In this document: piece after piece, positions 1 to 64,000 of the stretch | How positions within the stretch are numbered: position 1 is the stretch's first letter | Layout: each line of letters begins with the position of its first letter | Origin: Allomuricauda sp. | GTDB lineage: Bacteria; Bacteroidota; Bacteroidia; Flavobacteriales; Flavobacteriaceae | Assembly: GCF_028280385.1 (NCBI RefSeq) | Contig: NZ_JANQLX010000003.1 | Coordinates: 124,001-188,000, forward strand | Reading direction: 5' to 3' | DNA length: 64,000 nucleotides | The notes under the pieces: model-generated | Told to the model about the DNA's origin: nothing | The model's database searches: none | Seen by the model: only the letters and a program-made list of their open reading frames with translations | Program-made: the position numbers and the translations under genes

Positions 1-278
1 TTGGTATCGTAGAGCTGATGCCCACATCTTGGGATTGGACGTTTTTCTGGAGTTTTATGGCGATGTTCTCCGTATGGTTGGCCTTTATCAATGTGCTTCC
101 CATTCCCGCTCTGGATGGTGGGCATGTGATGTTTTTGTTGTATGAAATGGTCAGCGGAAGGCCGCCAAGTCAAAAGGTACTGGAGCGCGGTCAGATTGTT
201 GGCTTTGTAATATTAATGGGATTGATGGCGGTGATTTTTGGCAACGATATCTGGAATATTGTCAAAAGATTTATTTAG
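1..278 (+). CDS. rseP: RseP site-2 zinc metalloprotease, C-terminal fragment
   Basis: Only the last ~92 codons are present; the reading frame begins at base 3 and the 5' part lies outside the window. The fragment carries the S2P/M50 signature NVLPIPALDGGH, in which the Asp of LDGG is the third zinc ligand, followed by a transmembrane stretch (VGFVILMGLMAVIF) and a short basic tail. RseP family proteases cleave transmembrane segments of anti-sigma factors and remnant signal peptides in the inner membrane. The HExxH motif and PDZ domain cannot be seen here, so the call rests on the C-terminal motif alone, which is very characteristic. Confidence 0.9.
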   Translation, partial: GIVELMPTSWDWTFFWSFMAMFSVWLAFINVLPIPALDGGHVMFLLYEMVSGRPPSQKVLERGQIVGFVILMGLMAVIFGNDIWNIVKRFI

Positions 279-288
279 GCCAATTTTG

Positions 289-320
289 TTTGTGGTCTTT
301 TAAAGAATCTGCTATATTTG
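289..320 (+). promoter_or_regulatory. Promoter of tRNA-Asn
   Basis: TTTG at 289-292 and a perfect Bacteroidota -7 element TATATTTG (TAnnTTTG) at 313-320, separated by 20 bases, slightly longer than usual. The predicted transcript starts about 15-20 bases before the tRNA. Confidence 0.55.
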
Positions 321-341
321 CACCCGCTTAAGGTAAAATAT

Positions 342-416
<75 letters not shown>

Positions 417-426
417 AAAAACCGTG

Positions 427-456
427 AAAACCTTGTTTTTTAACAAGGTTTTTTTA
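427..456 (+). terminator. Intrinsic terminator after tRNA-Asn
   Basis: Inverted repeat AAAACCTTGTT / AACAAGGTTTT with a 4-base T loop followed by a T run, immediately downstream of the tRNA. Confidence 0.85.
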
Positions 457-866
457 TGCCCTGGATTTTGTTGGCCAGAAACCAGCGCCGAGCAAATTCA
501 GGGCAAGCCCAATAGGGTAGTATAATTTTAAAACCATCTATGAAACAGGTGGTTTTTTTGTTGTTACGGCAAGTGAATCCCTATCCGTATGGGAGACCAA
601 AAAAGGATGTATACAAAGTAAAGCCACAATCCCAAATAGCCTTTCTTTTAAGGAAAGAAAATTCTCTAGGTAGAGGCTAAAATTCTTAGCATGAATGTTT
701 TATAGGATAATATTTATGTTAAAAATAGGGTATTGACTACAAAATAAAAAGTATAGTCTTATATTCATAAGGTCAACAGAAGGGTAAGCTCCCATATTTT
801 CCTCCCCCATGGGAACCCTTAAATAGACAGCTAGCAAAGCATTTTCACAACCTAAACCAACAAGCT
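457..866. other. 410-bp non-coding stretch between tRNA-Asn and the LamG lipoprotein
   Basis: No convincing gene was seen. It contains a second terminator-like hairpin at 530-559 and then an AT-rich region that probably carries the promoter of the LamG gene. I could not find a clear TAnnTTTG element; the best candidate, a TTG at 733 followed by TAGTCTTA at 754, has two mismatches. Confidence 0.5.
530..559 (+). terminator. Second terminator-like hairpin
   Basis: AAAACCATCT (530-539) can pair with AGGTGGTTTT (547-556) with one G-U pair, loop of 7, then a T run. It lies ~75 bases after the tRNA terminator with no gene between, so it is either a tandem back-up terminator or the end of a very short transcript. 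Confidence 0.55.
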
Positions 867-3125
867 ATGAAAAAAACACTTTTCATCAGTGCGCTCTATT
901 TATTTTTTAGCGCATTTCTGTCATGTACCAATGAAGAAAGCACCGATACCTTAAGGACCTTGAATGCAACAGTGGTCATTAACAACCCACCTGCAGTGGC
1001 CATCCAGGAAGAAAATATTTATACCGTCTATGGCAAAACCCACAAATCCGCAGATCCTGAAAAGTTTAGGATTGCGATACAAGATGATCTAGCTTATTTT
1101 TTCGATGACAAAGTCACCCAAGATTGGGTGCAGTTGAATCCTGATAAATTGTCCGGTCTTGGCGGAATTTTGGATACCTACGTGACCAATGGGGATTATG
1201 ATTTTGAAGATTTTCTTCCCCAGGACAATCGAAACAACTATCTAACCCTAAAAAACCGGACTACCGGGTTGATTCGTATTGTCAACTTTGTCGTGGACAA
1301 TGGGGAGATTCTCAAAACCCCATCCAACAGTAATAAGGAAGTCCCCTTTAAAAGGGTATTTTTCTCAAACCCCACCGCCGAGCCCTATCAGTTTCCAAGT
1401 GATATGACCAAGTTTGAAAACGGTTTTATTCTGGGAATCCCAGAGATTGGCGAAGCGCATCTGGGTGAAGTGTACCTTATGAAAAACATGAACCAACGGA
1501 CCCCTAAGCTTATTGAAACTGGACTTTTGGATGGTACGCTTACAGGGATTGAACGTATTGTGTTCAACGACCTTGGAGGGGGCAATTTTATTGGTGTCGT
1601 GGCCTATCATGGCATTGACGGAATTTATTCCAGTCAGATTGGTTTGTCCACAGACAATCTGTTTTATGGAAATGATGCCCAGATGGTTCCCGTGGGGAAT
1701 TTAAATGCCTTAACCAACATGGAATTTGTAGCGGGTCAATTTGTGGCCACTGGACCTGCCGGGGAGTACTGTACAGCCGGAAATCAAGATTTATTTTGGA
1801 ACCCTTGTAGTGGTTTTCAAACAGGTTTGGTTGCGTATTATCCGTTTAACGGCAATGCCGATGACGAATCTGGAAATGACAATCATGGTGCTGTAAATGG
1901 AGCAACATCCACCGAAGACAGGCACGGAAATGCCAATAGTGCGTATATGTTCGATGGAATGGATGATGAGATTTCAGTAGCTACCACAACCATATTGAAC
2001 AATGTAACGGCAGGGAGTCATACCGTTTCCCTGTGGCTGACCAAGGATGCTGTTTCAAGTAGCCCCAAGTTTGTCATTGATGCTGCTGACCCCGGTGCTG
2101 CTGCGGGTGATCAAAGAGGAATCCGTTTTGAATCCACGGAATTTCCAATTTTCAAATGGGTTACCACCGATAACTCCTACAGGGCAACATCCACCGAACC
2201 AATAGTGCAAAATGATCAATGGTACCATGTTGTTGGGGTTTATGACGATACGGGCAAGGTGGGCAAAATCTATATCAATGGTGCCGAGTATGGGACCAAC
2301 ACCTCCACGGGAACCCCTTCGGCAATCAGTGTGTTAAAAATTGGAAACATAGCTGCGGGGGGAACTGGTGACGGACATTATCAAGGTAAAATAGATGATA
2401 TTCGCATTTACAACTATGCCTTTGGGGCGTCTGACGTGGACCAGCTCTATCAGCAAGAAAAACCAGTTTTTGATCCAACGGATGGCCTGGTCGCCTACTA
2501 CCCCTTTAGCGGGAATGCAGATGATGCTTCCGGGAATGGAAACCATGGAACGGTGGTCAACGCGGTATTGACGAGCGATAGATTTGGGAATGTGGATAAC
2601 GCTTATAGTTTTGATGATGTGGGTAACAAGCGCATCTCCTTGGGCACGGCAATAAATCCGGCCCATATGACCAACTTAACCCTCAGCGCTTGGATCAAGC
2701 TCGATGCTTCTTTTGTAACATGTTGCGATGGGGACAGTCAAACCATATTGGGTCAAGGAAGTGGTACTGGGTCAAGTGCCAATTATCCATTTTGGTTTTT
2801 CTTTACCTATAATGGGCGCTATGCCCTAAAAAGAAACTCCCCTTCCTTGGAAACCGATTCCTTTTTCTATCCAGAGGATGGTGCTTGGCATCATGTTGCT
2901 GCATCCGCAGAAGGCAATACGTTCAAGTTGTATTTGGATGGGGTTGAAGTGGCCAGTAGAAATGATGGTGGTTCCCCAGGTGGCACAAACTATCAGTTGG
3001 CCATAGGAAACTTAGGAAATACCTCCGGAACTTTTGGCAACACATTTAATGGGGACATCGATGAGGTACGGATATATGATAAAGCTTTGACTGCGACCCA
3101 GATAATGGATTTATATTCCAACTAA
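867..3125 (+). CDS. Exported lipoprotein with two LamG/concanavalin-fold domains
   Basis: 752 residues. The N-terminus is a lipoprotein signal with a lipobox Cys at about residue 20 (SAFLSC). Residues ~30-310 are not recognised. Two homologous LamG-like jelly-roll domains follow at ~320-525 and ~540-752. Each opens with nearly the same sequence (GLVAYYPFNGNADD and GLVAYYPFSGNADD) and ends with a DDIRIYN or DEVRIYD strand, a recent-looking internal duplication. Such domains in Bacteroidota usually bind carbohydrate or matrix polymers at the cell surface. No catalytic domain was seen. It stands alone between two long intergenic regions, so its link to the downstream exported trio is uncertain. 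Confidence 0.8.
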   Translation: MKKTLFISALYLFFSAFLSCTNEESTDTLRTLNATVVINNPPAVAIQEENIYTVYGKTHKSADPEKFRIAIQDDLAYFFDDKVTQDWVQLNPDKLSGLGGILDTYVTNGDYDFEDFLPQDNRNNYLTLKNRTTGLIRIVNFVVDNGEILKTPSNSNKEVPFKRVFFSNPTAEPYQFPSDMTKFENGFILGIPEIGEAHLGEVYLMKNMNQRTPKLIETGLLDGTLTGIERIVFNDLGGGNFIGVVAYHGIDGIYSSQIGLSTDNLFYGNDAQMVPVGNLNALTNMEFVAGQFVATGPAGEYCTAGNQDLFWNPCSGFQTGLVAYYPFNGNADDESGNDNHGAVNGATSTEDRHGNANSAYMFDGMDDEISVATTTILNNVTAGSHTVSLWLTKDAVSSSPKFVIDAADPGAAAGDQRGIRFESTEFPIFKWVTTDNSYRATSTEPIVQNDQWYHVVGVYDDTGKVGKIYINGAEYGTNTSTGTPSAISVLKIGNIAAGGTGDGHYQGKIDDIRIYNYAFGASDVDQLYQQEKPVFDPTDGLVAYYPFSGNADDASGNGNHGTVVNAVLTSDRFGNVDNAYSFDDVGNKRISLGTAINPAHMTNLTLSAWIKLDASFVTCCDGDSQTILGQGSGTGSSANYPFWFFFTYNGRYALKRNSPSLETDSFFYPEDGAWHHVAASAEGNTFKLYLDGVEVASRNDGGSPGGTNYQLAIGNLGNTSGTFGNTFNGDIDEVRIYDKALTATQIMDLYSN

Positions 3126-3587
3126 GGCCATACAACCCTTCTTATAATCTTTTTTTTGTTCATCGCACAAGATTCCCTCGGCATAAAACTTTCAATTTAC
3201 GCCAGGGGCTTGTCAATTGAGCCTGCTTTTGAACACCTCATACATCCCCAAAGGGAATAAAAAAGCAAAACAAAACGGATACGATTTCCGTGAGGTATGG
3301 GGCGAAAATACTCCTGGACCAATTTTGTTGCCCCAAAAATCCCTCACATTAGGTTATGAAGTTATGGTTTGTAACATTTCTATTGATGCGTGAAACATGG
3401 CAATCTATTTGCAAAATAAGTATTAGTGTAACATGATATTATTCAGTATCATTCCAAACCAAAAATGAACTAATACTGATGCTCCAAAAGTCTGTTAACA
3501 ATGTGCCAGTATCTGTCAATAAAATTTCAACCTATTCAAATTAATGGATACATTTAACCCTACATGCTTAAAACCCATTCCCAAAAA
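3126..3587. other. Long leader/intergenic region before the SUMF1-fold gene
   Basis: No gene was seen. The region is AT-rich in its second half and contains the promoter candidate at 3383-3411; the predicted 5' leader would then be about 170 bases. No riboswitch motif was recognised. Confidence 0.4.
3383..3411 (+). promoter_or_regulatory. Candidate promoter of the SUMF1/Gfo/isomerase operon
   Basis: TTG at 3383-3385, 18-base spacer, TCTATTTG at 3404-3411 (one mismatch to TAnnTTTG). Weak on its own. Confidence 0.3.
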
Positions 3588-4583
3588 ATGAAGAAAAACC
3601 TCGATCTACTTTATATAGTACTTATTATTTACTCTTTTCCCGTTAACGTTAACAGTCAGGAGAAAGACTTTAAGTCCTATGAACAAAACATACCAGGCAC
3701 CGACCTCACTGTGTCCATGATTCCCATTCCCCAAGGCAGTTTTACCATGGGGAGCCCCAGTTCAGAAAAAGGAAGGTCCGCTGATGAAGGACCTGCGCAT
3801 GAAGTTCAGATCTCACCTTTTTGGATGGGGGAGTTTGAGATTACCTGGGATTTGTACCATCTGTTCATGGCAAGGGAAATTGATCATACCAATGGAAGTT
3901 TTGCAAAGGGGAAAGAAGTTTCAATGGACATCGATGCAGTTTCCGGAGCCACCACTCCCTATGTGGAAATGAGCTTTGGAATGGGAACAGAAGGGTATCC
4001 GGCTATCTGTATGACCCAGTATGCAGCGTCCAAGTTTTGTGAATGGCTATCGGCAATAACGGGTCAGTTTTATAGGTTGCCAACCGAAGCGGAATGGGAA
4101 TATGCCTGTAGGGCCGGAACGGATTCGGCATTTTCATTTGGTGATAGCGCCTACAGCATTAACGACTATGCATGGTATGCCAACAACAGTGATAACAAAT
4201 ACCAGAAAGTGGGTCAAAAGAAACCCAACCCCTGGGGCCTGCACGATATGCATGGAAATGTAGCGGAGTGGACGCTTGACGGATACGATTCCGACATTTA
4301 TGGCCCCCGGAAAAAGAAAAAAGTAAGTGATCCATACCAAAAACCCACCAAAACTTACCCAAGAGTAGTACGCGGAGGTTCGTGGAAAGATAGTTCGGAC
4401 AAACTTAGAAGTGCAGCAAGGAGGTATTCTGAAAAAAGGTGGAAAATGAGAGACCCCCAAATACCCAAGAGCAAATGGTGGCACACAGATGCCACATTTG
4501 TGGGCTTTAGAATTGTAAGGCCATACACCACCCCGGCTGCCAAGGACCAAAAAACATATTGGAAGGAAAAACATACAAATTAA
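3588..4583 (+). CDS. Exported SUMF1 (formylglycine-generating-enzyme fold) protein, probably not a true FGE
   Basis: 331 residues from the ATG at 3588, chosen over an ATG 24 bases upstream because it places a normal Sec signal (MKKNLDLLYIVLII) at the N-terminus. The SUMF1/FGE-sulfatase fold is clear: IPIPQGSFTMGS, EFEITWDLYHLF, YRLPTEAEWEYACRAG, LHDMHGNVAEW, RVVRGGSW and a final GFRIVRP. In true FGEs the GGSW block is followed by a catalytic Cys-Arg; here the matching site reads KLRSAAR, so the Cys is absent. A formylglycine-forming role is therefore unlikely, and the fold is also used by non-catalytic and ligand-binding proteins. It lies 5 bases before the oxidoreductase gene, clearly in one operon with it. 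Confidence 0.75.
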   Translation: MKKNLDLLYIVLIIYSFPVNVNSQEKDFKSYEQNIPGTDLTVSMIPIPQGSFTMGSPSSEKGRSADEGPAHEVQISPFWMGEFEITWDLYHLFMAREIDHTNGSFAKGKEVSMDIDAVSGATTPYVEMSFGMGTEGYPAICMTQYAASKFCEWLSAITGQFYRLPTEAEWEYACRAGTDSAFSFGDSAYSINDYAWYANNSDNKYQKVGQKKPNPWGLHDMHGNVAEWTLDGYDSDIYGPRKKKKVSDPYQKPTKTYPRVVRGGSWKDSSDKLRSAARRYSEKRWKMRDPQIPKSKWWHTDATFVGFRIVRPYTTPAAKDQKTYWKEKHTN

Positions 4584-4588
4584 ATAAC

Positions 4589-5935
4589 ATGGAGAAGCAA
4601 GGAACAAACCAAAAAAGCAATTCCGTAAGTAGGCGATCATTTGTTAAAACAACAGGATTGGCCACAGGCGGAATTTTGGCCAGTAGCATTCCCTTTGAGG
4701 CGATGGCACAGACTGGAAAAGTGGCAAAATTAAAACTGGCCGTTATTGGCTGTGGGGGAAGAGGAACGGGAGCAGCGGTTCAGGCGCTGACCGCCGACCC
4801 TGATGTGGAACTGGTGGCCATGGCAGATGCATTTCAAGACCGTTTGGAAAAAAGCCTTAATGCCATTCAAGAGCACTTTGATGGAGAGCGCAAAATCAAT
4901 GTCAAGGAAAAGAACCGATTTGTAGGGTTCGATGCATATAAAAAGGCCGCTGATTTGGCGGATGTGGTTGTATTGGCCACACCACCAGGATTTAGGCCCT
5001 TACATTTCGAATACGCCATTTCCCAAGACAAACATGTATTTATGGAAAAACCTGTGGCTACAGATCCTGCAGGTGTCAGAAGAGTGCTTAAGGCCGCAAA
5101 ATTGGCCAAGGAAAAGCAACTCAATGTGGTGGTTGGTCTCCAACGCCATTATCAGAAAAAATATCTTTCCCTATACGACCAGGTGAAACAAGGAGCAATG
5201 GGAAAAATTGTTTCGGGACAGGTCTACTGGAACAGTGCCGGTGTTTGGGTAAGACCGCGTGAGGATGGTCAGAGCGAACTGGAATACCAGATGCGGAATT
5301 GGTATTACTTCAACTGGCTTTGCGGTGACCATATCCTGGAGCAGCACATCCACAATATTGATGTGGCCAACTGGTTTATTGGAGAGTATCCCAAAATGGC
5401 CCAGGGAATGGGCGGTCGTCAAGTAAGGAACGGAAAGGACCATGGTGAAATTTTTGATCACCACTTTGTGGAGTATACCTATCCCTCTGGGGCTGTGGTT
5501 TCCAGTCAATGTAGGCATCAAAAGGGGTGTCATAGTAGAGTGGACGAAGCGTTCCAGGGAAGTAAAGGTGGAATTGTCATCAGCAAGGGTATTATCACCG
5601 ATCTGGAAGGCAAGGAAAAATTTAATTACGATGCCATCAATGAGGGACAAAATGATCCAAATCCATATCAAGTAGAGCACGACAGATTGTTTGCGGCCAT
5701 ACGTACCAAATCAGAGCTATTGGCAGATGCTGAGAACGGGGCAAAATCCACTTTGGCTGCCATCATGGGAAGAATGGCGACCTATTCAGGGGATATTATT
5801 ACTTGGGACCAGGCTTTGAATTCTGATTTGACCTTGGTGCCAGACAATTTAACTTGGGATTCCAAAGCACCTACATTGCCCGATGCAGAAGGCAATTACA
5901 AAGTTCCGGTACCTGGGGTAACCAAATTTTCATAA
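4589..5935 (+). CDS. Tat-exported Gfo/Idh/MocA family oxidoreductase
   Basis: 448 residues from the ATG at 4589, which clears the upstream stop and gives a twin-arginine leader (SRRSFVKTTGLATGG). A Rossmann fold follows (AVIGCGGRGTGAAV) with the family motif MEKPVA near residue 155, and then the C-terminal alpha/beta domain with the long YYFNWLCGDHILEQHIHN segment. These NAD(P)-dependent enzymes oxidise or epimerise sugars and cyclitols; export by Tat fits a protein folded around its nucleotide in the cytoplasm. It is typical of the secreted Gfo/Idh/MocA branch of Bacteroidota and Planctomycetes. The substrate is unknown. It is in an operon with the SUMF1-fold protein and the TIM-barrel isomerase. 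Confidence 0.88.
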   Translation: MEKQGTNQKSNSVSRRSFVKTTGLATGGILASSIPFEAMAQTGKVAKLKLAVIGCGGRGTGAAVQALTADPDVELVAMADAFQDRLEKSLNAIQEHFDGERKINVKEKNRFVGFDAYKKAADLADVVVLATPPGFRPLHFEYAISQDKHVFMEKPVATDPAGVRRVLKAAKLAKEKQLNVVVGLQRHYQKKYLSLYDQVKQGAMGKIVSGQVYWNSAGVWVRPREDGQSELEYQMRNWYYFNWLCGDHILEQHIHNIDVANWFIGEYPKMAQGMGGRQVRNGKDHGEIFDHHFVEYTYPSGAVVSSQCRHQKGCHSRVDEAFQGSKGGIVISKGIITDLEGKEKFNYDAINEGQNDPNPYQVEHDRLFAAIRTKSELLADAENGAKSTLAAIMGRMATYSGDIITWDQALNSDLTLVPDNLTWDSKAPTLPDAEGNYKVPVPGVTKFS

Positions 5936-5953
5936 GCACCTAAACCATAAAAG

Positions 5954-6871
5954 ATGAAACGAAGAAAATTTATAGGTTCTGTTGCAGCCACATCAGCTTT
6001 GGGTATAGTGCCTGGACTGTTAGGTGCGCAAGAATATACCCAACCTGCCAAAGGCAAGTTCAACCTTAAATACGCCCCACATTTGGGAATGTTCAAAAAC
6101 TTGGCCGGGGAAGATCCCATTGATCAGCTGAACTTTATGGCCGATCAAGGATTCACCGCTTTTGAGGATAATGGAATGAAGGGAAAAACGGTTGCCTTAC
6201 AGGAAAAAATGGCATCTACCATGGCCAAAAGGGGAATTTCCATGGGGGTATTTGTAGCGCATAAAATATATTGGCAGGAACCTAACCTGGCAAGTGGCGA
6301 TAAAGATTTGCGGGCAGAATTCCTTGCTCAGATCAAGGAATCCGTGGAGGTGGCCAAGCGAGTCAATGCCACGTGGATGACCGTAGTGCCCGGCCATGTG
6401 GACTTACGACAAAATATGGGTTATCAAACCGCCCATGTGGTGGAATCGCTAAAACAAGCCTCCGCTATCTTGGAACCCCATAGACTGATAATGGTATTGG
6501 AGCCATTGAATTTCCGGAACCATCCGGGATTGTTTCTCACCGATAGTCCACAAGCCTATGAAATTTGTAAGGCCGTTGATTCACCTTCCTGTAAAATTTT
6601 GTTTGATATATACCACCAACAAATCCAAGAAGGAAACCTTATCCCAAATATTGAGGACTGTTGGGACGAAATCGCATACTTTCAAATTGGGGATAATCCG
6701 GGAAGAAAGGAACCCACCACCGGGGAGATCAATTATAAAAATGTGTTCAAGAGCATACATGACAAAGGTTTCCAGGGAATTCTTGGGATGGAGCATGGAA
6801 ATTCCGTTCAGGGAAAAGAAGGGGAGCAACGTGTGATCCAAGCCTATACGGAAACCGATAACTTTCTCTAA
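5954..6871 (+). CDS. Tat-exported hydroxypyruvate-isomerase-like TIM barrel
   Basis: 305 residues. The N-terminus MKRRKFIGSVAATSALG is a twin-arginine signal. The rest is an AP-endonuclease-2/xylose-isomerase-like TIM barrel with the metal-site sequence steps VLEPLN (Glu), LFDIYHQQ (Asp and His), FQIGDNPGRKEPTTGEINY and GMEHGNS (Glu). The PGRKEPTTGEINY block closely recalls hydroxypyruvate isomerase (Hyi). It lies 18 bases after the oxidoreductase and is followed by a terminator, so it ends the operon. Together with the oxidoreductase it suggests periplasmic oxidation and isomerisation of a sugar acid or keto sugar; the substrate is not identified. Confidence 0.85.
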   Translation: MKRRKFIGSVAATSALGIVPGLLGAQEYTQPAKGKFNLKYAPHLGMFKNLAGEDPIDQLNFMADQGFTAFEDNGMKGKTVALQEKMASTMAKRGISMGVFVAHKIYWQEPNLASGDKDLRAEFLAQIKESVEVAKRVNATWMTVVPGHVDLRQNMGYQTAHVVESLKQASAILEPHRLIMVLEPLNFRNHPGLFLTDSPQAYEICKAVDSPSCKILFDIYHQQIQEGNLIPNIEDCWDEIAYFQIGDNPGRKEPTTGEINYKNVFKSIHDKGFQGILGMEHGNSVQGKEGEQRVIQAYTETDNFL

Positions 6872-6894
6872 AGCACTAGATTGACCAACCAAGG

Positions 6895-6922
6895 AAAAAT
6901 CCGCTGCAAAGCGGATTTTTTT
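6895..6922 (+). terminator. Intrinsic terminator of the SUMF1/Gfo/isomerase operon
   Basis: AAAAATCCGCT / AGCGGATTTTT, 4-base loop GCAA, followed by T's. Confidence 0.9.
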
Positions 6923-7148
6923 ATGCTCGGAAATAGTCAAATTACTTCTGGGAGACTTTTAATTTAGTAATATCAAATAGGATTTCCCGGATACTTGCTT
7001 CTATATAATTTACCTTCTAATTTTCTTAGAATCAGGCTCCTGTATAGTATAAACTTTTCCTAACAATTATTTAAAGTATTTGAGTGGGATAATTCCTTCC
7101 AAAAGTGAGTAATTTGAAATAATAATTTATTATTTGTAAAGATTTCCC

Positions 7149-8438
7149 TTGGGCTTCTCCCGTTCAAATAGCACTTCCAGACCATTTCTTTTGCATGCTT
7201 CCTTGGCAGCATTTGGAACTTACTTTTGCATGTACGCATTTAGGCGCCCCTTTACCGTAGCCACTTTTGAAGGCTTGACCTTTGCAGGGATGGACTACAA
7301 AATTGTACTGATCATTGCCCAGGTTATGGGCTATGCCCTATCAAAGTTTCTTGGGATTAAGATTATTTCTGAACTCAAACCCAACCAACGACTGGTCTAT
7401 CTCATGGCACTTATTGGGTTGGCGGAGCTTTCACTGTTGTTTTTTGCTTGGGTGCCCAGGCCTTACAATATTGCGTTCATGTTCTTGAATGGGATTCCAT
7501 TGGGAATGATCTGGGGCATTGTGTTTTCATATTTGGAAGGAAGACGGGTCACGGATATTCTGGGGATAGCACTTTGTGCAAGCTTTATAGTTTCCAGTGG
7601 GGTGGTCAAATCTGTTGGGCTTTTTGTAATGCGCTTTACGGGGATATCGGAATTTTGGATGCCCGCTGTAACCGGTGCTTTCTTTTTGCTTCCCTTGTTG
7701 TTTTTTGGCTTTCTTTTGGAACGAATTCCACCTCCTTCGGAAAAAGACAAATCATCCCAAGTGGAGCGTTTGCCCATGACCCGGGAGGACCGGAAAAATG
7801 TGCTGGGAAAATATTTCCTACCCATTGCCATTATTGTGGTATTCTATACCCTGTTGACGGCCTTTAGGGATTTTAGGGACAATTTTGCCCGTGAACTATG
7901 GGACAGTATCGGATTTCAAGATGATGCTTCCGTATTTTCAACTTCAGAATTGGTTATTGCCGTTGTGGTCCTGTTGATCATTGGCTCCATCTTCTATATA
8001 AAGGACAATCTCAGGGCCTTAATGACATATCACTCCTTATTACTGTTGGGAACCATCGTATTGGGGCTGGCCACTTTGATGTTCCAATTGGGGATATTAA
8101 ACCCATTCCTTTGGATGGTTTGCACCGGATTTGGCCTGTATATCTGCTATGTGCCCTTTAATTGCCTGTTCTTTGATCGTTTTATTGCCGCCTTTAGAAT
8201 CAAGGGGAATTCAGGATTTCTCATCTATATTGCAGATGCTTTTGGCTATTTGGGCAGTATTTTGGTGCTTTTGTACAAGAACTTTGGGCAGGCAAATCTT
8301 TCATGGCTGGACTTCTTTATCTATGGGGCCTATGCCGTCGCTTTTGTAGGAATTGGAATTACTTTGGTATCCTGGTTCAACCTTAAGGCCAAATACAAAT
8401 CGGAAATCTTAAATGAACAATTGGGTTATGGACAATAA
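7149..8438 (+). CDS. DUF5690 family MFS transporter, probable organophosphonate importer
   Basis: 429 residues with about 11-12 hydrophobic segments. A stop at 7137 forces a TTG start at 7149 (or a later TTG at 7191); no ATG is available before the first membrane helix. The first helix ends in TYFCMYAFRRPFTVATFEG, which resembles the Arg-containing first-helix motif of the organophosphate:phosphate antiporters (GlpT/UhpT group) in which that Arg binds the phosphoryl group. This is a by-eye resemblance, not an alignment. It overlaps the next gene and heads a cluster of phosphonate enzymes, so inner-membrane import of an aminophosphonate is the likely job. Confidence 0.75.
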   Translation: MGFSRSNSTSRPFLLHASLAAFGTYFCMYAFRRPFTVATFEGLTFAGMDYKIVLIIAQVMGYALSKFLGIKIISELKPNQRLVYLMALIGLAELSLLFFAWVPRPYNIAFMFLNGIPLGMIWGIVFSYLEGRRVTDILGIALCASFIVSSGVVKSVGLFVMRFTGISEFWMPAVTGAFFLLPLLFFGFLLERIPPPSEKDKSSQVERLPMTREDRKNVLGKYFLPIAIIVVFYTLLTAFRDFRDNFARELWDSIGFQDDASVFSTSELVIAVVVLLIIGSIFYIKDNLRALMTYHSLLLLGTIVLGLATLMFQLGILNPFLWMVCTGFGLYICYVPFNCLFFDRFIAAFRIKGNSGFLIYIADAFGYLGSILVLLYKNFGQANLSWLDFFIYGAYAVAFVGIGITLVSWFNLKAKYKSEILNEQLGYGQ

Positions 8439-9597
8439 ATATGATGTCATCGTGGTTGGCGGTGGCATTTTAGGGACTTTTCACGCTTATCATGCACTTA
8501 AATTGGGTTTGAGGGTTTGCCTTCTTGAGCAAAACCTTCGCCCTAAAGGGGCTACCACACAAAATTTTGGACAGGTGGTACCTTCCGGAATGAATACGAA
8601 ATGGCAAACCTTTGGAAGGGAAAGCTTGAAAATTTACAAAGAGATTCAGTCCCTTTTTGACATAAGCGTGAGGCAAAATGGGACGGTATACCTCGCGTCC
8701 AATGAAGAGGAGGAACGACTGTTGGTGGAGTTGCGGGCCATCAACAATAATAACTCCTATACTTCCACTATGCTCACCAAAAAAGAGTGTTTGGAAAAAT
8801 ATCCAGGTCTTAAGGAGGATTATGTAACTGCAGGTCTCTTTTTTCCGGAAGAGGTAACCGTGGAACCACGCACCATGATCCATCGCCTCCAGAAATATTT
8901 GGTCAAGGAAATGAACTTGAAACTTTTGACTCAATTCAGAGTGGTTTCATGTACCAAGAAATTAAATGGAATTGAAGTTAAAGACACTAGAAACCGGAAA
9001 TTATGGGCCGGTAAGGTGATTATTTGCAATGGCAATGACTTTAAAAATCTTTATCCCGATATTTTCGCCGAAGGTGACTTGGAAGTTTCCAAGCTCCAGA
9101 TGATGCAGACCAAGCCCCAAGGTAATTTTTTGCTCAAGGGGAGCATACTTACCGGGTGGTCCATTAGAAGATACGAGGCCTTTGCAGAATGCCCTTCCTT
9201 TGCTGAAGTCAAGGCCAAGGAGACCCAAGACAGTCTTCAGAAGAAATGGGGTGTACATATCTTGTTCAAGCAGGCCGTGGATGGTTCCATAATTTTAGGG
9301 GATTCCCACCAATATGCCGATGCTGCGAAAATGGATGAGCTCGGGGATGATTTGGATATGGATATCGATAATTTTATGCTTCGGGAAGCCCAGAAGATTT
9401 TTCAATTGCCCACCTATCAAATTCAGCGGAGGTGGTTTGGAATGTATTCACAATGTAAAAACAACGACATCTTTACCAGAACCATAGATGAGGACATTCA
9501 TATCATCACCGGAATAGGAGGTAAGGGAATGACTGGAAGTGCCGGATACTCCAAAAAAAACATAAATGCTATTTTTAAGACACAAATTCAATTATGA
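8428..9597 (+). CDS. FAD-dependent oxidoreductase, TIGR03364 type (phosphonate-linked amine oxidase)
   Basis: 389 residues from the ATG at 8428, 11 bases inside the transporter gene (an ATG 15 bases earlier is also possible). The N-terminal dinucleotide fold YDVIVVGGGILGTFHA and C-terminal GIGGKGMTGSAG are those of the D-amino-acid-oxidase (DAO) superfamily; the GATTQNFGQVVPSGMN segment is typical of the TIGR03364 clade. That clade is known to sit beside phosphonatase-like hydrolases and is proposed to oxidatively deaminate an aminophosphonate related to 2-aminoethylphosphonate, giving phosphonoacetaldehyde. The next gene overlaps it by 4 bases (ATGA) and would cleave that aldehyde. The N-substituent of the true substrate cannot be deduced. 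Confidence 0.82.
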   Translation: MDNKYDVIVVGGGILGTFHAYHALKLGLRVCLLEQNLRPKGATTQNFGQVVPSGMNTKWQTFGRESLKIYKEIQSLFDISVRQNGTVYLASNEEEERLLVELRAINNNNSYTSTMLTKKECLEKYPGLKEDYVTAGLFFPEEVTVEPRTMIHRLQKYLVKEMNLKLLTQFRVVSCTKKLNGIEVKDTRNRKLWAGKVIICNGNDFKNLYPDIFAEGDLEVSKLQMMQTKPQGNFLLKGSILTGWSIRRYEAFAECPSFAEVKAKETQDSLQKKWGVHILFKQAVDGSIILGDSHQYADAAKMDELGDDLDMDIDNFMLREAQKIFQLPTYQIQRRWFGMYSQCKNNDIFTRTIDEDIHIITGIGGKGMTGSAGYSKKNINAIFKTQIQL

Positions 9598-10295
9598 AAG
9601 ACATAAAGCTTGTTGTTTTTGATATGGCCGGTACTACGGTGAACGAAGACAATGTTGTATATAAAACGGTTCAGAAAGCGTTAAGGGAAGCGGGGGCGGA
9701 TGTTGATTTGGACCTGGTACTGGAGTTTGGGGCCGGTAAGGAAAAATCCAAGGCCATAGCAGATGTGCTGGAGTATCTTCAACACACGGGCACAGAAGTT
9801 TCAGATATTGACGGCGATTTGGTCTTTTCCAACTTTAAGACCATGCTCAAAGAGGCCTATGCCAACCTCAAGGTAACCCCATACGATGGAGTGGAAGAAT
9901 TGTTTGAAACCTTAAAATCCAAAGAGGTAAAAGTGGTGCTCAATACAGGGTATGACCAGCATACCGCAAAGACCCTGATGCAAAAATTGGGCTGGAAGGT
10001 TGGCCATCAAGTAGATGCATTGATTACTGCTGATGATGTGATAAATGGTAGGCCCTCTTCAGAAATGATTGATAAGGCCATGGACATGTTTCAAATTGAG
10101 GACCCAGCTCAAGTGCTAAAAGCAGGGGACTCCATAATTGATATTGAAGAGGGGCAAAATGCCAATTGTGGTATTACGGTTGGGGTGCTAACAGGGGCCC
10201 ATACCAGAACCCAGCTAGAAACCATCAATCCAACGGTGATCTTGGATGCATTGCACGAGTTGGCCGAGGTGCTCTACCCAGCTCCGTCCAATTAA
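9594..10295 (+). CDS. Phosphonatase-like HAD hydrolase (PhnX-related, TIGR03351 type)
   Basis: 233 residues. HAD motif I reads VVFDMAGTTVNE: the nucleophile is D10 and the +2 position is Ala instead of the usual second Asp. DxAGTT is the hallmark of phosphonoacetaldehyde hydrolase. In the cap, FGAGKEKSKAI can be lined up with the MGLLK stretch of PhnX, placing K49 at the Schiff-base lysine. Motif IV is GDSIIDIEEG. Expected reaction: phosphonoacetaldehyde to acetaldehyde plus phosphate, in the cytoplasm. It overlaps the FAD enzyme by 4 bases and the regulator on the other strand by 4 bases at the stop codons. Confidence 0.85.
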   Translation: MKDIKLVVFDMAGTTVNEDNVVYKTVQKALREAGADVDLDLVLEFGAGKEKSKAIADVLEYLQHTGTEVSDIDGDLVFSNFKTMLKEAYANLKVTPYDGVEELFETLKSKEVKVVLNTGYDQHTAKTLMQKLGWKVGHQVDALITADDVINGRPSSEMIDKAMDMFQIEDPAQVLKAGDSIIDIEEGQNANCGITVGVLTGAHTRTQLETINPTVILDALHELAEVLYPAPSN

Positions 10296-10858
10296 ATAAA
10301 GAAATAGACCACCAACATTTTGGAACTGATCTTGCCCTTGTTGATGGGTACGTGGGGGATGCGTCCGTCAAAGAATATGGAATCACCTTCCTTTAAAAGC
10401 ACTTCTTGTTCCCCAATTACATAATAGCATTCGCCAGAGAGTACATACTTGAATTCGAAGGCATCGGTAATGACCTTATCGCGTTTGGAGTTGGGCTCCA
10501 CCTCCAACAGCACACTTTCAAACCCAACAGAATTTAGTTGCTTGCTAAAAATGTAGTTATAGGTAAACCCTACCGCTTCGTCCTCTTTTTCAATTAAGGT
10601 TTGTTCATCTTTACGAGCCACCAAAAAAGTTTGGCCGGTTCCCTTGGGAATGCCATCAAAAAAATCCGTCATTTCGGTTTCAAGGGCATCCACAATTTTC
10701 AAAAATACAGGGAGGGAGGGGATGGTTCGTCCATTTTCAATCCTTGAAATCAGTCCCGCGGTTACCCCAGCTTTAGTTGCAATATCATTTATGGTGTTTT
10801 TATTGTTCTTGCGAATTTCCTTCATCCGCTTTCCAATACCGATCAGATAATCTTCCAT
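10292..10858 (-). CDS. XRE-type HTH regulator with C-terminal cupin domain
   Basis: 188 residues. The N-terminal helix-turn-helix spans about residues 8-62 (KNTINDIATKAGVTAGLISRIENG), and the C-terminal cupin about 110-188 with a small ligand-binding barrel (SGECYYVIGEQEVLLKEGD). Regulators of this class sense a small metabolite in the cupin. It is transcribed convergently to the hydrolase and divergently from susC, in the middle of the phosphonate locus, so it probably controls both halves. A candidate operator lies at 10930-10946 in its upstream region. Confidence 0.88.
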   Translation of the reverse strand: MEDYLIGIGKRMKEIRKNNKNTINDIATKAGVTAGLISRIENGRTIPSLPVFLKIVDALETEMTDFFDGIPKGTGQTFLVARKDEQTLIEKEDEAVGFTYNYIFSKQLNSVGFESVLLEVEPNSKRDKVITDAFEFKYVLSGECYYVIGEQEVLLKEGDSIFFDGRIPHVPINKGKISSKMLVVYFFI

Positions 10859-10929
10859 GTTTTGAACCTCAATTGACGTTTTTAATATTTATAAGTTTTT
10901 CTCTTTTTTCTTAAAAAAACGTGCTAACA

Positions 10930-10946
10930 CTTAACCAATTGTTAAG
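10930..10946. promoter_or_regulatory. Inverted repeat, candidate operator for the HTH-cupin regulator
   Basis: CTTAAC-CAATT-GTTAAG: perfect 6-base arms around a 5-base centre, in the 284-bp region between the regulator and susC. An isolated half site CTTAAC recurs near 11080. No good second copy was seen upstream of the DUF5690 gene. Confidence 0.45.
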
Positions 10947-11142
10947 CAGTTGGATAGTAACGTATTCTGGCCATGCAAGATAGAATAAAAATTGAATATT
11001 TGTAAATAATATTAAGCTAACATTATTGCCTTTCTTTTAACCTTAGCATTTCTTTTTTTTAATCTGTTCAGCGCTATGTCTTAACGTGTGTATTGGATAT
11101 TTGTTGATAAATAATTAACCAAATTTTACAAATATTCAACAA

Positions 11143-14100
11143 ATGAAAAGAACACTCGTAGCATTTTTACTTGCTTTTTCAGTAAGTATGATCGGCTTCT
11201 CCCAAACCATGTTCACGGGAACGGTCGTAGACGAAAGCAACGTTCCCCTGCCCGGGGCTTCTGTTGTTGTAAAAGGTAGTGCCACTGGGGTAGCTACCGA
11301 TTTTGACGGTAACTTCCAGATTGAGCTTCCCCAAGAAGGAGCCATCTTGGAAGTATCTTATATAGGGTACATTACCCTTGATTTTGATACTACCGGAAAA
11401 ACCAGTGCTACCATTAGCCTGCAGCCCGACTCCCAAAAATTGGATGAGGTTGTGGTGACTGCACTTGGTATTAAAAAGGAGAAGAAACGATTGGGTTATT
11501 CCGTTCAGGAGGTTCAGGGTGACAATCTTGTGACCGCCAGGGAAACCAACGTTACAAATTCCCTTGCCGGTAGAGTGGCCGGGGTTCAGATCACAGGCGG
11601 TGGGTCCGGAGTGGGGTCCACTTCAAGGATTGTGATCAGGGGTGAAGGTTCCTTGATTCCCGGGAACAATTCCCCATTGTTCGTTGTGGACGGGATCCCG
11701 ATTACCAACCGTACCATCAGTAACCGTTCTGAAGGCAATCTGGAAACAGATTACGGGAACGGTGCCGCTGACATCAATCCAGACGATATTGAATCCATTT
11801 CCATATTGAAAGGCCCCAATGCAACCGCCCTATATGGGTCCCGTGGATTGAATGGGGTGGTCTTGGTCACCACAAAATCAGGAAGTGCCACAAGAGGTTT
11901 GGGAATCAGTTTTACCCAGAACGTAACTTTTGAGGAAGCGCTTAGAATCCCGAAATACCAAAACCAATATGGACAAGGTGCCGGGGGTGAGTTTGCCTTT
12001 GGAGATGGATTTGGTGGTGGAATCAATGATAACATTGATGAAAGTTGGGGACCTGTCTTAAATGGTCAGCTGATCGCACAGCACGATAGCCCAACAAGCA
12101 GTGGTTTTAGAGCTGGGGATTTTGCGGTTCGACCAAGAAATGCAGATGGGACATTTGCCGATACGGTAACGGCCACACCATGGGTAGCCAATCCAGGAAA
12201 TGTAGAGGATGGTTTCTTTGAAACCGGGCGCACCTTGACTACCAACCTTTCTTTGACTGGGGGTAATGAAAAAGGAAATTTTAGGCTTTCCCTTACTAAT
12301 TTGGACAATGAGGGAATCATTCCCAATACCGACTTCAATAGAGAGACCTATGCTTTGAGCGGGGCCTATAACCTAACAGATTGGTTAAAGGTTTCCTCCT
12401 CCATCAACTACGTGAACAGTAGTAGCAACAATAGGCCCAATAATTCCTATGGAACAGAGAACATCATGTACCTATGGGTATGGTTCGGGCGCCAAATCAA
12501 TATGGATTCCCTGAGGGATTACTGGCAGCCAGGTTTGGAGGGCAGACAACAGTACAACTACAACTACAACTGGCACGACAACCCTTTCTTTACCATGTTC
12601 GAGAATACCAATGGTTTTGATAAGCACAGAATGTTCGGTAATGCCAGGGCAGACATCACCTTGACCGAGGATTTATCCTTAATGGTCCGTACGGGTATCG
12701 ATTATTTTAGCGAGCTAAGGACAGGAAAAAGAGCCTATAGTACGCAACGATTTGCCAGGGGTCAATATAGGGAGGATGATATCTTTTTCAAGGAGCAGAA
12801 CACAGATTTCCTCCTGACCTATAACAAAGATCTGAACGAAGATTTCAACTTGGGTGCTTCCTTGGGTGGAAACATCAGGAAAGAAGAGAATAGGTATAAG
12901 AGAATTGCGGCCAACTCTTTGTCCGTCCCTGGAATCTATAATTTCCAGAATGCAGCAGAACCATTGTCAAAGACCCAGTTCAATGATGAGCGTAAGATCA
13001 ATTCGTTGTATGCTTTTGCAAACCTTTCCTATAAGAACATGCTCTTTTTGGATGTGACGGGCAGGAACGACTGGTCCAGCACATTGCCAGCGGATAACAA
13101 TTCGTACTTCTATCCGTCTGTGGGTGTCAGTGCCATTGTTTCCGATATGTTCGAATTGCCAGAAGCTTTCTCTTTCGTAAAACTCCGGGGAGGTTGGGCC
13201 AAGGTGGGTAACGATACCGACCCTTATGCCCTGCGAAACACCTTTACTTTTGATGAGCCTTTTGGCAATTACCAAAGAGTAAACGCTTCCAGTATTTTAA
13301 AGAACGAGGAGCTGAAACCAGAAGAGGCCAATTCCATTGAAGTGGGTGCAGACATTAGATTGTTCAACAATCGTTTGGGCTTTGATCTTACCTATTACGA
13401 CTCCACGACCAAAAACCAGATTCTGACCTTGCCAGTGGCCAATACCTCTGGATTCGATTCGCGAATCATCAATGCTGGTGAAATCCAGAACAAAGGGTTG
13501 GAGATTGTGGTGAATGCCACCCCTGTACAAACGGAAAACTTTACCTGGAACACCACGGCCAACTTCACTACCGCAAGAGGGGAGGTAAAATCCTTGACCG
13601 ATGGTTTGGATACCTACGAAATTTCCAACAACTACTTAAGCGTACAGGCTAGGGTTGGTGGAAGAATGGGAGATGTATACGGAACGGGCTTCGTAACCGT
13701 GCATGACCCCAGCAGCGAATTCTTCGGACAAGTGGTGCACAATGAGGATGGGTTCTCCATCAGGGATGGTAACCTAAAAAAATTAGGGAACTACAATCCA
13801 GATTTCACTTTGGGTCTACAGAACAATTTCAACTACAAGAATTTCAACCTTGGCTTCCTGTTCGATTGGAGGCAAGGAGGAGAGATCATGTCCAGGACCG
13901 TCTTGATCGGAGGTACTTCAGGGATGATGGACTTTACTGCCGTGGGAAGGGAAACAGGAATCATTTCAGAAGGAGTTATCCAGAATGCGGATGGCAGTTA
14001 TAGGGTCAACGATGTACGATTGAGCGGTCGTGACTACTATTGGTGGAGATACAACCGGGGCAATGAGGAAGTTGGGATGTACGATGCATCTTTCCTAAAG

Positions 14101-14331
14101 CTTCGCGAAGTAAAGATCGGATACAACTTCCCACAAAAACTGTTGAAGAATACCTTCATCCGATCTATGAACATCTCCTTGGTGGGACGAAACCTGGCCT
14201 TGTGGACAGAGAACCCGCATTTTGATCCAGAGACCATCTCCTTTAACGGCGGAACCGTGGTGCCAGGGGTGGAGGACATGGCCTTGCCAAGCTCAAGAAG
14301 CTATGGATTGAACCTAAACCTAACCTTCTAA
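11143..14331 (+). CDS. SusC/RagA-type TonB-linked outer-membrane transporter
   Basis: 1062 residues, normal SusC length. Signal peptide (MKRTLVAFLLAFSVSMIGFSQ), then a carboxypeptidase-regulatory-like domain (~22-100: GTVVDESNVPLPGASVVVKG), the LDEVVVTALGIKKEKKRLGY TonB-box/plug junction, a plug domain (~115-240) with NSPLFVVDGIPI and DIESISILKGPNATALYG, and a large beta-barrel ending in aromatic NLNLTF. It pairs with the SusD gene 17 bases downstream. In this context the cargo is inferred to be a phosphonate-bearing molecule rather than a plain glycan, because no glycoside hydrolase is in the locus while two phosphoesterase-fold enzymes and phosphonate enzymes are. Confidence 0.95.
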   Translation: MKRTLVAFLLAFSVSMIGFSQTMFTGTVVDESNVPLPGASVVVKGSATGVATDFDGNFQIELPQEGAILEVSYIGYITLDFDTTGKTSATISLQPDSQKLDEVVVTALGIKKEKKRLGYSVQEVQGDNLVTARETNVTNSLAGRVAGVQITGGGSGVGSTSRIVIRGEGSLIPGNNSPLFVVDGIPITNRTISNRSEGNLETDYGNGAADINPDDIESISILKGPNATALYGSRGLNGVVLVTTKSGSATRGLGISFTQNVTFEEALRIPKYQNQYGQGAGGEFAFGDGFGGGINDNIDESWGPVLNGQLIAQHDSPTSSGFRAGDFAVRPRNADGTFADTVTATPWVANPGNVEDGFFETGRTLTTNLSLTGGNEKGNFRLSLTNLDNEGIIPNTDFNRETYALSGAYNLTDWLKVSSSINYVNSSSNNRPNNSYGTENIMYLWVWFGRQINMDSLRDYWQPGLEGRQQYNYNYNWHDNPFFTMFENTNGFDKHRMFGNARADITLTEDLSLMVRTGIDYFSELRTGKRAYSTQRFARGQYREDDIFFKEQNTDFLLTYNKDLNEDFNLGASLGGNIRKEENRYKRIAANSLSVPGIYNFQNAAEPLSKTQFNDERKINSLYAFANLSYKNMLFLDVTGRNDWSSTLPADNNSYFYPSVGVSAIVSDMFELPEAFSFVKLRGGWAKVGNDTDPYALRNTFTFDEPFGNYQRVNASSILKNEELKPEEANSIEVGADIRLFNNRLGFDLTYYDSTTKNQILTLPVANTSGFDSRIINAGEIQNKGLEIVVNATPVQTENFTWNTTANFTTARGEVKSLTDGLDTYEISNNYLSVQARVGGRMGDVYGTGFVTVHDPSSEFFGQVVHNEDGFSIRDGNLKKLGNYNPDFTLGLQNNFNYKNFNLGFLFDWRQGGEIMSRTVLIGGTSGMMDFTAVGRETGIISEGVIQNADGSYRVNDVRLSGRDYYWWRYNRGNEEVGMYDASFLKLREVKIGYNFPQKLLKNTFIRSMNISLVGRNLALWTENPHFDPETISFNGGTVVPGVEDMALPSSRSYGLNLNLTF

Positions 14332-14348
14332 TCAAATAGAAAAGAAAC

Positions 14349-15788
14349 ATGAAAAAGTATATAACACTTTGTACAATTGCCTTCTTGAGTATGGTAGGCT
14401 GTACAGATGATTTTGAGGAAATCAATGCAAACCCCAACCAACCGGAAGAGGTAAGTTCTGATTTATTGCTATCCACAGTAATCACCTCTTTGGCCAATGC
14501 CACGGTTGATGATGGTGGTTGGGATAGAGGAAATATTGTGGCCCAACTCACGGCCAAGATCAACTTTACCGGATTCGATCGCTACAATTGGGGATCGGAA
14601 TCTGGATTGTGGAACAGCTTTTATGGCATCCTTCCAGAAATCAACATCATTCTTGAAAACGCGATGATGGAAGCTAGCAGAAACACCAGCTATGAAGGAA
14701 TGGCCTTGGTGCTGCGAGCTTATGTATTTGCCAATTTAACGGACAATTGGGGTGACATTCCCTATTCCGAGGCCATTGCCGGAAGCGAAGGTAACTTTAC
14801 ACCAGCCTATGACACCCAAGAGGAAGTTTACAATGGTATTTTGGCCGATTTAAGAACTGCGGAGACGCAATTGGCTTTAGGGCAGCCCATTTTGGGCGGT
14901 GATGTTTTGTACGATGGCGATTTGACCAAATGGAGACAATTGGCCAACTCTTTGCGATTACGTTATTTGATGCGTATTTCTGGGAAGACCAATGTGGGTG
15001 CCGAGATGCAGTCCATTTTGGATTCCGGGGTATTTATCGCCACCAATGAAGACAATGCCTCTGTGGTTTACCCAGCGAGCACCACCATCGATTCATGGCC
15101 TATTAGCACTGGACGTATAGGTGGATTTGATGAGCACAGAATGAGCGAGACCAGTGAGGCCGTATTGAAACAATTTGGCGATGGACGTTTGGAAGCTTGG
15201 TTCCAACCAACAGATAATCCTGATGATGACCCTGATCTCTTTGTAGGGTTGACCAACGGTCTGAGTGAGGACAATGCCTCTACCTTTAACGGTGGGGCCA
15301 GTAACGTTTCCCGCTTGAACCAGTCCTTTTTCTATGATTCCCCAAATTCCGTAATGGCGACCATTATCCAAACCGCTGAGGTACACTTCATTTTTGCAGA
15401 GGCCGCACAAAGAGGTTTGGTTACGGGAGATGCAGAAACCTTTTACAACGAGGGGGTTCGGTTATCCTTTGAGTATTGGGATGTGGACCAGGATGTCCTT
15501 GCATATTTGGCCCAGACTGGGGTTGCCTATGATGGCGAATTGGAAACCATAATCACCCAAAAGTGGTTGGCATCCTTTTTAGTGGGATTGGAAGGTTGGT
15601 ATGATTTCCGAAGGACTGGATTCCCATCAGTAATTGTACCCGGACCCGATAATGTAAACACTGACAGGGTACCGGTCCGGTTTATGTATCCAGATTCGGA
15701 ACAGACCTTGAACGGAACCAACTATCAAGCGGCAGTTTCCAGATTTGGCGCCGACGATATCAACACCAAAGGATGGTGGGAACAATAA
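14349..15788 (+). CDS. SusD/RagB-like nutrient-binding outer-membrane lipoprotein
   Basis: 479 residues. Lipobox MVGC with Cys near residue 18, then TDDFEEINANPNQPEEV and the SusD-like_2 pattern of TPR-like helices (NWGDIPYSEA at ~135, LTKWRQLANSLRLRYLMRIS at ~195, KWLASFLVGLEGWYDFRRTG near 405). It is the surface lid and substrate-capture subunit of the SusC transporter immediately upstream. It belongs to the SusD-like_2 branch rather than the classic starch SusD branch, which also fits a non-starch cargo. The next reading frame begins inside its last 44 bases or just after it. Confidence 0.93.
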   Translation: MKKYITLCTIAFLSMVGCTDDFEEINANPNQPEEVSSDLLLSTVITSLANATVDDGGWDRGNIVAQLTAKINFTGFDRYNWGSESGLWNSFYGILPEINIILENAMMEASRNTSYEGMALVLRAYVFANLTDNWGDIPYSEAIAGSEGNFTPAYDTQEEVYNGILADLRTAETQLALGQPILGGDVLYDGDLTKWRQLANSLRLRYLMRISGKTNVGAEMQSILDSGVFIATNEDNASVVYPASTTIDSWPISTGRIGGFDEHRMSETSEAVLKQFGDGRLEAWFQPTDNPDDDPDLFVGLTNGLSEDNASTFNGGASNVSRLNQSFFYDSPNSVMATIIQTAEVHFIFAEAAQRGLVTGDAETFYNEGVRLSFEYWDVDQDVLAYLAQTGVAYDGELETIITQKWLASFLVGLEGWYDFRRTGFPSVIVPGPDNVNTDRVPVRFMYPDSEQTLNGTNYQAAVSRFGADDINTKGWWEQ

Positions 15789-17463
15789 AACAAGAGTTTT
15801 GATCAGTAGAATTTTAATAGTCAGCTTGGCCATGGGGATTTTAATATCCCTGTGGTCTTGTACTGTTAAAGAAAAACCCGATCTGGGGATAGAACATGTG
15901 GTGGTGATCGGTGTGGATGGAATGAGTCCGGATGGGATACAAAAGGCCCATACCCCTATGTTGGATACTATGGTCAAGTATGGTGCGGCAACCATGAATG
16001 CCCGTGCGGTTCTTCCCTCAAGCTCAAGCCCAAATTGGGCTAGCATGATCATGGGGGCCGATACAGAACAACATGGGATCACTTCCAATGCGTGGGAGAA
16101 ATTTGACCATCAATTGTCTCCCGTGGTAGCTACAGAAAGGGGAACCTTTCCATCTATCTTTACCTTGTTCAAGGACCAACAACCTGAAGCCCATATCGGG
16201 GCCATTTATGATTGGGACGGCTTTGGGAGATTGTTTGAAAAGCGTGATGTGGATTTTGATATTGATGGCGACCACGAAGATGGCACAACAAAAGATGCCG
16301 TTGCATACATAAAAGAAAACACCCCCAAATTTACCTTTGTACATTTAGATCATGTGGATCATGCAGGTCATGGCATGGGCCATGGTTCCAAAGAATATTA
16401 TAGGTCGGTTCAAAAGGCGGATTCCCTCATTGCTGAAATAGTGGATGCCGCCAAACAGGCGGGAATGTTTGAAAAGACCATGTTCCTGATAGCCTCCGAT
16501 CATGGAGGATTGGGATATGGACATGGCGGTGAAAGTCCAGCGGAAATGACAATTCCATTTATCCTGTATGGAAAAGGCATCAAAGAAGGCTATACCATAG
16601 AAGAGACGGTATATCAATATGATAATGCGGCAACTGTAGCATTCGCCATGGAATTGAAAACACCGCAAGCATGGATAGGCAGGCCGATTACCGGGGCCTT
16701 TTTAGGGTATGAAAAACCAAAAGTGTACTATACCCGAAAAGAGCAGGTTATGGCTCCCAAAATCCTTCCGGATGCAGGGTATTTTGAACCTGCAGGAGGA
16801 TTTTTCAAAGCAGATTCCGTTGCCGTGGTCATGCAAAACCCTAACAGGGAAGGTTCGGTGCGGTACACTTTGGGCAGCGAAATGCCAACTCTTGAAAATA
16901 GTACCGTTTACCAGGACACATTCTATCTTAAGAAAACGACCTTGATCAAAGCTGCAATTTTTCAGGATGGACAGCTAAAAAGCACTGTGGCCGATGCCAA
17001 TTTTAGAATCGTGCCGCCAAACAATCCAAATGCGGTAAAGTACCTGGCTTATCAGGGTGAAAAAATGGAAAAACTACCTGATTTTACCGTATCAAAGCCT
17101 GTGAAAGAGGGATATGTGGGCGAGTTCTCGCATAAAACCTTGATAGGGGATGCCACCAAGGAAGATCAGATTGCCTTGGTATTGGAAAGCCACTTGCAGA
17201 TTGAAGAAGCGGGGAAATATAGTTTTTTTACCACCAGTGATGACGGCAGTAAATTGTTTGTCAACGGCGAACTGGTCGTGGATAATGATGGAAACCATGG
17301 AGTTCGGGAAAGAGGGGGATCCAAAGTTTTGGAAAAAGGAATACATCTGCTAAGAGTGGAATATTATAATGGCGGCGGAGGGTACCATTTGGATGTAAAA
17401 TACAAGGGACCCCAAACACCCAAACAGATTATACCCGCCGATAAATTAACTTTAAAGAACTGA
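15745..17463 (+). CDS. Exported alkaline-phosphatase-superfamily phosphodiesterase with C-terminal PA14 domain
   Basis: 572 residues from the first ATG. A TTG at 15799 would give a cleaner lipoprotein signal (Cys 21 residues later, ISLWSC), so the true start is uncertain. The core is the nucleotide pyrophosphatase/phosphodiesterase fold: VVVIGVDGMSPDG (metal Asp), SSSSPNWASMIMGADTEQHG (Ser nucleophile region, ~92-108), LDHVDHAGHG (~202) and ASDHGGLGYGHGG (~250). After a linker domain, a PA14 module (~455-565: YSFFTTSDDGSKLFVNGELV) probably binds carbohydrate. This superfamily includes phosphodiesterases and phosphonate monoester hydrolases. Placed between susD and a phosphonate lyase, it likely frees a phosphonate from an ester-linked lipid or glycan at the cell surface. 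Confidence 0.82.
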   Translation: MAPTISTPKDGGNNKTRVLISRILIVSLAMGILISLWSCTVKEKPDLGIEHVVVIGVDGMSPDGIQKAHTPMLDTMVKYGAATMNARAVLPSSSSPNWASMIMGADTEQHGITSNAWEKFDHQLSPVVATERGTFPSIFTLFKDQQPEAHIGAIYDWDGFGRLFEKRDVDFDIDGDHEDGTTKDAVAYIKENTPKFTFVHLDHVDHAGHGMGHGSKEYYRSVQKADSLIAEIVDAAKQAGMFEKTMFLIASDHGGLGYGHGGESPAEMTIPFILYGKGIKEGYTIEETVYQYDNAATVAFAMELKTPQAWIGRPITGAFLGYEKPKVYYTRKEQVMAPKILPDAGYFEPAGGFFKADSVAVVMQNPNREGSVRYTLGSEMPTLENSTVYQDTFYLKKTTLIKAAIFQDGQLKSTVADANFRIVPPNNPNAVKYLAYQGEKMEKLPDFTVSKPVKEGYVGEFSHKTLIGDATKEDQIALVLESHLQIEEAGKYSFFTTSDDGSKLFVNGELVVDNDGNHGVRERGGSKVLEKGIHLLRVEYYNGGGGYHLDVKYKGPQTPKQIIPADKLTLKN

Positions 17464-17472
17464 GTTCAACCA

Positions 17473-18837
17473 ATGAATCTGGACAAACCCAACCATCTGG
17501 AGCAGCTCGTGGAGGGCGATATCAATCAGACAGAGGCCAGAAGGCAGTGGATGGAGCAGGATATTGACCAACATACCAGGGAGTTGTTGGAACGCGATGC
17601 CCAATACTTTATGCACCAGTCCATGTCCACACCTTGCCTGGATGTCATCCGGAATTGTGAAGGTTCTTACATAGAAAGCGTCTCCGGCAAGCGCTATTTG
17701 GATTTCCATGGGAACAACGTGCACCAAATAGGATTCTCAAATCCCAAATTGGTCAGTAAGTTAACAGAGCAGCTTCAGCAGTTAACGTTCTCCACCCGAA
17801 GATATACCAATGAAGTTGTTATCCAATTTGCGGAAAAAATAACGGCCCTCACCCCTCCAAGTCTTAATAAGATACTCATGACGCCCAATGGGAGCTCGGC
17901 AGTTGGAATTGCCCTAAAACTTGCCCGGGCCGTCACCAAAAAACACAAAGTGGTCTCTTTTTGGGATTCGTTTCACGGTGCCTCCCTGGATGTGGTGGGA
18001 GTGAGTGGGGAGTCCATTTTTAGGGAACATATGGGCCCTCTGGATTCAGGTGTGATTCGAATTCCCCCGCCCATTACATATCGGGGAATGTATGAAGGAC
18101 AAGAGGACAAGGCTCTTGAATATTTGGAATATGTACTGTCCAAGGACAATCAAATTGGGGCTTTTCTAGCGGAGACCATCCGGAATACCGATGTGCAAAT
18201 ACCTTCTTCCAAGTTTTGGCAAGAAGTAAGGGGATTGTGCAATACGTACAAAGTATTGCTCATCTTGGATGAGATTCCAATTGCCTTGGGTAGAACGGGC
18301 AAAATGTTTGCCTTCGAAAACTTTGGTATTGAACCCGATATTCTATGTTTGGGCAAAGGATTGGGAGGCGGGATTATGCCGCAAGCAGCAATGGTCACCA
18401 AGTCGGAGTACAATAATTTTCAGGATATATCCTTGGGGCATTATACCCATGAGAAAAGTCCCATGGGTGCCATGGCAGGACTCACCGTTTTGGAAATAAT
18501 TGAGGAGGAAGCACTACTGGAAAAAGTGAAGCAGTTTGAAACTTATATGCGATCGGCCCTATACAAACTACAGCGCAAATATTCCCTGATCGGGGACGTA
18601 AGGGGTGTTGGCCTTCTGTGGGCATTGGAACTGGTCACAGATCGGACTACCAAGGAAAAAGCAGTAACCGAAGCGGAGGAAATTATGTACGAGTGCCTTA
18701 AAAAAGGACTCAACTTCAAAGTTTCCAAAGGAAATGTTCTCCAGCTTTCACCCCCGCTTACTATTACCAGGCAAGAGCTGGACCAAGCGCTCGGAATACT
18801 AAATGAAGCATTTTTAAAAATCAATACAATAGCGTAA
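17473..18837 (+). CDS. pbfA: PbfA-like (R)-1-hydroxy-2-aminoethylphosphonate ammonia-lyase (class-III PLP enzyme)
   Basis: 454 residues of the class-III aminotransferase fold. Segments recalled as typical of the PbfA group rather than ordinary transaminases include EGDINQTEARRQW, QSMSTPCLDVIRN, LDFHGNNVHQIGFSNP, FWDSFHGASLDVVGV and ILDEIPIALGRTGKMFAFEN. The PLP lysine is K295 in CLGKGLGGG. PbfA removes ammonia from (R)-1-hydroxy-2-aminoethylphosphonate to give phosphonoacetaldehyde, the substrate of the phosphonatase-like hydrolase upstream. There is no signal peptide, so it acts in the cytoplasm. It follows the phosphodiesterase by 10 bases and overlaps the next gene by one base (TAATG). The assignment is from memory of the family. 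Confidence 0.8.
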   Translation: MNLDKPNHLEQLVEGDINQTEARRQWMEQDIDQHTRELLERDAQYFMHQSMSTPCLDVIRNCEGSYIESVSGKRYLDFHGNNVHQIGFSNPKLVSKLTEQLQQLTFSTRRYTNEVVIQFAEKITALTPPSLNKILMTPNGSSAVGIALKLARAVTKKHKVVSFWDSFHGASLDVVGVSGESIFREHMGPLDSGVIRIPPPITYRGMYEGQEDKALEYLEYVLSKDNQIGAFLAETIRNTDVQIPSSKFWQEVRGLCNTYKVLLILDEIPIALGRTGKMFAFENFGIEPDILCLGKGLGGGIMPQAAMVTKSEYNNFQDISLGHYTHEKSPMGAMAGLTVLEIIEEEALLEKVKQFETYMRSALYKLQRKYSLIGDVRGVGLLWALELVTDRTTKEKAVTEAEEIMYECLKKGLNFKVSKGNVLQLSPPLTITRQELDQALGILNEAFLKINTIA

Positions 18838-20435
18838 TGAGGATAGGTACAATTCTTTTTTTGGTTACATTTCATTTTATGTCCTTGACCTGGGCACAAA
18901 AACAGGGCACCCAATTTTTAGTGCAACCATACCTTCAGGATGCAGAACCCAATGCCATGACCATCATGTGGGAAACCACAAATGGTGAAGAAAGTACCGT
19001 GGAATGGGGAAAGGCACCAAAACTTGGTAAAAAGTCCCATGGAGTAGCCTATGACATTAATTTTTCTAAGTCCAGGGTGCACGAAGTTCGCATCACAGGA
19101 CTGGATAGATTCACAGTGTATTATTATCGCGTAAAAACGGGAAATCTACGATCGGATATTTACCAATTCAAGACACCTCCCTTCCCAACAGATGACCATT
19201 CGTTCAATATTGTGGCCATGAGCGATATGCAGTACGATTATAATTTTCCGGATAAATTCGGCGAGATGGTCAATGAGGGCGTACTTGAATACATGCAGAG
19301 TGCCTTTGACCAAGAACTGCCCGAAAATTTAGCCATGGTCTTGGTACCAGGAGATTTGGTGGAAAATGGGAGTAAATACCATCAATGGAAAGATCATTTT
19401 TTTAACCCGGCAGAAAAGCTCTTTGCCAAAGTCCCCGTGTATCCTGTGTTGGGTAACCACGAGCGGAATTCCGTTTTTTATTTCAAATATTTCAGTCTTC
19501 CCAAGAACGGTACCCCTGCTTATGCAGAACATTGGTGGTACAAAGACTATGGCAACACAAGGATAATTGGTCTAAACTCCAATCAGGGGTATGAGGATTT
19601 GGGTGAACAGCGCAAGTGGCTACAAAAAGTCTTGGACGATGCGGCCCAAAAAGAAGACATTGACTTTGTATTTGCACAATTGCACCATCCCCATAAATCG
19701 GAATTATGGATTCCTGGCGAACGGGAATCCACTGGTAAAGTGGTCAAGATGTTGGAAGAGTTTTCAACAAAGACGGGCAAGCCAAGTCTCCATTTTTTTG
19801 GGCATACACATGGATATAGCAGAGGGCAATCCAAAGATCATAAACATCTATGGATCAATGTGGCCTCAGCTGGCGGTGCCATAGACAATTGGGGTGAGTT
19901 TGAAGGAAGGGACTATGATGAGTTTTCTGTTACCCAAGACGAATATGGTTTTGTGCTGGTTGAAGTGGACGGGGATAAGGACAATCCAAAATTCACCATC
20001 AAACGAATCAGCCGGGGAAATGAAGAACATTTCAGAGACAATGAACTTAGGGATAGCATTACCATTTGGAAAAAGGACAGAAGACCTACGGCACCTAATA
20101 CCTTGCAGCCTGTGGAAAATCAATTGGTAAAGGTAACGGGTACCCAGCTAAAAGCATCCACTTTTGAAAGTGGACACTCAAGGGCCTTTCATGCAGCCTC
20201 CCACTGGCAGGTTTCGGAAAACAAGACCTTTGAAAAGCTTGCCTACGAGCGATGGAGACAGCATGAAAATTGGTATTACAAAGAAAATAGACAAAAGAAC
20301 GACGATCTAACCGATGAAAGAACACATCGCCTCAAGCCTGGAACAACCTACTATTGGAGGGTACGTTACAGAGACCAAAATTTAAACTGGAGCGACTGGT
20401 CCAATGTGTCAACATTTATATCGGAATCGGAATAA
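18837..20435 (+). CDS. Exported purple-acid-phosphatase-like metallophosphoesterase with FN3 domains
   Basis: 532 residues with a Sec signal (FLVTFHFMSLTWAQ). An N-terminal FN3-like domain of the purple acid phosphatase type (~25-115: PYLQDAEPNAMTIMWETTNG) precedes a calcineurin-like domain with AMSDMQYDYN (~128), VPGDLVENG (~171), GNHER (~206), QLHHPHK (~280) and FFGHTHGYSRG (~321). A second FN3-like domain closes the protein (TYYWRVRYRDQNLNWSDW). It is the last gene of the susC operon before a strong terminator. Likely roles are release of phosphate or phosphonate from phosphorylated sugars or lipids in the periplasm or at the surface. Confidence 0.85.
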   Translation: MRIGTILFLVTFHFMSLTWAQKQGTQFLVQPYLQDAEPNAMTIMWETTNGEESTVEWGKAPKLGKKSHGVAYDINFSKSRVHEVRITGLDRFTVYYYRVKTGNLRSDIYQFKTPPFPTDDHSFNIVAMSDMQYDYNFPDKFGEMVNEGVLEYMQSAFDQELPENLAMVLVPGDLVENGSKYHQWKDHFFNPAEKLFAKVPVYPVLGNHERNSVFYFKYFSLPKNGTPAYAEHWWYKDYGNTRIIGLNSNQGYEDLGEQRKWLQKVLDDAAQKEDIDFVFAQLHHPHKSELWIPGERESTGKVVKMLEEFSTKTGKPSLHFFGHTHGYSRGQSKDHKHLWINVASAGGAIDNWGEFEGRDYDEFSVTQDEYGFVLVEVDGDKDNPKFTIKRISRGNEEHFRDNELRDSITIWKKDRRPTAPNTLQPVENQLVKVTGTQLKASTFESGHSRAFHAASHWQVSENKTFEKLAYERWRQHENWYYKENRQKNDDLTDERTHRLKPGTTYYWRVRYRDQNLNWSDWSNVSTFISESE

Positions 20436-20522
20436 GTTGCCAAAAGAACAAATAAAGGGGAAGCCCTTAAAACTTTAATTGCGTTTCATTTCAAGTTCAG
20501 TAGTTTGAGTTAGTTTGATCGG

Positions 20523-20548
20523 AACCCGCGCCTTGGCGCGGGTTTTTT
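20523..20548 (+). terminator. Intrinsic terminator of the susC-pbfA operon
   Basis: GC-rich stem AACCCGCGCC / GGCGCGGGTT with a 2-base TT spacing and a T tail. Confidence 0.95.
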
Positions 20549-20594
20549 GTTATATTTAGAGCCATTGGGCAAGAAATAATCAACCCATAACCCC

Positions 20595-23261
20595 ATGAAA
20601 AGGAGTTTCTTGTTAACGCTGCTATTGATACTGTCCCTTACCATGGGACTAAGGGGTCAGCATTCCGTGGCAAGGGAATGGAACGAGGCCCTGTTGTCCG
20701 CAATCCGCGTGGATATTGCAAGACCCACCGTCCATGCCCGTAATCTTTTCCATAGTGCTATGCTCATGTACGATGCATGGGCCATTTTTGACCCGACCGC
20801 ACAGACTGTTTTTTTGGGAAAATCGCTGGGAGGCTATACCTGTGGGTTTAATGGAATAACAACGCCGCCCACGCTGGAGGAAATAGAGGAAGCCAGACAT
20901 GAGATCATGAGCTATGCCATGTTTCGATTGCTCAACCATAGATTTGTCGAATCGCCGGGAGCGGTGGAATCCATACAGATTTTTAGCGATTTGTTCAACG
21001 CCTTGGGCTATGATGAAAATTTCGAGTCCATTGATTATAGCTCCGGTTCCTATGCCGCCCTCGGAAATTATATGGCCAGTCAAATGATTGCCTTTGGATT
21101 ACAGGATGGATCTAATGAGCAAAACACTTATGCCAATCAATTTTATCAGCCGAACAACCCCGTATTGGTGCTGGAAAATTATGAGGAAACCAATCCGCTG
21201 ACCGACCCGAATGGTTGGCAACCCTTGGCCTTTGAATTATTTATTGGACAGGCGGGGAATGAATTTCCGGGCGATATTCCAGATTTTCTTAGTCCTGAAT
21301 GGGGCCAGGTAACACCCTTTTCCCTTCAGAAAAGTGACTTGGAGATATTTCGGAAAACAGACCCCGAAATTCCCAATTCCGATTTTGACAGTTATATCTA
21401 TAATGATCCTGGGCCTCCAGTTTACATCCAGCCATCCAATGAAGATGGGATAGACGATCCTTACAAATGGCATTTTGCACTTGTTGCCTCTTGGTCTTCC
21501 CATTTAGACCCAGATGATCCAACTTTGATTGACATATCTCCCGGAGCTATTGGAAATGTGGACATTGCAGATTATCCTGAAACATTTGAAGAATACAAGG
21601 CATTTTATGATTTTGAAGATGGAGGAGACCCAGGTTCCGGCCATGCATTAAACCCCATAACCAATGCGCCCTACACGCCTCAGTTGGTAAAACGGGCGGA
21701 CTATGCCAGGGTGTTGGCTGAATTTTGGGCCGATGGACCCGATTCAGAGACACCACCAGGACATTGGTTCACCATTTTGAACTATGTTAGTGACCACCCC
21801 CAAACCGTCAAGCAATTTGAAGGTACAGGGCCGGTTTTAAGCGATTTGGAATGGGATGTAAAGGCATATTTGACATTGGGCGGCGCCATGCACGATTCCG
21901 CGGTGAATACCTGGGGAGTAAAAGGGTACTATGATTATGTTAGGCCCATTTCCGCTGTGAGATACATGGCGGGGAACGGGCAAAGCAGTGATGCTGACCT
22001 TCCCAATTATGACCCTTTGGGGATACCTCTAATACCTGGATTGATTGAATTGGTGGAAGTAGGGGACCCCTTGGCCGGAGACAATAACGAAAATGTGGGC
22101 CGTATCAAGATTTTTGCCTGGAAGGGACCCGATTTTATTTCAGACCCGGATGTTGATGTGGCTGGAGTGGATTGGATTTTGGGCACTCATTGGTGGCCCT
22201 ATCAGCGCAGTACGTTCGTGACCCCACCCTTTGCAGGATACGTATCAGGACATTCCACCTTTTCCAGAGCTGCCGCTGAGGTGTTGACCTTATTTACCGG
22301 GGATGCTTTTTTTCCTGGAGGGATGGGTGTGTTTGATGCCGCACAAGGCGATTTCTTGGTTTTTGAAAACGGTCCTAGCGAAAACCTTACCCTACAATGG
22401 GCCACCTATAGGGATGCATCCGACCAGACTAGTTTGTCCCGAATCTGGGGAGGGATACATCCTCCAATCGACGATATTCGGGGGCGTATTATTGGAGATA
22501 AAATTGGAAAAGATGCCTTTGGACTGGCCAAGGATTATTTCAATGGAAAGGCCATTATAGAAAATGACAATTTCGAGATCTTGGTGAATGGGGAATCCTG
22601 CAATGGATTTGCCAACGGGACGGTGCAGATCAATGCCAAGGCTTACTTTCCATACGTTGCCAGCATAGACGGGAATATCTTTGGATTTGATCAAGAGTTA
22701 CTTGTGGACAATCTGGTGCCAGGGGTTTACGATCTTTGCATTACCATAGATACCGATAAGGATTTTCAACAGTGTTTTCAGCTGAGCATTGGGGAGGCCG
22801 CAGCTATAAGTGGTTCCGTGGAATTGGAGCAAGAAGGGATATTTGCGCGAGCTGTGATTCATATGGAGGAAGGCACCCCGCCATATACCCTAAGGGTCAA
22901 TGATGAGATTTTGGGCGAATTTGAGGGGGATCAGTGGGAAATATTTGTTGCGGATGGCGATACTTTGGAGATAGAAACCGCCCTGCCTTGCGAAGGGAAG
23001 ATTGAGCAAGAGATCAACATAGGCCAAACCAGGATTGCTTATACCAATCCCATAGAGGATTACATTAAAGTACGGGTGTTTGAGGATTTAGGTATGGTGC
23101 GGGCCGATATTTTTAATGTACACGGGCAATTGCTTACCTCGGAAATCTATGAAGTGAACAATGGGGAAATGGAAATAGCAACAAATGGATTGGCCAATGG
23201 CATGTATTTCGTCCAACTCCATTTGAATGAAAAAAGAACCATCAAACTGATCAAGAAATGA
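20595..23261 (+). CDS. T9SS-sorted vanadium-dependent haloperoxidase/PAP2-superfamily protein
   Basis: 888 residues, Sec signal (LLLILSLTMGLRGQ). The PAP2/vanadium haloperoxidase active site is visible as FAGYVSGHSTFSRAA (~545-560) and RIWGGIHPPIDDIRG (~615-630), giving the acid-base and vanadate/phosphate histidines. The N-terminal VAREWNEALLSAIRVD and ARNLFHSAMLMYDAWA helices are typical of the bacterial haloperoxidase branch. Residues ~650-800 are beta-rich and of unclear role. The last ~80 residues form a type IX secretion sorting domain (YTNPIEDYIKVR, NGMYFVQL, IKLIKK). Surface or secreted location is therefore likely. Whether it oxidises halide or hydrolyses phosphate cannot be told by eye. 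Confidence 0.85.
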   Translation: MKRSFLLTLLLILSLTMGLRGQHSVAREWNEALLSAIRVDIARPTVHARNLFHSAMLMYDAWAIFDPTAQTVFLGKSLGGYTCGFNGITTPPTLEEIEEARHEIMSYAMFRLLNHRFVESPGAVESIQIFSDLFNALGYDENFESIDYSSGSYAALGNYMASQMIAFGLQDGSNEQNTYANQFYQPNNPVLVLENYEETNPLTDPNGWQPLAFELFIGQAGNEFPGDIPDFLSPEWGQVTPFSLQKSDLEIFRKTDPEIPNSDFDSYIYNDPGPPVYIQPSNEDGIDDPYKWHFALVASWSSHLDPDDPTLIDISPGAIGNVDIADYPETFEEYKAFYDFEDGGDPGSGHALNPITNAPYTPQLVKRADYARVLAEFWADGPDSETPPGHWFTILNYVSDHPQTVKQFEGTGPVLSDLEWDVKAYLTLGGAMHDSAVNTWGVKGYYDYVRPISAVRYMAGNGQSSDADLPNYDPLGIPLIPGLIELVEVGDPLAGDNNENVGRIKIFAWKGPDFISDPDVDVAGVDWILGTHWWPYQRSTFVTPPFAGYVSGHSTFSRAAAEVLTLFTGDAFFPGGMGVFDAAQGDFLVFENGPSENLTLQWATYRDASDQTSLSRIWGGIHPPIDDIRGRIIGDKIGKDAFGLAKDYFNGKAIIENDNFEILVNGESCNGFANGTVQINAKAYFPYVASIDGNIFGFDQELLVDNLVPGVYDLCITIDTDKDFQQCFQLSIGEAAAISGSVELEQEGIFARAVIHMEEGTPPYTLRVNDEILGEFEGDQWEIFVADGDTLEIETALPCEGKIEQEINIGQTRIAYTNPIEDYIKVRVFEDLGMVRADIFNVHGQLLTSEIYEVNNGEMEIATNGLANGMYFVQLHLNEKRTIKLIKK

Positions 23262-23932
23262 AAAGAAGCTGGATACTTTTCTTGTTGTTTGTTGCTTTGC
23301 TCTTTGGCTGTGGAGGAAGCGACCCGGTCAATACCGTCCCGTCCGTGCCCAGTTTAACCTACCCGACCAATGAACTGCTTTGCATAGAAAATGTTCTGGC
23401 ATTTCGATGGAATCCATCCACCGATGCCGATGGGGATGGGGTTTCATATCAAATTGAAATTTCCAGCACTGAGACTTTTGGGGATATTGTTCATGCTGAT
23501 TTGCTCAATGAAACGGCAAGGACCTTTACCTTGGAAAAGGGACAAACATTTTATTGGAGGGTCCGTGCCATAGATGACCAACAGAACCAAAGTGCATTTT
23601 CAACTGTCTGGCGGTTTTATACAGAAGGAGAGATTCAGGAGAACCGCCTTCCTTCCATTCCCCAATTGTTGCATCCTTCCCATGAAAGCACTACAGATCA
23701 GACTGAACTTGATTTGGAATGGGAAGCCACAGACCCGGATGTGGACGATGTGCTGACGTTTGACCTGTATTTTGGTACCGACAACAACCCTCCTTTGTTG
23801 GCGGAAGACCTTAGTGCCCCTATATTTCAGGTTGATCTTTCTCCCAACACCACATATTATTGGAGAGTGGATGTCAAAGACAATCAGGGCGGAGTTACCT
23901 TGGGTCCTGTTTGGGTGTTTGGCACCAACTAA
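23258..23932 (+). CDS. Lipoprotein with two fibronectin-III-like domains
   Basis: 224 residues, lipobox LLFGCGG with Cys near residue 18. Two FN3-like repeats follow (~25-120 and ~128-224), each with the matching endings TFYWRVRAIDDQQNQSAF and TYYWRVDVKDNQGGVTLG. It overlaps the haloperoxidase-like gene by 4 bases (ATGA), so the two are translationally coupled. It may be a surface anchor or partner of the T9SS protein; no enzyme motif is present. Confidence 0.8.
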   Translation: MKRSWILFLLFVALLFGCGGSDPVNTVPSVPSLTYPTNELLCIENVLAFRWNPSTDADGDGVSYQIEISSTETFGDIVHADLLNETARTFTLEKGQTFYWRVRAIDDQQNQSAFSTVWRFYTEGEIQENRLPSIPQLLHPSHESTTDQTELDLEWEATDPDVDDVLTFDLYFGTDNNPPLLAEDLSAPIFQVDLSPNTTYYWRVDVKDNQGGVTLGPVWVFGTN

Positions 23933-23950
23933 AAAAGAGATAAAATTTTT

Positions 23951-23999
23951 TTTGGCAAGATGCTACATAAAAGGTAGCTTTGCTATTAAATATGTAGCA
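23951..23999 (+). promoter_or_regulatory. HxlR promoter inside a 9-base inverted repeat
   Basis: TTTG at 23951-23954 and a perfect -7 box TAGCTTTG at 23975-23982 (20-base spacer). The -7 box lies between TGCTACATA (23961-23969) and its perfect inverted copy TATGTAGCA (23991-23999). A dimeric regulator bound here would block transcription, so self-repression by HxlR is likely. Confidence 0.6.
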
Positions 24000-24009
24000 A
24001 ATAGAAATT

Positions 24010-24336
24010 ATGGCATTACCAATTCCAGGTCAACCTGTAAGGGGATCTAAATCCGGGGCACCGGTTATGGCTTTATTGGACTTGTTGGGACGCAGTTGGG
24101 CAATGGGGATCATTTGGCATCTCTACAGCGGACCCAGCACTTTCCGAAGGCTTCAAGAATACTGTGAAACCATCTCTCCCACCACCTTGAACAAGCGGTT
24201 AAAGGAATTGAGAGAATCCCATTTAATTGAAAGAACCGTGGATGGTTATGCCTTGACAAAACATGGCCAAGAACTGTATGCCCTTATTGAGCCTTTGGGA
24301 ATTTGGGCCAAAGTGTGGGCAAAAAATTTTAAATAA
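24010..24336 (+). CDS. HxlR family winged-helix regulator
   Basis: 108 residues, the usual size. The family core is present: ALLDLLGRSWAMGIIWHLYSGPSTFRRLQEYCETISPTTLNKRLKELRESHLIERTV, followed by YALTKHGQELYALIEPLGIWAKVW. HxlR proteins bind DNA as dimers and often sense electrophiles or redox stress. The gene starts 28 bases after a -7 box that is enclosed by an inverted repeat, and it is followed 5 bases later by a DinB gene that it may control. Confidence 0.92.
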   Translation: MALPIPGQPVRGSKSGAPVMALLDLLGRSWAMGIIWHLYSGPSTFRRLQEYCETISPTTLNKRLKELRESHLIERTVDGYALTKHGQELYALIEPLGIWAKVWAKNFK

Positions 24337-24341
24337 CACCT

Positions 24342-24887
24342 ATGGAATTTAGACCAATAAGCAAGCCGCAACCTTCAGAATATCCAGAATACTCCCATAT
24401 TTATATGGATTTGTTGGAAGATGATGACAAGATTCTGGAGCACCTTTGGCGCAATTTTCTCGAGATAAAGGAATATGTATACCAACTTCCAGATGGGAAA
24501 TTATACTATAGATATGCCGAGGGCAAATGGACCATCAAGGAAATACTGGTCCACCTTATTGACGACGAGCGTATTTTTGCCTATCGCGCCCTGCGTTATG
24601 GGCGCAATGATTCCACCCCTTTGCATGGGTTTGACCAGGATCGTTACGCCATTCATTCCGAGGCCAATTCCCGATCTCTGGAGAGCATATTTGAAGAATA
24701 TGAATCAGTAAGAAAAGCAACGATTACCCTATTCCAGTATCTTCCAAAAAACAGTTTTCTTCACGCAGGCGAAGGGATTGATTTTGACGGAAGTATCATC
24801 AACAAAAGAACTGTACGGGCTTTGGCCTATCATATTGCAGGCCACGAATTGAGGCATTTCAATATCATCAAGGAAAGATATTTCTAA
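24342..24887 (+). CDS. DinB family protein (putative metal-dependent thiol transferase fold)
   Basis: 181 residues of the DinB/YfiT four-helix fold. Three putative metal-ligand histidines are visible: ILVHLIDDERIF (~70), and AYHIAGHELRHFNIIKERY near the C-terminus with two more. The DinB superfamily includes thiol transferases using bacillithiol, mycothiol or glutathione, but many members are uncharacterised. It lies 5 bases after hxlR and is presumably co-transcribed with it. Confidence 0.85.
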   Translation: MEFRPISKPQPSEYPEYSHIYMDLLEDDDKILEHLWRNFLEIKEYVYQLPDGKLYYRYAEGKWTIKEILVHLIDDERIFAYRALRYGRNDSTPLHGFDQDRYAIHSEANSRSLESIFEEYESVRKATITLFQYLPKNSFLHAGEGIDFDGSIINKRTVRALAYHIAGHELRHFNIIKERYF

Positions 24888-24935
24888 ACTATTTGTTCCC
24901 CCGCAAGACAAGTACAATTTTTAAAGAATACAACT

Positions 24936-26087
24936 ATGAAAAAACAATTGTATGGGAGGCTGATGTTCCTCCTCATTGCTATGGGATTCCATTATGGGAT
25001 ATTGGCCCAAGAAGATTGTGGTCCGGTGACCCAGCTTAAATCCCTGTATGCATCGGACACGGATTTTAAGCAAACCATAGATCAAATGTTCAGCAATGTA
25101 CATCCCTTGCCCGATGGTAGTACAAACCCATGGAAAAACAAGAGTATACATGATCTATATGATTTCCTGAACGACTGGTTCTATTTTCTTCCCATGACGG
25201 ATGATGGTCTTGACAGAATCATCACCTTCTCATTTTTATATTATAAAAACCCAGATGGTATGAAGTTTATCAAAGAGGAACCAGGGCTGGGTTGGTCGTT
25301 GGATTTTGTTGAGGAACGCGGGAAGTTTATGGATAGCAGGGCATCTACCAAACACGTGGATAAATGGTTGGCGAATAAGGATTTGGGGCATGAGGATTTT
25401 GTGTATCCCGAGGGCGGTTTTACCTCTTTCAATGATTTTTTTACACGCGATCTAAAACCAGGGGCACGTCCCATAACCGCTGTAGATGACAATTCGGTTT
25501 TGGTGTCTCCGGCAGATGGGGTGCTCAATATGATTAACAACGATGTACAAATGAATTCCGAATTGCCCACCAAGGTCGGGATGACCTTAAGCCTGACCGA
25601 GTTGCTCGGAAATTCCAAATACGCCGAAAAGTTTGTTGGTGGTACCGCTATGGCCGTTTTTTTGTTGCCGACCAACTACCATCATTTTCATGCCCCTATT
25701 TCGGGGATGATGATGGAATCCCATGAGGAAGTGGGCGTTCGACTTTTTGGTATGCCCGATATCCTGGATATCATCAATGATGGCAACGTGGCTTATAATA
25801 AGGACTACAGTGTGTTTCAGGATTTTAAACATGGCTATTACATCATAGATACCAAGGAGTATGGCCATATTGCCATGATTCCCATTGGTCTGCAGACGAT
25901 CGGTTCCGTGGTTTTCGAAGAGAAATTTAAAAACGTGGAGACCACAAAACCCGTTCAGGTGTATAAGGGTGAAAAGTTGGGACATTTTGCCTATGGAGGT
26001 TCCACGGTGCTACTACTTTTTGAAAAAGGCAGACTTGGAGGAATTGGGGTCAACCTTGGTCAAAAAATTGGAAATTTACACAAATAG
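24936..26087 (+). CDS. Exported phosphatidylserine-decarboxylase-family protein
   Basis: 383 residues. The C-terminal two thirds match PSD-family pyruvoyl enzymes: SFNDFFTRDLKPGARPI (~165), VSPADGVLNM (~188), NYHHFHAPISGMM (~247) and the self-cleavage motif YGGSTVLLLF (~350), where the Ser becomes the pyruvoyl group. The N-terminus, MKKQLYGRLMFLLIAMGFHYGILAQ, is a Sec signal with cleavage after AQ, which is unusual because bacterial PSD works on the cytoplasmic side of the membrane. It may decarboxylate a soluble amino acid, as the related fungal tryptophan decarboxylases do, or act on periplasmic lipids. The neighbours give no clear hint. Confidence 0.83.
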   Translation: MKKQLYGRLMFLLIAMGFHYGILAQEDCGPVTQLKSLYASDTDFKQTIDQMFSNVHPLPDGSTNPWKNKSIHDLYDFLNDWFYFLPMTDDGLDRIITFSFLYYKNPDGMKFIKEEPGLGWSLDFVEERGKFMDSRASTKHVDKWLANKDLGHEDFVYPEGGFTSFNDFFTRDLKPGARPITAVDDNSVLVSPADGVLNMINNDVQMNSELPTKVGMTLSLTELLGNSKYAEKFVGGTAMAVFLLPTNYHHFHAPISGMMMESHEEVGVRLFGMPDILDIINDGNVAYNKDYSVFQDFKHGYYIIDTKEYGHIAMIPIGLQTIGSVVFEEKFKNVETTKPVQVYKGEKLGHFAYGGSTVLLLFEKGRLGGIGVNLGQKIGNLHK

Positions 26088-26098
26088 CACTTCGTGTT

Positions 26099-26515
26099 GT
26101 GAATGTTTCTAGCTTGCATTTAAGACCTTTGACCACTGAAGACTACCAAGAATTGCGGGCCACAACGAATTGGGAACAAATATCGAACGAACAGGCAGGG
26201 CTTGCCCTGCGCAATGACTTGTTTTCCATATGTGTGGAACTGGATAACAGACCTGTTGGAATGGGCAGGGTTGTTGGCGATGGGGCGTTGTATTTCTATG
26301 TACAGGATGTTGTGGTCCATCCAGATTTTCAAGGAAAAGGTATTGGAAGGGCCGTTATGGGGGAAATTGAAAATTATCTTCAATTCAAGGTGAGGGATTA
26401 CGCTTTTATTGGCTTAATGGCTGCCGACAAAGTAGCGTCCTTTTATCAACAATTTGGGTATAAGGCACGTCCAGATACCGCCCCGGGAATGTTTAAAATA
26501 ATCCAGAATGACTAG
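26099..26515 (+). CDS. GNAT family N-acetyltransferase
   Basis: 138 residues from a GTG start at 26099, 11 bases after the previous stop. The acetyl-CoA binding motif V-V-H-P-x-F-Q-G-K-G-I-G-R-A is at ~72-85 (VVVHPDFQGKGIGRAVM), followed by FIGLMAADKVASFYQQFGY. Substrate unknown; small GNATs of this type acetylate amines or act on small molecules. Confidence 0.88.
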   Translation: MNVSSLHLRPLTTEDYQELRATTNWEQISNEQAGLALRNDLFSICVELDNRPVGMGRVVGDGALYFYVQDVVVHPDFQGKGIGRAVMGEIENYLQFKVRDYAFIGLMAADKVASFYQQFGYKARPDTAPGMFKIIQND

Positions 26516-26562
26516 TGGTCTGGAGCTGATAAATTGGCTACTTTAGAGGAGTGTCATAGATC

Positions 26563-27195
26563 ATGCAAGACGAATTAATCAGAACCTTCGGCAATCAGTT
26601 TGAGCCCGGACTCCTGGAAGAAATCCAGCAAGTGGGAAAATTGGTGGAATTTCAGCCTGGCGAAATGCTTATGGATATCGGGAATTATGTCCGCAGCATG
26701 CCTTTATTGCTCTCAGGGGCCATTAAAATCCTAAGGGAAGATGAAGATGGTGACGAGCTGCTGTTGTATTACTTGGAACAGGGTGAAACATGTTCCGTGA
26801 CCATGGCCTGTTGTTTGGGACAGACCAAAAGTGAGATCAGGGCCATCACGGAAACGCCCACAAAGCTCATCATGGTACCAGTGCAAAAAATGGAAGAGTG
26901 GATGACCCATTACAAAGGTTGGCGCAATTACATTTTTGAAAGTTACCACGGCAGACTCAATGAACTACTGACCACTGTGGATAGCATTGCTTTCAAAAAC
27001 CTGGACCAGCGCTTGGTGGACTATCTCAAAAGAAAAACGGAAGTAACCCATGACCATCACATAAAAAGTACACATCAAGAAATAGCGCACGATCTACATA
27101 CCTCCCGAGTGGTGGTTTCCAGATTGCTTAAAAAACTGGAGAAAATGGGGAAACTAAAACTGCACCGAAACTATATACAAATCCTAGATCTCTAG
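26563..27195 (+). CDS. Crp/Fnr family transcriptional regulator, probable activator of the sulfur genes
   Basis: 210 residues. An N-terminal cyclic-nucleotide-binding fold (~15-115) has LLEEIQQVGKLVEFQPGEML and a C-terminal winged helix has STHQEIAHDLHTSRVVVSRLLKKLEK (~160-195). The cNMP pocket is altered: after GE come TCSVTMACCLGQ, with Cys at 77, 83 and 84, so it probably does not bind cAMP in the normal way and could sense redox or sulfane sulfur through thiols (inference). It lies directly upstream of sulP. A Crp-like palindrome sits at identical positions in three sulfur promoters of the window, making this protein the obvious candidate to bind it. Confidence 0.88.
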   Translation: MQDELIRTFGNQFEPGLLEEIQQVGKLVEFQPGEMLMDIGNYVRSMPLLLSGAIKILREDEDGDELLLYYLEQGETCSVTMACCLGQTKSEIRAITETPTKLIMVPVQKMEEWMTHYKGWRNYIFESYHGRLNELLTTVDSIAFKNLDQRLVDYLKRKTEVTHDHHIKSTHQEIAHDLHTSRVVVSRLLKKLEKMGKLKLHRNYIQILDL

Positions 27196-27199
27196 CTTT

Positions 27200-27243
27200 G
27201 TGTCCTAGGTTACCGTAAAAAACGGACAACTATCTTACTTTTG
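27200..27243 (+). promoter_or_regulatory. sulP promoter with Crp/Fnr-type operator
   Basis: Operator GTGTCCTAGGTTAC at 27200-27213 (two mismatches to the perfect palindrome at 41417) and a perfect -7 element TACTTTTG at 27236-27243. The operator centre is 29.5 bases before the -7 box, i.e. near -41 relative to the predicted start of transcription, the classic class-II activator position. No -33 TTG box is present, consistent with activator dependence. The ATG follows 14 bases after the -7 box, so the leader is very short. Confidence 0.75.
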
Positions 27244-27257
27244 TCCAAATTAACTTC

Positions 27258-28982
27258 ATGTTGGCACGTTATTTTCCCATTTTTTCGTGGCTAAAGGAAT
27301 ATGATCGGGCGAGTTTGCTGAGTGACCTCTCCGCGGGTCTTTCGTTGGGAATTATGTTGGTGCCCCAAGGTATGGCTTACGCCATGATAGCAGGCTTACC
27401 CCCAATTTATGGGCTGTATGCGGCCCTGGTTCCCCAAGTGGTATATGCGATTACCGGAACATCCAGGCAATTGGCTGTGGGCCCAGTGGCCATGGATTCC
27501 TTGCTTGTGGCGGCAGGTGTTGGGGCATTGCAATTGGTTTCTTTGAAATCCTATATTGCGGCTGTTATTTTTTTGACCTTGATTGTTGGTTGCCTTCAAC
27601 TTTTACTGGGAATATTTAGGGCAGGTTTTTTTGTCAATTTTCTATCGAAACCGGTAATCAGTGGATTCACATCCGCAGCCGCAATCCTAATTGGCCTAGG
27701 GCAATTAAAACATATTTTGGGAACGGAGTTTTCCCAATCCAGCAAGATTCATGAACTTTTGACAAGTATTTTCGCAAGCTGGGGTCAAAGCAACACCTAT
27801 GCACTGCTTGTTGGCTTAACGGCCATTGTGGTGATCTTGGTACTGGGGAAACTCAGTAAAAGGATACCGGTGGCCTTGTTGATTGTTGTATTGGGCATAT
27901 TGGTCGTGTTCTTTTTCGGATTGGAAGATCATGGAATATCGCTGGTGGGCCAGATTCCCGAGGGACTCCCACAATTTGCCCTTCCCAATGTACAAATTGT
28001 GGAGCTGGGGCAGCTGTTGCCAATAGCCATTACAGTGGCCCTTTACGGTTATATGGAGGCCATTGCCATTGCCAAAACAGTGGAAGAAAAACATACGGAT
28101 TATGAACTGGATGCCAATCAGGAGTTAAGGGCATTGGGCTTATCCAATATCTTGGGTTCATTTTTTCAATCCTTTCCTGTATCAGGAAGCTTTTCAAGAA
28201 CCGCCGTAAACGAACAAGCGGGGGCTAAAACGGGCATGGCATTGATTTTTAGTGCGCTTTTCATTGCTGCTATCCTGTTGTTCCTTACCCCTTTGTTTTA
28301 CAATTTGCCTACAGCGGTATTGGGTGCTATAATCATTGTTTCCGTTTTTGGCCTGGTGGATGTAAAATATCCGCTAAAACTCTGGCGAAATCGAAAAGAC
28401 GAGTTTTTTCTATTGCTGGTCACATTTGTGATGACGCTGTTTATTGGCTTGATCGAAGGGATTCTTTTGGGAGTGTTGTTGTCCCTGTTTCTGTTAGTTT
28501 ATAGGACTTCCCATCCCCACGTGGCCATTTTGGGGCAGATCAAGGGCACGGAATATTTTAAAAACATCTCGCGCTTTTCGGAAGAGGTGCAAGTGGATGA
28601 AGACAAATTGATCATCCGGTTTGATGCCCAGCTCTATTTTGGGAACAAGGATTATTTTAAAAAGGAACTGTACAAGCAGATTAAGAAGAAGGGAGAACGA
28701 TTAAAATTTGTGATCCTTAATGCAGAAGCCATCAACTATGTGGATAGTAGTGGCGCTGCCATGTTGGAACGGATAGTCAAAGACCTTAAATCAAAGGGCG
28801 TGCAATTTTTTATTGCTGGGGCGATTGGCCCTACCCGGGATATTTTCAACAAAAGCGGTATTCTTGAGGTCGTCGGAAAATCCAATATGTTTGTACGTAC
28901 CATTGAGGCAGTGGAGTATTGCTCAAGTCAAAAACAAAGAACCAAAATCCAGGAAAAGATTTCCCTGCAATCCAAAAACTAA
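27258..28982 (+). CDS. SulP family anion transporter with STAS domain
   Basis: 574 residues: about 10-14 membrane helices with the SulP signature (SAGLSLGIMLVPQGMAYAMIAGLPPIYGLYAALVP at ~30-60, GPVAMDSLL, FPVSGSFSRTAVNEQAGAKT at ~305-325) and a C-terminal cytoplasmic STAS domain (~440-560) with INYVDSSGAAMLERI. SulP proteins carry sulfate, bicarbonate or other oxyanions, often with sodium or protons. Its promoter has the same operator as the MBL-rhodanese and YeeE promoters, so a sulfur oxyanion is the likely cargo; it might export sulfate made by the oxidation genes or import sulfur compounds. Confidence 0.9.
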   Translation: MLARYFPIFSWLKEYDRASLLSDLSAGLSLGIMLVPQGMAYAMIAGLPPIYGLYAALVPQVVYAITGTSRQLAVGPVAMDSLLVAAGVGALQLVSLKSYIAAVIFLTLIVGCLQLLLGIFRAGFFVNFLSKPVISGFTSAAAILIGLGQLKHILGTEFSQSSKIHELLTSIFASWGQSNTYALLVGLTAIVVILVLGKLSKRIPVALLIVVLGILVVFFFGLEDHGISLVGQIPEGLPQFALPNVQIVELGQLLPIAITVALYGYMEAIAIAKTVEEKHTDYELDANQELRALGLSNILGSFFQSFPVSGSFSRTAVNEQAGAKTGMALIFSALFIAAILLFLTPLFYNLPTAVLGAIIIVSVFGLVDVKYPLKLWRNRKDEFFLLLVTFVMTLFIGLIEGILLGVLLSLFLLVYRTSHPHVAILGQIKGTEYFKNISRFSEEVQVDEDKLIIRFDAQLYFGNKDYFKKELYKQIKKKGERLKFVILNAEAINYVDSSGAAMLERIVKDLKSKGVQFFIAGAIGPTRDIFNKSGILEVVGKSNMFVRTIEAVEYCSSQKQRTKIQEKISLQSKN

Positions 28983-28987
28983 GCTTT

Positions 28988-29031
28988 GTAACTTTGGTGA
29001 CTGTACAGAATCCAAAGAGGAGCTATTTTTG
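28988..29031 (+). promoter_or_regulatory. MBL-rhodanese promoter with Crp/Fnr-type operator
   Basis: Operator GTAACTTTGGTGAC at 28988-29001 (GTAAC-N4-GTGAC, one mismatch in the right arm) and perfect -7 element TATTTTTG at 29024-29031. The centre-to-box distance is 29.5 bases, exactly as at sulP and yeeE. The sequence after the -7 box (GGACTAAAATT) nearly matches that at yeeE (GGACAAAATTT). No -33 box. It begins 5 bases after the sulP stop, showing that the MBL gene has its own promoter. Confidence 0.72.
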
Positions 29032-29048
29032 GACTAAAATTCAAAAAC

Positions 29049-30458
29049 ATGAAAATAGAACAGATATATACCGGATGCTTGGCCCAAGGGGCTTATTATG
29101 TAGAAAGTGAAGGGGAAGTGGCCATTATAGATCCCTTAAGGGAAGTTGAGCCCTATATTAAACGTGCCAAGGAAGATGGTGCCCAAATCAAGTATATCCT
29201 GGAAACGCATTTTCATGCCGATTTTGTCAGTGGACACCTTACACTTTCCAAGGAAACAGGGGCCCCAATCATATATGGTCCGTTGGCCAATCCTTCGTTT
29301 GAGGCCATAATTGCCAAGGATGGTCAGGAATTTAAACTGGGAAAACTAACCCTCAAGGTGTTGCATACACCTGGGCATACCATGGAGAGCAGCACCTTTT
29401 TACTGAAGGATGAAAATGGAAAGGACCATGCAATCTTTAGTGGGGATACATTGTTCTTGGGTGATGTAGGCCGTCCGGACTTGGCCCAAAAGGCTGCGGA
29501 TATGACCAAGGAGCAACTTGCAGGCACCCTTTATGACAGCCTTCGTTCCAAAATTATGCCGTTGGCGGATGATGTTATTGTGTACCCAGCACACGGTGCT
29601 GGTTCGGCCTGTGGAAAGAACATGATGAAGGAAACCGTGGATACTTTGGGCAACCAGAAAAAAATGAACTATGCCCTTCGGGCAAATATGACGCGTGAGG
29701 AATTCATTGAAGAAGTTACGGATGGACTTTTGCCACCGCCACAATACTTTCCATTGAACGTAAAAATGAACAAGGAGGGCTATGACGACATCAATGAGGT
29801 ATTGGAAAGAGGGACCCAGGCGCTGGATCCAGAAGCATTTGAGGTTGCGGCCAATGACACTGGAGCCGTGGTCTTGGATGTGCGACACCAAGGGGATTTT
29901 GCCAAGGGACACGTGCCAAGATCTATATTTATTGGACTCGGAGGAAGTTTTGCCCCTTGGGTAGGTGCGTTGATCGCGGATGTAAAACAACCTATCCTGT
30001 TGATTGCTCCGGAAGGGAAGGAAGAGGAGACCATTACACGGCTCTCCAGGGTTGGTTTTGATGGTACCCTAGGGTATCTAAAAGGAGGTATCGAAGCTTG
30101 GAAAAATGCAGGTAAGGAGGTGGATACGGTAGAGAGTATTGATGCCGAAACCTTCAAACAGCGGCTGGAACAAAAGATTCCCGTGTTTGATGTAAGGAAA
30201 GAACCAGAATTCGCAGCCGAACATGTGGAGGATGCCCATCTTGCACCTTTGGACTACCTCAATGATCATTTGGCAGAGTTCCCTTCAGAAGACACGTTTT
30301 ATGTGCATTGTGCAGGAGGATACAGAAGTATGATCGCGGCATCCATATTGAAGAGCAGGGGCATCCATAATCTAGTGGATATCGCAGGAGGGTTCAAGGC
30401 GATCAAGGAGGCAGGCATTCCTGTTACCGACTATGTTTGCCCAACCACCCTTAAATAA
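29049..30458 (+). CDS. Metallo-beta-lactamase fold protein fused to two rhodanese domains (persulfide dioxygenase type)
   Basis: 469 residues. The N-terminal MBL domain (~1-230) carries THFHADFVSGH (~55), TPGHTMES, FSGDTLFLGDVGRPDL and YPAHGAGSACGKN, the pattern of ETHE1/Blh-type persulfide dioxygenases. The first rhodanese domain (~260-355) has no catalytic Cys; the second (~365-465) has FYVHCAGGYRSM with active Cys near residue 421. These fusions oxidise glutathione or other persulfides to sulfite and move sulfane sulfur. Sulfite made here would be handled by the sulfite dehydrogenase on the facing strand. No signal peptide, hence cytoplasmic. Confidence 0.9.
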   Translation: MKIEQIYTGCLAQGAYYVESEGEVAIIDPLREVEPYIKRAKEDGAQIKYILETHFHADFVSGHLTLSKETGAPIIYGPLANPSFEAIIAKDGQEFKLGKLTLKVLHTPGHTMESSTFLLKDENGKDHAIFSGDTLFLGDVGRPDLAQKAADMTKEQLAGTLYDSLRSKIMPLADDVIVYPAHGAGSACGKNMMKETVDTLGNQKKMNYALRANMTREEFIEEVTDGLLPPPQYFPLNVKMNKEGYDDINEVLERGTQALDPEAFEVAANDTGAVVLDVRHQGDFAKGHVPRSIFIGLGGSFAPWVGALIADVKQPILLIAPEGKEEETITRLSRVGFDGTLGYLKGGIEAWKNAGKEVDTVESIDAETFKQRLEQKIPVFDVRKEPEFAAEHVEDAHLAPLDYLNDHLAEFPSEDTFYVHCAGGYRSMIAASILKSRGIHNLVDIAGGFKAIKEAGIPVTDYVCPTTLK

Positions 30459-30464
30459 GAAATT

Positions 30465-30848
30465 GTGCAAAAAGTATTGAACCTTTTGTTTTCGGCTGTC
30501 TGTTGTTTGTTCTTTTGTTCCTGCCAATCCCAAAAGGAAGAAGGTGTCAAAAAGATTGATAAAGCCACTGTAAAAAGCGACGTCATCGGAAAGGACGTTC
30601 AATTCATAGATGTACGTACGCCCAAGGAGTACCTCAACGGACATATAGATGATGCTGTCAACATGAATGTGAACGATCCCGGTTTTAAGGATCAAATACT
30701 ACAATTGGATAAGGAACAACCTGTATATCTCTACTGTAAAATGGGTGGGCGAAGCAATAGAGCGGCTCAATTGCTCCAAGAAATGGGTTTTCAGACCATC
30801 TACGATTATTCGGGGGGATACAAGGATTGGGTAAAACCGGAAAAATGA
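30465..30848 (+). CDS. Rhodanese-domain lipoprotein
   Basis: 127 residues from a GTG start at 30465. Lipoprotein signal ending CLFFCSC, then one rhodanese domain with the active-site loop YCKMGGRSNRAAQLL, Cys near residue 91. It is 6 bases after the MBL-rhodanese gene and overlaps the HMA gene by 4 bases (ATGA), so all three are one operon. A periplasm-facing sulfurtransferase that handles thiosulfate or polysulfide is the likely role. Confidence 0.88.
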   Translation: MQKVLNLLFSAVCCLFFCSCQSQKEEGVKKIDKATVKSDVIGKDVQFIDVRTPKEYLNGHIDDAVNMNVNDPGFKDQILQLDKEQPVYLYCKMGGRSNRAAQLLQEMGFQTIYDYSGGYKDWVKPEK

Positions 30849-31114
30849 GATCTAAAATCCAAATTCAAAACCTAAAGTGTACCGGTTGTGCCCATACCAT
30901 CAAAACCAAACTGGAGTCTTTTCAAGGTATAAGCGGGGTTGATGTGGATGTGGACACCGCTGTGGTCACCATTGATCATAAGGATATGGTTACCAAAGAA
31001 TCCATTCAGCAAAAGTTGAAGCATTTGGGATATCCGGTGGCTCAAGACGAAAATGGCATACTTTCAAAAGCAAAGTCCTACCTGAGTTGCGCCGTTGGAA
31101 GATTGTCCCACTAA
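30845..31114 (+). CDS. Heavy-metal-associated (HMA) domain protein
   Basis: 89 residues from the ATG at 30845 (ATGA overlap with the rhodanese gene). One ferredoxin-like HMA domain with the metal-binding motif LKCTGCAHTI (CxxC). A C-terminal extension of about 20 residues contains another Cys. Such proteins bind Cu(I) or similar soft metals; with rhodanese neighbours it may instead carry sulfane sulfur on its CxxC or protect copper homeostasis from sulfide. Its stop overlaps the stop of the opposite-strand gene by 4 bases. Confidence 0.85.
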   Translation: MRSKIQIQNLKCTGCAHTIKTKLESFQGISGVDVDVDTAVVTIDHKDMVTKESIQQKLKHLGYPVAQDENGILSKAKSYLSCAVGRLSH

Positions 31115-31992
31115 GAATTGGATGTCTTCGATTTTCCAAAACCATAAATGAGTTGTCGCCAAAATCCTTTTGGCATTCGCTCATCCCCAGGATACCCTAG
31201 CTTTATGGTCCCGCTGTCCTCTGGAATATAGTACGTTCCAAAAAGGTAGTCCCACAAGCTGAGACTAATGCCAAAATTCACCCCATAGCTTCCCTTGGGC
31301 AAAGTGTAGGAATGGTGGTACAAGTGCATTACGGGATTATTAAAAATGTATTTCAAGGGGCCATAGGTCAATTTGATATTGGCATGGTTGAGATGGCCAA
31401 TGGTGATGGCCGCAAAATGTACAATAAAGGCCTGTTCCGGTTCAAAGCCCCCAAGCAGCATAACCCCAAAAGTTTTTAACGGCTTGTACAGAACATTTTC
31501 CATCCAATGATACCTTAAATGGGCGGCAAACCCCATTTCCTTTACACTATGGTGCACCTGATGGAACCGCCATAAAATGGGGAGTTTATGAAGCAGGACA
31601 TGGGTAAACCATTGTACAAAATCCAATAGGATAAAAAAGACCAGCAGTTGAGCGGCCAGCGACCATTCCGATAGGTCAATTATGGCAAAGCTTTTGGCGG
31701 TAATGCCCAATTTGCCGAACAACAATTCCAAAATTTTGTACACCCCACTAATGATAATCGCAAAAATGAAGAAGTTGAAGAACATATAGAACGCATCCAG
31801 CCAAAAGTCCCTGCGGAAAATGGACTGTTCCTTGCGCCACGGGAAACAGATTTCCAAGAGCCAAACCAGCGACGAAATGGCAATTAAGCCCCAGAAATAA
31901 TTACGCTGCCAAGGAACTTGGAAAATTATGGACTTCCATGTCCATTCTGCTGTTCCCAAAAAACTTTGGATGAAGACATCAACATATTCCAT
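31111..31992 (-). CDS. Sterol desaturase/fatty acid hydroxylase family membrane protein
   Basis: 293 residues with 4-5 membrane helices and the di-iron histidine clusters HVLLHKLPILWRFHQVHHS (~125-145), HLNHAN (~195) and HLYHHSY (~220). The family inserts hydroxyl groups or double bonds into lipids in the inner membrane. It is the last gene of an operon with sulfite dehydrogenase and its cytochrome c, 9 bases after the cytochrome gene, an unexpected partner. Some family members have been tied to non-lipid roles, so the substrate is open. Confidence 0.88.
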   Translation of the reverse strand: MEYVDVFIQSFLGTAEWTWKSIIFQVPWQRNYFWGLIAISSLVWLLEICFPWRKEQSIFRRDFWLDAFYMFFNFFIFAIIISGVYKILELLFGKLGITAKSFAIIDLSEWSLAAQLLVFFILLDFVQWFTHVLLHKLPILWRFHQVHHSVKEMGFAAHLRYHWMENVLYKPLKTFGVMLLGGFEPEQAFIVHFAAITIGHLNHANIKLTYGPLKYIFNNPVMHLYHHSYTLPKGSYGVNFGISLSLWDYLFGTYYIPEDSGTIKLGYPGDERMPKGFWRQLIYGFGKSKTSNS

Positions 31993-32001
31993 AGCTCAAT
32001 C

Positions 32002-32454
32002 TTATTTCAAGGAGTACCATTCAGTTTGATTCAGATTTTGTCGCCGACCTTTGGCCTGGGGGGCGTAATTTTTGGACAGGTAGGTGAGTATCAATTCCTC
32101 GTTGTTTCCCAAATCCCATAAATTTTGGGTCTCCTGCATCCAACGAATAGTGGCCTCCCAGCCCTCCCTGCTCATTCTATTTTGTGTGACCAACTTGGCC
32201 GAATGGCAATTGGTGCAATTTTGAATGGTTGCTTTCATTCCGGTATCATCAACAAAACCAGTGGCCAGATGTATGCCATTTTCAACAGTGTCATCGGTGA
32301 CCATTTCAGGAAGAATTTCATCAGGTTCGGGCTTGGGTTGGGGGGGTCTATTGGCCCAATGGAACAATCCGCCAAAGAGGATGATGAAGAGCACCAAAAA
32401 CGAAGCAAGCAGGAGTGTTAATCGCCTAACGGATGTATCAAACCCTTTTTTCAT
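32002..32454 (-). CDS. Monoheme cytochrome c, electron acceptor of the sulfite dehydrogenase
   Basis: 150 residues with an N-terminal membrane anchor (LTLLLASFLVLFIILFGGLF) and one heme motif NCTNCHS (CxxCH) near residue 80. A possible distal Met is in SREGWEATIRWMQET. The gene abuts the sulfite oxidase gene with no gap, the arrangement of two-subunit SorAB-type sulfite dehydrogenases. It would take electrons from the Mo subunit and pass them to the respiratory chain. Confidence 0.87.
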   Translation of the reverse strand: MKKGFDTSVRRLTLLLASFLVLFIILFGGLFHWANRPPQPKPEPDEILPEMVTDDTVENGIHLATGFVDDTGMKATIQNCTNCHSAKLVTQNRMSREGWEATIRWMQETQNLWDLGNNEELILTYLSKNYAPQAKGRRQNLNQTEWYSLK

Positions 32455-33675
32455 CTATACAACTTTTATGGCAATACGGTGACAGGCATTGTTCAGATAA
32501 CCCTTGGGATTCCAACCTGGGAGCACCATAGGTTGACTTATCCCATTTTGATCGGTGGCCTTGGCCCAAATTTCGTAATAACCCTTTTTTGGGAAGTCGA
32601 TTTGGGCATCAAAATGTTGCCACGCCAATCGATTGGCCGCTGCTTCCAGATGGCAAACATGCCAGGAACTACCAAAATCAATGGAGTATTCCACCTTGGC
32701 AACTTGTAGTTCCCCTGCCCAGGCATGCCCATTGATGTTCAACGGTTGGTCTTCTTTGATCAAGGCCCCACTTTTGGGAGAAGTGATCAAGGATTTAACC
32801 GGCATGGACTCAATAATGCACATGTTCGCGTCATCAACCGTGGTACCTGGGGATACACTTTCACAAGGAACCCTATACGAACTACCGCCCATTTTAGCCC
32901 CATCGTGCACTTGGTTTCGAATACTGATCCCATTGATCCATTTCCCGGAAGCCGATGCCGGCCATCCACCACATACCAATCGCAATGGAAATCCATGGGC
33001 CAAGGGAATATCCTTTCCATTCATCTGAAAGGCCAAAAGGGTTTCATCCTGCATGGCCTTGGCAAGTGGCACTCCGCGGGATATGGGCTCTTTGTTGGGA
33101 TCACCGCTCAAATGGGTGTCGGCGGCATGATAACCAATATACACAGCATCAGATTGTACCCCTGCATCCTGAAGTACATCCCGCAAACGAACCCCGGTCC
33201 AGTTGGCACAAGACACAGCTCCCACGGTCCATTGGTTGCCTTTGGCAGGGGGGTCAAATTCACTGCGCCCATTTCCGCCACATTCCAGGGTCAGCTGGTA
33301 GGTATAAGGCTTAAACTTATTTTTTAGTTCCTGCAGTGAATATGTTTTTTTATTCGTGGCCGATTCCCCATCAATGGTCAAGGTCCACGTGGAAGCATCT
33401 ATGTTCTCCGGAATCTTTCCATTGTTTCGAATAAACATGTACTTATTGGGGGTGATTTTATCGTTGAGCAAATGGGCCTGGGCTTCCATATTCCAGGGTT
33501 TGTCGTTTAAGACCACCATTTCACTATCTTTTTTAAACAATTTGTAGGGGTCGGGATCTTGAAGATATAAGGGGACGTATCCCGGGGGCAATTTATGTGA
33601 AAAAACAACGTCCAGCCCTATAGTACCAGCCAGGACACCGAGTGCACTTTTACCCACAAATTGCCTTCTATCCAT
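32455..33675 (-). CDS. Tat-exported molybdopterin sulfite oxidase/dehydrogenase (SorA-like)
   Basis: 406 residues. Twin-arginine signal MDRRQFVGKSALG, then the sulfite-oxidase fold. The Mo-ligand Cys is in YQLTLECGGNGRSEF (~120) and the Moco pocket residues in VSCANWTGVRLRDVL. A C-terminal Mo-co dimerisation Ig-like domain follows (ITSPKSGALIKEDQPLNINGHAW onwards). It oxidises sulfite to sulfate in the periplasm and hands electrons to the cytochrome c encoded next. This completes a persulfide to sulfite to sulfate route with the facing MBL-rhodanese operon. moaE and moaC for its cofactor are also in the window. Confidence 0.9.
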   Translation of the reverse strand: MDRRQFVGKSALGVLAGTIGLDVVFSHKLPPGYVPLYLQDPDPYKLFKKDSEMVVLNDKPWNMEAQAHLLNDKITPNKYMFIRNNGKIPENIDASTWTLTIDGESATNKKTYSLQELKNKFKPYTYQLTLECGGNGRSEFDPPAKGNQWTVGAVSCANWTGVRLRDVLQDAGVQSDAVYIGYHAADTHLSGDPNKEPISRGVPLAKAMQDETLLAFQMNGKDIPLAHGFPLRLVCGGWPASASGKWINGISIRNQVHDGAKMGGSSYRVPCESVSPGTTVDDANMCIIESMPVKSLITSPKSGALIKEDQPLNINGHAWAGELQVAKVEYSIDFGSSWHVCHLEAAANRLAWQHFDAQIDFPKKGYYEIWAKATDQNGISQPMVLPGWNPKGYLNNACHRIAIKVV

Positions 33676-33957
33676 AGTTTAAAAAATTTGCGATACAAGC
33701 TACAAAAGTTATGGATAATAGTGATATAAAGCGGACACAAAACACCCTATTCCCCAATATCGCCAATGTAGGTGGTACCAAGAGTTCATGGGAATTGGTA
33801 CTGCAGTAAATTGCATTATATCAGTAGAATATCGGCGTAAAGGGGTGCAACTATGTTCTTCGTCTACAATTTTTGGCATAGAACGGATTATAATCATACC
33901 TTAAAAAGGTTCTTGGGAAACTATAATCAATCGTCAAACTTTATTCTTGGACTTCGA

Positions 33958-35715
33958 ATGGGCAGAAGCTTTAATCTCGGACTAAAAATTGCATGGACCA
34001 ACGTATTAATTGCAGTTCTTTTTATTGGATGTGAAAAAAATAATGACCCTCCCAATGGGGGCCTATTCCTTCCTGAAGGTTTTAAGGCTACCATTATGGT
34101 AGACAGTATTGAGGAGCGGGTCAGGCATCTTGCCGTTGCGGACGAGGGACAGGTATATGCCAAACTGAGGCATTCCAATGAGGCCTCGGCCATTGCCGTG
34201 CTTCAAGATGCAGATGGAGATGGCAAGGCGGAGACCGTGGAAAAGTTCGGGGGATATAGGAAAAAACAAAAGTGGAGTTATGCCACAGCCATGCATGTCT
34301 ACAATGGATACTTGTATTTTAGCTCGGAATTGGTGGTGTATCGCTATAAGTTGACCCCCGGTACTTTGGTTCCCGAAGGAGACCCGGAGGTGGTTCTGAC
34401 CGATGATCATCCACATGGCAAACACGAACATATCGGCAAGCCATTGGCATTTGATGATCAAGGCCATATGTATGTCCCTTTTGGAGCACCATCCAACTCC
34501 TGCCAAAGTCCAAAGAGAACTCCGGGAGCCTCGGGGCAAGACCCATGCCCGGAATTGGAAAAACACGGGGGTATTTGGCGTTTTGATGCCAATACCTTGA
34601 ACCAGACCCAGGAGGATGGGGTCAAATTTGCCACCGGAATCCGGAGCGTGGTGGCCATGGATTGGAATCCGGAGGATAAAAATCTATACGTTGTGGTGCA
34701 CGGGAGAGATGACCTGTTGCGCTTGTTCCCCGATAAATATACAGGATGGCAAAGTGCACTGCTGCCTTCGGAAGAGTTTATCCGCGTAACGGAAGGAGCT
34801 GACTTTGGGTGGCCTTACTGCTACTATGATCAGCTGCAGAATAAGAAAGTTTTGGCCCCGGAATATGGAGGCGATGGGAACATGGTGGGGAGATGTAGCG
34901 AATGTGATGATCCCATTATCGGATTTCCTGGACACTGGGCACCCAACGATTTGGTCTTTTACCAAGGGGACCAATTTCCAGAGCGGTATAAAAATGGTGC
35001 TTTCATCGCGTTCCATGGTTCCACTAACAGGGCGCCATATCCACAATCTGGATATTTTGTAGGTTTTGTACCTTTTAAGAACGGGGAACCCAGTGGGGAA
35101 TGGGAGATTTTTGCTGATGGTTTTGCCGGTGTTGATCCCATAGTGAGTGTAACGGATGCCAAATTGCGACCTATGGGAATTGCCTTCGGTCCGGATGGTA
35201 CCATGTATCTTTCAGACTCTGTTAAAGGAAGAATTTGGAAAATTGTTTTTGATGGGGATCGTGAGAATTTTGGAGAAGCGGAGCTGGCGCTCATGGAAGA
35301 AAGAAAAAGTCTTTCGCACATACGAACTCCAGATGAGGTCAAGGACGATCTTAGCATCGGAATGAACATGTCCGGAGGCGCAAAAACCTACTATACCTAT
35401 TGCAGCGCCTGCCATCAAAAAGATGGGGGCGGAGCTACGGGAAGATTTCCTCCGCTGACCAATACCGACTGGGTTACTGGAGATAAGGAACGCCTGATCG
35501 GGGTAACCTTGAACGGAATGGATGGGAGCATAGAGGTAAATGGCACCGTGTATAACGGTGTGATGCCCCAGCACAGCTTTTTAAATGATAAAGAAATAGC
35601 AGAAGTGCTGACCTATATAAGATCCAGCTTTGGCAATGATGCCAGTGCTGTTTCCGAGGAGGAAGTCCAAGCAATTAGGGCTAAGCAATTGGATAAAGAT
35701 TCGATAACCAACTAA
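33958..35715 (+). CDS. PQQ-type sugar/alcohol dehydrogenase fused to cytochrome c, lipoprotein
   Basis: 585 residues from the ATG at 33958, chosen because it gives a lipoprotein signal ending IAVLFIGCEKN; an ATG 105 bases upstream has no signal at its front. The main domain is the soluble-glucose-dehydrogenase/L-sorbosone type beta-propeller (VRHLAVADEGQVYAKL, HIGKPLAFDDQGHMYVPFG, VHGRDDLLRLFP, PMGIAFGPDGTMYLSDS). A C-terminal cytochrome c domain has YCSACHQKDGGGATG (CxxCH) and a likely Met ligand in VMPQHSF. It oxidises a sugar or alcohol at the periplasmic face and feeds electrons to the respiratory chain. It heads a cluster of exported catabolic genes. Confidence 0.87.
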   Translation: MGRSFNLGLKIAWTNVLIAVLFIGCEKNNDPPNGGLFLPEGFKATIMVDSIEERVRHLAVADEGQVYAKLRHSNEASAIAVLQDADGDGKAETVEKFGGYRKKQKWSYATAMHVYNGYLYFSSELVVYRYKLTPGTLVPEGDPEVVLTDDHPHGKHEHIGKPLAFDDQGHMYVPFGAPSNSCQSPKRTPGASGQDPCPELEKHGGIWRFDANTLNQTQEDGVKFATGIRSVVAMDWNPEDKNLYVVVHGRDDLLRLFPDKYTGWQSALLPSEEFIRVTEGADFGWPYCYYDQLQNKKVLAPEYGGDGNMVGRCSECDDPIIGFPGHWAPNDLVFYQGDQFPERYKNGAFIAFHGSTNRAPYPQSGYFVGFVPFKNGEPSGEWEIFADGFAGVDPIVSVTDAKLRPMGIAFGPDGTMYLSDSVKGRIWKIVFDGDRENFGEAELALMEERKSLSHIRTPDEVKDDLSIGMNMSGGAKTYYTYCSACHQKDGGGATGRFPPLTNTDWVTGDKERLIGVTLNGMDGSIEVNGTVYNGVMPQHSFLNDKEIAEVLTYIRSSFGNDASAVSEEEVQAIRAKQLDKDSITN

Positions 35716-35727
35716 ACCAATCAAGAT

Positions 35728-36984
35728 ATGCATACTAAATCCATAATACGCCTTTTTACCGCGGTTGTTTTTATGGCGACCACTTGCCATATCTGGTCCC
35801 AAGACCATGATATTCTTATTAAAGGAGGGCATGTGATCGATATCAAAAACAACATTGACGGTACCATGGATGTGGCCATCAAGGATGGAAAAATTGTTAA
35901 GGTGGCAGCAAATATTCCCGCTGCAAGTGCCCAAAATGTGGTCAATGCCAAGGGGATGTATGTCACTGCCGGTTTTTTGGACATTCACAGCCACAATTTT
36001 TACGGCACTGTGCCCATGGGCTACCTAAGCAACAGTTTTTCTGCATTGCCACCAGATGGATTTACCTTTAGAAGTGGTGTAACCACTGTGGCAGATGCTG
36101 GAGGGTCCGGATGGAAGAATTTTAAGGTCTTTAAAGAGCAGGTAATAGATCGTTCCAAGACTAGGGTATTGGCGTTTTTGAACATTATAGGCTCCGGAAT
36201 GAAAGGAGGGGCGGTGGAACAAAACCTAGCCGATATGGATCCCAAGTTAACGGCAATGGTGATCAAGCAAAACCCGCAAGATATTGTGGGAGTCAAATTG
36301 GCCCATTATAATGGACATAGCTGGTTGCCTACCGAGCGTACCGTGGAAGCTGGGGTATTGGCAGATGTTCCCGTAATGATAGATTTTGGGGGAAGTGACC
36401 CTGAACTTCCGCTGGATGTTTTGTTCCTGGAGAAATTAAGGCCAGGGGATATTTTTACACATGCCTATGCCAAAGTAAAGGGAAGAATGCCCATTGTGGA
36501 TGAGCAGGGTAAAGTGAGGGACTTTGTTTTCAAGGCCCAAAATAGAGGGATTATTTTCGATGTGGGCCATGGTGGGGGAAGCTTTGTGTATGATCAGGCC
36601 ATCCCCGCATTGGAGCAGGGACTTAAACCAAATTCAATAAGTACGGACCTGCATACAGGAAGTATGAATGCCGGCATGAAGGATTTGTCCAATATCATGT
36701 CAAAGTTTATGGCCATGGGGCTGACCTTGAATGAAACTGTGGGATGCGTGACCCACTATTCTGCACAAGCCATAAAAAGAACTGACCTTGGGCACCTCAG
36801 TGAGGGAGCCGTTGCCGATGTGACGGTGTTCCGACTTAGAAAGGGCAAATTTGGTTACGTGGATGTTCGTGGTCAAAAAGTGGAAGGTGATCAGCGCGTG
36901 GAATGTGAACTAACCTTAAGGGAAGGTAATGTTGTTTGGGACTTAAACGGTATTTCCAAACAAGAATGGACAGCTAAAAACTAA
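35728..36984 (+). CDS. Exported amidohydrolase (D-aminoacylase/dihydroorotase-like)
   Basis: 418 residues with a Sec signal (FTAVVFMATTCHIWSQ). Amidohydrolase-superfamily metal ligands are visible: FLDIHSHNF (HxH, ~85), a likely bridging Lys in VGVKLAHYNG, THAYAK and FDVGHGGGSF (His), and STDLHTGSM (Asp). The layout recalls the amidohydrolase/deacetylase group (COG3964-like) known to remove acyl groups from N-acyl-D-amino acids or alpha-hydroxy acid esters, often encoded beside a SelA-like PLP enzyme as here. Export suggests it acts on scavenged material in the periplasm. Confidence 0.83.
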   Translation: MHTKSIIRLFTAVVFMATTCHIWSQDHDILIKGGHVIDIKNNIDGTMDVAIKDGKIVKVAANIPAASAQNVVNAKGMYVTAGFLDIHSHNFYGTVPMGYLSNSFSALPPDGFTFRSGVTTVADAGGSGWKNFKVFKEQVIDRSKTRVLAFLNIIGSGMKGGAVEQNLADMDPKLTAMVIKQNPQDIVGVKLAHYNGHSWLPTERTVEAGVLADVPVMIDFGGSDPELPLDVLFLEKLRPGDIFTHAYAKVKGRMPIVDEQGKVRDFVFKAQNRGIIFDVGHGGGSFVYDQAIPALEQGLKPNSISTDLHTGSMNAGMKDLSNIMSKFMAMGLTLNETVGCVTHYSAQAIKRTDLGHLSEGAVADVTVFRLRKGKFGYVDVRGQKVEGDQRVECELTLREGNVVWDLNGISKQEWTAKN

Positions 36985-36991
36985 TCCCAAT

Positions 36992-38098
36992 ATGAAAAAA
37001 AACTATAAAATTTTATTGGCTATTGCCATACTTTGCCTGATTGCTGGCCTTGGCTTCCTGGCCATGGATAGTGCTGCTGTTTCTGGACCATTTTTTGTGC
37101 TGTTCTTTTTGTTCTTGGCCTTGGCCATAAGGGGCCACTCTTTCTTAAAAGGGTTTTCTTATACCGTGCTCATTTTTGCGGCGGTTACCTTGGCCATGTA
37201 CTATCCATCCTACTTTCAGGAATTGGGAGGTTTTCAGTTCAAATCGCTGATCGTACCCCTTTTGCAGATCATTATGTTTGGGATGGGTACCGCTATGAGT
37301 CTGAAGGATTTTATGGGAGTTGTAAAAATGCCCAAAGGAGTCTTGGTCGGATTGATTTGCCAGTTCACTATCATGCCCATTTTAGGCTTCGGAATTGCCA
37401 CCATGTTTGCGTTCCCACCGGAAATTGCAGCAGGAATAGTGTTGGTTGGTTCTTCACCCAGCGGCTTGGCCTCCAATGTGATGGCCTATTTGGCAAAGGC
37501 AAATTTGGCGCTTTCGGTAACGCTTACTGCAGTGTCAACCCTATTGGCCCCATTAATGACACCCCTATTAATGGAATTGTTTGCAGGGGAATTTGTACCA
37601 ATTGATTTTTGGGGAATGATGTTGAGCATAGTCAAGATCGTGATTTTACCTGTTGCCGTTGGATTGCTTTTCAACCACTTCTTTCACGGCAAGGCAAAAT
37701 GGCTCGATAAGGCCATGCCCATTGTTTCCATGGCAGGAATAGCCTTTATCATTGTAATTATTACGGCGGCTGGTCGCGATAGTTTACTTTCCATTGGAAT
37801 CTTTTTGGTAGTGGCTGCCATCATCCATAACATGGCCGGATACTTTTTGGGATATTGGGGTTGTAGGATGCTAAAAATGAAAGAACAGGATTGTAGGACC
37901 ATTGCTTTGGAAGTGGGCATGCAAAACGCCGGACTTGCCTCTGGGATTGCCCTTGAAATGGGCAAGGTGGCCACCATAGGATTGGCACCTGCCATATTTG
38001 GTCCATGGATGAATATTTCAGGATCGTCCCTGGCTACCTGGTGGCGTGAAAAAAGTCCCTTTACATCAAAAGAAGAAACCGAAAAACAAAATACATAA
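36992..38098 (+). CDS. BASS family sodium-dependent organic anion symporter
   Basis: 368 residues, about 10 helices. The bile-acid:sodium symporter fold is shown by MFGMGTAMSLKDF (~95), VGSSPSGLASNVMAYLAKANLALSVT (~150-175) and LEVGMQNAGLASGIA (~305). BASS transporters import pyruvate, pantothenate, taurocholate or other organic acids with sodium. It lies 7 bases after the amidohydrolase gene. As the only inner-membrane transporter of this cluster, it likely carries the acid end product of the exported enzymes into the cytoplasm. Confidence 0.88.
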   Translation: MKKNYKILLAIAILCLIAGLGFLAMDSAAVSGPFFVLFFLFLALAIRGHSFLKGFSYTVLIFAAVTLAMYYPSYFQELGGFQFKSLIVPLLQIIMFGMGTAMSLKDFMGVVKMPKGVLVGLICQFTIMPILGFGIATMFAFPPEIAAGIVLVGSSPSGLASNVMAYLAKANLALSVTLTAVSTLLAPLMTPLLMELFAGEFVPIDFWGMMLSIVKIVILPVAVGLLFNHFFHGKAKWLDKAMPIVSMAGIAFIIVIITAAGRDSLLSIGIFLVVAAIIHNMAGYFLGYWGCRMLKMKEQDCRTIALEVGMQNAGLASGIALEMGKVATIGLAPAIFGPWMNISGSSLATWWREKSPFTSKEETEKQNT

Positions 38099-38100
38099 AA

Positions 38101-39039
38101 ATGAAAAAACCCAAATTTAAAATTGGCCCAGGACTTTGCGCAATCGCTTTGCTATTGATGTGCAATATGGCTTTGGCGCAAACAACCCCAAAGGAGCACA
38201 TTCTCTTTCTAACACCCCAATGGACCGGGGAACGATTTGAAGATGGTAGGCCCAAAGTGCCGGATGATGTATTGGAACGAATGCGTCAGGTAACTATAGA
38301 AGAAGCTTGGGGCGTACTCAGAAACGAAGGGTATCACAACCAATTTGAAGGGGGGTGGCAACCCTTGCATGACGACGTGGTGGTGGTAGGCAGGGCATTG
38401 ACCGTTCAATACATGCCCAACCGTCCGGATGTTTCCACGGTAATCAAGGAAAATGGAATCAAACAAGGCCAGATAGGCAATACCAATTCATGGCCCATTG
38501 ATATGTTGGTGGAAGGAGATGTTTATGTGGCCGATGCCTTTGGTAAGATTGTGGATGGCACCCTTATTGGCGATAATTTGGGCAACTCCATTTATGCCAA
38601 ATCCAAAAACGGAGTGGTTTTCAATGCATCGAGCAGGGACATGGAAGGACTATCGGAGATTGATGGGTTTAATGCATTTGTTAGGGGATGGCACCCCTCA
38701 TTTTTGACCGAGGTAATGTTGTTGGGCATCAACCAACCCATTCGAATGGGTGCGGCTACTGTACTTCCAGGAGACGTGGTACTCGCCAAAAAAGAAGGCG
38801 TCATGTTTATTCCGTCTCATTTGGCGGAAAAAGTGGTGGTCACTTCCGAAGTGGTGCGCCTAAGGGATTTGTTCGGTATTACCCGCCTCAAAGAAGGAAT
38901 CTACACCCCAGGGCAGATAGACAATAAATGGACCGATGAAATTGAAAAGGATTTTTCCAAATGGTTAAAGGACCACATGGACGAATTGCCGGTTCCAAAG
39001 GAACAAATTCAGGAACTGCTCAAAAAAAGGACTTGGTAA
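38101..39039 (+). CDS. Exported RraA-like aldolase/decarboxylase (HMG/CHA aldolase family)
   Basis: 312 residues with a Sec signal (IALLLMCNMALAQ), unusual because RraA-family proteins are normally cytoplasmic. The core is complete: VVGRALTVQYMPNRPD, GDVYVADAFGKIVDGTLIGDNLGNSI and the substrate/metal motif NASSRDMEGL, followed by GAATVLPGDVVLAKKEGVMFIPSHL. The enzymes in this family cleave 4-hydroxy-4-methyl-2-oxoglutarate and related keto acids or decarboxylate oxaloacetate; the regulatory RraA proteins are a sub-branch. It starts 2 bases after the symporter gene. Confidence 0.85.
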   Translation: MKKPKFKIGPGLCAIALLLMCNMALAQTTPKEHILFLTPQWTGERFEDGRPKVPDDVLERMRQVTIEEAWGVLRNEGYHNQFEGGWQPLHDDVVVVGRALTVQYMPNRPDVSTVIKENGIKQGQIGNTNSWPIDMLVEGDVYVADAFGKIVDGTLIGDNLGNSIYAKSKNGVVFNASSRDMEGLSEIDGFNAFVRGWHPSFLTEVMLLGINQPIRMGAATVLPGDVVLAKKEGVMFIPSHLAEKVVVTSEVVRLRDLFGITRLKEGIYTPGQIDNKWTDEIEKDFSKWLKDHMDELPVPKEQIQELLKKRTW

Positions 39040-39069
39040 AAAAATAACAATAACTAAAACATAGAACCA

Positions 39070-39540
39070 ATGAAAAAAACGACAGATAGAAGATCTTCTT
39101 TAAAACGAATAGGAATGGGATTGGCCGCCTTTTTTGGGGCAGGTACGGTATCCGTAATGGCCCGCGATAAAAAACCGGTCAAAGAAGTGGTTGGAACCAT
39201 TGAAACAGACCAAAATGTGCCCTTGTTTTCTGGCTCGGTGCGGCATGGAAATACCCTATATGTTGCTGGTAAAGGCGCCCATTTTGATGGGGATATCAAG
39301 GCCCATACCGACCATGTCCTAAAGGAATTGGAAAAAGAATTGGTGAAAAATGGCACCTCTATGGATAAGGTGCTAAAGGTGAATGTGTATTTGGCTGATT
39401 TGGCCGATTATCACAAGATGAACGAAGTGTACCGAGGAAGGTTTGGCAAAAATCCACCAGTGCGAACCACAGTGGCCACCTATGGTGGGGTACCAGGCAA
39501 TTCCTTGGTTGAAATGGACTGTATAGCCGCATTGGATTAA
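39070..39540 (+). CDS. Tat-exported RidA family protein (imine deaminase fold)
   Basis: 156 residues: a twin-arginine-like leader (TDRRSSLKRIGMGLAAFFGAG) and a YjgF/YER057c/UK114 domain with SGSVRHGNTLYVAGKGAHFDGD, DKVLKVNVYLADLADYHKMNEVY and the C-terminal RTTVATYGGVPGNSLVEMDCIA. In classic RidA an Arg near the C-terminal third (RxxV) binds the carboxylate of 2-aminoacrylate; VRTTVA supplies that Arg. RidA hydrolyses reactive enamines/imines released by PLP enzymes. Export of a RidA is unusual, and the next gene is exactly such a PLP enzyme. Confidence 0.87.
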   Translation: MKKTTDRRSSLKRIGMGLAAFFGAGTVSVMARDKKPVKEVVGTIETDQNVPLFSGSVRHGNTLYVAGKGAHFDGDIKAHTDHVLKELEKELVKNGTSMDKVLKVNVYLADLADYHKMNEVYRGRFGKNPPVRTTVATYGGVPGNSLVEMDCIAALD

Positions 39541-39557
39541 CTAGAAAGCACTCAATT

Positions 39558-40772
39558 ATGATCAGTAGAAGAAAATTATTAAAAACCTTGTCCAGCATTC
39601 CGGTATTAGGCGGATTGGCAGGAACAGGATTATTGAGCACCCAATTGGTCCAGGCCCAACCGGCGCGACCATTGGCACGAAATCTATTTAAAGAATTAGG
39701 ACTAAGGACTTTTATCAACGCTGCGGGCACCTACACCTCCATGACGGGCTCCATGATGCCCAAGGAGGTGGTGGAAGCCATTAAATATGGAGCTACGGAA
39801 TATGTTGATTTGGACCAACTTCACGACAAAGTCGGTGAACGAATCGCTAGTCTTTTAGGGTGTGAATACGCCACCGTTTCTTCAGGCGCTTTTGGCGCAA
39901 TGACCATCGGCCTGGCCGGGGTTATGTGTGGAATGGACCAGGAAAAAGTTGCCCAGTTACCAGACACCACTGGATTGAAAAATGAGGTAATCCTCCAAGA
40001 GGCGCATGATATAGGATATACCCATGCCCTATTGAATACTGGGGCCAAGTTGGTAAAAGTGAAAACAGCCAAGGAACTGAAAAAGAAAATCAACGATAAA
40101 ACAGCAATGCTGTGGTTCTTGAATGCCAATACGGACCAAGGTGAAATTGGATATGAAGAATTTGTGGCCATTGGTAAAAAACATGGCATTCCCACCTTTA
40201 TTGACTGTGCAGCGGATGTTCCCCCGGTAGAGAACCTTTTTAAGTTTACCAAACTTGGATTTGACCTTGTGGCTTTCTCAGGCGGTAAGGGAATTCGCGG
40301 ACCGCAGAGTGCCGGACTGTTGTTAGGGAAAAAGGACTTGATCAAAGCGGCTAGATTACATACCCCACCTAGGGGAACCACGATTGCCAGAGGGATGAAA
40401 GTAAACAAGGAGGAAGTATTGGGTATGATGGTGGCCCTTGAGCTCTATCTTCAAAAAGACCATGAACAGGAATGGGAGCTTTGGGAGAGTCAGATCAAGC
40501 TTATCAGTGATAGTGCCACTTCAGTGGAAGGGGTGGAAACGGAAATCCATGTGCCTCCACATGCCAACCATGTCCCCTCACTTAAAATAACATGGGATCA
40601 AAACAAGGTTAAAATCACACCGGAAGAAGCCCGTAAAAAGCTTAAAGAAGGCCATCCTTCCATAGCAACCGTGGGCAACAAGGAAACCATAGGAATCACT
40701 ACGTGGATGATGGTTCCTGGCCAGGAAAGAATCGTGGCCCAACGGGTGAAGGAAGTATTGGCCAATGCTTAA
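39558..40772 (+). CDS. Tat-exported SelA-like PLP-dependent enzyme (probable D-amino acid lyase)
   Basis: 404 residues. Leader MISRRKLLKTLSSIPVLGG is twin-arginine, ending LVQAQ. The fold is SelA/aminotransferase class V: INAAGTYTSMTGSMMP, CEYATVSSGAFGAMTIGLAG, FIDCAADVPPVENL (Asp for the PLP ring) and FSGGKGIRGPQSAGLL (PLP Lys). Relatives include D-glucosaminate-6-phosphate ammonia-lyase and the PLP partner of N-acyl-D-amino acid amidohydrolases. A beta-elimination would release an enamine for the RidA proteins on both sides. Export by Tat fits folding around PLP in the cytoplasm first. Confidence 0.83.
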   Translation: MISRRKLLKTLSSIPVLGGLAGTGLLSTQLVQAQPARPLARNLFKELGLRTFINAAGTYTSMTGSMMPKEVVEAIKYGATEYVDLDQLHDKVGERIASLLGCEYATVSSGAFGAMTIGLAGVMCGMDQEKVAQLPDTTGLKNEVILQEAHDIGYTHALLNTGAKLVKVKTAKELKKKINDKTAMLWFLNANTDQGEIGYEEFVAIGKKHGIPTFIDCAADVPPVENLFKFTKLGFDLVAFSGGKGIRGPQSAGLLLGKKDLIKAARLHTPPRGTTIARGMKVNKEEVLGMMVALELYLQKDHEQEWELWESQIKLISDSATSVEGVETEIHVPPHANHVPSLKITWDQNKVKITPEEARKKLKEGHPSIATVGNKETIGITTWMMVPGQERIVAQRVKEVLANA

Positions 40773-40806
40773 ATTTGGGAGAACAATCCTGAAAATACTT
40801 TAGACA

Positions 40807-41379
40807 ATGAAAAAATTCTTGATTTTTTTGGCGATAGTCGCTTTAGTGGCCTGTAAGAACACGCCTGAACCTACCGTGGTTGAGGAAGCTCCCCAAGAAG
40901 CCATGGATCCAAATTATGACCCAGAAGCCAATCTGGAACGGCTGGGGATCACCCTGAACAGCCCTTCGGCCCCCGTGGCGAATTATGTCAACGTGGTGCG
41001 TACCGGAAATCTTCTGTTTTTGGCAGGGAAAGGTCCCACCAAAGCCGATGGTGAACTGATCACCGGGAAAGTAGGGGGCGACCTTAGTATTGAGCAAGGT
41101 TACGAAGCGGCCCGAATTACGGGGATTAATCAATTGGCGGTGTTGAAAGCGGAATTGGGGAATTTGAACAAGGTAAAACGCGTGGTCAAAGTACTGGGGA
41201 TGGTCAATGCCGTTCCCGAGTTCGGAAATCATCCAGAGGTGGTGAACGGCTTTTCCGATTTAATGGTGGAGGTGTTTGGAGATCGGGGAAAACACGCGCG
41301 GGCTGCAGTAGGAATGGGATCTCTTCCAAGAAACATTGCAGTGGAGATTGAAATGATCGTTGAGGTGGAAGCCGAATAG
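40807..41379 (+). CDS. RidA family lipoprotein
   Basis: 190 residues. Lipoprotein signal with Cys at ALVAC, a short acidic linker, then a YjgF/RidA domain (VRTGNLLFLAGKGPTKADG, VKRVVKVLGMVNAVPEF, HARAAVGMGSLPRNIAVEIE). The Arg of HARAAVG is at the position of the carboxylate-binding Arg. This is the second exported RidA of the cluster and belongs to a longer, more divergent branch than the first, so the two may act on different imines. Confidence 0.85.
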   Translation: MKKFLIFLAIVALVACKNTPEPTVVEEAPQEAMDPNYDPEANLERLGITLNSPSAPVANYVNVVRTGNLLFLAGKGPTKADGELITGKVGGDLSIEQGYEAARITGINQLAVLKAELGNLNKVKRVVKVLGMVNAVPEFGNHPEVVNGFSDLMVEVFGDRGKHARAAVGMGSLPRNIAVEIEMIVEVEAE

Positions 41380-41416
41380 ATCAATCCAAGTTATTAAACT
41401 TCAATCAATGCATTGT

Positions 41417-41460
41417 GTAACCTAGGTTACGCCGGTTTAGCTCCAAGTTGGTTTACTTTG
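41417..41460 (+). promoter_or_regulatory. yeeE promoter with perfect Crp/Fnr-type operator
   Basis: Perfect 14-base palindrome GTAACCTAGGTTAC at 41417-41430 and -7 element TTACTTTG at 41453-41460 (one mismatch). The centre-to-box distance is 29.5 bases as at sulP and the MBL gene, no -33 box is present, and the ATG at 41475 follows 14 bases after the -7 box. This is the best copy of the operator in the window. Confidence 0.8.
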
Positions 41461-41474
41461 GACAAAATTTTTCT

Positions 41475-42038
41475 ATGGACTTTATCCTGAATCCATGGCC
41501 GTGGTATATATCCGGGCCTCTAATTGTGGTTGTAATGGCCCTTTTGGTACTCATGGGGAAACGATTTGGCATGTCAACCAATCTGGAAACCATGTGCTCC
41601 ATAGGGGGTGCAGGAAAACTTGTTGACCACTTCAAAACCGATGTGAAATCCAAGCGCTGGAGTTTATTGGTGATGTTGGGCGTGGTCTTTGGGGGTTTTC
41701 TTGGAGCCAAGGTGTTATCCCACAACCAAGAAGTGGCCATTTCGGAAAACACGGTGACCAAACTCAAGGCATTAGGATTTGAAAGCGCCGGAAATGCATA
41801 CCTTCCTACAGAACTTTTTGCCACAGAAAATTTATCCAGTCCATTGGGCTGGGTCATCCTCTTGATTGCTGGCTTTTTGGTTGGATTTGGAGCGCGCTAC
41901 GCCGGGGGTTGTACTTCCGGACATGCTATTTCCGGACTGAGTAATCTTCAGTGGCCCTCATTGATTGCAGTGGTGGGCTTTTTCGCCGGAGGACTCTTGA
42001 TGATCCATGTTTTGTTTCCAATCATTTTTGGCCTATGA
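41475..42038 (+). CDS. YeeE/YedE (TsuA-type) thiosulfate transporter, N-terminal half
   Basis: 187 residues from the ATG at 41475; an upstream TTG in frame lies before the promoter's -7 box and is excluded. There are four to five membrane segments. The conserved cysteine motif GARYAGGCTSGHAISG is the thiosulfate relay site of TsuA/YeeE proteins. It overlaps the second half gene by 4 bases (ATGA). In Bacteroidota the transporter is commonly split in two like this. It probably takes up thiosulfate or a related sulfane compound under control of the shared operator. Confidence 0.9.
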   Translation: MDFILNPWPWYISGPLIVVVMALLVLMGKRFGMSTNLETMCSIGGAGKLVDHFKTDVKSKRWSLLVMLGVVFGGFLGAKVLSHNQEVAISENTVTKLKALGFESAGNAYLPTELFATENLSSPLGWVILLIAGFLVGFGARYAGGCTSGHAISGLSNLQWPSLIAVVGFFAGGLLMIHVLFPIIFGL

Positions 42039-42448
42039 AAAATCTAGCATTTATACTCATCGGGACTTTTTTTGGGATTGTGCTCTACAAATCGGAGGCA
42101 GCTTCGTGGTTTAGGATCTATGAGATGTTTCAGTTTGATGCAATTCATATGTACGGCATTATCGGCACCGCGGTAGGCCTGGGAATTTTGTTTGTTCAAT
42201 GGGTCAAAAAGAACAAGATAAAGTCCTTTCAAAAAGAAGAAATCACCATAAGTCCCAAGAAAAAAACTTTTGTTGCCAATGCAATTGGCGGGGTTCTTTT
42301 CGGTTTGGGTTGGGCCTTGGCGGGGGCATGCCCTGGACCCATGTATGCCTTGGTCGGCGCAGGATTTGTAACCATTTTGGTGGTAGTGCTTGGAGCTTTG
42401 CTTGGAGCATTTGTCTATGGACTGTTAAAAAGCAAACTACCGCATTAG
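42035..42448 (+). CDS. YeeE/YedE transporter, C-terminal half (DUF6691)
   Basis: 137 residues from the ATG at 42035. Three to four membrane helices with the second cysteine motif WALAGACPGPMYALVGAG, the counterpart of the GGCTSGH site in the partner subunit. Translational coupling (ATGA) to the first half indicates a heterodimer. Confidence 0.9.
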   Translation: MKNLAFILIGTFFGIVLYKSEAASWFRIYEMFQFDAIHMYGIIGTAVGLGILFVQWVKKNKIKSFQKEEITISPKKKTFVANAIGGVLFGLGWALAGACPGPMYALVGAGFVTILVVVLGALLGAFVYGLLKSKLPH

Positions 42449-42468
42449 TGATTGAATGCCAAAAAACA

Positions 42469-42476
42469 TATTTTTG
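42469..42476 (+). promoter_or_regulatory. -7 element for tRNA-Arg
   Basis: TATTTTTG, a perfect TAnnTTTG, 72 bases before the mature tRNA. No well-spaced -33 TTG was found. Confidence 0.4.
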
Positions 42477-42518
42477 CAATCCATTTGTTGGAAAGGTCCC
42501 ACAAGGGAAATATTAAAA

Positions 42519-42640
42519 AAGAAGCCTGCCTGGGTAACTTATTTTAATGGCCTCATAGTTCAAGGGATAGAATAGAAGTTTCCTAAACTTTAGATCCAGG
42601 TTCGAGTCCTGGTGAGGCTACGTCGGCAGGCAGGTTTCTT
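42519..42640. repeat. 14-base inverted repeat flanking tRNA-Arg
   Basis: AAGAAGCCTGCCTG at 42519-42532 and CAGGCAGGTTTCTT at 42627-42640 are inverted complements (one G-U in RNA). They enclose the tRNA with 16 bases on the left and 6 on the right, so the precursor could be closed by a long stem. Confidence 0.7.
42549..42620 (+). tRNA. tRNA-Arg (anticodon CCT)
   Basis: 72 bases folded by eye. Acceptor GGCCTCA pairs with TGAGGCT (one terminal G-U), D-stem GTTC/GAAT, anticodon stem GAAGT/ACTTT with loop TTCCTAA (anticodon CCT at 42582-42584), T-arm CCAGGTTCGAGTCCTGG, discriminator A. CCA is not encoded. Confidence 0.93.
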
Positions 42641-42667
42641 TATTCGCTTCGCGTATATAAACAGTTG

Positions 42668-44122
42668 TTATTTACTTTTATTTGATCTATTGCGAACTCT
42701 ATAGGGGTATGAATCAAATTCTACCTTGCCTCCTAGAACTCTTGGATCCTCTAAAGCGGTTAATTCATCGGAAAGTTGTTTTGCCAGTGTTTTTTTAACT
42801 AATCCATAGTCTGGATCACTAGCTAAGTTGACAAGTTGGTCCGGATCGTTACCCATGTGGTATAGTTCTTCAGCGGGCCGTTTTGCAAAAGACCAATTGA
42901 AAAAAGGCTCAAGTCCGGGAGTGGTGGCATTTTCCATAAGATAGAACTTGGTAGGACCATTATCACAATCTGAAAATGTATTCATGGAATGGGTAGAATT
43001 TTCAGGAACACCTGCGGGCCAACGTTCAGGATGAAAATTACGGATGTATAAATAGTCAGTGGTTCTTATTGCCCTACTCGGATACCCATCCAAGGATGGA
43101 CGAAGTTGTGCTGGCGTATGCCGTTCCCTACCAAAGACGACATGGTTCCTTAACGTATCCAGGGAGTTCATGCCTGAATTTAGGATAGGTTCCAAAGATT
43201 TCCCCGTCATTTGAGCGGGAACTTCCAATCCAGCAAGATTCAAAAAGGTGGGAGCCAAGTCCGTTAGCGATACAAAATCTATGATACGCCCCTTCTTTGG
43301 GTTTAGGTTCTTGCCCATTTTGATCACGAGCGGAACCCTAACGCCCATATCATACAGATTGGCCTTGCATCTTGGGAATGGCATCCCATGATCCCCTGTC
43401 ACTACGATAATCGTATTCTCCAATTCCCCGATACTGTCCAAAAGCTGAATAGCGTTGGCCACGTCAGAATCAAACCGTTGGACTTCATAATAATAATCGG
43501 CTATATCCGATCTGATTTCCGGAACATCCGGGTAAAATTTGGGCACCTTGACCTGGTCGATATCCATACCCGAAGCTTCGCCGCTTCCTCTTTCATAGCC
43601 CCGATGGGGATCACTGGCTCCGAGCCAAAAACAAAATGGCGAGTCCGCGGGTCTAGCGTCTAGAAAGGCTTTAAAACCTTCGTATTTTTTGCCTGCGGGC
43701 AAGGTGGTAGTGTAGCCTCCCACTTCTAAGTCCCCAGGTCCCCAGGATTTTCGCCATGACCCTATATGGTAACCGGATTTTTCCAATAGTATAGGATATA
43801 CCGGTATCGTTGAATCCAAGGTAGACCAAAGGTTGGCGCTTTGGCCCAATCGCCAAAACTGCTGACCGGTTAATATGGCACTTCTACTTGGGGTGCAGGA
43901 TGGACTGGAAACAAAAGCGTTCTCAAAAAGGAGGCCCTCTGTTGCCAATTTATCGAAGGCCGGGGTTTTTACTACCATATCCCCATATACTCCAGCATGG
44001 GGCCAACCCCAATCATCTGCAATACAAAATAAGATATTGGGTTTTTTGGGTTCTGTTTTTGGCGCACAAGCTATTAGGGTGCTTAGCACAGTCAATAGCA
44101 TGTAGGGTTGGATTTTTTTCAT
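42668..44122 (-). CDS. Type I sulfatase, lipoprotein
   Basis: 484 residues. Lipobox STLIACAP, then the sulfatase alkaline-phosphatase fold: NILFCIADDWGWPHAGVYGD (metal Asp pair, ~30-48), SSPSCTPSRSAILTGQ (CxPSR; the Cys becomes formylglycine, ~75) and VVTGDHGMPFPRCKANLYDMG (metal Asp-His, ~245). The DWGWPHAG and HGMPFPRCKANLYD stretches resemble the heparan N-sulfatase-like group, so a sulfated sugar of algal or animal origin may be the substrate. It stands alone; the SUMF1-fold gene of this window lacks the catalytic Cys, so maturation must come from elsewhere. Confidence 0.9.
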   Translation of the reverse strand: MKKIQPYMLLTVLSTLIACAPKTEPKKPNILFCIADDWGWPHAGVYGDMVVKTPAFDKLATEGLLFENAFVSSPSCTPSRSAILTGQQFWRLGQSANLWSTLDSTIPVYPILLEKSGYHIGSWRKSWGPGDLEVGGYTTTLPAGKKYEGFKAFLDARPADSPFCFWLGASDPHRGYERGSGEASGMDIDQVKVPKFYPDVPEIRSDIADYYYEVQRFDSDVANAIQLLDSIGELENTIIVVTGDHGMPFPRCKANLYDMGVRVPLVIKMGKNLNPKKGRIIDFVSLTDLAPTFLNLAGLEVPAQMTGKSLEPILNSGMNSLDTLRNHVVFGRERHTPAQLRPSLDGYPSRAIRTTDYLYIRNFHPERWPAGVPENSTHSMNTFSDCDNGPTKFYLMENATTPGLEPFFNWSFAKRPAEELYHMGNDPDQLVNLASDPDYGLVKKTLAKQLSDELTALEDPRVLGGKVEFDSYPYRVRNRSNKSK

Positions 44123-44403
44123 TATAGGTTGGTTATTGGTTTTTAGTGGTTTGTTTTTTCATTGCGATAAGCACAGCTCACTGTACTTATTGCTGATGGA
44201 ATTCTTTGGTCTTTTATTCTATTTCAATTTAAAATACTTTTTAGCTATCCCAGGATGGATATCCCTTCATCTAATTTAAAGGAATGCAAGGCCAATGGGC
44301 CTATTACGTGCCATTTTGTTTTAAATGTAACACATATTTGATGTGACCATGCGGCATATCAATTTTCACTTTTCTTGGTTACCTTAGCAGAAACATCTCC
44401 CAA

Positions 44404-44844
44404 ATGGAAAAGAAGGTTAAAAATGTGTTTGTGGAAGGGGCTATTGACCCCCAATTTATAGGGGACTCAATTGCCAAACATCAATCCAAGACTGAAATTG
44501 GCGCCCATGATATTTTTTTGGGTCAGGTTAGGGCCGATGAAATAAACGGCAAAAGGGTAGGTGCAATTGAATATACCGCCTATGAGGAAATGGCCCAATT
44601 GAAATTCCATGAGATTCGGGAAAACACCTTTTCCAAGTACGATATTACCTGCATGCATATTTACCACAGCTTGGGAAAAGTAGCTGTTGGTGAGATATGC
44701 CTTTTTGTTTTTGTTTCCTCTCCCCATCGTCGAACCGCTTTTGATGCCCTTCAATATGTAGTGGAGGAGATCAAGGCCCAGGTACCGGTTTTTGGGAAAG
44801 AGCTATTTGAAGACGATTCGTACCAATGGAAAGTAAATACCTAA
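44404..44844 (+). CDS. moaE: Molybdopterin synthase catalytic subunit
   Basis: 146 residues. MoaE features: HDIFLGQVRADEINGKRVGAIEYTAYEEMA, the substrate-binding VFVSSPHRRTAFDALQYVVEEIK and the C-terminal KELFEDDSYQWKVN (PIWKKE-like block). It converts cyclic pyranopterin monophosphate to molybdopterin together with MoaD. moaC starts 3 bases later. The local user of the cofactor is the sulfite dehydrogenase. Confidence 0.93.
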   Translation: MEKKVKNVFVEGAIDPQFIGDSIAKHQSKTEIGAHDIFLGQVRADEINGKRVGAIEYTAYEEMAQLKFHEIRENTFSKYDITCMHIYHSLGKVAVGEICLFVFVSSPHRRTAFDALQYVVEEIKAQVPVFGKELFEDDSYQWKVNT

Positions 44845-44847
44845 ACC

Positions 44848-45276
44848 ATGGTTGACATTACCCAAAAAAAATCCACGCACAGAACTGCCATTGCCCAAGC
44901 CATCGTTGTCGTAAGCCAAAAACAAACCATCGAGGCCATCCAAAATAACACGGTACCCAAGGGAGATGTCTTTGCGATGAGCAGGGCGGCCGGTTTTTTG
45001 GGAGTAAAAAAAACAGCAGACCTTCTACCGGACTGCCACCCGCTCCCAGTGGAACACTGCGCTATTGATTATGCCATAGATGGACTGGAAATTACCATAA
45101 CCGTGAAAGTACAGACCTTTTACAAAACTGGGGTGGAGGTTGAGGCTATGCACGGGGCCAGTGTAGTGGCCCTGAATATGTACGATATGCTCAAACCCAT
45201 TGATAAAGGTGTGGAAATCCATCGGATAAAACTCCTCAAAAAAACAGGGGGAAAATCCGATATCGGAGCCTCTTGA
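44848..45276 (+). CDS. moaC: Cyclic pyranopterin monophosphate synthase
   Basis: 142 residues, slightly shorter than the usual ~155-160. MoaC motifs: MVDITQKKSTHRTAIAQ, KGDVFAMSRAAGFLGVKKTADLLPDCHPLPV, VKVQTFYKTGVEVEAMHGASVVALNMYDMLK and LLKKTGGKSD. It acts after MoaA to form the cyclic phosphate of the molybdenum cofactor pathway. Operon with moaE; other moa genes are not in the window. Confidence 0.94.
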   Translation: MVDITQKKSTHRTAIAQAIVVVSQKQTIEAIQNNTVPKGDVFAMSRAAGFLGVKKTADLLPDCHPLPVEHCAIDYAIDGLEITITVKVQTFYKTGVEVEAMHGASVVALNMYDMLKPIDKGVEIHRIKLLKKTGGKSDIGAS

Positions 45277-45307
45277 GCAACTACATTGCCCAATAAATCA
45301 AATCTGG

Positions 45308-46252
45308 TTATTTCTTGCCAAGGTTCTCCAACATTTCGGCAGTGGTTTGGTCGAGGCCATATGTCGGTTCCCATCCCCAATCCTTTCTGGCCAAACTGTC
45401 GTCAATGCTACTTGGCCATGAATCTGCGATCTGTTGCCGAAAATCCGGCTTATAGTGCACTTCAAAATCCGGGATATGGGTTTGAATGCTTTGAGCGATC
45501 TCTTTGGGGGTAAAGCTCATGCTTCCCAAATTATAGGAGGACCGTACATTGATATTTCCGGGATCGGCTTGCATCAGCTCCAAGGTGGCCCTGATAGCAT
45601 CGTCCATATACATCATGGGAAGTTGGGTGTCCTCTTCCAGAAAACATTCATACGTACCATTTTCCAGGGCCTTGTGGTAAATTTCAACCGCATAGTCGGT
45701 GGTACCGCCACCGGGCATGGTCTTCCAACTGATGAGGCCAGGATAACGAACACTGCGAACATCAATGCCAAATTTATGGTGGTAATACTCACACCAACGC
45801 TCTCCGGATTGCTTACTGATACCGTAGACCGTACTGGGCTCCATGACTGTGCTTTGCGGGGTGTTTTCCCTAGGAGTGTTAGGTCCAAAAACGGCAATGC
45901 TGCTGGGCCAGAAGATTTTGTCGATTTTTCGTTCCTTGGCCAGGTTGAGCACGTTGAACAATGAACTCATATTTAGGTTCCAGGCACGCATTGGGAACTT
46001 TTCCGCAGTTGCACTCAGCATAGCGGCCATAAGGTATACTTCATCTATTTCATAATGCATCACCACATCTTCAATGGCCTCATAATTTGTGGCGTCCAAA
46101 AGCTCAAACGGACCTGATGCCATCAGGGATTCACCGCCTTCCCGTATGTCACTGGCCACTACCGCATCCGGACCAAATTTGGTCCGGAGCTCCATGGTAA
46201 GTTCAGTGCCAATTTGCCCGCAGGCGCCAAGAATCAGAATAGGTTTTTGCAT
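45308..46252 (-). CDS. L-threonine 3-dehydrogenase, SDR (epimerase-like) type
   Basis: 314 residues. Extended SDR fold with ILGACGQIGTELTMELR (NAD binding), SSIAVFGPNTPRENTPQ, the catalytic YGISKQSGE (YxxxK) and the RYPGLISWKTMPGGGTTDYAVEIY segment characteristic of GalE-like threonine dehydrogenases. It oxidises L-threonine to 2-amino-3-ketobutyrate. It is convergent with moaC and divergent from a small lipoprotein gene. Confidence 0.9.
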   Translation of the reverse strand: MQKPILILGACGQIGTELTMELRTKFGPDAVVASDIREGGESLMASGPFELLDATNYEAIEDVVMHYEIDEVYLMAAMLSATAEKFPMRAWNLNMSSLFNVLNLAKERKIDKIFWPSSIAVFGPNTPRENTPQSTVMEPSTVYGISKQSGERWCEYYHHKFGIDVRSVRYPGLISWKTMPGGGTTDYAVEIYHKALENGTYECFLEEDTQLPMMYMDDAIRATLELMQADPGNINVRSSYNLGSMSFTPKEIAQSIQTHIPDFEVHYKPDFRQQIADSWPSSIDDSLARKDWGWEPTYGLDQTTAEMLENLGKK

Positions 46253-46316
46253 TTAAAATGAAGTTAATTGAGTTAGTGGGTAAAGATAGCCTTTATTAAA
46301 ATTTGTACATTCGCCT

Positions 46317-46814
46317 ATGCAAAAATTGTTAGGTGCCATTCTGGTTTGTATGGTCCTTTTGGGATGTAACGGGAAGGAAGCCCCGGGAGAGGATATTACC
46401 ACTGAAGAGCTTGTTTTCAACTACCAAAAAATGCCTAAAAGAACCGGCTTGAACCCTGAAGCCACAGAAGCTTCTGAACAGTGGCCGGAATTTATGGAAC
46501 TCAACAATAGTTTTAATGTATTGTACCAAGCAAAGAACATTGAAGACCTTGCTTTGGCCATTGATGATTTGATTGATAAGGAAAATGCATTGGCAAAATC
46601 GGAATATCCAGAGGTATTCAACGCCTTCCAGATAAAAAGCAGACAACGGGTTCTGAAGACCTATTTACTGAAAGTAAAAGCAAGCATTTTAAATAATGCA
46701 GAGACCACGGCACCCACGGTTGAGATGATCGAGGCCTACAATGCCATGCGGAGCCAGTTCAATGTAATCCTTAATAGCCAGTTGGACAGCAAACTTATCT
46801 TGGATGAAGAATAG
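46317..46814 (+). CDS. Small lipoprotein of unknown function
   Basis: 165 residues, lipobox MVLLGC. The rest is mostly helical and acidic, with no recognised motif (LAIDDLIDKENALAKSEYPEVFNAFQIKSRQRVLKT falls in the middle, predicted helical). It overlaps the next gene by 11 bases, so the two are probably co-expressed. Function unknown. Confidence 0.7.
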   Translation: MQKLLGAILVCMVLLGCNGKEAPGEDITTEELVFNYQKMPKRTGLNPEATEASEQWPEFMELNNSFNVLYQAKNIEDLALAIDDLIDKENALAKSEYPEVFNAFQIKSRQRVLKTYLLKVKASILNNAETTAPTVEMIEAYNAMRSQFNVILNSQLDSKLILDEE

Positions 46815-47298
46815 ATGCCTTTTTGTGATTTTCTTGCTGACCGTGGGGGCGAATCATGCTCAGTCAGATGAGCAGCAACGTATAAATACCCTATTGGATG
46901 CCTGGCACTTGGCGGCAGCCCAAGCCGATTTTGACGGCTACTTTTCAAAAATGACCCAAGACGCGGTTTTTATAGGTACTGATGCCATGGAAAATTGGCA
47001 GAACAAAGATTTTAGGGCCTTTTCCAAACCTTATTTTGATCGTGGAAAAGCTTGGAGTTTTACCGCCGTGCAGCGCAATATCTACCTGGGGGATTCTGGG
47101 AATTTTGCCTGGTTTGATGAGCTCTTGGATACCCAGATGGAACTTTGTAGAGGTTCAGGTGTCTTGAGAAAAACAAATGGGCAATGGAAAATTGCCCATT
47201 ATGTACTTTCAATTGCGGTACCCAACGAAAATGTGGAGGAGCTCATCCAAATCAAGAAAGAAAAGGACAGTGTATTGCTCCTTCAACTAAAGCGATAA
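46804..47298 (+). CDS. Exported NTF2-like (SnoaL/DUF4440) protein
   Basis: 164 residues with a Sec signal (FLLTVGANHAQ). NTF2-like cone fold: INTLLDAWHLAAAQADFDGYFSKMTQDAVFIG, ENWQNKDFRAFSKPYFDRGKAWSF, GNFAWFDELLDTQMELCRGSGVLRKTNGQWKIAHYVLSI. Members bind or convert small molecules or are structural; the substrate is not known. Its stop lies inside a hairpin shared with the convergent TPR gene. Confidence 0.82.
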   Translation: MKNRCLFVIFLLTVGANHAQSDEQQRINTLLDAWHLAAAQADFDGYFSKMTQDAVFIGTDAMENWQNKDFRAFSKPYFDRGKAWSFTAVQRNIYLGDSGNFAWFDELLDTQMELCRGSGVLRKTNGQWKIAHYVLSIAVPNENVEELIQIKKEKDSVLLLQLKR

Positions 47299-47314
47299 CT
47301 TATCGCTTAGTTTT
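47287..47314. terminator. Bidirectional terminator spanning two stop codons
   Basis: AAGCGATAA-C-TTATCGCTT, extended by CTAA/TTAG with one bulged A, followed by TTTTG on the + strand. Both convergent genes end inside the hairpin. Confidence 0.75.
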
Positions 47315-48002
47315 GACCTTCTGGTTTTTCCTTTCTGGCTTCCAGTGCCTGCTTACTAAGGCTGGCCAAATTGAAGTTGGGATCAATTTTCAACGCTTCA
47401 TCCATGGACGCGATTGCGTCGTCCAACTTGGTCTTGTCCTTGTTATAAGTGACCAATCCCTGCAAATGGTAGAAAGCCGCTTTTAAGGGAACTTCGTAAG
47501 GTTGTTGCCTTTCATAGAAGGCATATTTCATATCGTCTTGGGAGTTGGCAATGCCATATTCAATATTGGCAGCGGCACCTTCATTATTTCCGGTCTGAAT
47601 CTTTAGATCGGCCAATTCATAGGCCAAATATGCCGAGGGACTTCTTGTAAAAAGGACTTCAAAATGCTCCAAAGCACGCTTGGGTTGGTTAAGGGCTTTC
47701 AAGGAAACAGCCTTCACCTGCACGGCCAAATCGGAATCGTCGTCCTTTTTTTCTATGCCTATGGTATTCAACGCCTGCATGTGCTGTCCATTGTTCATAT
47801 AGACAAAGGCCAATGTATCCCTTCGTTGCTTGGAAGGCGATAAAACGTTGAGGTGGGTCAAGGCGCCGATAACCCCATTTACATCACCTTGCAATCTCAT
47901 TTCTTTGTAATACGCCTGATAATGGGCCAAAAGTTCATTTTGGGTTTGGGAAATTCCATTGAAGCCCATAACCAAGAGCAATAGTACAACCGTCTTTTTC
48001 AT
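47307..48002 (-). CDS. Exported tetratricopeptide-repeat protein
   Basis: 231 residues, Sec signal (VVLLLLVMGFNGISQ). Several degenerate TPR helices: AYYKEMRLQGDVNGVIGALTHL, DSDLAVQVKAVSLKALNQPKRALEHFEVLF, SAYLAYELADLKIQTGNNEGAAANIEYGI, and a final LDDAIASMDEALKIDPNFNLASLSKQALEARK. Likely a periplasmic scaffold; the partner is unknown. Confidence 0.82.
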   Translation of the reverse strand: MKKTVVLLLLVMGFNGISQTQNELLAHYQAYYKEMRLQGDVNGVIGALTHLNVLSPSKQRRDTLAFVYMNNGQHMQALNTIGIEKKDDDSDLAVQVKAVSLKALNQPKRALEHFEVLFTRSPSAYLAYELADLKIQTGNNEGAAANIEYGIANSQDDMKYAFYERQQPYEVPLKAAFYHLQGLVTYNKDKTKLDDAIASMDEALKIDPNFNLASLSKQALEARKEKPEGQN

Positions 48003-48081
48003 TTATCTTGAATTTTGTGCGCCAAAACTAAAAAAATAAATGGTATAATGCTGTTAAAGAATACTATATGTAACAAAAACA

Positions 48082-48105
48082 AAGGGATACCCGAGGGCAT
48101 CCCTT
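48082..48105 (-). terminator. Terminator of the minus-strand gene at 48127
   Basis: AAGGGAT-A-CCC-GA-GGG-C-ATCCCTT, a stem with one A/C mismatch; on the minus strand it is followed by TTTGTTTTTG. Confidence 0.7.
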
Positions 48106-48126
48106 AAAATCAAAATTTTTATTGGA

Positions 48127-48501
48127 TTATAAAGCCATCAAGGCGATATCCTGATCAGTGTGCTGCCGTAGTAGACTGGCATAGAAGGCCAGACTTTTAA
48201 CATCACTGGTAAGACAGGATTTTAAAAATGACGACAATTCTTTATAAAACAGGTTCACCGGCATGGTGGACACCACCATATTGATGGTTTTTGGATCGTA
48301 TTCCCCATCATCCAGAACAACATCCATTTGAATCCGATGATTGTGATAATCGATGTCAACATCGGCTGCATTGTAATGTTTTCTAAGAATGGACTTATGC
48401 AGTTCTTGAAATCTTGTGGTTATGTTTTCGCTTGTACTACTTTTTGTAATCAAATTCTCCATTTCCATCAAGATTCTTGTTGTTAATCTTGAATTTCCCA
48501 T
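48127..48501 (-). CDS. Conserved-looking small protein of unknown function
   Basis: 124 residues, no signal peptide, no Cys-rich or DNA-binding motif recognised. The middle part (ADVDIDYHNHRIQMDVVLDDGEYDPKTINM) looks like a beta-rich module between helices. It has its own terminator and a ~120-base AT-rich upstream region. Function unknown. Confidence 0.65.
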   Translation of the reverse strand: MGNSRLTTRILMEMENLITKSSTSENITTRFQELHKSILRKHYNAADVDIDYHNHRIQMDVVLDDGEYDPKTINMVVSTMPVNLFYKELSSFLKSCLTSDVKSLAFYASLLRQHTDQDIALMAL

Positions 48502-48622
48502 GACCTAAATAACTTATGCTTATATAAAGGTAACGTCGATAGAGTTAACTTATTAAAAATCAATAGTTTAATTAACTTAATTTTATCTTAATTGTTGTGA
48601 AATGCAATTTGGACGTGGTCAA

Positions 48623-49432
48623 CTAGATGCCTATTGGGGTGTGAAATGCATGTCCTTTATTAAGAAAATTCTGGCTTAAGACTGTTTTGCTAGGTTCTTT
48701 GTCCAGATCAGTGATATATTCTGGGCAGGGAATACCCAAATTTTTGGCTTCTTGGGTATAATATTCCCTTTTGATGGGATGATTTGGGTAAACACCATTG
48801 AACAATTGCCCCCAATAACCTTGCTCAATGATGATGGTGATCATGTGAATACAATCGTTCAAATGAATCAAGTTGATCGGATCATTGCCATTTTGAAGAC
48901 CTTTTTTGCCCGAGAGCATGGTAACTGGGTTTCTTTCAGGGCCAATGAGTCCGCCAAATCTGATTATGGTGGTGTCCACTTTTTGGTTGGAAACCAACCA
49001 TTTTTCAGTTTCCAGCAACTGTCGGCCAGATTCCGTGGTGGGGATTGGGACAGTATCTTCAGTTACTTCGCCCTTGGCGGCACCGTAAACGGAGGTACTG
49101 CCCACAAAAAGAATTTTTTGAACCGGACTTTGGTCCAAGGCAGCGGAGAGCAATTTCATCTTGGCCACATAGTTTTCCCCATTGCTGCCCCTGAGTCTAG
49201 GAGGTAAATTGATGATCAAGATTTCTATTGCGCCCAGAAAGTTTTGGATATCCCCCGCAATCCGGGTTTCCGATAATGAAATTTGATAGCCGGTAATACC
49301 GGCCATTTCCAATTGATGCAGTTTGTCCTCTGAAGTTGTGGTCCCAAAAACACGATTTCCCTTTTGGAGCAGCGACTTGGCCAATGGAAATCCCAGCCAT
49401 CCACATCCTAAAACACCTATGGACTTACTCAA
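48623..49432 (-). CDS. NAD(P)-binding SDR/epimerase-like protein (YeeZ type)
   Basis: 269 residues. N-terminal Rossmann motif SIGVLGCGWLGFPLAKSLLQKGNRVFGTTTSEDK, then INLPPRLRGSN, ILFVGSTSVYG and RFGGLIGPERNPVT. The GCGWLG start and PPRLRG loop are typical of the YeeZ/atypical epimerase group, for which no firm reaction is known. Its start overlaps the stop of the M28 peptidase gene upstream on the same strand by 8 bases. Confidence 0.85.
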   Translation of the reverse strand: MSKSIGVLGCGWLGFPLAKSLLQKGNRVFGTTTSEDKLHQLEMAGITGYQISLSETRIAGDIQNFLGAIEILIINLPPRLRGSNGENYVAKMKLLSAALDQSPVQKILFVGSTSVYGAAKGEVTEDTVPIPTTESGRQLLETEKWLVSNQKVDTTIIRFGGLIGPERNPVTMLSGKKGLQNGNDPINLIHLNDCIHMITIIIEQGYWGQLFNGVYPNHPIKREYYTQEAKNLGIPCPEYITDLDKEPSKTVLSQNFLNKGHAFHTPIGI

Positions 49433-51704
49433 AGTTTAATGTTTTGATTACCAAAATGGCATCATTTAGGACAAAAGGCATGGGGATGCTGTTTTTCGGC
49501 CTTTCCGGAATGGTAAAATCTTCATGGGAAAGCAAATCGTTGGAGGATTCGTAGAAAGTCATTTCCAACTTTTCATCCTTCGGATAACTCAGTTCCAATT
49601 CCGTATAATCGTTGTTACTCACGTAATGGGTGATGAGCCTTTCCTTTCGCCGCTCCAAAAAAGTTTCGGACAAGGCTATTCCATTTACTTTAGCGGCATT
49701 TAGTTTGATCTCGTTGGTAAAGACTTCCAAACGGTTTACGTTTCTCTTGGGGGTCACACAGAGTTCCAGGATACGCTCATTACCTATTATCGTATCCAAA
49801 ACCGTATCTACCCAAGGCTGGGGGATGTCTTTTTTTGGAGCTTGTTGTACGTAGGTGAACGGGGTATTGTATTTACTGGACAAGGCGTTGTATTCCCCTG
49901 TGTCCGTTTGTCTTCTTTCATTCCCTAAAAATTGGGAATTCCATCCAATCAAACTCTGATCATAAGTGGCCCAAATCGCTTCATCACTATCGGCGTTGTA
50001 CACGTAGAGAAGACTACTGGGTTTGGGTCTTTGCTCGGTAAATTCCGATTTGATATGTGCGGATATGCCAAAGGCAAAGAACAGTATCAAAAAAAGGTAG
50101 GCAAACCGTTCTTTGTTTTTGAGCTGCCCCAAGAATGGAAACACCAAGTAAAACAAAAGGGTGGTGAACACCGTAGCGGCAACCATCATTTTCAACCCAA
50201 GTCCTACTGGAAACATTTTTATAAAAGGCGCATATAGGAACACTGCGGGCAAGGTGAGGAACAGCAACAAGAAAGGATTGGGTCTGTCCTGGTTAATGAG
50301 CACCATAAGAGCTCCTAAAGTGGCATACAAGGGTATTACAAAAAAACTGGCGCCTTGTAGATATAGGGCCATCAACAGACAGATGATCAACCAAAGGAAT
50401 ATTGGGGCAACCAACAAATTGGCCGTGCCTGATTTTCTGAACTTGTGATAGGTCCAAAAGCAAACAGCCAGGGAAAGCATGGCATAGAGCAAAATGTAGG
50501 TGTGGCCGTTATAGGTAAAGCCGTGCAGCATGTCTTTAAAGCCCACATACCAATAAGTGATCATGTCCCAGGCAAAATAACCCACTATGCCGTTTATGGC
50601 CAAAGTGGTTAGCATTGGGATAAACCCGGTGGCCATTGCCTTAACGTTCAGTTTCCCATTCTTTACCCCATACCCCACCAACAACACAAACGCCAAAATG
50701 GCAATGATCAGCATGGGCCAAATCCATCCATAGGGATAGGAAAGCAAAGTAAAAAACGGAAGGTTGTAATAAATGTAATCTTCATCGGATTTAATCTGAC
50801 CTAGATCGGCATTGCTAAAGTGTTCCAACAAAGGCATCAAATAACTACCCTGATGGGCCAAGGTGCTCCTGTCCAGTCGTTCATAAGTGTCCAGGGCCGT
50901 ATGGTAGTCGAAATGATCGTCAATAAACGCAAAATTGAACCCATCTATATCGCCGTCCTCCCTAAACACTGTAAGGTCCGTATCATTGGGCAGCATTTTA
51001 TAAATACTGTAAGCAAGCGAGTTGGCCACGGGAAATTTAGGATGGGCGGTAGTAAATTCCTTGATAAGGTTTCCATTGCCTTGATTGGTCTCTATCAGCA
51101 TATAACTTGGACCACCACTTCCCCTGGCCTCAAAATTGAGCACCAGTCCTACGTTTTTTGCCCAAGGATGCTTTTTTACGAATAGATCGGCCCCATTGAG
51201 CCCCAATTCTTCAGCATCGGAAAGGAGGATCAGAATATCGTTTTTTGGAGTTTTATTTTGGGACAAATAGGCCCTAACACCTTCCAAAATAGTGGCCACA
51301 CCGCTTCCGGCATCGCTGGCGCCGTAGGACGAATGCGGACTACTGTCGTAATGGGATAGCAAAAGTAGGGCCTTGCCATTTTCCGAACCCTTTATTTTGG
51401 CCAGTATATTGGTAGCCTTGCTTAGGTTGGCCCAGTCCCCAGCGGCATACCCCTCTTGGGTAATGGTCTCCAAGCCCATTTTTTTTAGCTCGGAAATAAT
51501 GTAGGTTCTTACTGTGGAATGGGCAGGAAAACCAACGGCATGGGGTTCTTTCGATATGCTTTTTACGTGATCCAGGGCCCTGTCCGTGGAAAAGGAGGTG
51601 GGTGGGCCATCGGCATCGGATTCGTATTGGGGCATCAGCGCCCGGTAACTCCAATACACGGAGAAAATGAGTAGGAGAAGCGCAAGATTTTTAGAATATT
51701 TCAT
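49425..51704 (-). CDS. M28 family zinc peptidase with a multi-pass membrane domain
   Basis: 759 residues. One N-terminal helix anchors a peptidase domain (~60-310) with the M28 zinc ligands in LLLSHYDSSPHSSYGASDAGSGVATILE (His, Asp), LLSDAEELGLNGADLFVKKH (Glu-Glu), NFEARGSGGPSYM and DFDYHTALDTYERLD-like HTALDTYE (His). Then comes a block of about nine membrane helices (~330-570) and a C-terminal soluble beta-rich domain (~580-759). The layout matches ER aminopeptidase ERMP1-like and bacterial M28 membrane peptidases; it likely trims peptides at the periplasmic face. Confidence 0.9.
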   Translation of the reverse strand: MKYSKNLALLLLIFSVYWSYRALMPQYESDADGPPTSFSTDRALDHVKSISKEPHAVGFPAHSTVRTYIISELKKMGLETITQEGYAAGDWANLSKATNILAKIKGSENGKALLLLSHYDSSPHSSYGASDAGSGVATILEGVRAYLSQNKTPKNDILILLSDAEELGLNGADLFVKKHPWAKNVGLVLNFEARGSGGPSYMLIETNQGNGNLIKEFTTAHPKFPVANSLAYSIYKMLPNDTDLTVFREDGDIDGFNFAFIDDHFDYHTALDTYERLDRSTLAHQGSYLMPLLEHFSNADLGQIKSDEDYIYYNLPFFTLLSYPYGWIWPMLIIAILAFVLLVGYGVKNGKLNVKAMATGFIPMLTTLAINGIVGYFAWDMITYWYVGFKDMLHGFTYNGHTYILLYAMLSLAVCFWTYHKFRKSGTANLLVAPIFLWLIICLLMALYLQGASFFVIPLYATLGALMVLINQDRPNPFLLLFLTLPAVFLYAPFIKMFPVGLGLKMMVAATVFTTLLFYLVFPFLGQLKNKERFAYLFLILFFAFGISAHIKSEFTEQRPKPSSLLYVYNADSDEAIWATYDQSLIGWNSQFLGNERRQTDTGEYNALSSKYNTPFTYVQQAPKKDIPQPWVDTVLDTIIGNERILELCVTPKRNVNRLEVFTNEIKLNAAKVNGIALSETFLERRKERLITHYVSNNDYTELELSYPKDEKLEMTFYESSNDLLSHEDFTIPERPKNSIPMPFVLNDAILVIKTLNFE

Positions 51705-51826
51705 GGTTTGATTGAGTTGGCATCCAAAAATATGAAATTATGAAACCTTAGCATCTTGATTGAGGATTATTTAAATATTTCGTTAAAAAACCCTATATTT
51801 ATTAATCAACCCCTAAAGTAAATGAT

Positions 51827-52300
51827 ATGGCAATCAAGAGTTTTCAAGGTGTTCGATCTAAAGAGGCTTCAAAGAAGGAATATGACGCGCCCATATTGGT
51901 GGAGGATTACATGACCAAAAAATTGGTCACTTTTTCACCTGAACAATCCATCTTGGAAGTGATGGAGGCATTTGCCAAATATCATATCTCTGGTGGGCCG
52001 GTAATGGATAAAAATGGTTTTTTGGTAGGGATCATATCCGAGGCGGACTGCATGAAGCAGATTTCGGAAAGCCGTTACTTCAACCAACCCATTTTGGATA
52101 AGAGCGTCGAGCGTTTTATGACCAAAAACGTACAGACCATACCACACGATATGAGCATTTTTGATGCAGCTGGGGTTTTTGACAAGCACAATCGCAGACG
52201 GCTTCCCGTTATGAAGAATGATATTCTGGTAGGACAGATCAGTAGAAAGGATATTGTGATCGCTGCGTTAAAGCTTAGTGCCCAAAATTGGAAAAAGTAA
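51827..52300 (+). CDS. CBS domain pair protein
   Basis: 157 residues. Two CBS domains: VEDYMTKKLVTFSPEQSILEVMEAFAKYHISGGPVMD (~25-80) and VERFMTKNVQTIPHDMSIFDAAGVFDKHNRRRLPVMK (~90-145). Such pairs bind adenosyl nucleotides and often regulate a partner. No catalytic domain is attached and no partner is evident nearby. Confidence 0.88.
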   Translation: MAIKSFQGVRSKEASKKEYDAPILVEDYMTKKLVTFSPEQSILEVMEAFAKYHISGGPVMDKNGFLVGIISEADCMKQISESRYFNQPILDKSVERFMTKNVQTIPHDMSIFDAAGVFDKHNRRRLPVMKNDILVGQISRKDIVIAALKLSAQNWKK

Positions 52301-52307
52301 ACTTCAA

Positions 52308-52661
52308 TTACTCCCGTTTTACTATAATGTAGCTGTCATTATCCAAGGGTAAATAACCTAGGTCATATACAAAATAGTAGGTGCTGCCTTTTTTGGTGGT
52401 ATAGAGGTTGGTGATGTACTCAAAATCAAAACCTTTGTCCATCAACCGCATTTTTGTGGTCCTGGTTTTACCGTCTTTTAAGGGGAAGCTATTAAGAATC
52501 CTATAGTTTTTCCGCAGTCGATTGTTGATATTGCGGACCAGGTTTTTGCTGTCTTTGTTCAATCTGTTGTTAAAGGCGTTGCGGCAATGGTCAGAACAGT
52601 ATTTTTTATCAATACGCCCCACAAGTACATCCCCGCATTCCAAACAATTCTTCCCAGACAT
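52308..52661 (-). CDS. Zinc-ribbon protein of unknown function
   Basis: 117 residues. N-terminal four-Cys zinc ribbon CLECGDVLVGRIDKKYCSDHC, a basic helix (RNAFNNRLNKDSKNLVRNINNRLRKN) and a C-terminal beta region (YITNLYTTKKGSTYYFVYDLGY). The combination suggests nucleic-acid binding, but no named family was recognised with certainty. Confidence 0.78.
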   Translation of the reverse strand: MSGKNCLECGDVLVGRIDKKYCSDHCRNAFNNRLNKDSKNLVRNINNRLRKNYRILNSFPLKDGKTRTTKMRLMDKGFDFEYITNLYTTKKGSTYYFVYDLGYLPLDNDSYIIVKRE

Positions 52662-52672
52662 CTCAGCTTCAT

Positions 52673-53245
52673 TTAGTCTATAACAATATCGTGTTTTTTC
52701 AATAAACCAAGGAGGTTCTCTTTGCTGAACCGGGTTTTCTTGAGTTGATTCTGTTCGGGATCTATGTTGAGGTTAAACGAGCTGGACAGGTTTGCTTTGG
52801 AAAGATTGGTTTGGTAAAAGAGGGCCTTTTCCAAATTACAATGGGCGAATACGGCAGAAGTCAGGTCACACTCGGAAAAGTCCGTTTCATGCAGCACACA
52901 ATCCGAAAAGGGGGTACCTTTAAGGATTAATCCATAAAATGAGGCCAAGGTAAGGTTGCAAGCTTCAAATTGGATACTAAGCAAAAGGTCGTTGCAATCT
53001 TCAAAATGTAGCCCCACCAGTTTACAATCTTTAAAAACCACTTCCTTAAAAATGGTATGCTTTAGATTGGCATTGGTCAAATCACATTCCACAAATTCAC
53101 ATTCCATAAAATTCTGGTTGTCCAGATATCCCTCTGAAAAAATACACCCCACAAAAACACAGTTCTCATATTCCCCTTTAGCCAATCGGGCTTGGGAAAA
53201 ATCCTGATTTTCAAAAGTTTTATCAGCAATAAATGGAAGGTTCAT
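52673..53245 (-). CDS. Pentapeptide-repeat protein
   Basis: 190 residues made almost wholly of A(D/N)LxX-type pentapeptide repeats forming a right-handed beta helix (QDFSQARLAKGEYENCVFVG, CDLTNANLKHTIFKEVVF, ETDFSECDLTSAVFAHCNLE, TNLSKANLSSS). This size and composition match the Qnr/McbG-like group, some members of which shield DNA gyrase from quinolones or toxins; the sequence alone does not show that role. Confidence 0.88.
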   Translation of the reverse strand: MNLPFIADKTFENQDFSQARLAKGEYENCVFVGCIFSEGYLDNQNFMECEFVECDLTNANLKHTIFKEVVFKDCKLVGLHFEDCNDLLLSIQFEACNLTLASFYGLILKGTPFSDCVLHETDFSECDLTSAVFAHCNLEKALFYQTNLSKANLSSSFNLNIDPEQNQLKKTRFSKENLLGLLKKHDIVID

Positions 53246-53300
53246 GGGCAGTTTTTTGAAGCCTAAAGATAAATAAATGTTAAAAGTTGATTTAATATTG

Positions 53301-53346
53301 GAACGAACGTTCTAAATAGCTTATGTTTGTATCAGAACGAACGTTC
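53301..53346 (+). promoter_or_regulatory. SDR/tetR promoter flanked by two TetR-type operators
   Basis: Two identical 12-base sites GAACGAACGTTC (GAACG-N2-CGTTC) at 53301-53312 and 53335-53346, centres 34 bases apart. A perfect -7 box TATGTTTG lies between them at 53322-53329 and a TTG at 53298-53300 next to the first site. Binding at either site would block RNA polymerase. Confidence 0.75.
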
Positions 53347-53379
53347 CAAAATAAAATTTGCAATAAAAATCACATCAAA

Positions 53380-54129
53380 ATGAGTAAACTAGAAAACAAA
53401 GTAGCCGTGGTGACCGGCGCCACTAGCGGAATTGGATTGGCCACCGCAAAAACGTACCTGGAGCAAGGAGCCAAAGTAGTATTGACCGGAAGAAATCAGG
53501 AAAAATTGGATGCAATTAAAGGAGATTTGTCCGGAGAATTTCTCTTGGTAAAGGCGGAAGCGTCCAGTACTGTTGACAGCCAAGAACTTATCGAAAAAAC
53601 TGTACAGGCCTTCGGAAAAATAGACATTCTGTTTTTGAATGCCGGAGTGTTTCGCCTGGAAGGAATCGACGAACTAACGGAAGACATTTATGACGAGGTC
53701 TATGACATCAATGTTAAAGGGCCATTGTTTACGGTGAAAACGGCCTATGAACATTTGAATGAGGGAGCAAGCATCATATTCAATACCTCCATTGTCAATG
53801 TCAAAGGTTTTGCAGGGATGGCTGCCTATGCTTCCAGTAAGGCTGCACTACGTTCCTTGACCCGGACGCTTGCCGCGGAATTTGGACCCAAGGGCATCCG
53901 CGTCAATGCCATTGCACCTGGTCCCATCGACACTCCTATTTACGGGAAGCACAATGTACCCCAGGAAAATGTGGACCAAATGGCCTCTGGACTCCCGTCC
54001 ATGGTATCTTTGGGAAGGTTTGGCACGGCGGAGGAAATTGCAACAACAGCCCTGTTTTTAGCTTCGGCCGATAGTAGCTATATCACTGGCGCGGAGATTC
54101 CCGTGGATGGAGGTTTGGCGCAGGTTTAG
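53380..54129 (+). CDS. SDR family oxidoreductase under TetR control
   Basis: 249 residues from the ATG at 53380 (an in-frame ATG 57 bases upstream overlaps the operator). Classical SDR: VAVVTGATSGIGLATAKTYLEQG, LFLNAGVFRLEG (NAG), NTSIVNVKGFAGMAAYASSKAALRS (catalytic Ser and YxSxK) and NAIAPGPIDTPIYG. NAD(P)-dependent alcohol/ketone conversion; the substrate is likely a foreign or signalling carbonyl given the adjacent TetR repressor. Confidence 0.9.
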   Translation: MSKLENKVAVVTGATSGIGLATAKTYLEQGAKVVLTGRNQEKLDAIKGDLSGEFLLVKAEASSTVDSQELIEKTVQAFGKIDILFLNAGVFRLEGIDELTEDIYDEVYDINVKGPLFTVKTAYEHLNEGASIIFNTSIVNVKGFAGMAAYASSKAALRSLTRTLAAEFGPKGIRVNAIAPGPIDTPIYGKHNVPQENVDQMASGLPSMVSLGRFGTAEEIATTALFLASADSSYITGAEIPVDGGLAQV

Positions 54130-54143
54130 TTTTTGAATACATT

Positions 54144-54159
54144 TGGAACATATATTCCA
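54144..54159. promoter_or_regulatory. Near-perfect palindrome before tetR
   Basis: TGGAA-CATATA-TTCCA: perfect 5-base arms around a 6-base centre, 6 bases upstream of the tetR ATG. It does not match the GAACG-N2-CGTTC sites, so it may be a second kind of operator or an mRNA hairpin near the start codon. Confidence 0.4.
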
Positions 54160-54165
54160 GAATAT

Positions 54166-54747
54166 ATGCCAAGAACGAAACAATTCAATGAAGAGGAAAT
54201 ATTGATCAAGGTCATGGAACTCTTTTGGGAAAAAGGGTTCCATGCCACTTCAATACAGGACCTGGTTTCGCATTTGGGCATTAACCGGGCAAGCTTGTAC
54301 GATACTTTTGGAGGAAAGGATGAACTGTTCAGTAGGGCATTTGCCCATTATCGAAGTGGCACCGGCAATATGCTTCGGAGCATATTTGAAAATGCAAAAA
54401 CAATCAGGGCCGGGTTTCAGCAATTATTTGATGTTTCCATCCAGGAATCCATAGAAGATCCGTGCAGAAAAGGATGTTTTGTGGTCAATACCACCACGGA
54501 GCTTGTACCCGGTGATGGAGAACTGCTCAACATATTGCAGGAAAACAAATCCAATGTGGAAGCGCTGTTCACAAGCTTCATCGAAAAAGGCATTGATGAA
54601 GGCGAATTTCATAAAGATATGGATTCAGCAAGCGTAGCTGCCATGCTTTTTACCCTTTACAGCGGAATGCGCGTGGTGGCCAAAGTAGATCCAAATCCTG
54701 TCAAGCTAAAAAAGATGATGGATATGGGACTTTCCATTTTGGATTAG
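54166..54747 (+). CDS. TetR family repressor
   Basis: 193 residues from the ATG at 54166 (MPRTKQFNEEEIL). N-terminal TetR helix-turn-helix: VMELFWEKGFHATSIQDLVSHLGINRASLYDTFGGKDELF. The C-terminal domain has DPCRKGCFVVNTTTE, a stretch typical of the TetR_C branch that senses small lipophilic molecules. It follows the SDR gene by 36 bases, so it is probably expressed from the twin-operator promoter and represses itself. Confidence 0.92.
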   Translation: MPRTKQFNEEEILIKVMELFWEKGFHATSIQDLVSHLGINRASLYDTFGGKDELFSRAFAHYRSGTGNMLRSIFENAKTIRAGFQQLFDVSIQESIEDPCRKGCFVVNTTTELVPGDGELLNILQENKSNVEALFTSFIEKGIDEGEFHKDMDSASVAAMLFTLYSGMRVVAKVDPNPVKLKKMMDMGLSILD

Positions 54748-55235
54748 AGATGCTTCCGATAGTTGAAAACCAACTCTTTTGATTTTCCTTTCTCTCCCAC
54801 CACTACAGATACCCGCATCTTGTCCAATTGTATTTTCTCCATGGTAAGGCCTTCAAAATAGACTTTGTCCTTTTCAATTTTCACTAACCTAAAGTCGATG
54901 GTTTCCTCACGGGATTCCCAACCTATTAGATCCCCATCAAAATGTTTGAGCTGCAGCAAGAGCGTGCCCTCTTTTTCTTGGATATGTCCAAATTCATAAA
55001 AGGAAATTTTGCCATCGTGGGCCAGCTTAAATGAAAACATCATGGACCCGCCCAAGGGTGGACTCCAAATTTCTTCCGCCACACCACCCAAGGCTTCGCC
55101 TTGCCACGAGCCCTCTATCCAGGTGACCTGATCTAATGTGGCCATTGGGGATGATTCCCCTTCTTTCATTTGAAGCGTGTTTTGAGCATGGGTCCAACCC
55201 CAATTCAAAAGAAAAAGTAATACTAAAAATCTCAT
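54744..55235 (-). CDS. Exported DUF6265-like protein
   Basis: 163 residues with a Sec signal (VLLFLLNWGWTHAQ). The core is a lipocalin-like beta barrel: VTWIEGSWQGEALGGVAEEIWSPPLGGSMMFSFKLAHDGKISFYEFG and the C-terminal ELVFNYRKH. This matches my memory of the DUF6265 family; no function is known. It converges on tetR with a 4-base overlap of stops. Confidence 0.78.
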   Translation of the reverse strand: MRFLVLLFLLNWGWTHAQNTLQMKEGESSPMATLDQVTWIEGSWQGEALGGVAEEIWSPPLGGSMMFSFKLAHDGKISFYEFGHIQEKEGTLLLQLKHFDGDLIGWESREETIDFRLVKIEKDKVYFEGLTMEKIQLDKMRVSVVVGEKGKSKELVFNYRKHL

Positions 55236-55272
55236 CTTTCGTCCGTTTGTATTTAGGACGATTGAACAAGAC

Positions 55273-55971
55273 TTATTTGGACAATTCGAATTTTATATTC
55301 ACGGAAGTCTCCACTTTGATCTTTTCAAAATCGATGTCCAAGGGTTGCGCTTCAGAAGCATCCATGGCCATGGTCTTCATTTCCATTCTTGGCTGATTGT
55401 ATCTTGGATAATAGGGTGTAGAGGTATCCATTATATGAATAGCGGCACCAACTTTTTGATCTAGGGGAGCTGTTAGGGCCACTGCTTTTTTCTTGGCCTT
55501 GGCCACAGCCCTGGATTTTAGCTCGAGCTCCAATTCTTCCATTTTGGAGTACTCCGTTTTTTCCAGATAAGTGTTGGCAATACCAAGTTTTTCGAGTGCC
55601 ATCATCACTTCGCCGGCTTTTTTTCCAGAGCGAACCATCAGCGAATATTGCTTGCTTTTCAGGACTTCTTTCTGCCTTAGAAAGTACTTTTTGAAGTTGC
55701 TGCTAAGATCTTTGATCACCAACTGTTTTTCTAAATCAATGCCCAAAGCCCTTAAGCTGTTGGCCATTTTGTTTTCCTGTTCTTCAACAGATTTTCGGCC
55801 TTTGGAGTCCTTTTCCTGAATGGTAATGCTCAAAAAGATTTTATCTGGGGTAACCAAGGTATCCACCCGCGCGGAAGTTTCGAGATAGGGAATGTCCAGA
55901 AAATTTTTGGACTGTGCCAAGGTTGTCATGGTCCATGTGGATGCTAATAAAAATGTGAATAGTGTTTTCAT
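55273..55971 (-). CDS. Exported SIMPL-domain (DUF541) protein
   Basis: 232 residues from the ATG at 55971, which gives a Sec signal (MKTLFTFLLASTWTMTTLAQ); the longer frame upstream would overlap the lacI gene. The SIMPL/DUF541 layout is present: YLETSARVDTLVTPDKIFLSITIQEKDSKGRKSVEEQENKM, LGIANTYLEKTEYSKMEELELELKSRAVAKAKKKA and a closing VNIKFELSK. Periplasmic or outer-membrane-associated family of unclear role. Confidence 0.83.
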   Translation of the reverse strand: MKTLFTFLLASTWTMTTLAQSKNFLDIPYLETSARVDTLVTPDKIFLSITIQEKDSKGRKSVEEQENKMANSLRALGIDLEKQLVIKDLSSNFKKYFLRQKEVLKSKQYSLMVRSGKKAGEVMMALEKLGIANTYLEKTEYSKMEELELELKSRAVAKAKKKAVALTAPLDQKVGAAIHIMDTSTPYYPRYNQPRMEMKTMAMDASEAQPLDIDFEKIKVETSVNIKFELSK

Positions 55972-56014
55972 GAGATGTTTATTTTTTGGGGGAGGTGCAA
56001 CTTCCATTCCAAAA

Positions 56015-57040
56015 TTAAGCTTTAAATGACGAATCCCGTACAATAAGGTTGGTCTTGACCTCTATGGTTTTGGTAATCAGGTCCTCCTTTGGGTTCTCAA
56101 TTTCGTCCACCAAATATTTTACGGCTGTCCGGCCAATTTTGTTGCCGGGTTGATCCACTGTGGTCAAGGATGGATTAATGATGGTGGAACTTATGGAATT
56201 ACTAAATCCAACGACGGCTATTTCATTGGGGATGTCCACTTTGAATTTGTTGAGCGCTTTGATTACTCCTATGGCCGCACTGTCAGTGATGGCAAAAATG
56301 GCATCTGGACGTTTCTTTAGGCTCAACAATATATTTGCCATCATTCGTCCTTTGGACATGGATATGTCCTCAGTGCTCAGGATGATTTTCTCATCCAAGG
56401 GAATACTGTGGTCATGAAGGGCCCTGAGATATCCATCATATCGTTTCTGGGAATTGTAGGAGCCCTCAACTTCCTTAATGATCGCAATTCTTCGTTTTCC
56501 AGTGTTGATCAAATGCTCTACCGCATGATAGGCTGCCTCTTCTTCGTTGATTACTACTTGGGTACAGGGAATTTTACCGGAGACCTTATCAAACATCACC
56601 ATGGGAATCCTGTTCATGACTTTAATGATCTCATCTACGGATTTGGTTTTTCGCGAAAGCGCCAAGAGCACTCCATCAACTCCAAATTGCATCATGGTCC
56701 GTAACATTTCGGACTGCTTCTTTTCATCGTTTTTGGATTCAGAAATAATAACTCGGTATCCAAGGTTTTCTCCTTCCTCCAAAATACCTTTAAGAATGGT
56801 GGTGGTAAAGTAATGGGAAATATTGGGAACGATTACCCCTAGAATATGCGTGCGGTTGGTCCTAAAACCACTGGCGAACAGATTGGGTATATAGTTGTGC
56901 TTGTCCGCCAAGGCCTTTACTTTTTCTTTGGTGTCCCTGCTAATATCAGGGTGGTCATTTAAGGCTCTAGAAACTGTTGATATTGAAATATTTAGCTCTT
57001 TGGCTAGAGCCTTAAGTGTTATGCTCGGTCGCTTTTTCAT
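56015..57040 (-). CDS. LacI family repressor of the glycosylglycerate locus
   Basis: 341 residues. N-terminal LacI HTH ITLKALAKELNISISTVSRALNDHPDISRDTKEKVKALADKHNYIPN with the hinge helix, then a periplasmic-binding-like sensor (RTNRTHILGVIVPNISHYFTTTILKGI, FAITDSAAIGVIKAL, VAVVGFSNS). Divergent from the TonB receptor, with two perfect operators between them; it likely represses both directions until a sugar or glycoside binds. Confidence 0.93.
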   Translation of the reverse strand: MKKRPSITLKALAKELNISISTVSRALNDHPDISRDTKEKVKALADKHNYIPNLFASGFRTNRTHILGVIVPNISHYFTTTILKGILEEGENLGYRVIISESKNDEKKQSEMLRTMMQFGVDGVLLALSRKTKSVDEIIKVMNRIPMVMFDKVSGKIPCTQVVINEEEAAYHAVEHLINTGKRRIAIIKEVEGSYNSQKRYDGYLRALHDHSIPLDEKIILSTEDISMSKGRMMANILLSLKKRPDAIFAITDSAAIGVIKALNKFKVDIPNEIAVVGFSNSISSTIINPSLTTVDQPGNKIGRTAVKYLVDEIENPKEDLITKTIEVKTNLIVRDSSFKA

Positions 57041-57076
57041 GTTTTGGAACAGGAAAGGTTAAATCAATTTCAAATT

Positions 57077-57100
57077 GCAAACGTTTGCGCAAACGTTTGC
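57077..57100. promoter_or_regulatory. Two abutting LacI-type operators
   Basis: GCAAACGTTTGC at 57077-57088 and again at 57089-57100 with no gap. Each is a perfect 12-base palindrome with the central CG typical of LacI-family sites. Centres are 12 bases apart, about one helical turn, so two dimers would sit on nearly the same face. Confidence 0.85.
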
Positions 57101-57209
57101 ATACAAAATTGACAAAAAAACTGACAAAACAGTATGGTATTCGGATAATTTTAGCCCGTTGATGTATAAAAACACAAAAACAACTCAAAACGTCTAACAA
57201 ATTACTTTA

Positions 57210-59879
57210 ATGATGATGAAAAAATTAGGAGTTGCGATAATTGCCCTTTTTTGCTTCGGGTCAGCCATCGCACAAACCGACATTACAGGCAATGTTAAGG
57301 ATGCAGCCGGGGTACCCATTTTAGGGGCCAATGTGCTCATTATGGGATCCACGGAAGGAACCACAACTGATTTTGATGGGAACTTTATTCTGACAACAGA
57401 TCTAACAGGCAGCCAAGTGATCCGTATATCCTTTGTGGGATTTACAGCTGTTGAGAACACAGTGGAATTGAATGGAACCGCCATTACCTTGGAAGTGGTA
57501 TTGCAGGAAAGCGGCCAACAATTGGATGAAGTGGTGATCACGGCTTCCAGTACCTTTAGGTCACAGAAACAGGCACCACTATCCATTAGTTCCAAAAAGA
57601 TGGCCGAGATTACCAAGCTGTCTGCCAATAGCCAAGCTGATATCTTGCGTACCGTACCCGGGATAACGGCCGAAGGTGGTGGTGGTGAAACAGCCACCAA
57701 CTTGTTCGTAAGGGGTCTTCCATCTGGTGGACAATATGTTTTTAACCCATTGCAATATGATGGGATGCCACTGATCAGCTCCTTCGGGCTTAATTCATCC
57801 GCGCATGATGTGTATGCAAGACCTGATATTGGGTTTAAGGGCGTGGAATTTGTACGAGGTGGTGCCGCTATCCTGTACGGGGCAGGTTCCGTGGCAGGGA
57901 TCATCAACTATACAAGTAAAACTGGTGATACCAACCCCGGAAATACCATTAATGTGGAATGGGGCGATGGAGATCGTTTAAAGACCGACTTTTACAGTGG
58001 TGGCCGACTTGGAGGGGAAGACTCCAATACCTTTTATGCCTTTACTGGATTTGTTCGTACCGATCAAGGGCCATTGGATACAGGTCTGGCTACAAGGGGT
58101 GTTCAGTTTAGGGGAAATATAAAAAAGCGCTTTGAAAGGGGAACTTTCACGGTTCATGGCCAATTCATCAATGATCGAGCCCAGTTCTATTTACCGTTGC
58201 CGCTTAATGCAGATCGCGAACGAATCAATGGAAATGATGGTGAGCCAGTGGCGCAGCTGTTATCGGGCCAGCTGGAAGAAACATCTTTTCTTACCCCGGG
58301 AGGAGTATACGAAAGTCCCATCGAAGATGGTGTGTTTACAAAGGGAGGTTATGTAATGGGGGATTTTACCTATAACTTTTCAGATAATCTAAGGTTCAAG
58401 TCCAAGGTAAGATATGCAAACTATGAGCACAACTTTGCCTTGTACGTGGGCGGAAACGGAACCAATGGCAACCCTATTTCATTGAATGGATACATGGCCA
58501 GTATTGCCCCTGACAACATTGGATTTTCCGCAACCTATCAAGGGGGTGGCGATACGCAGATCAGTGGAACTGATTTGGTAGTGGACAATTTACATGTAGA
58601 TCGTTTGCGCCCAATGACAGATTATTCAGGAGAAGCCTCATTGACCTTGCGATCAAATGACGGGTTTCACAACTTTACCTTGGGAACGTTCTTATCAAGG
58701 ACAGAAGCGGAAGATGTCAATTACCAGTATAGGGTACTGTCTGAATTCAACAACAATCCAAGATTGATTAATCTAAGCTACACGGATGCAGGAGGGGGCA
58801 ATGTTATTTTCTCTGAAGGAGGTCTCACCAATCGAGTGGGAATGACGTCCAACAGATTTTTGGATCAGAACAGAACAGCCTTTTATATTACCGATGAAAT
58901 GGTTTTTGACAAATGGCGATTTGATGTTGGCTTCCGGTTGGAGTCTACCGAAGGAAACTTTAGCAACGGGGGCTTGGAAGAAACCACAGTATACACGAAT
59001 ACGGAACTTACGGATGATCTAAGAAACGTAAGCTTTGCAGATGGCAGTTTTACAAGGGCGCGTATCAGTGCCACGGATTGGGCCGTTTCATTGGCTGGAC
59101 TGTATGAGCTTTCAGAGAGTACCAACCTGTATGCCAACTTCTCTAGAGGGTTCTTTTTCCCCCAAATCAGGAGCTTTGCTCCGGTTGCAGGAATTCCAGA
59201 ATCCAATTATGACGCAGAAAATATTATCCAGTTCGAGGCAGGGGCCAAATTCGGCACCTCCAAATTTTCCGGTTCCGCCGCCGCATACTACGTTAGTTTA
59301 AAGGATAGGGTGAGAATCAATCAGGCCATTGTTGGTGGATTGTTGGTAGATCAGACCAGAAGTGAGCAAAATACGTCCACCTTTGGGGTAGAGGCAACTT
59401 GGGACTATAGATTTACCGATGTCCTGAGTCTTCAGGGAACGGCCACCTATCAAAACCATGAGATCACCAAAAATATCCAGGAAGATTTGGTGAATGGAGG
59501 TACCACGGTGACCAATGAAGGAAATGAACTGGCCAGACAGCCCAATATTTTGGGAAGCATAGCGCTGAATTATAACGATAGTGCTTTTGATGCAATATTC
59601 TCCTTGAACCACACAGGTAAGAAGTTCACCTCGGATATCAATGATGTGGAATTGGATGCCATTACCATAGCCCGTGTTGGAGCTGGGTATACCTTCAACA
59701 CCAATGAAGACAATTCGGTAAGACTTGGCTTCTCAGTTTTTAATTTATTTGATAGCGATGGAATAACCGAAGGAAACCCTAGGGCTGGTGTTGCCGGTGA
59801 AGCAGGTAATCAGGACTTTTTCTTTGGTCGTCCTATTCTTCCAAGAAGAGTATTTCTTACCGCAACCTTTAATTTTTGA
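57210..59879 (+). CDS. TonB-dependent outer-membrane receptor of the glycosylglycerate locus
   Basis: 889 residues (ATG repeated three times at the start, 57210-57218). Sec signal (VAIIALFCFGSAIAQ), carboxypeptidase-regulatory-like domain (ITGNVKDAAGVPILGANVLIM), plug (QADILRTVPGITAEG, TNLFVRGLPSGGQYVF, GVEFVRGGAAILYGAGSVAGIINY) and barrel ending in FLTATFNF. It is shorter than SusC and has no SusD partner, so it belongs to the classic TonB receptor group. LacI operators lie in front of it and the hydrolase, symporter and kinase follow, so it probably carries a small glycoside across the outer membrane. Confidence 0.93.
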   Translation: MMMKKLGVAIIALFCFGSAIAQTDITGNVKDAAGVPILGANVLIMGSTEGTTTDFDGNFILTTDLTGSQVIRISFVGFTAVENTVELNGTAITLEVVLQESGQQLDEVVITASSTFRSQKQAPLSISSKKMAEITKLSANSQADILRTVPGITAEGGGGETATNLFVRGLPSGGQYVFNPLQYDGMPLISSFGLNSSAHDVYARPDIGFKGVEFVRGGAAILYGAGSVAGIINYTSKTGDTNPGNTINVEWGDGDRLKTDFYSGGRLGGEDSNTFYAFTGFVRTDQGPLDTGLATRGVQFRGNIKKRFERGTFTVHGQFINDRAQFYLPLPLNADRERINGNDGEPVAQLLSGQLEETSFLTPGGVYESPIEDGVFTKGGYVMGDFTYNFSDNLRFKSKVRYANYEHNFALYVGGNGTNGNPISLNGYMASIAPDNIGFSATYQGGGDTQISGTDLVVDNLHVDRLRPMTDYSGEASLTLRSNDGFHNFTLGTFLSRTEAEDVNYQYRVLSEFNNNPRLINLSYTDAGGGNVIFSEGGLTNRVGMTSNRFLDQNRTAFYITDEMVFDKWRFDVGFRLESTEGNFSNGGLEETTVYTNTELTDDLRNVSFADGSFTRARISATDWAVSLAGLYELSESTNLYANFSRGFFFPQIRSFAPVAGIPESNYDAENIIQFEAGAKFGTSKFSGSAAAYYVSLKDRVRINQAIVGGLLVDQTRSEQNTSTFGVEATWDYRFTDVLSLQGTATYQNHEITKNIQEDLVNGGTTVTNEGNELARQPNILGSIALNYNDSAFDAIFSLNHTGKKFTSDINDVELDAITIARVGAGYTFNTNEDNSVRLGFSVFNLFDSDGITEGNPRAGVAGEAGNQDFFFGRPILPRRVFLTATFNF

Positions 59880-59920
59880 TCGAATACAAAATAGTTTAAG
59901 TTAGTTTATTGGTTCAAGTA

Positions 59921-59955
59921 ACATATTGGCGGTAATCGGCCGCCAATATGTTTTT
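59921..59955 (+). terminator. Strong stem-loop with T tail between receptor and hydrolase genes
   Basis: Perfect 12-base stem ACATATTGGCGG (59921-59932) / CCGCCAATATGT (59940-59951), 7-base loop, then T's. It looks like an intrinsic terminator, but the GH63 gene begins 12 bases later with no room for a new promoter, so it may attenuate or process the message. Confidence 0.8.
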
Positions 59956-59966
59956 ATGTTAATTCT

Positions 59967-61283
59967 ATGGATGCAAAAATGATAGAAAGGGCCAAAGAGG
60001 TCTTGGACAATAATTATCAAGAAGGAGGATTTACCATTCCATGTGAAGGATTGTATCCTTTCCAATGGAAATGGGATTCCGGTTTTATAGCCTTGGGTTT
60101 TGCGCATTACGATATGGTAAAGGCCAAAACAGAGATAGAGACCTTGCTGAACTCACAATGGGGAAATGGATTTATTCCACATATTGTATTTCACAACCAT
60201 AGCGATTCCTATTTTCCTGGAGCCGATTTTCACCAATCGCACTTGCACGAACAATCCAACAAAAAATACCCGTCCACGGGTATGACGCAACCCCCCGTAA
60301 CAGGCTTTATTCTGGAAAAGATGCTGGAAATTTCGGGCCATAGCGAAGAAATGTTGGAATTCGTTCAACAACAAATCGATAAGGTGTACCAGAACCATGG
60401 ATACTTTTATAACCATCGGGACCTGGAGAATGAGGGACTGGTATACATCTATCACAACTGGGAATCTGGTACGGACAATTCCCCTATTTGGGACGATATT
60501 TGGGAGACGATGGACCCTCCTGAATATGAATTTGAAAGAAGGGATACCACCCATGTGGACCCGGCCCAAAGACCATCAAAAAGAGAATACGACCATTATC
60601 TATATATCATCGACATTGCCAAGAAATACCATTATGAAGATGATAAAATTGCAACCCATTCCCCCTTTTTGGTGTTGGACCCCTTGTTCAATGCCATATT
60701 GATACGTTCCAATGAGGCCTTGATTCGTCTTTATCGCCTTCTAGGCGGCAACAAGGACAAGATAGATTACCTAAGTTCCAAACTTTCCTTGGGAATCGAG
60801 AGCTTTAACAACAAACTGTTCAATAAGGAACTTGGGTGCTATGTGCACTATGATTTAAGAAACAACAAACAGTTGCCCTATGTCTGCTCGTCCTCCTTTT
60901 CACCTTTGTATGCAGGAGTGCCTTCAGCAGAACGCGCAAAGACCTTAGTGAATACCATGCTGGAGCGGTTTGGGGGAGAAGGGCGTTATCTATGTGCTTC
61001 CTTTGATCCCACGCATGGCCGGTTCAATCCGCGAAAATATTGGCGGGGTCCGGTTTGGATTAACCTTAATTGGTTGTTGTACCATGGCCTTCAACGGTAT
61101 GGAATGCACAATGTGGCCAAGCAAGTAAAGGAAGATACCATAGAGTTGATCACCAAGAATGGCTTTTATGAGTATTTTGATTCCAGAAAGGACAACCCGG
61201 ATTCGCCCCAGAACGGTTATGGAGGAAACAATTTTTCCTGGAGTGCCGCATTGCTGATCGATCTTTTAAAAGAGAAAAACTAA
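59967..61283 (+). CDS. GH63-type mannosylglycerate/glucosylglycerate hydrolase
   Basis: 438 residues, no signal peptide, so cytoplasmic. The (alpha/alpha)6 GH63/MGH fold is visible: YPFQWKWDSGFIALG (~30-45), NWESGTDNSPIWDD with the general acid Asp at ~170, RPSKREYDHYLYI, FDPTHGRFNPRKYWRGPVWINLNWLLYHGL (~350-380) and GFYEYFDSRKDNP with a likely base Glu at ~402, then NNFSWSAALL. The size and the QWKWDSGF and WESGTDNSP motifs match mannosylglycerate hydrolases rather than large processing glucosidases. Expected products are mannose or glucose plus D-glycerate, and a glycerate kinase lies downstream. Confidence 0.8.
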   Translation: MDAKMIERAKEVLDNNYQEGGFTIPCEGLYPFQWKWDSGFIALGFAHYDMVKAKTEIETLLNSQWGNGFIPHIVFHNHSDSYFPGADFHQSHLHEQSNKKYPSTGMTQPPVTGFILEKMLEISGHSEEMLEFVQQQIDKVYQNHGYFYNHRDLENEGLVYIYHNWESGTDNSPIWDDIWETMDPPEYEFERRDTTHVDPAQRPSKREYDHYLYIIDIAKKYHYEDDKIATHSPFLVLDPLFNAILIRSNEALIRLYRLLGGNKDKIDYLSSKLSLGIESFNNKLFNKELGCYVHYDLRNNKQLPYVCSSSFSPLYAGVPSAERAKTLVNTMLERFGGEGRYLCASFDPTHGRFNPRKYWRGPVWINLNWLLYHGLQRYGMHNVAKQVKEDTIELITKNGFYEYFDSRKDNPDSPQNGYGGNNFSWSAALLIDLLKEKN

Positions 61284-61292
61284 TACACAACC

Positions 61293-61886
61293 ATGCATTT
61301 GGATTTTGCCAAGGACTACGTGTTGGAAAATGAAAGGGTAAGCCTGCTGCCCTTGAAAGTAGAACATGTGGAACCTTTGGCAGAACTCGCAAAAGAAGAA
61401 CACCTATGGACCTATTTCTTGGGGAGATCGGATGGTAGTGCGGATTTTGAATTCTATATAAAAAATGCCATTGGCGCTAGAAAAGAGCAAAAAGAATATC
61501 CCTTCGCAGTGTTTGACAACAAACTACAAAAATTTGCAGGCTGCACCCGCTACTTTGATTATCAGCAGGACCTCAATACCATTCGACTGGGATATACCTG
61601 GTATGGGCAGGAATTTAGGGGTATAGGGCTGAATAAAAATTGCAAATACCTCATGTTTCAATTTGCGTTTGAGCAGCTTGGACTGGAAAGAGTGGGTTTA
61701 GGGGCCCATGCAGAGAACCAAATAAGTTTGGCCGCAATGAAAAGTATTGGCTGCTCCCAAGAGGGGGTCATACGCAATATGTTTCCCTCCATTCAAAACA
61801 ATGGCAGGGCGGATGCCATTCTTTTGAGCATGCTAAAAGCGGAATGGCTCGATACAAAAAAAGAAAAATTAAGACATAGATTATGA
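61293..61886 (+). CDS. GNAT family acetyltransferase (RimJ/RimL type)
   Basis: 197 residues. RimJ/RimL-like GNAT: ENERVSLLPLKVEHVEPLAELA, GYTWYGQEFRGIGLNKNCKYLMFQFAFEQLGLERVGLGAHAENQISLAAMKSIGCSQEGV. The acetyl-CoA loop is degenerate (FRGIGLNKN instead of QxxGxG/A). It lies 9 bases after the hydrolase gene and overlaps the symporter gene by 4 bases, inside the catabolic operon, so it may detoxify or modify a pathway intermediate; its acceptor is unknown. Confidence 0.86.
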   Translation: MHLDFAKDYVLENERVSLLPLKVEHVEPLAELAKEEHLWTYFLGRSDGSADFEFYIKNAIGARKEQKEYPFAVFDNKLQKFAGCTRYFDYQQDLNTIRLGYTWYGQEFRGIGLNKNCKYLMFQFAFEQLGLERVGLGAHAENQISLAAMKSIGCSQEGVIRNMFPSIQNNGRADAILLSMLKAEWLDTKKEKLRHRL

Positions 61887-63487
61887 ACTACGTTGACTAT
61901 ATCATCATTGTGGTCTATTTGGTTGGATTTTTGGGAATAGGCTACTTTTTTAAGGAGAATAAAAGTTCAGGGGATTATTTTCTCGGCGGGCGTAGTATGG
62001 GCTGGCTACCTTTGAGCCTTTCCACAATGGCAACCCAGTTGTCTGCCATCAGTTTTATTTCCGCACCCGCCTTTGTGGGCCTAAAAGAAGGTGGTGGAAT
62101 GCAATGGCTCACTTACGAATTTGGAGTGCCATTGGCCATGGCATTTTTGCTTATTGCAATTATCCCAACGCTCTATAAATCTGGTATCGTAAGCGTTTAC
62201 GAATATCTCGAACAACGTTTTGATGCCTCCTCAAGGTTGCTCATAAGTTTTGTGTTTCAAGTAAGCCGTTCAGTGGCCACAGGGGTAATGGTATATACCA
62301 TGGCCCTTATACTCCAGGCTACGGTAGGTGTTGACTTCTGGATTTCCATATTGATCATTGGGGTCATCACCCTGGTGTACTCTTTTCAAGGGGGTATGAA
62401 AGCTGTTATTTGGGGCGACGTGATCCAGATGATCATTCTGTTTTTGGGAATAATCATTTGCCTGGCCTTCGGGATAAGTGAATTGGGAGGATTTGACAAT
62501 TTTCTCACCCATGTAGATCACGATCGGATAACCGCGGTGGATTTTGGCAAATGGGGGTTCAATAATGCGGATAAACAAGATGAATTTGGGTTTTGGCCCA
62601 TGGTGATCGGCGGATTTTTTCTTTATGCCTCCTATTATGGAACGGACCAAACCCAATCGCAGAGGTTACTCTCGGCCAAAGGAATGCCCACTATCAAAAA
62701 ATTGTTGTTGGCCAACGGATTGTTCCGGTTTCCGCTTACACTGACGTACTGTATTATGGGTCTTGTTTTGGGAACCTTGCTTCTGCAAGATGGAAGTTTT
62801 CAGGCCTCAATGGATGCCGTGTATCAGGCCAACATAGGTTCGTTGGAAGGAAAAAAAGCCGATTTGATGGTGCCCGTTTTTATTATCAAGTATTTACCTA
62901 ACGGTGTCATCGGGATATTGATCGTGGCGATTATGTCCGCGGCAATGTCATCGCTTAGTTCCACGGTCAACTCCCTTTCCGCGGTTACCATGGAAGATTT
63001 TGTAAAAAGGTTCAAGCCCGATTTGGATGACAAAAAATATGTTTTTACCTCTAGGTTGTTGTCCTTGTTCTGGGGATTGGTTTGCTTGTTCTTTGCCTTT
63101 TTCGCAGGAAACATAGAAGGAACGGTAATAGAAGTGATCAACAAGATCAGTTCCATATTTTACGGCCCTATATTGGCCGCGTTTATTCTGGCTATTCTTA
63201 CCAAAAAAACACATGCTTTGGGGGCCAATTTGGGAATCGTGGTAGGAGTGCTCTTCAACATGTACTTATGGTTGTATGTACCGGAGGTGTTCTGGTTTTG
63301 GTGGAATGCCATTGGGTGCTTGGTTACCATACTGGTGGCCGTGGCTGTAAGTTATTTGATCAGGCAAAAAGTGAACGAAGGTTTGGAAGTTGTGTACTAT
63401 CCAGGTAGAAAAGAGCTCTATATTTTATTGGGATTCTTTCTTTTCATCGTATTATTGAGCATGGGATTACCTTACTTTTTCAGTTAA
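61883..63487 (+). CDS. Sodium:solute symporter (SSS family)
   Basis: 534 residues with about 13-14 helices. SSS signatures: SSGDYFLGGRSMGWLPLSLSTMATQLSAISFISAPAFVG (~28-65), GGMKAVIWGDVIQMIILF (~170), YYGTDQTQSQRLLSAKG (~250) and VAIMSAAMSSLSSTVNSLSAVTMEDF (~345-370). These carry sugars, myo-inositol or organic acids with sodium. It starts with an ATGA overlap on the GNAT gene and ends 12 bases before the glycerate kinase gene, and is the natural inner-membrane importer of the glycoside cut by the GH63 enzyme. Confidence 0.92.
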   Translation: MNYVDYIIIVVYLVGFLGIGYFFKENKSSGDYFLGGRSMGWLPLSLSTMATQLSAISFISAPAFVGLKEGGGMQWLTYEFGVPLAMAFLLIAIIPTLYKSGIVSVYEYLEQRFDASSRLLISFVFQVSRSVATGVMVYTMALILQATVGVDFWISILIIGVITLVYSFQGGMKAVIWGDVIQMIILFLGIIICLAFGISELGGFDNFLTHVDHDRITAVDFGKWGFNNADKQDEFGFWPMVIGGFFLYASYYGTDQTQSQRLLSAKGMPTIKKLLLANGLFRFPLTLTYCIMGLVLGTLLLQDGSFQASMDAVYQANIGSLEGKKADLMVPVFIIKYLPNGVIGILIVAIMSAAMSSLSSTVNSLSAVTMEDFVKRFKPDLDDKKYVFTSRLLSLFWGLVCLFFAFFAGNIEGTVIEVINKISSIFYGPILAAFILAILTKKTHALGANLGIVVGVLFNMYLWLYVPEVFWFWWNAIGCLVTILVAVAVSYLIRQKVNEGLEVVYYPGRKELYILLGFFLFIVLLSMGLPYFFS

Positions 63488-63499
63488 TGCCCAGTTCCT

Positions 63500-64000
63500 A
63501 TGAAGTTTGTTGTTGCTCCAGATAAATACAAAGGCTCCCTTACCGGGTTTCAGTTTTGTGAAGCTGTGGAAAAGGGTATTTCTATGGTATTTCCAGATGC
63601 GGAAATCCACAAGAAACCCTTGGCAGATGGTGGAGACGGCACATTGGAGGTAGTCTCTGAATATTTACAGGCGTCCAAGGAAAATGTGGTGGTCAAAGAC
63701 CCGCTTTTCAGGGATATTGAAGCGGGATACCTCCTTTCTCATGATAGACAAACGGCCTATATTGAAATGTCTGAAGCCTCTGGGTACAAATTGTTGAACA
63801 AGGCCGAATTAAATTGTATGCATACCAGCTCCTATGGAACAGGACAGATGATCAAGGATGCCCTGTTAAAAGGAGCGAGCCAAATTGTGTTGGGCATCGG
63901 GGGCAGCGCCACCAACGATTGCGGAATGGGAATGGCCTCGGCTTTGGGGTTCCAATTTTTAGATGCCCAAGGCAATGCATTGGATCCGGTGGGCAGCAAT
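63500..64000 (+). CDS. Glycerate kinase, N-terminal part (cut by window end)
   Basis: Open to the end of the window, 167 codons visible. Glycerate kinase (GarK/GlxK type) motifs: VVAPDKYKGSLTGFQFCEA, HKKPLADGGDGTLE, IEMSEASGYKLL, TSSYGTGQMIKDALLKGA and GIGGSATNDCGMGMASALGF. It phosphorylates D-glycerate to 2- or 3-phosphoglycerate. Its place after a GH63 glycosylglycerate hydrolase and a symporter makes the pathway explicit: import, hydrolysis, and entry of glycerate into glycolysis. The C-terminal domain is outside the window. Confidence 0.93.
   Translation, partial: MKFVVAPDKYKGSLTGFQFCEAVEKGISMVFPDAEIHKKPLADGGDGTLEVVSEYLQASKENVVVKDPLFRDIEAGYLLSHDRQTAYIEMSEASGYKLLNKAELNCMHTSSYGTGQMIKDALLKGASQIVLGIGGSATNDCGMGMASALGFQFLDAQGNALDPVGSN

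Follow-up and report, generated by a model that had tools for sequence, protein, structure and literature searches.

A nine-gene cluster of an Allomuricauda sp., a marine-type bacterium, probably encodes, at odds that we put near two in three, one co-regulated system that imports and mineralizes ester-bound aminophosphonates. The cluster lies in a 64-kb stretch of DNA, which is referred to as the window, and occupies positions 7149–20435. Open reading frames together with NCBIfam and Pfam scans recovered all nine genes that an earlier, sequence-only reading had listed (Table 1). As that reading described, they form two blocks meeting at a regulator gene: the PhnX-like and regulator genes are convergent, and the regulator and susC genes are divergent with 284 bp between them. 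Within each block, the genes either overlap or are separated by at most 17 bp. A longer cluster finds no support in the relatives. The genes downstream of 20435 (VCPO-like and FN3 proteins) have no counterpart in 80 named PbfA loci (46 from Flavobacteriaceae, 15 from Dyadobacter, and 19 from others), nor do the genes upstream of 7149 (Gfo/Idh and TIM barrel). On the upstream side, only 9 of the 46 Flavobacteriaceae loci extend beyond 1 kb from DUF5690, and the majority of the 80 stop close to this gene. The Gfo/Idh and TIM barrel genes also had no match in 30 DUF5690 stretches, each covering about 1.4 kb upstream of the gene. The terminator-like hairpin behind the susC block belongs to a class without excess in the region (20 observed versus 19.7 expected).

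Table 1. Genes and sequence features of the cluster, in window coordinates
Feature	Position	Strand	Evidence
Shared site TATTTGTAAA, ends 9 bp before DUF5690 start	7131..7140	+	candidate operator
DUF5690 membrane protein, MFS fold (predicted), TTG start	7149..8438	+	PF18943, 554.7 bits
PbfD-type FAD oxidase	8413..9597	+	TIGR03364, 412.2 vs cut-off 285.1
PhnX-like HAD hydrolase	9594..10295	+	TIGR03351, 218.3 vs cut-off 218.9
HTH (XRE-type) + cupin regulator	10292..10858	-	PF01381, PF07883
Shared site TATTTGTAAA, regulator–susC intergenic	10997..11006	+	
Shared site TATTTGTAAA, inverted, ends 9 bp before susC	11125..11134	-	
SusC-type TonB-dependent outer-membrane transporter	11143..14331	+	TIGR04056, 706.6 vs cut-off 368.25
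SusD-type surface lipoprotein	14349..15788	+	PF12771, 313.9 bits
NPP-like lipoprotein phosphodiesterase, Ser nucleophile, Fn3_assoc + PA14	15745..17463	+	
PbfA	17473..18837	+	NF049939, 701.8 vs cut-off 525; tree
Exported metallophosphoesterase, purple-acid-phosphatase type and N domain, probably periplasmic	18837..20435	+	PF16656, PF00149
Terminator-like hairpin 3' of susC block	20521..20546	+	11 pairs, 7 GC, T tract; consensus match only

The enzyme that defines the pathway is PbfA. It exceeds the equivalog cut-off of NF049939 by 177 bits and is 57% identical to PbfA of Vibrio metoecus, which adjoins PhnW-type and PhnX-type genes. In a phylogenetic tree, 38 PbfA rows form one group (99/98), with long outgroup branches and the bootstrap not settled. 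The window protein falls with PbfA of Vibrionaceae and Endozoicomonas, while five of the six other class III aminotransferases of its own genome (the sixth was left out of the tree) and one Endozoicomonas paralogue lie outside the group. Both score and tree hence speak against an ordinary omega-transaminase, the identity that the earlier reading had named as fatal to its proposal. The PbfD-type oxidase also bore out its earlier assignment, passing TIGR03364 well above the cut-off. For the hydrolase the outcome is divided: it misses the curated cut-off of TIGR03351 by 0.6 bits, but the PhnX lysine is kept. Among three relatives scanned, two proteins pass (230.9 and 231.3) and the Dyadobacter protein scores 201.6. 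In PhnX-type hydrolases, an aspartate is the nucleophile and a lysine forms the Schiff base; the corresponding D10 and K51 are invariant in all 13 aligned rows, including two Vibrionaceae PhnX, and the best PDB match is PhnX (3.4e-12). In the Allomuricauda genome, PhnW had no match at E 1e-10, and a PEP mutase search gave one match below the cut-off (26.9 versus 31.5 bits). As judged from these homologies, the route through phosphonoacetaldehyde proposed earlier is supported.

SusC and SusD are encoded side by side and match TIGR04056, TIGR04057, and PF12771. On visual inspection, an acidic stretch comes after the lipoprotein signal of SusD, a pattern typical of surface lipoproteins. The phosphodiesterase also reads as a lipoprotein, but no clear surface signal was visible in it. 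The signal peptide of the purple-acid-phosphatase-like enzyme is a plain one, and the Pfam scan found no T9SS tail in this protein. The purple-acid-phosphatase-like enzyme is thus probably periplasmic rather than surface-exposed, and processing may well take place in the periplasm after import through SusCD. The earlier placing of two phosphoesterases at the surface is revised accordingly. The purple-acid-phosphatase-like enzyme matches a purple acid phosphatase in the PDB (2.8e-6). The phosphodiesterase has the motif S94-S-P-N-W98, of which S94 and W98 are invariant in 26 rows; the sulfatase formylglycine motif, C/S-x-P-x-R, is absent, and a sulfatase identity was rejected. Its true start is uncertain, as the listed TTG start overlaps susD, and it carries an accessory chitobiase C-terminal-type domain, the sole carbohydrate-related feature noted. 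The Pfam scan of ten proteins found no glycoside hydrolase or polysaccharide lyase, in agreement with the earlier claim. An extra exported enzyme akin to the phosphorylcholine esterase CbpE is present in 27 of the 46 Flavobacteriaceae loci; a search of the Allomuricauda genome with a profile of this enzyme, run without a positive control, gave no match.

The association of SusCD with phosphonate genes, suggested from the window, is conserved in several genera. The SusC and SusD genes both adjoin pbfA in 41 of 46 Flavobacteriaceae loci, 2 of 15 Dyadobacter loci, and 1 of the 19 others. The same number of Flavobacteriaceae loci (41) has SusC, SusD, and the phosphodiesterase together, 40 have the purple-acid-phosphatase-like enzyme, and 36 have both PbfD and the PhnX-like hydrolase. 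The 41 SusCD-bearing loci of this family, like the window, have pbfA within the SusCD block, where it either separates the exported esterase genes or follows them. The Allomuricauda genome has 22 SusC proteins above the cut-off in 4.12 Mb, so that a point picked at random would have one within 6 kb in about 6% of cases; set against 41 of 46 loci, the neighborhood is not due to chance, although the loci share ancestry. Conversely, DUF5690, PbfD, the PhnX-like hydrolase, and PbfA persist without SusD in 13 of 15 Dyadobacter loci, and the pbfA loci of Chitinophagaceae are devoid of all partners; the pathway as such can hence do without SusCD. Only among close relatives do SusCD vary far more than all enzymes; once the 46 loci are compared as a whole, the variation of the phosphodiesterase nearly reaches that of SusC.

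The two blocks share a 10-bp promoter site, TATTTGTAAA. Only three exact copies occur in the window (0.28 expected), all at the two operon promoters, and copies with one mismatch show no excess there. Upstream of DUF5690, the site is present in 21 of 29 relatives read and absent in eight; 19 of the 21 are forward copies that precede the CMYAFR codons by 76–100 bp, compared with 96 bp in the window. The regulator–susC intergenic regions of 32 relatives contain at least one copy in 31 cases and two copies in 28, amounting to 59 copies in 8,532 bp versus 3 in the remaining 673,270 bp of these loci. The reversed site, which served as a control, is absent from the 32 intergenic regions and appears six times in the 32 whole loci, which argues against a generic promoter. 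In the whole Allomuricauda genome, there are 25 copies versus 16 of the reversed control. Two sites 140 bp apart also precede another SusC gene on contig C5 of this genome, and hence the site is not exclusive to the cluster. It is absent at susC in Leeuwenhoekiella, Arenibacter, Kriegella, and Dyadobacter loci, and in one Flavobacterium locus despite a regulator 69% identical. The regulator, an HTH-cupin protein that we take not to be a Pho regulator, is 60–89% identical in 37 Flavobacteriaceae loci. The distribution of TATTTGTAAA makes it a candidate operator, to which the regulator would bind.

DUF5690 has a predicted MFS fold. The structural match ranked first is the glucose-6-phosphate transporter, an organophosphate:phosphate antiporter, which may be the closest fold among MFS proteins. 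A single-sequence search of the PDB returned nothing at E 1, and a profile search gave one chance-level match. Each of 30 PbfD-bearing Bacteroidia genomes also encodes DUF5690, which lies within 12 kb in 20 of them. When 30 DUF5690 loci from other genomes and this one were followed, 11 had no phosphonate gene nearby. Although many DUF5690 genes thus stand elsewhere, the modeled fold and the co-occurrence make the protein a candidate inner-membrane aminophosphonate permease. The name was not found in the literature searched. AepP (PMC8316502) is likewise an MFS protein related to GlpT with phosphonate catabolism genes adjoining, but DUF5690 is a separate Pfam family, and it stands where other aminophosphonate clusters have ABC or AepP permeases as far as described in PMC8154272 and PMC10590968.

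Taken together, we propose that SusCD would import a molecule too large for porins, for example an oligosaccharide or lipid fragment with aminoethylphosphonate-type groups. Cleavage of the phosphonate ester would take place in the periplasm, through the NPP-like phosphodiesterase together with the purple-acid-phosphatase-like enzyme and, in many relatives, with help from the CbpE-like esterase and another member of the alkaline phosphatase superfamily; the aminophosphonate would originate from lipids or glycans. DUF5690 would carry the freed compound into the cytoplasm, where PbfA (acting on R-HAEP) and PbfD (on AEP and N-methyl-AEP) would yield phosphonoacetaldehyde, and the PhnX-like hydrolase would split it into acetaldehyde and phosphate. 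The HTH-cupin protein would control both operons via the common site. A further version is tentative, and we hold it at somewhat below even odds: the cluster would be dedicated to importing C-P compounds bound to macromolecules, with SusCD as an exchangeable specificity part added to constant enzymes. The NPP-, PAP-, and CbpE-like esterases would free the head group once the glycan or lipid fragment has reached the periplasm, and a new family of aminophosphonate permeases would be represented by DUF5690. R-HAEP occurs in Acanthamoeba polysaccharides and HAEP in a bacterial phospholipid, and the natural abundance of R-HAEP is little known (PMC8154272). Our literature search returned nothing on phosphonate esters in exopolysaccharide and dissolved organic matter.

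That the exported enzymes may act on a phosphoester was counted against the import of phosphonate esters. They are of phosphodiesterase and phosphatase type, and the CbpE-like enzyme found in relatives is akin to an esterase whose substrate, phosphorylcholine, is a phosphate. SusCD and these esterases could accordingly serve general phosphorus scavenging from ordinary phosphodiesters such as lipid head groups and teichoic-like or phosphocholine glycans, while PbfA, PbfD, and the PhnX-like hydrolase handle free aminophosphonates entering through porins, the two halves being merely co-regulated. Phosphate-starvation-induced SusCD with phosphodiesterases is known (PMC8115612), and the lack of SusD in 13 of 15 Dyadobacter loci fits such a division. 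The position of pbfA in the SusCD block, rather than the inner block, speaks against it, as does a regulator of HTH-cupin type instead of a Pho regulator; we regard this division as rather unlikely.

A role in acquiring nitrogen (and carbon), with phosphate as a by-product, would be compatible with the import of ester-bound aminophosphonates. PbfA and PbfD enzymes liberate ammonia or methylamine (PMC8154272, PMC10590968), aminoethylphosphonate is a nitrogen source in other bacteria (PMC8316502), and the regulator appears substrate-responsive. Exported phosphoesterases fit phosphorus scavenging, and there is no nitrogen-assimilation protein among the ten proteins scanned, which leaves the nitrogen role unlikely. 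Finally, class III aminotransferase folds have many activities, and the PbfA homologue might act on another amino alcohol or amino phosphate in a cluster not meant for phosphonates. Its margin over the equivalog cut-off, its likeness to the Vibrio metoecus protein beside PhnW- and PhnX-type genes, and the company of PbfD and the PhnX-like hydrolase in relatives render this highly improbable.

The cluster shares features with several known systems. Lidbury et al. 2021 described phosphate utilization systems (PUS) with six PusCD loci in Flavobacterium, in which a SusCD-like pair is accompanied by phosphatases and phosphodiesterases in place of carbohydrate enzymes (PMC8115612); in its SusCD and phosphoesterases, the present cluster resembles them. 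One sentence of that article places SusCD beside "phosphonate-degrading enzymes", so the earlier remark that such a pairing was not known to have been described is corrected, and the present cluster may correspond to one of the six PusCD loci. Its main text leaves those enzymes unnamed, whereas the PbfA/PbfD/PhnX-like pathway, DUF5690, the HTH-cupin regulator, and the shared site are defined here. The hydrolytic clusters phnWX-pbfA and pbfD-phnX (PMC8154272, PMC10590968) have the same PbfA, PbfD, and PhnX-type hydrolase, and differ in that the Allomuricauda genome has no PhnW match at the above threshold and that SusCD and exported esterases are added. Sus-type polysaccharide utilization loci share the SusC/SusD pair, exported processing enzymes, and a local regulator; they differ by carbohydrate-active enzymes, which the ten proteins lack, and a similar mode of import may still apply. 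New here are the TATTTGTAAA site at both operon promoters, the candidate permease, and the CbpE-like enzyme of relatives. If the proposal is true, Bacteroidota could reach phosphorus in glycan and lipid phosphonate esters, which small-molecule phosphonate transporters would not take up directly. It provides a testable permease family, a candidate operator, and an esterase that may release aminophosphonates, and R-HAEP becomes worth seeking in glycans and lipids where these bacteria live. A Kriegella locus has SusCD and pbfA near PhnA-, PhnY-, and PhnW-type genes and another FAD oxidoreductase, with no PhnX-like or PbfD gene, and is a different route with the same type of importer. Kriegella aquimaris is listed as an AepP bearer in PMC8316502, and this locus shows no DUF5690.

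The cluster is real and conserved, and the best reading is that it serves aminophosphonate utilisation, with SusCD as the supplier and a putative SusCD cargo. It lies in a 4.12-Mb genome that is probably of a Flavobacteriaceae member, as the nearest pbfA relatives among the matches listed belong to Muricauda, Allomuricauda, and Flagellimonas. Its nine genes form two plus-strand blocks with a minus-strand HTH-cupin gene in the middle. No counterparts of the genes on either side turned up in the relatives' loci (best 80 of 583 PbfA relatives), the upstream flank being readable in 9 of 46 Flavobacteriaceae loci and over ca. 1.4 kb 5′ of DUF5690 in 30 further stretches. The 3′ neighbour (window 20595-23261) encodes a protein that matches the VCPO second domain (vanadium chloroperoxidase) and ends in a T9SS tail; the same 80 loci hold nothing that matches it.

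Arrangement of the cluster in the window
Feature	Content or location	Window position	Strand
Block 1	DUF5690-pbfD-phnX-like		+
Regulator	HTH-cupin gene between blocks 1 and 2		-
Block 2	susC-susD-phosphodiesterase-pbfA-PAP-like		+
Terminator-like hairpin	3′ of block 2	20521-20546	

GTDB species genomes were scanned with the window PbfA, and the loci of the best 80 of 583 relatives were grouped by record title into Flavobacteriaceae (46), Dyadobacter (15), and others (19). The SusCD link proposed in the sequence-only reading extends to other Bacteroidota: among these best 80 of 583, SusC and SusD both accompany pbfA in 41/46 Flavobacteriaceae loci, 2/15 Dyadobacter loci, and 1/19 loci of other taxa (L083). 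The five Flavobacteriaceae exceptions are L027, L031, L032, L052 (Arenibacter), and L033, of which L027 begins inside pbfA and L033 holds a SusD fragment. The 46 Flavobacteriaceae loci also contain the phosphodiesterase (44), the PAP-like enzyme (40), the regulator (37), PbfD (37, the Kriegella one below the TIGR03364 cut-off), and the PhnX-like hydrolase (36), the last two together in 36. DUF5690 is visible in 20 of the 46, as the flank end often cuts it off, and was found in 29/29 of these genomes searched whole. In Dyadobacter, all 15 loci have DUF5690, PbfD, and the PhnX-like hydrolase, and 14 have a whole or partial phosphodiesterase. The loci of Chitinophagaceae and kin within the 80 have nearly none of the partners. 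Nine such loci (L053, L054, L056-L061, L078) carry a pbfA 57-59% identical, with the phosphonate partners absent, in another common gene set (families U11, U15-U18, U22-U24). The gene pbfA is uncommon, occurring in 3/296 genomes of the order and 5/345 of the class (E 1e-120, own genome counted).

The evidence assigns the PbfA-like protein to PbfA and does not support an ordinary omega-transaminase. Its score is 177 bits above the equivalog cut-off, and it shares 57% identity with a Vibrio metoecus protein whose gene adjoins PhnW- and PhnX-type genes. In a 44-row tree with long outgroup branches, 38 PbfA rows form a group (99/98, bootstrap not yet settled) that takes in Vibrionaceae and Endozoicomonas, and the window protein is placed in its Flavobacteriaceae part; five other class III enzymes of its own genome and one Endozoicomonas paralogue lie outside. 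The tree omits a sixth own class III enzyme (1012-aa frame) and some PbfA loci. The hydrolase scores 0.6 bits below the TIGR03351 cut-off, yet its Asp10 and Lys51 are invariant across 13 aligned rows, including two Vibrionaceae PhnX. The FAD enzyme falls in the family of PbfD1, purified members of which oxidise N-methyl-AEP and AEP to phosphonoacetaldehyde, according to PMC10590968. Functions of the enzymes and permease were drawn from PMC8154272, PMC10590968, PMC12366243, and PMC8316502. The predicted intracellular chemistry is well supported by family membership. PhnW gave no match in the own genome at E 1e-10, which agrees with an oxidase/lyase route into phosphonoacetaldehyde, and no PEP mutase there exceeds the Pfam cut-off. 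Hence, the organism looks like a phosphonate user rather than a maker.

The window has three copies of the 10-bp site TATTTGTAAA (7131, 10997, and 11125, inverted), all of them at the promoters of blocks 1 and 2. The expectation is 0.28 copies, and 1/100 shuffles reached three; with one mismatch allowed, the 64-kb window has no excess. In 32 relatives, which as kin are not independent, 59 copies occur in 8,532 bp of regulator-susC intergenic DNA vs 3 in 673,270 bp elsewhere. That intergenic region has at least one copy in 31/32 and two in 28/32, the pair lying mostly ca. 144 and 18 bp 5′ of susC. The site also precedes DUF5690 in 21/29 readable loci, and in 19 of the 29 a forward copy stands 76-100 bp before the CMYAFR codons (96 in the window); L182 (second DUF5690 copy) and L172 (differing anchor word) could not be placed, L172 being scored as a miss. 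The susC genes of Leeuwenhoekiella (4 loci), Arenibacter (2), Kriegella (1), and Dyadobacter (2) lack the site; in these loci the regulator either is more distant, lies elsewhere, or is out of view. It is also absent at susC of Flavobacterium L042 despite a regulator 69% identical; L049 has both sites with the regulator not in view. We infer that both blocks form one regulon and that the HTH-cupin protein binds TATTTGTAAA. Another SusC of the own genome, with a SusD-like neighbour (G000 contig C5:113224-116709; L183, SusC 7222-10473, minus strand), has two copies upstream in opposite orientation, 140 bp apart, a layout resembling that of the window cluster.

Identities to the window proteins in the 46 Flavobacteriaceae loci (best 80 of 583; matches covering >90% of length) are 64-81% for PbfA, 60-89% for the regulator, 62-75% for the PAP-like enzyme, 49-72% for the PhnX-like hydrolase, 45-74% for the phosphodiesterase, 34-87% for SusC, and 29-82% for SusD. 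The phosphodiesterase is thus nearly as variable as SusC. In the 20 of these loci with PbfA at least 74% identical, the phosphodiesterase (66-74%), PhnX-like hydrolase (66-72%), and regulator (82-89%) are close, while SusC reaches only 51-66% and SusD 38-53% (n=19 each). Croceivirga L024 has a PbfA of 72%, yet SusC of 87% and SusD of 82%. SusCD pairs have thus been exchanged among otherwise similar clusters, which would fit a cargo of different forms of one phosphonate class.

The sequence-only reading took the pairing of SusCD with phosphonate genes as undescribed; PMC8115612, which reports SusCD pairs induced by low phosphate and adjoining phosphoesterases, already places phosphonate-degrading enzymes beside SusCD in one phrase. 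On the best reading, the window cluster is a new variant of such organophosphorus-type loci in which SusCD is combined with the Pbf pathway. A literature search, with most subscription journals outside it, found neither SusCD described with PbfA nor a role for DUF5690; nor did the accessible parts of PMC11892949, PMC10752948, PMC7029141, PMC9671461, and PMC9426549.

Relatives have further enzymes. In 27/46 Flavobacteriaceae loci (best 80 of 583), an exported protein of ca. 423 aa is encoded between the phosphodiesterase and pbfA; the one member scanned has no Pfam match, and the profile's top PDB match is the teichoic-acid phosphorylcholine esterase CbpE (1.9e-7), followed by a competence protein (0.006). 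In 30 of the 46, a further exported protein that weakly matches the alkaline-phosphatase superfamily is encoded 3′ of pbfA or the PAP-like gene. The susC block of Allomuricauda nanhaiensis contains a second FAD oxidoreductase (L020:7476-8717; PF01266, below the TIGR03364 cut-off), located between the phosphodiesterase and CbpE-like genes. Kriegella aquimaris L034 has SusCD and pbfA near genes of the PhnA, PhnY, and PhnW types, together with an additional FAD oxidoreductase, whose context suggests PbfC, and a presumed AepP. These labels derive from Pfam matches, gene order, and PMC8316502, which lists this species among those that carry AepP next to PhnWAY or PhnWX. This locus would represent a second SusCD-phosphonate architecture. 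In L134-L139, DUF5690 adjoins a gene of 291-295 aa, whose product has a PHP domain in L134, and reference phosphonate genes are absent; in L134 DUF5690 also lies beside a phosphoribosylglycinamide synthetase. This setting may reflect a second role for the putative permease family.
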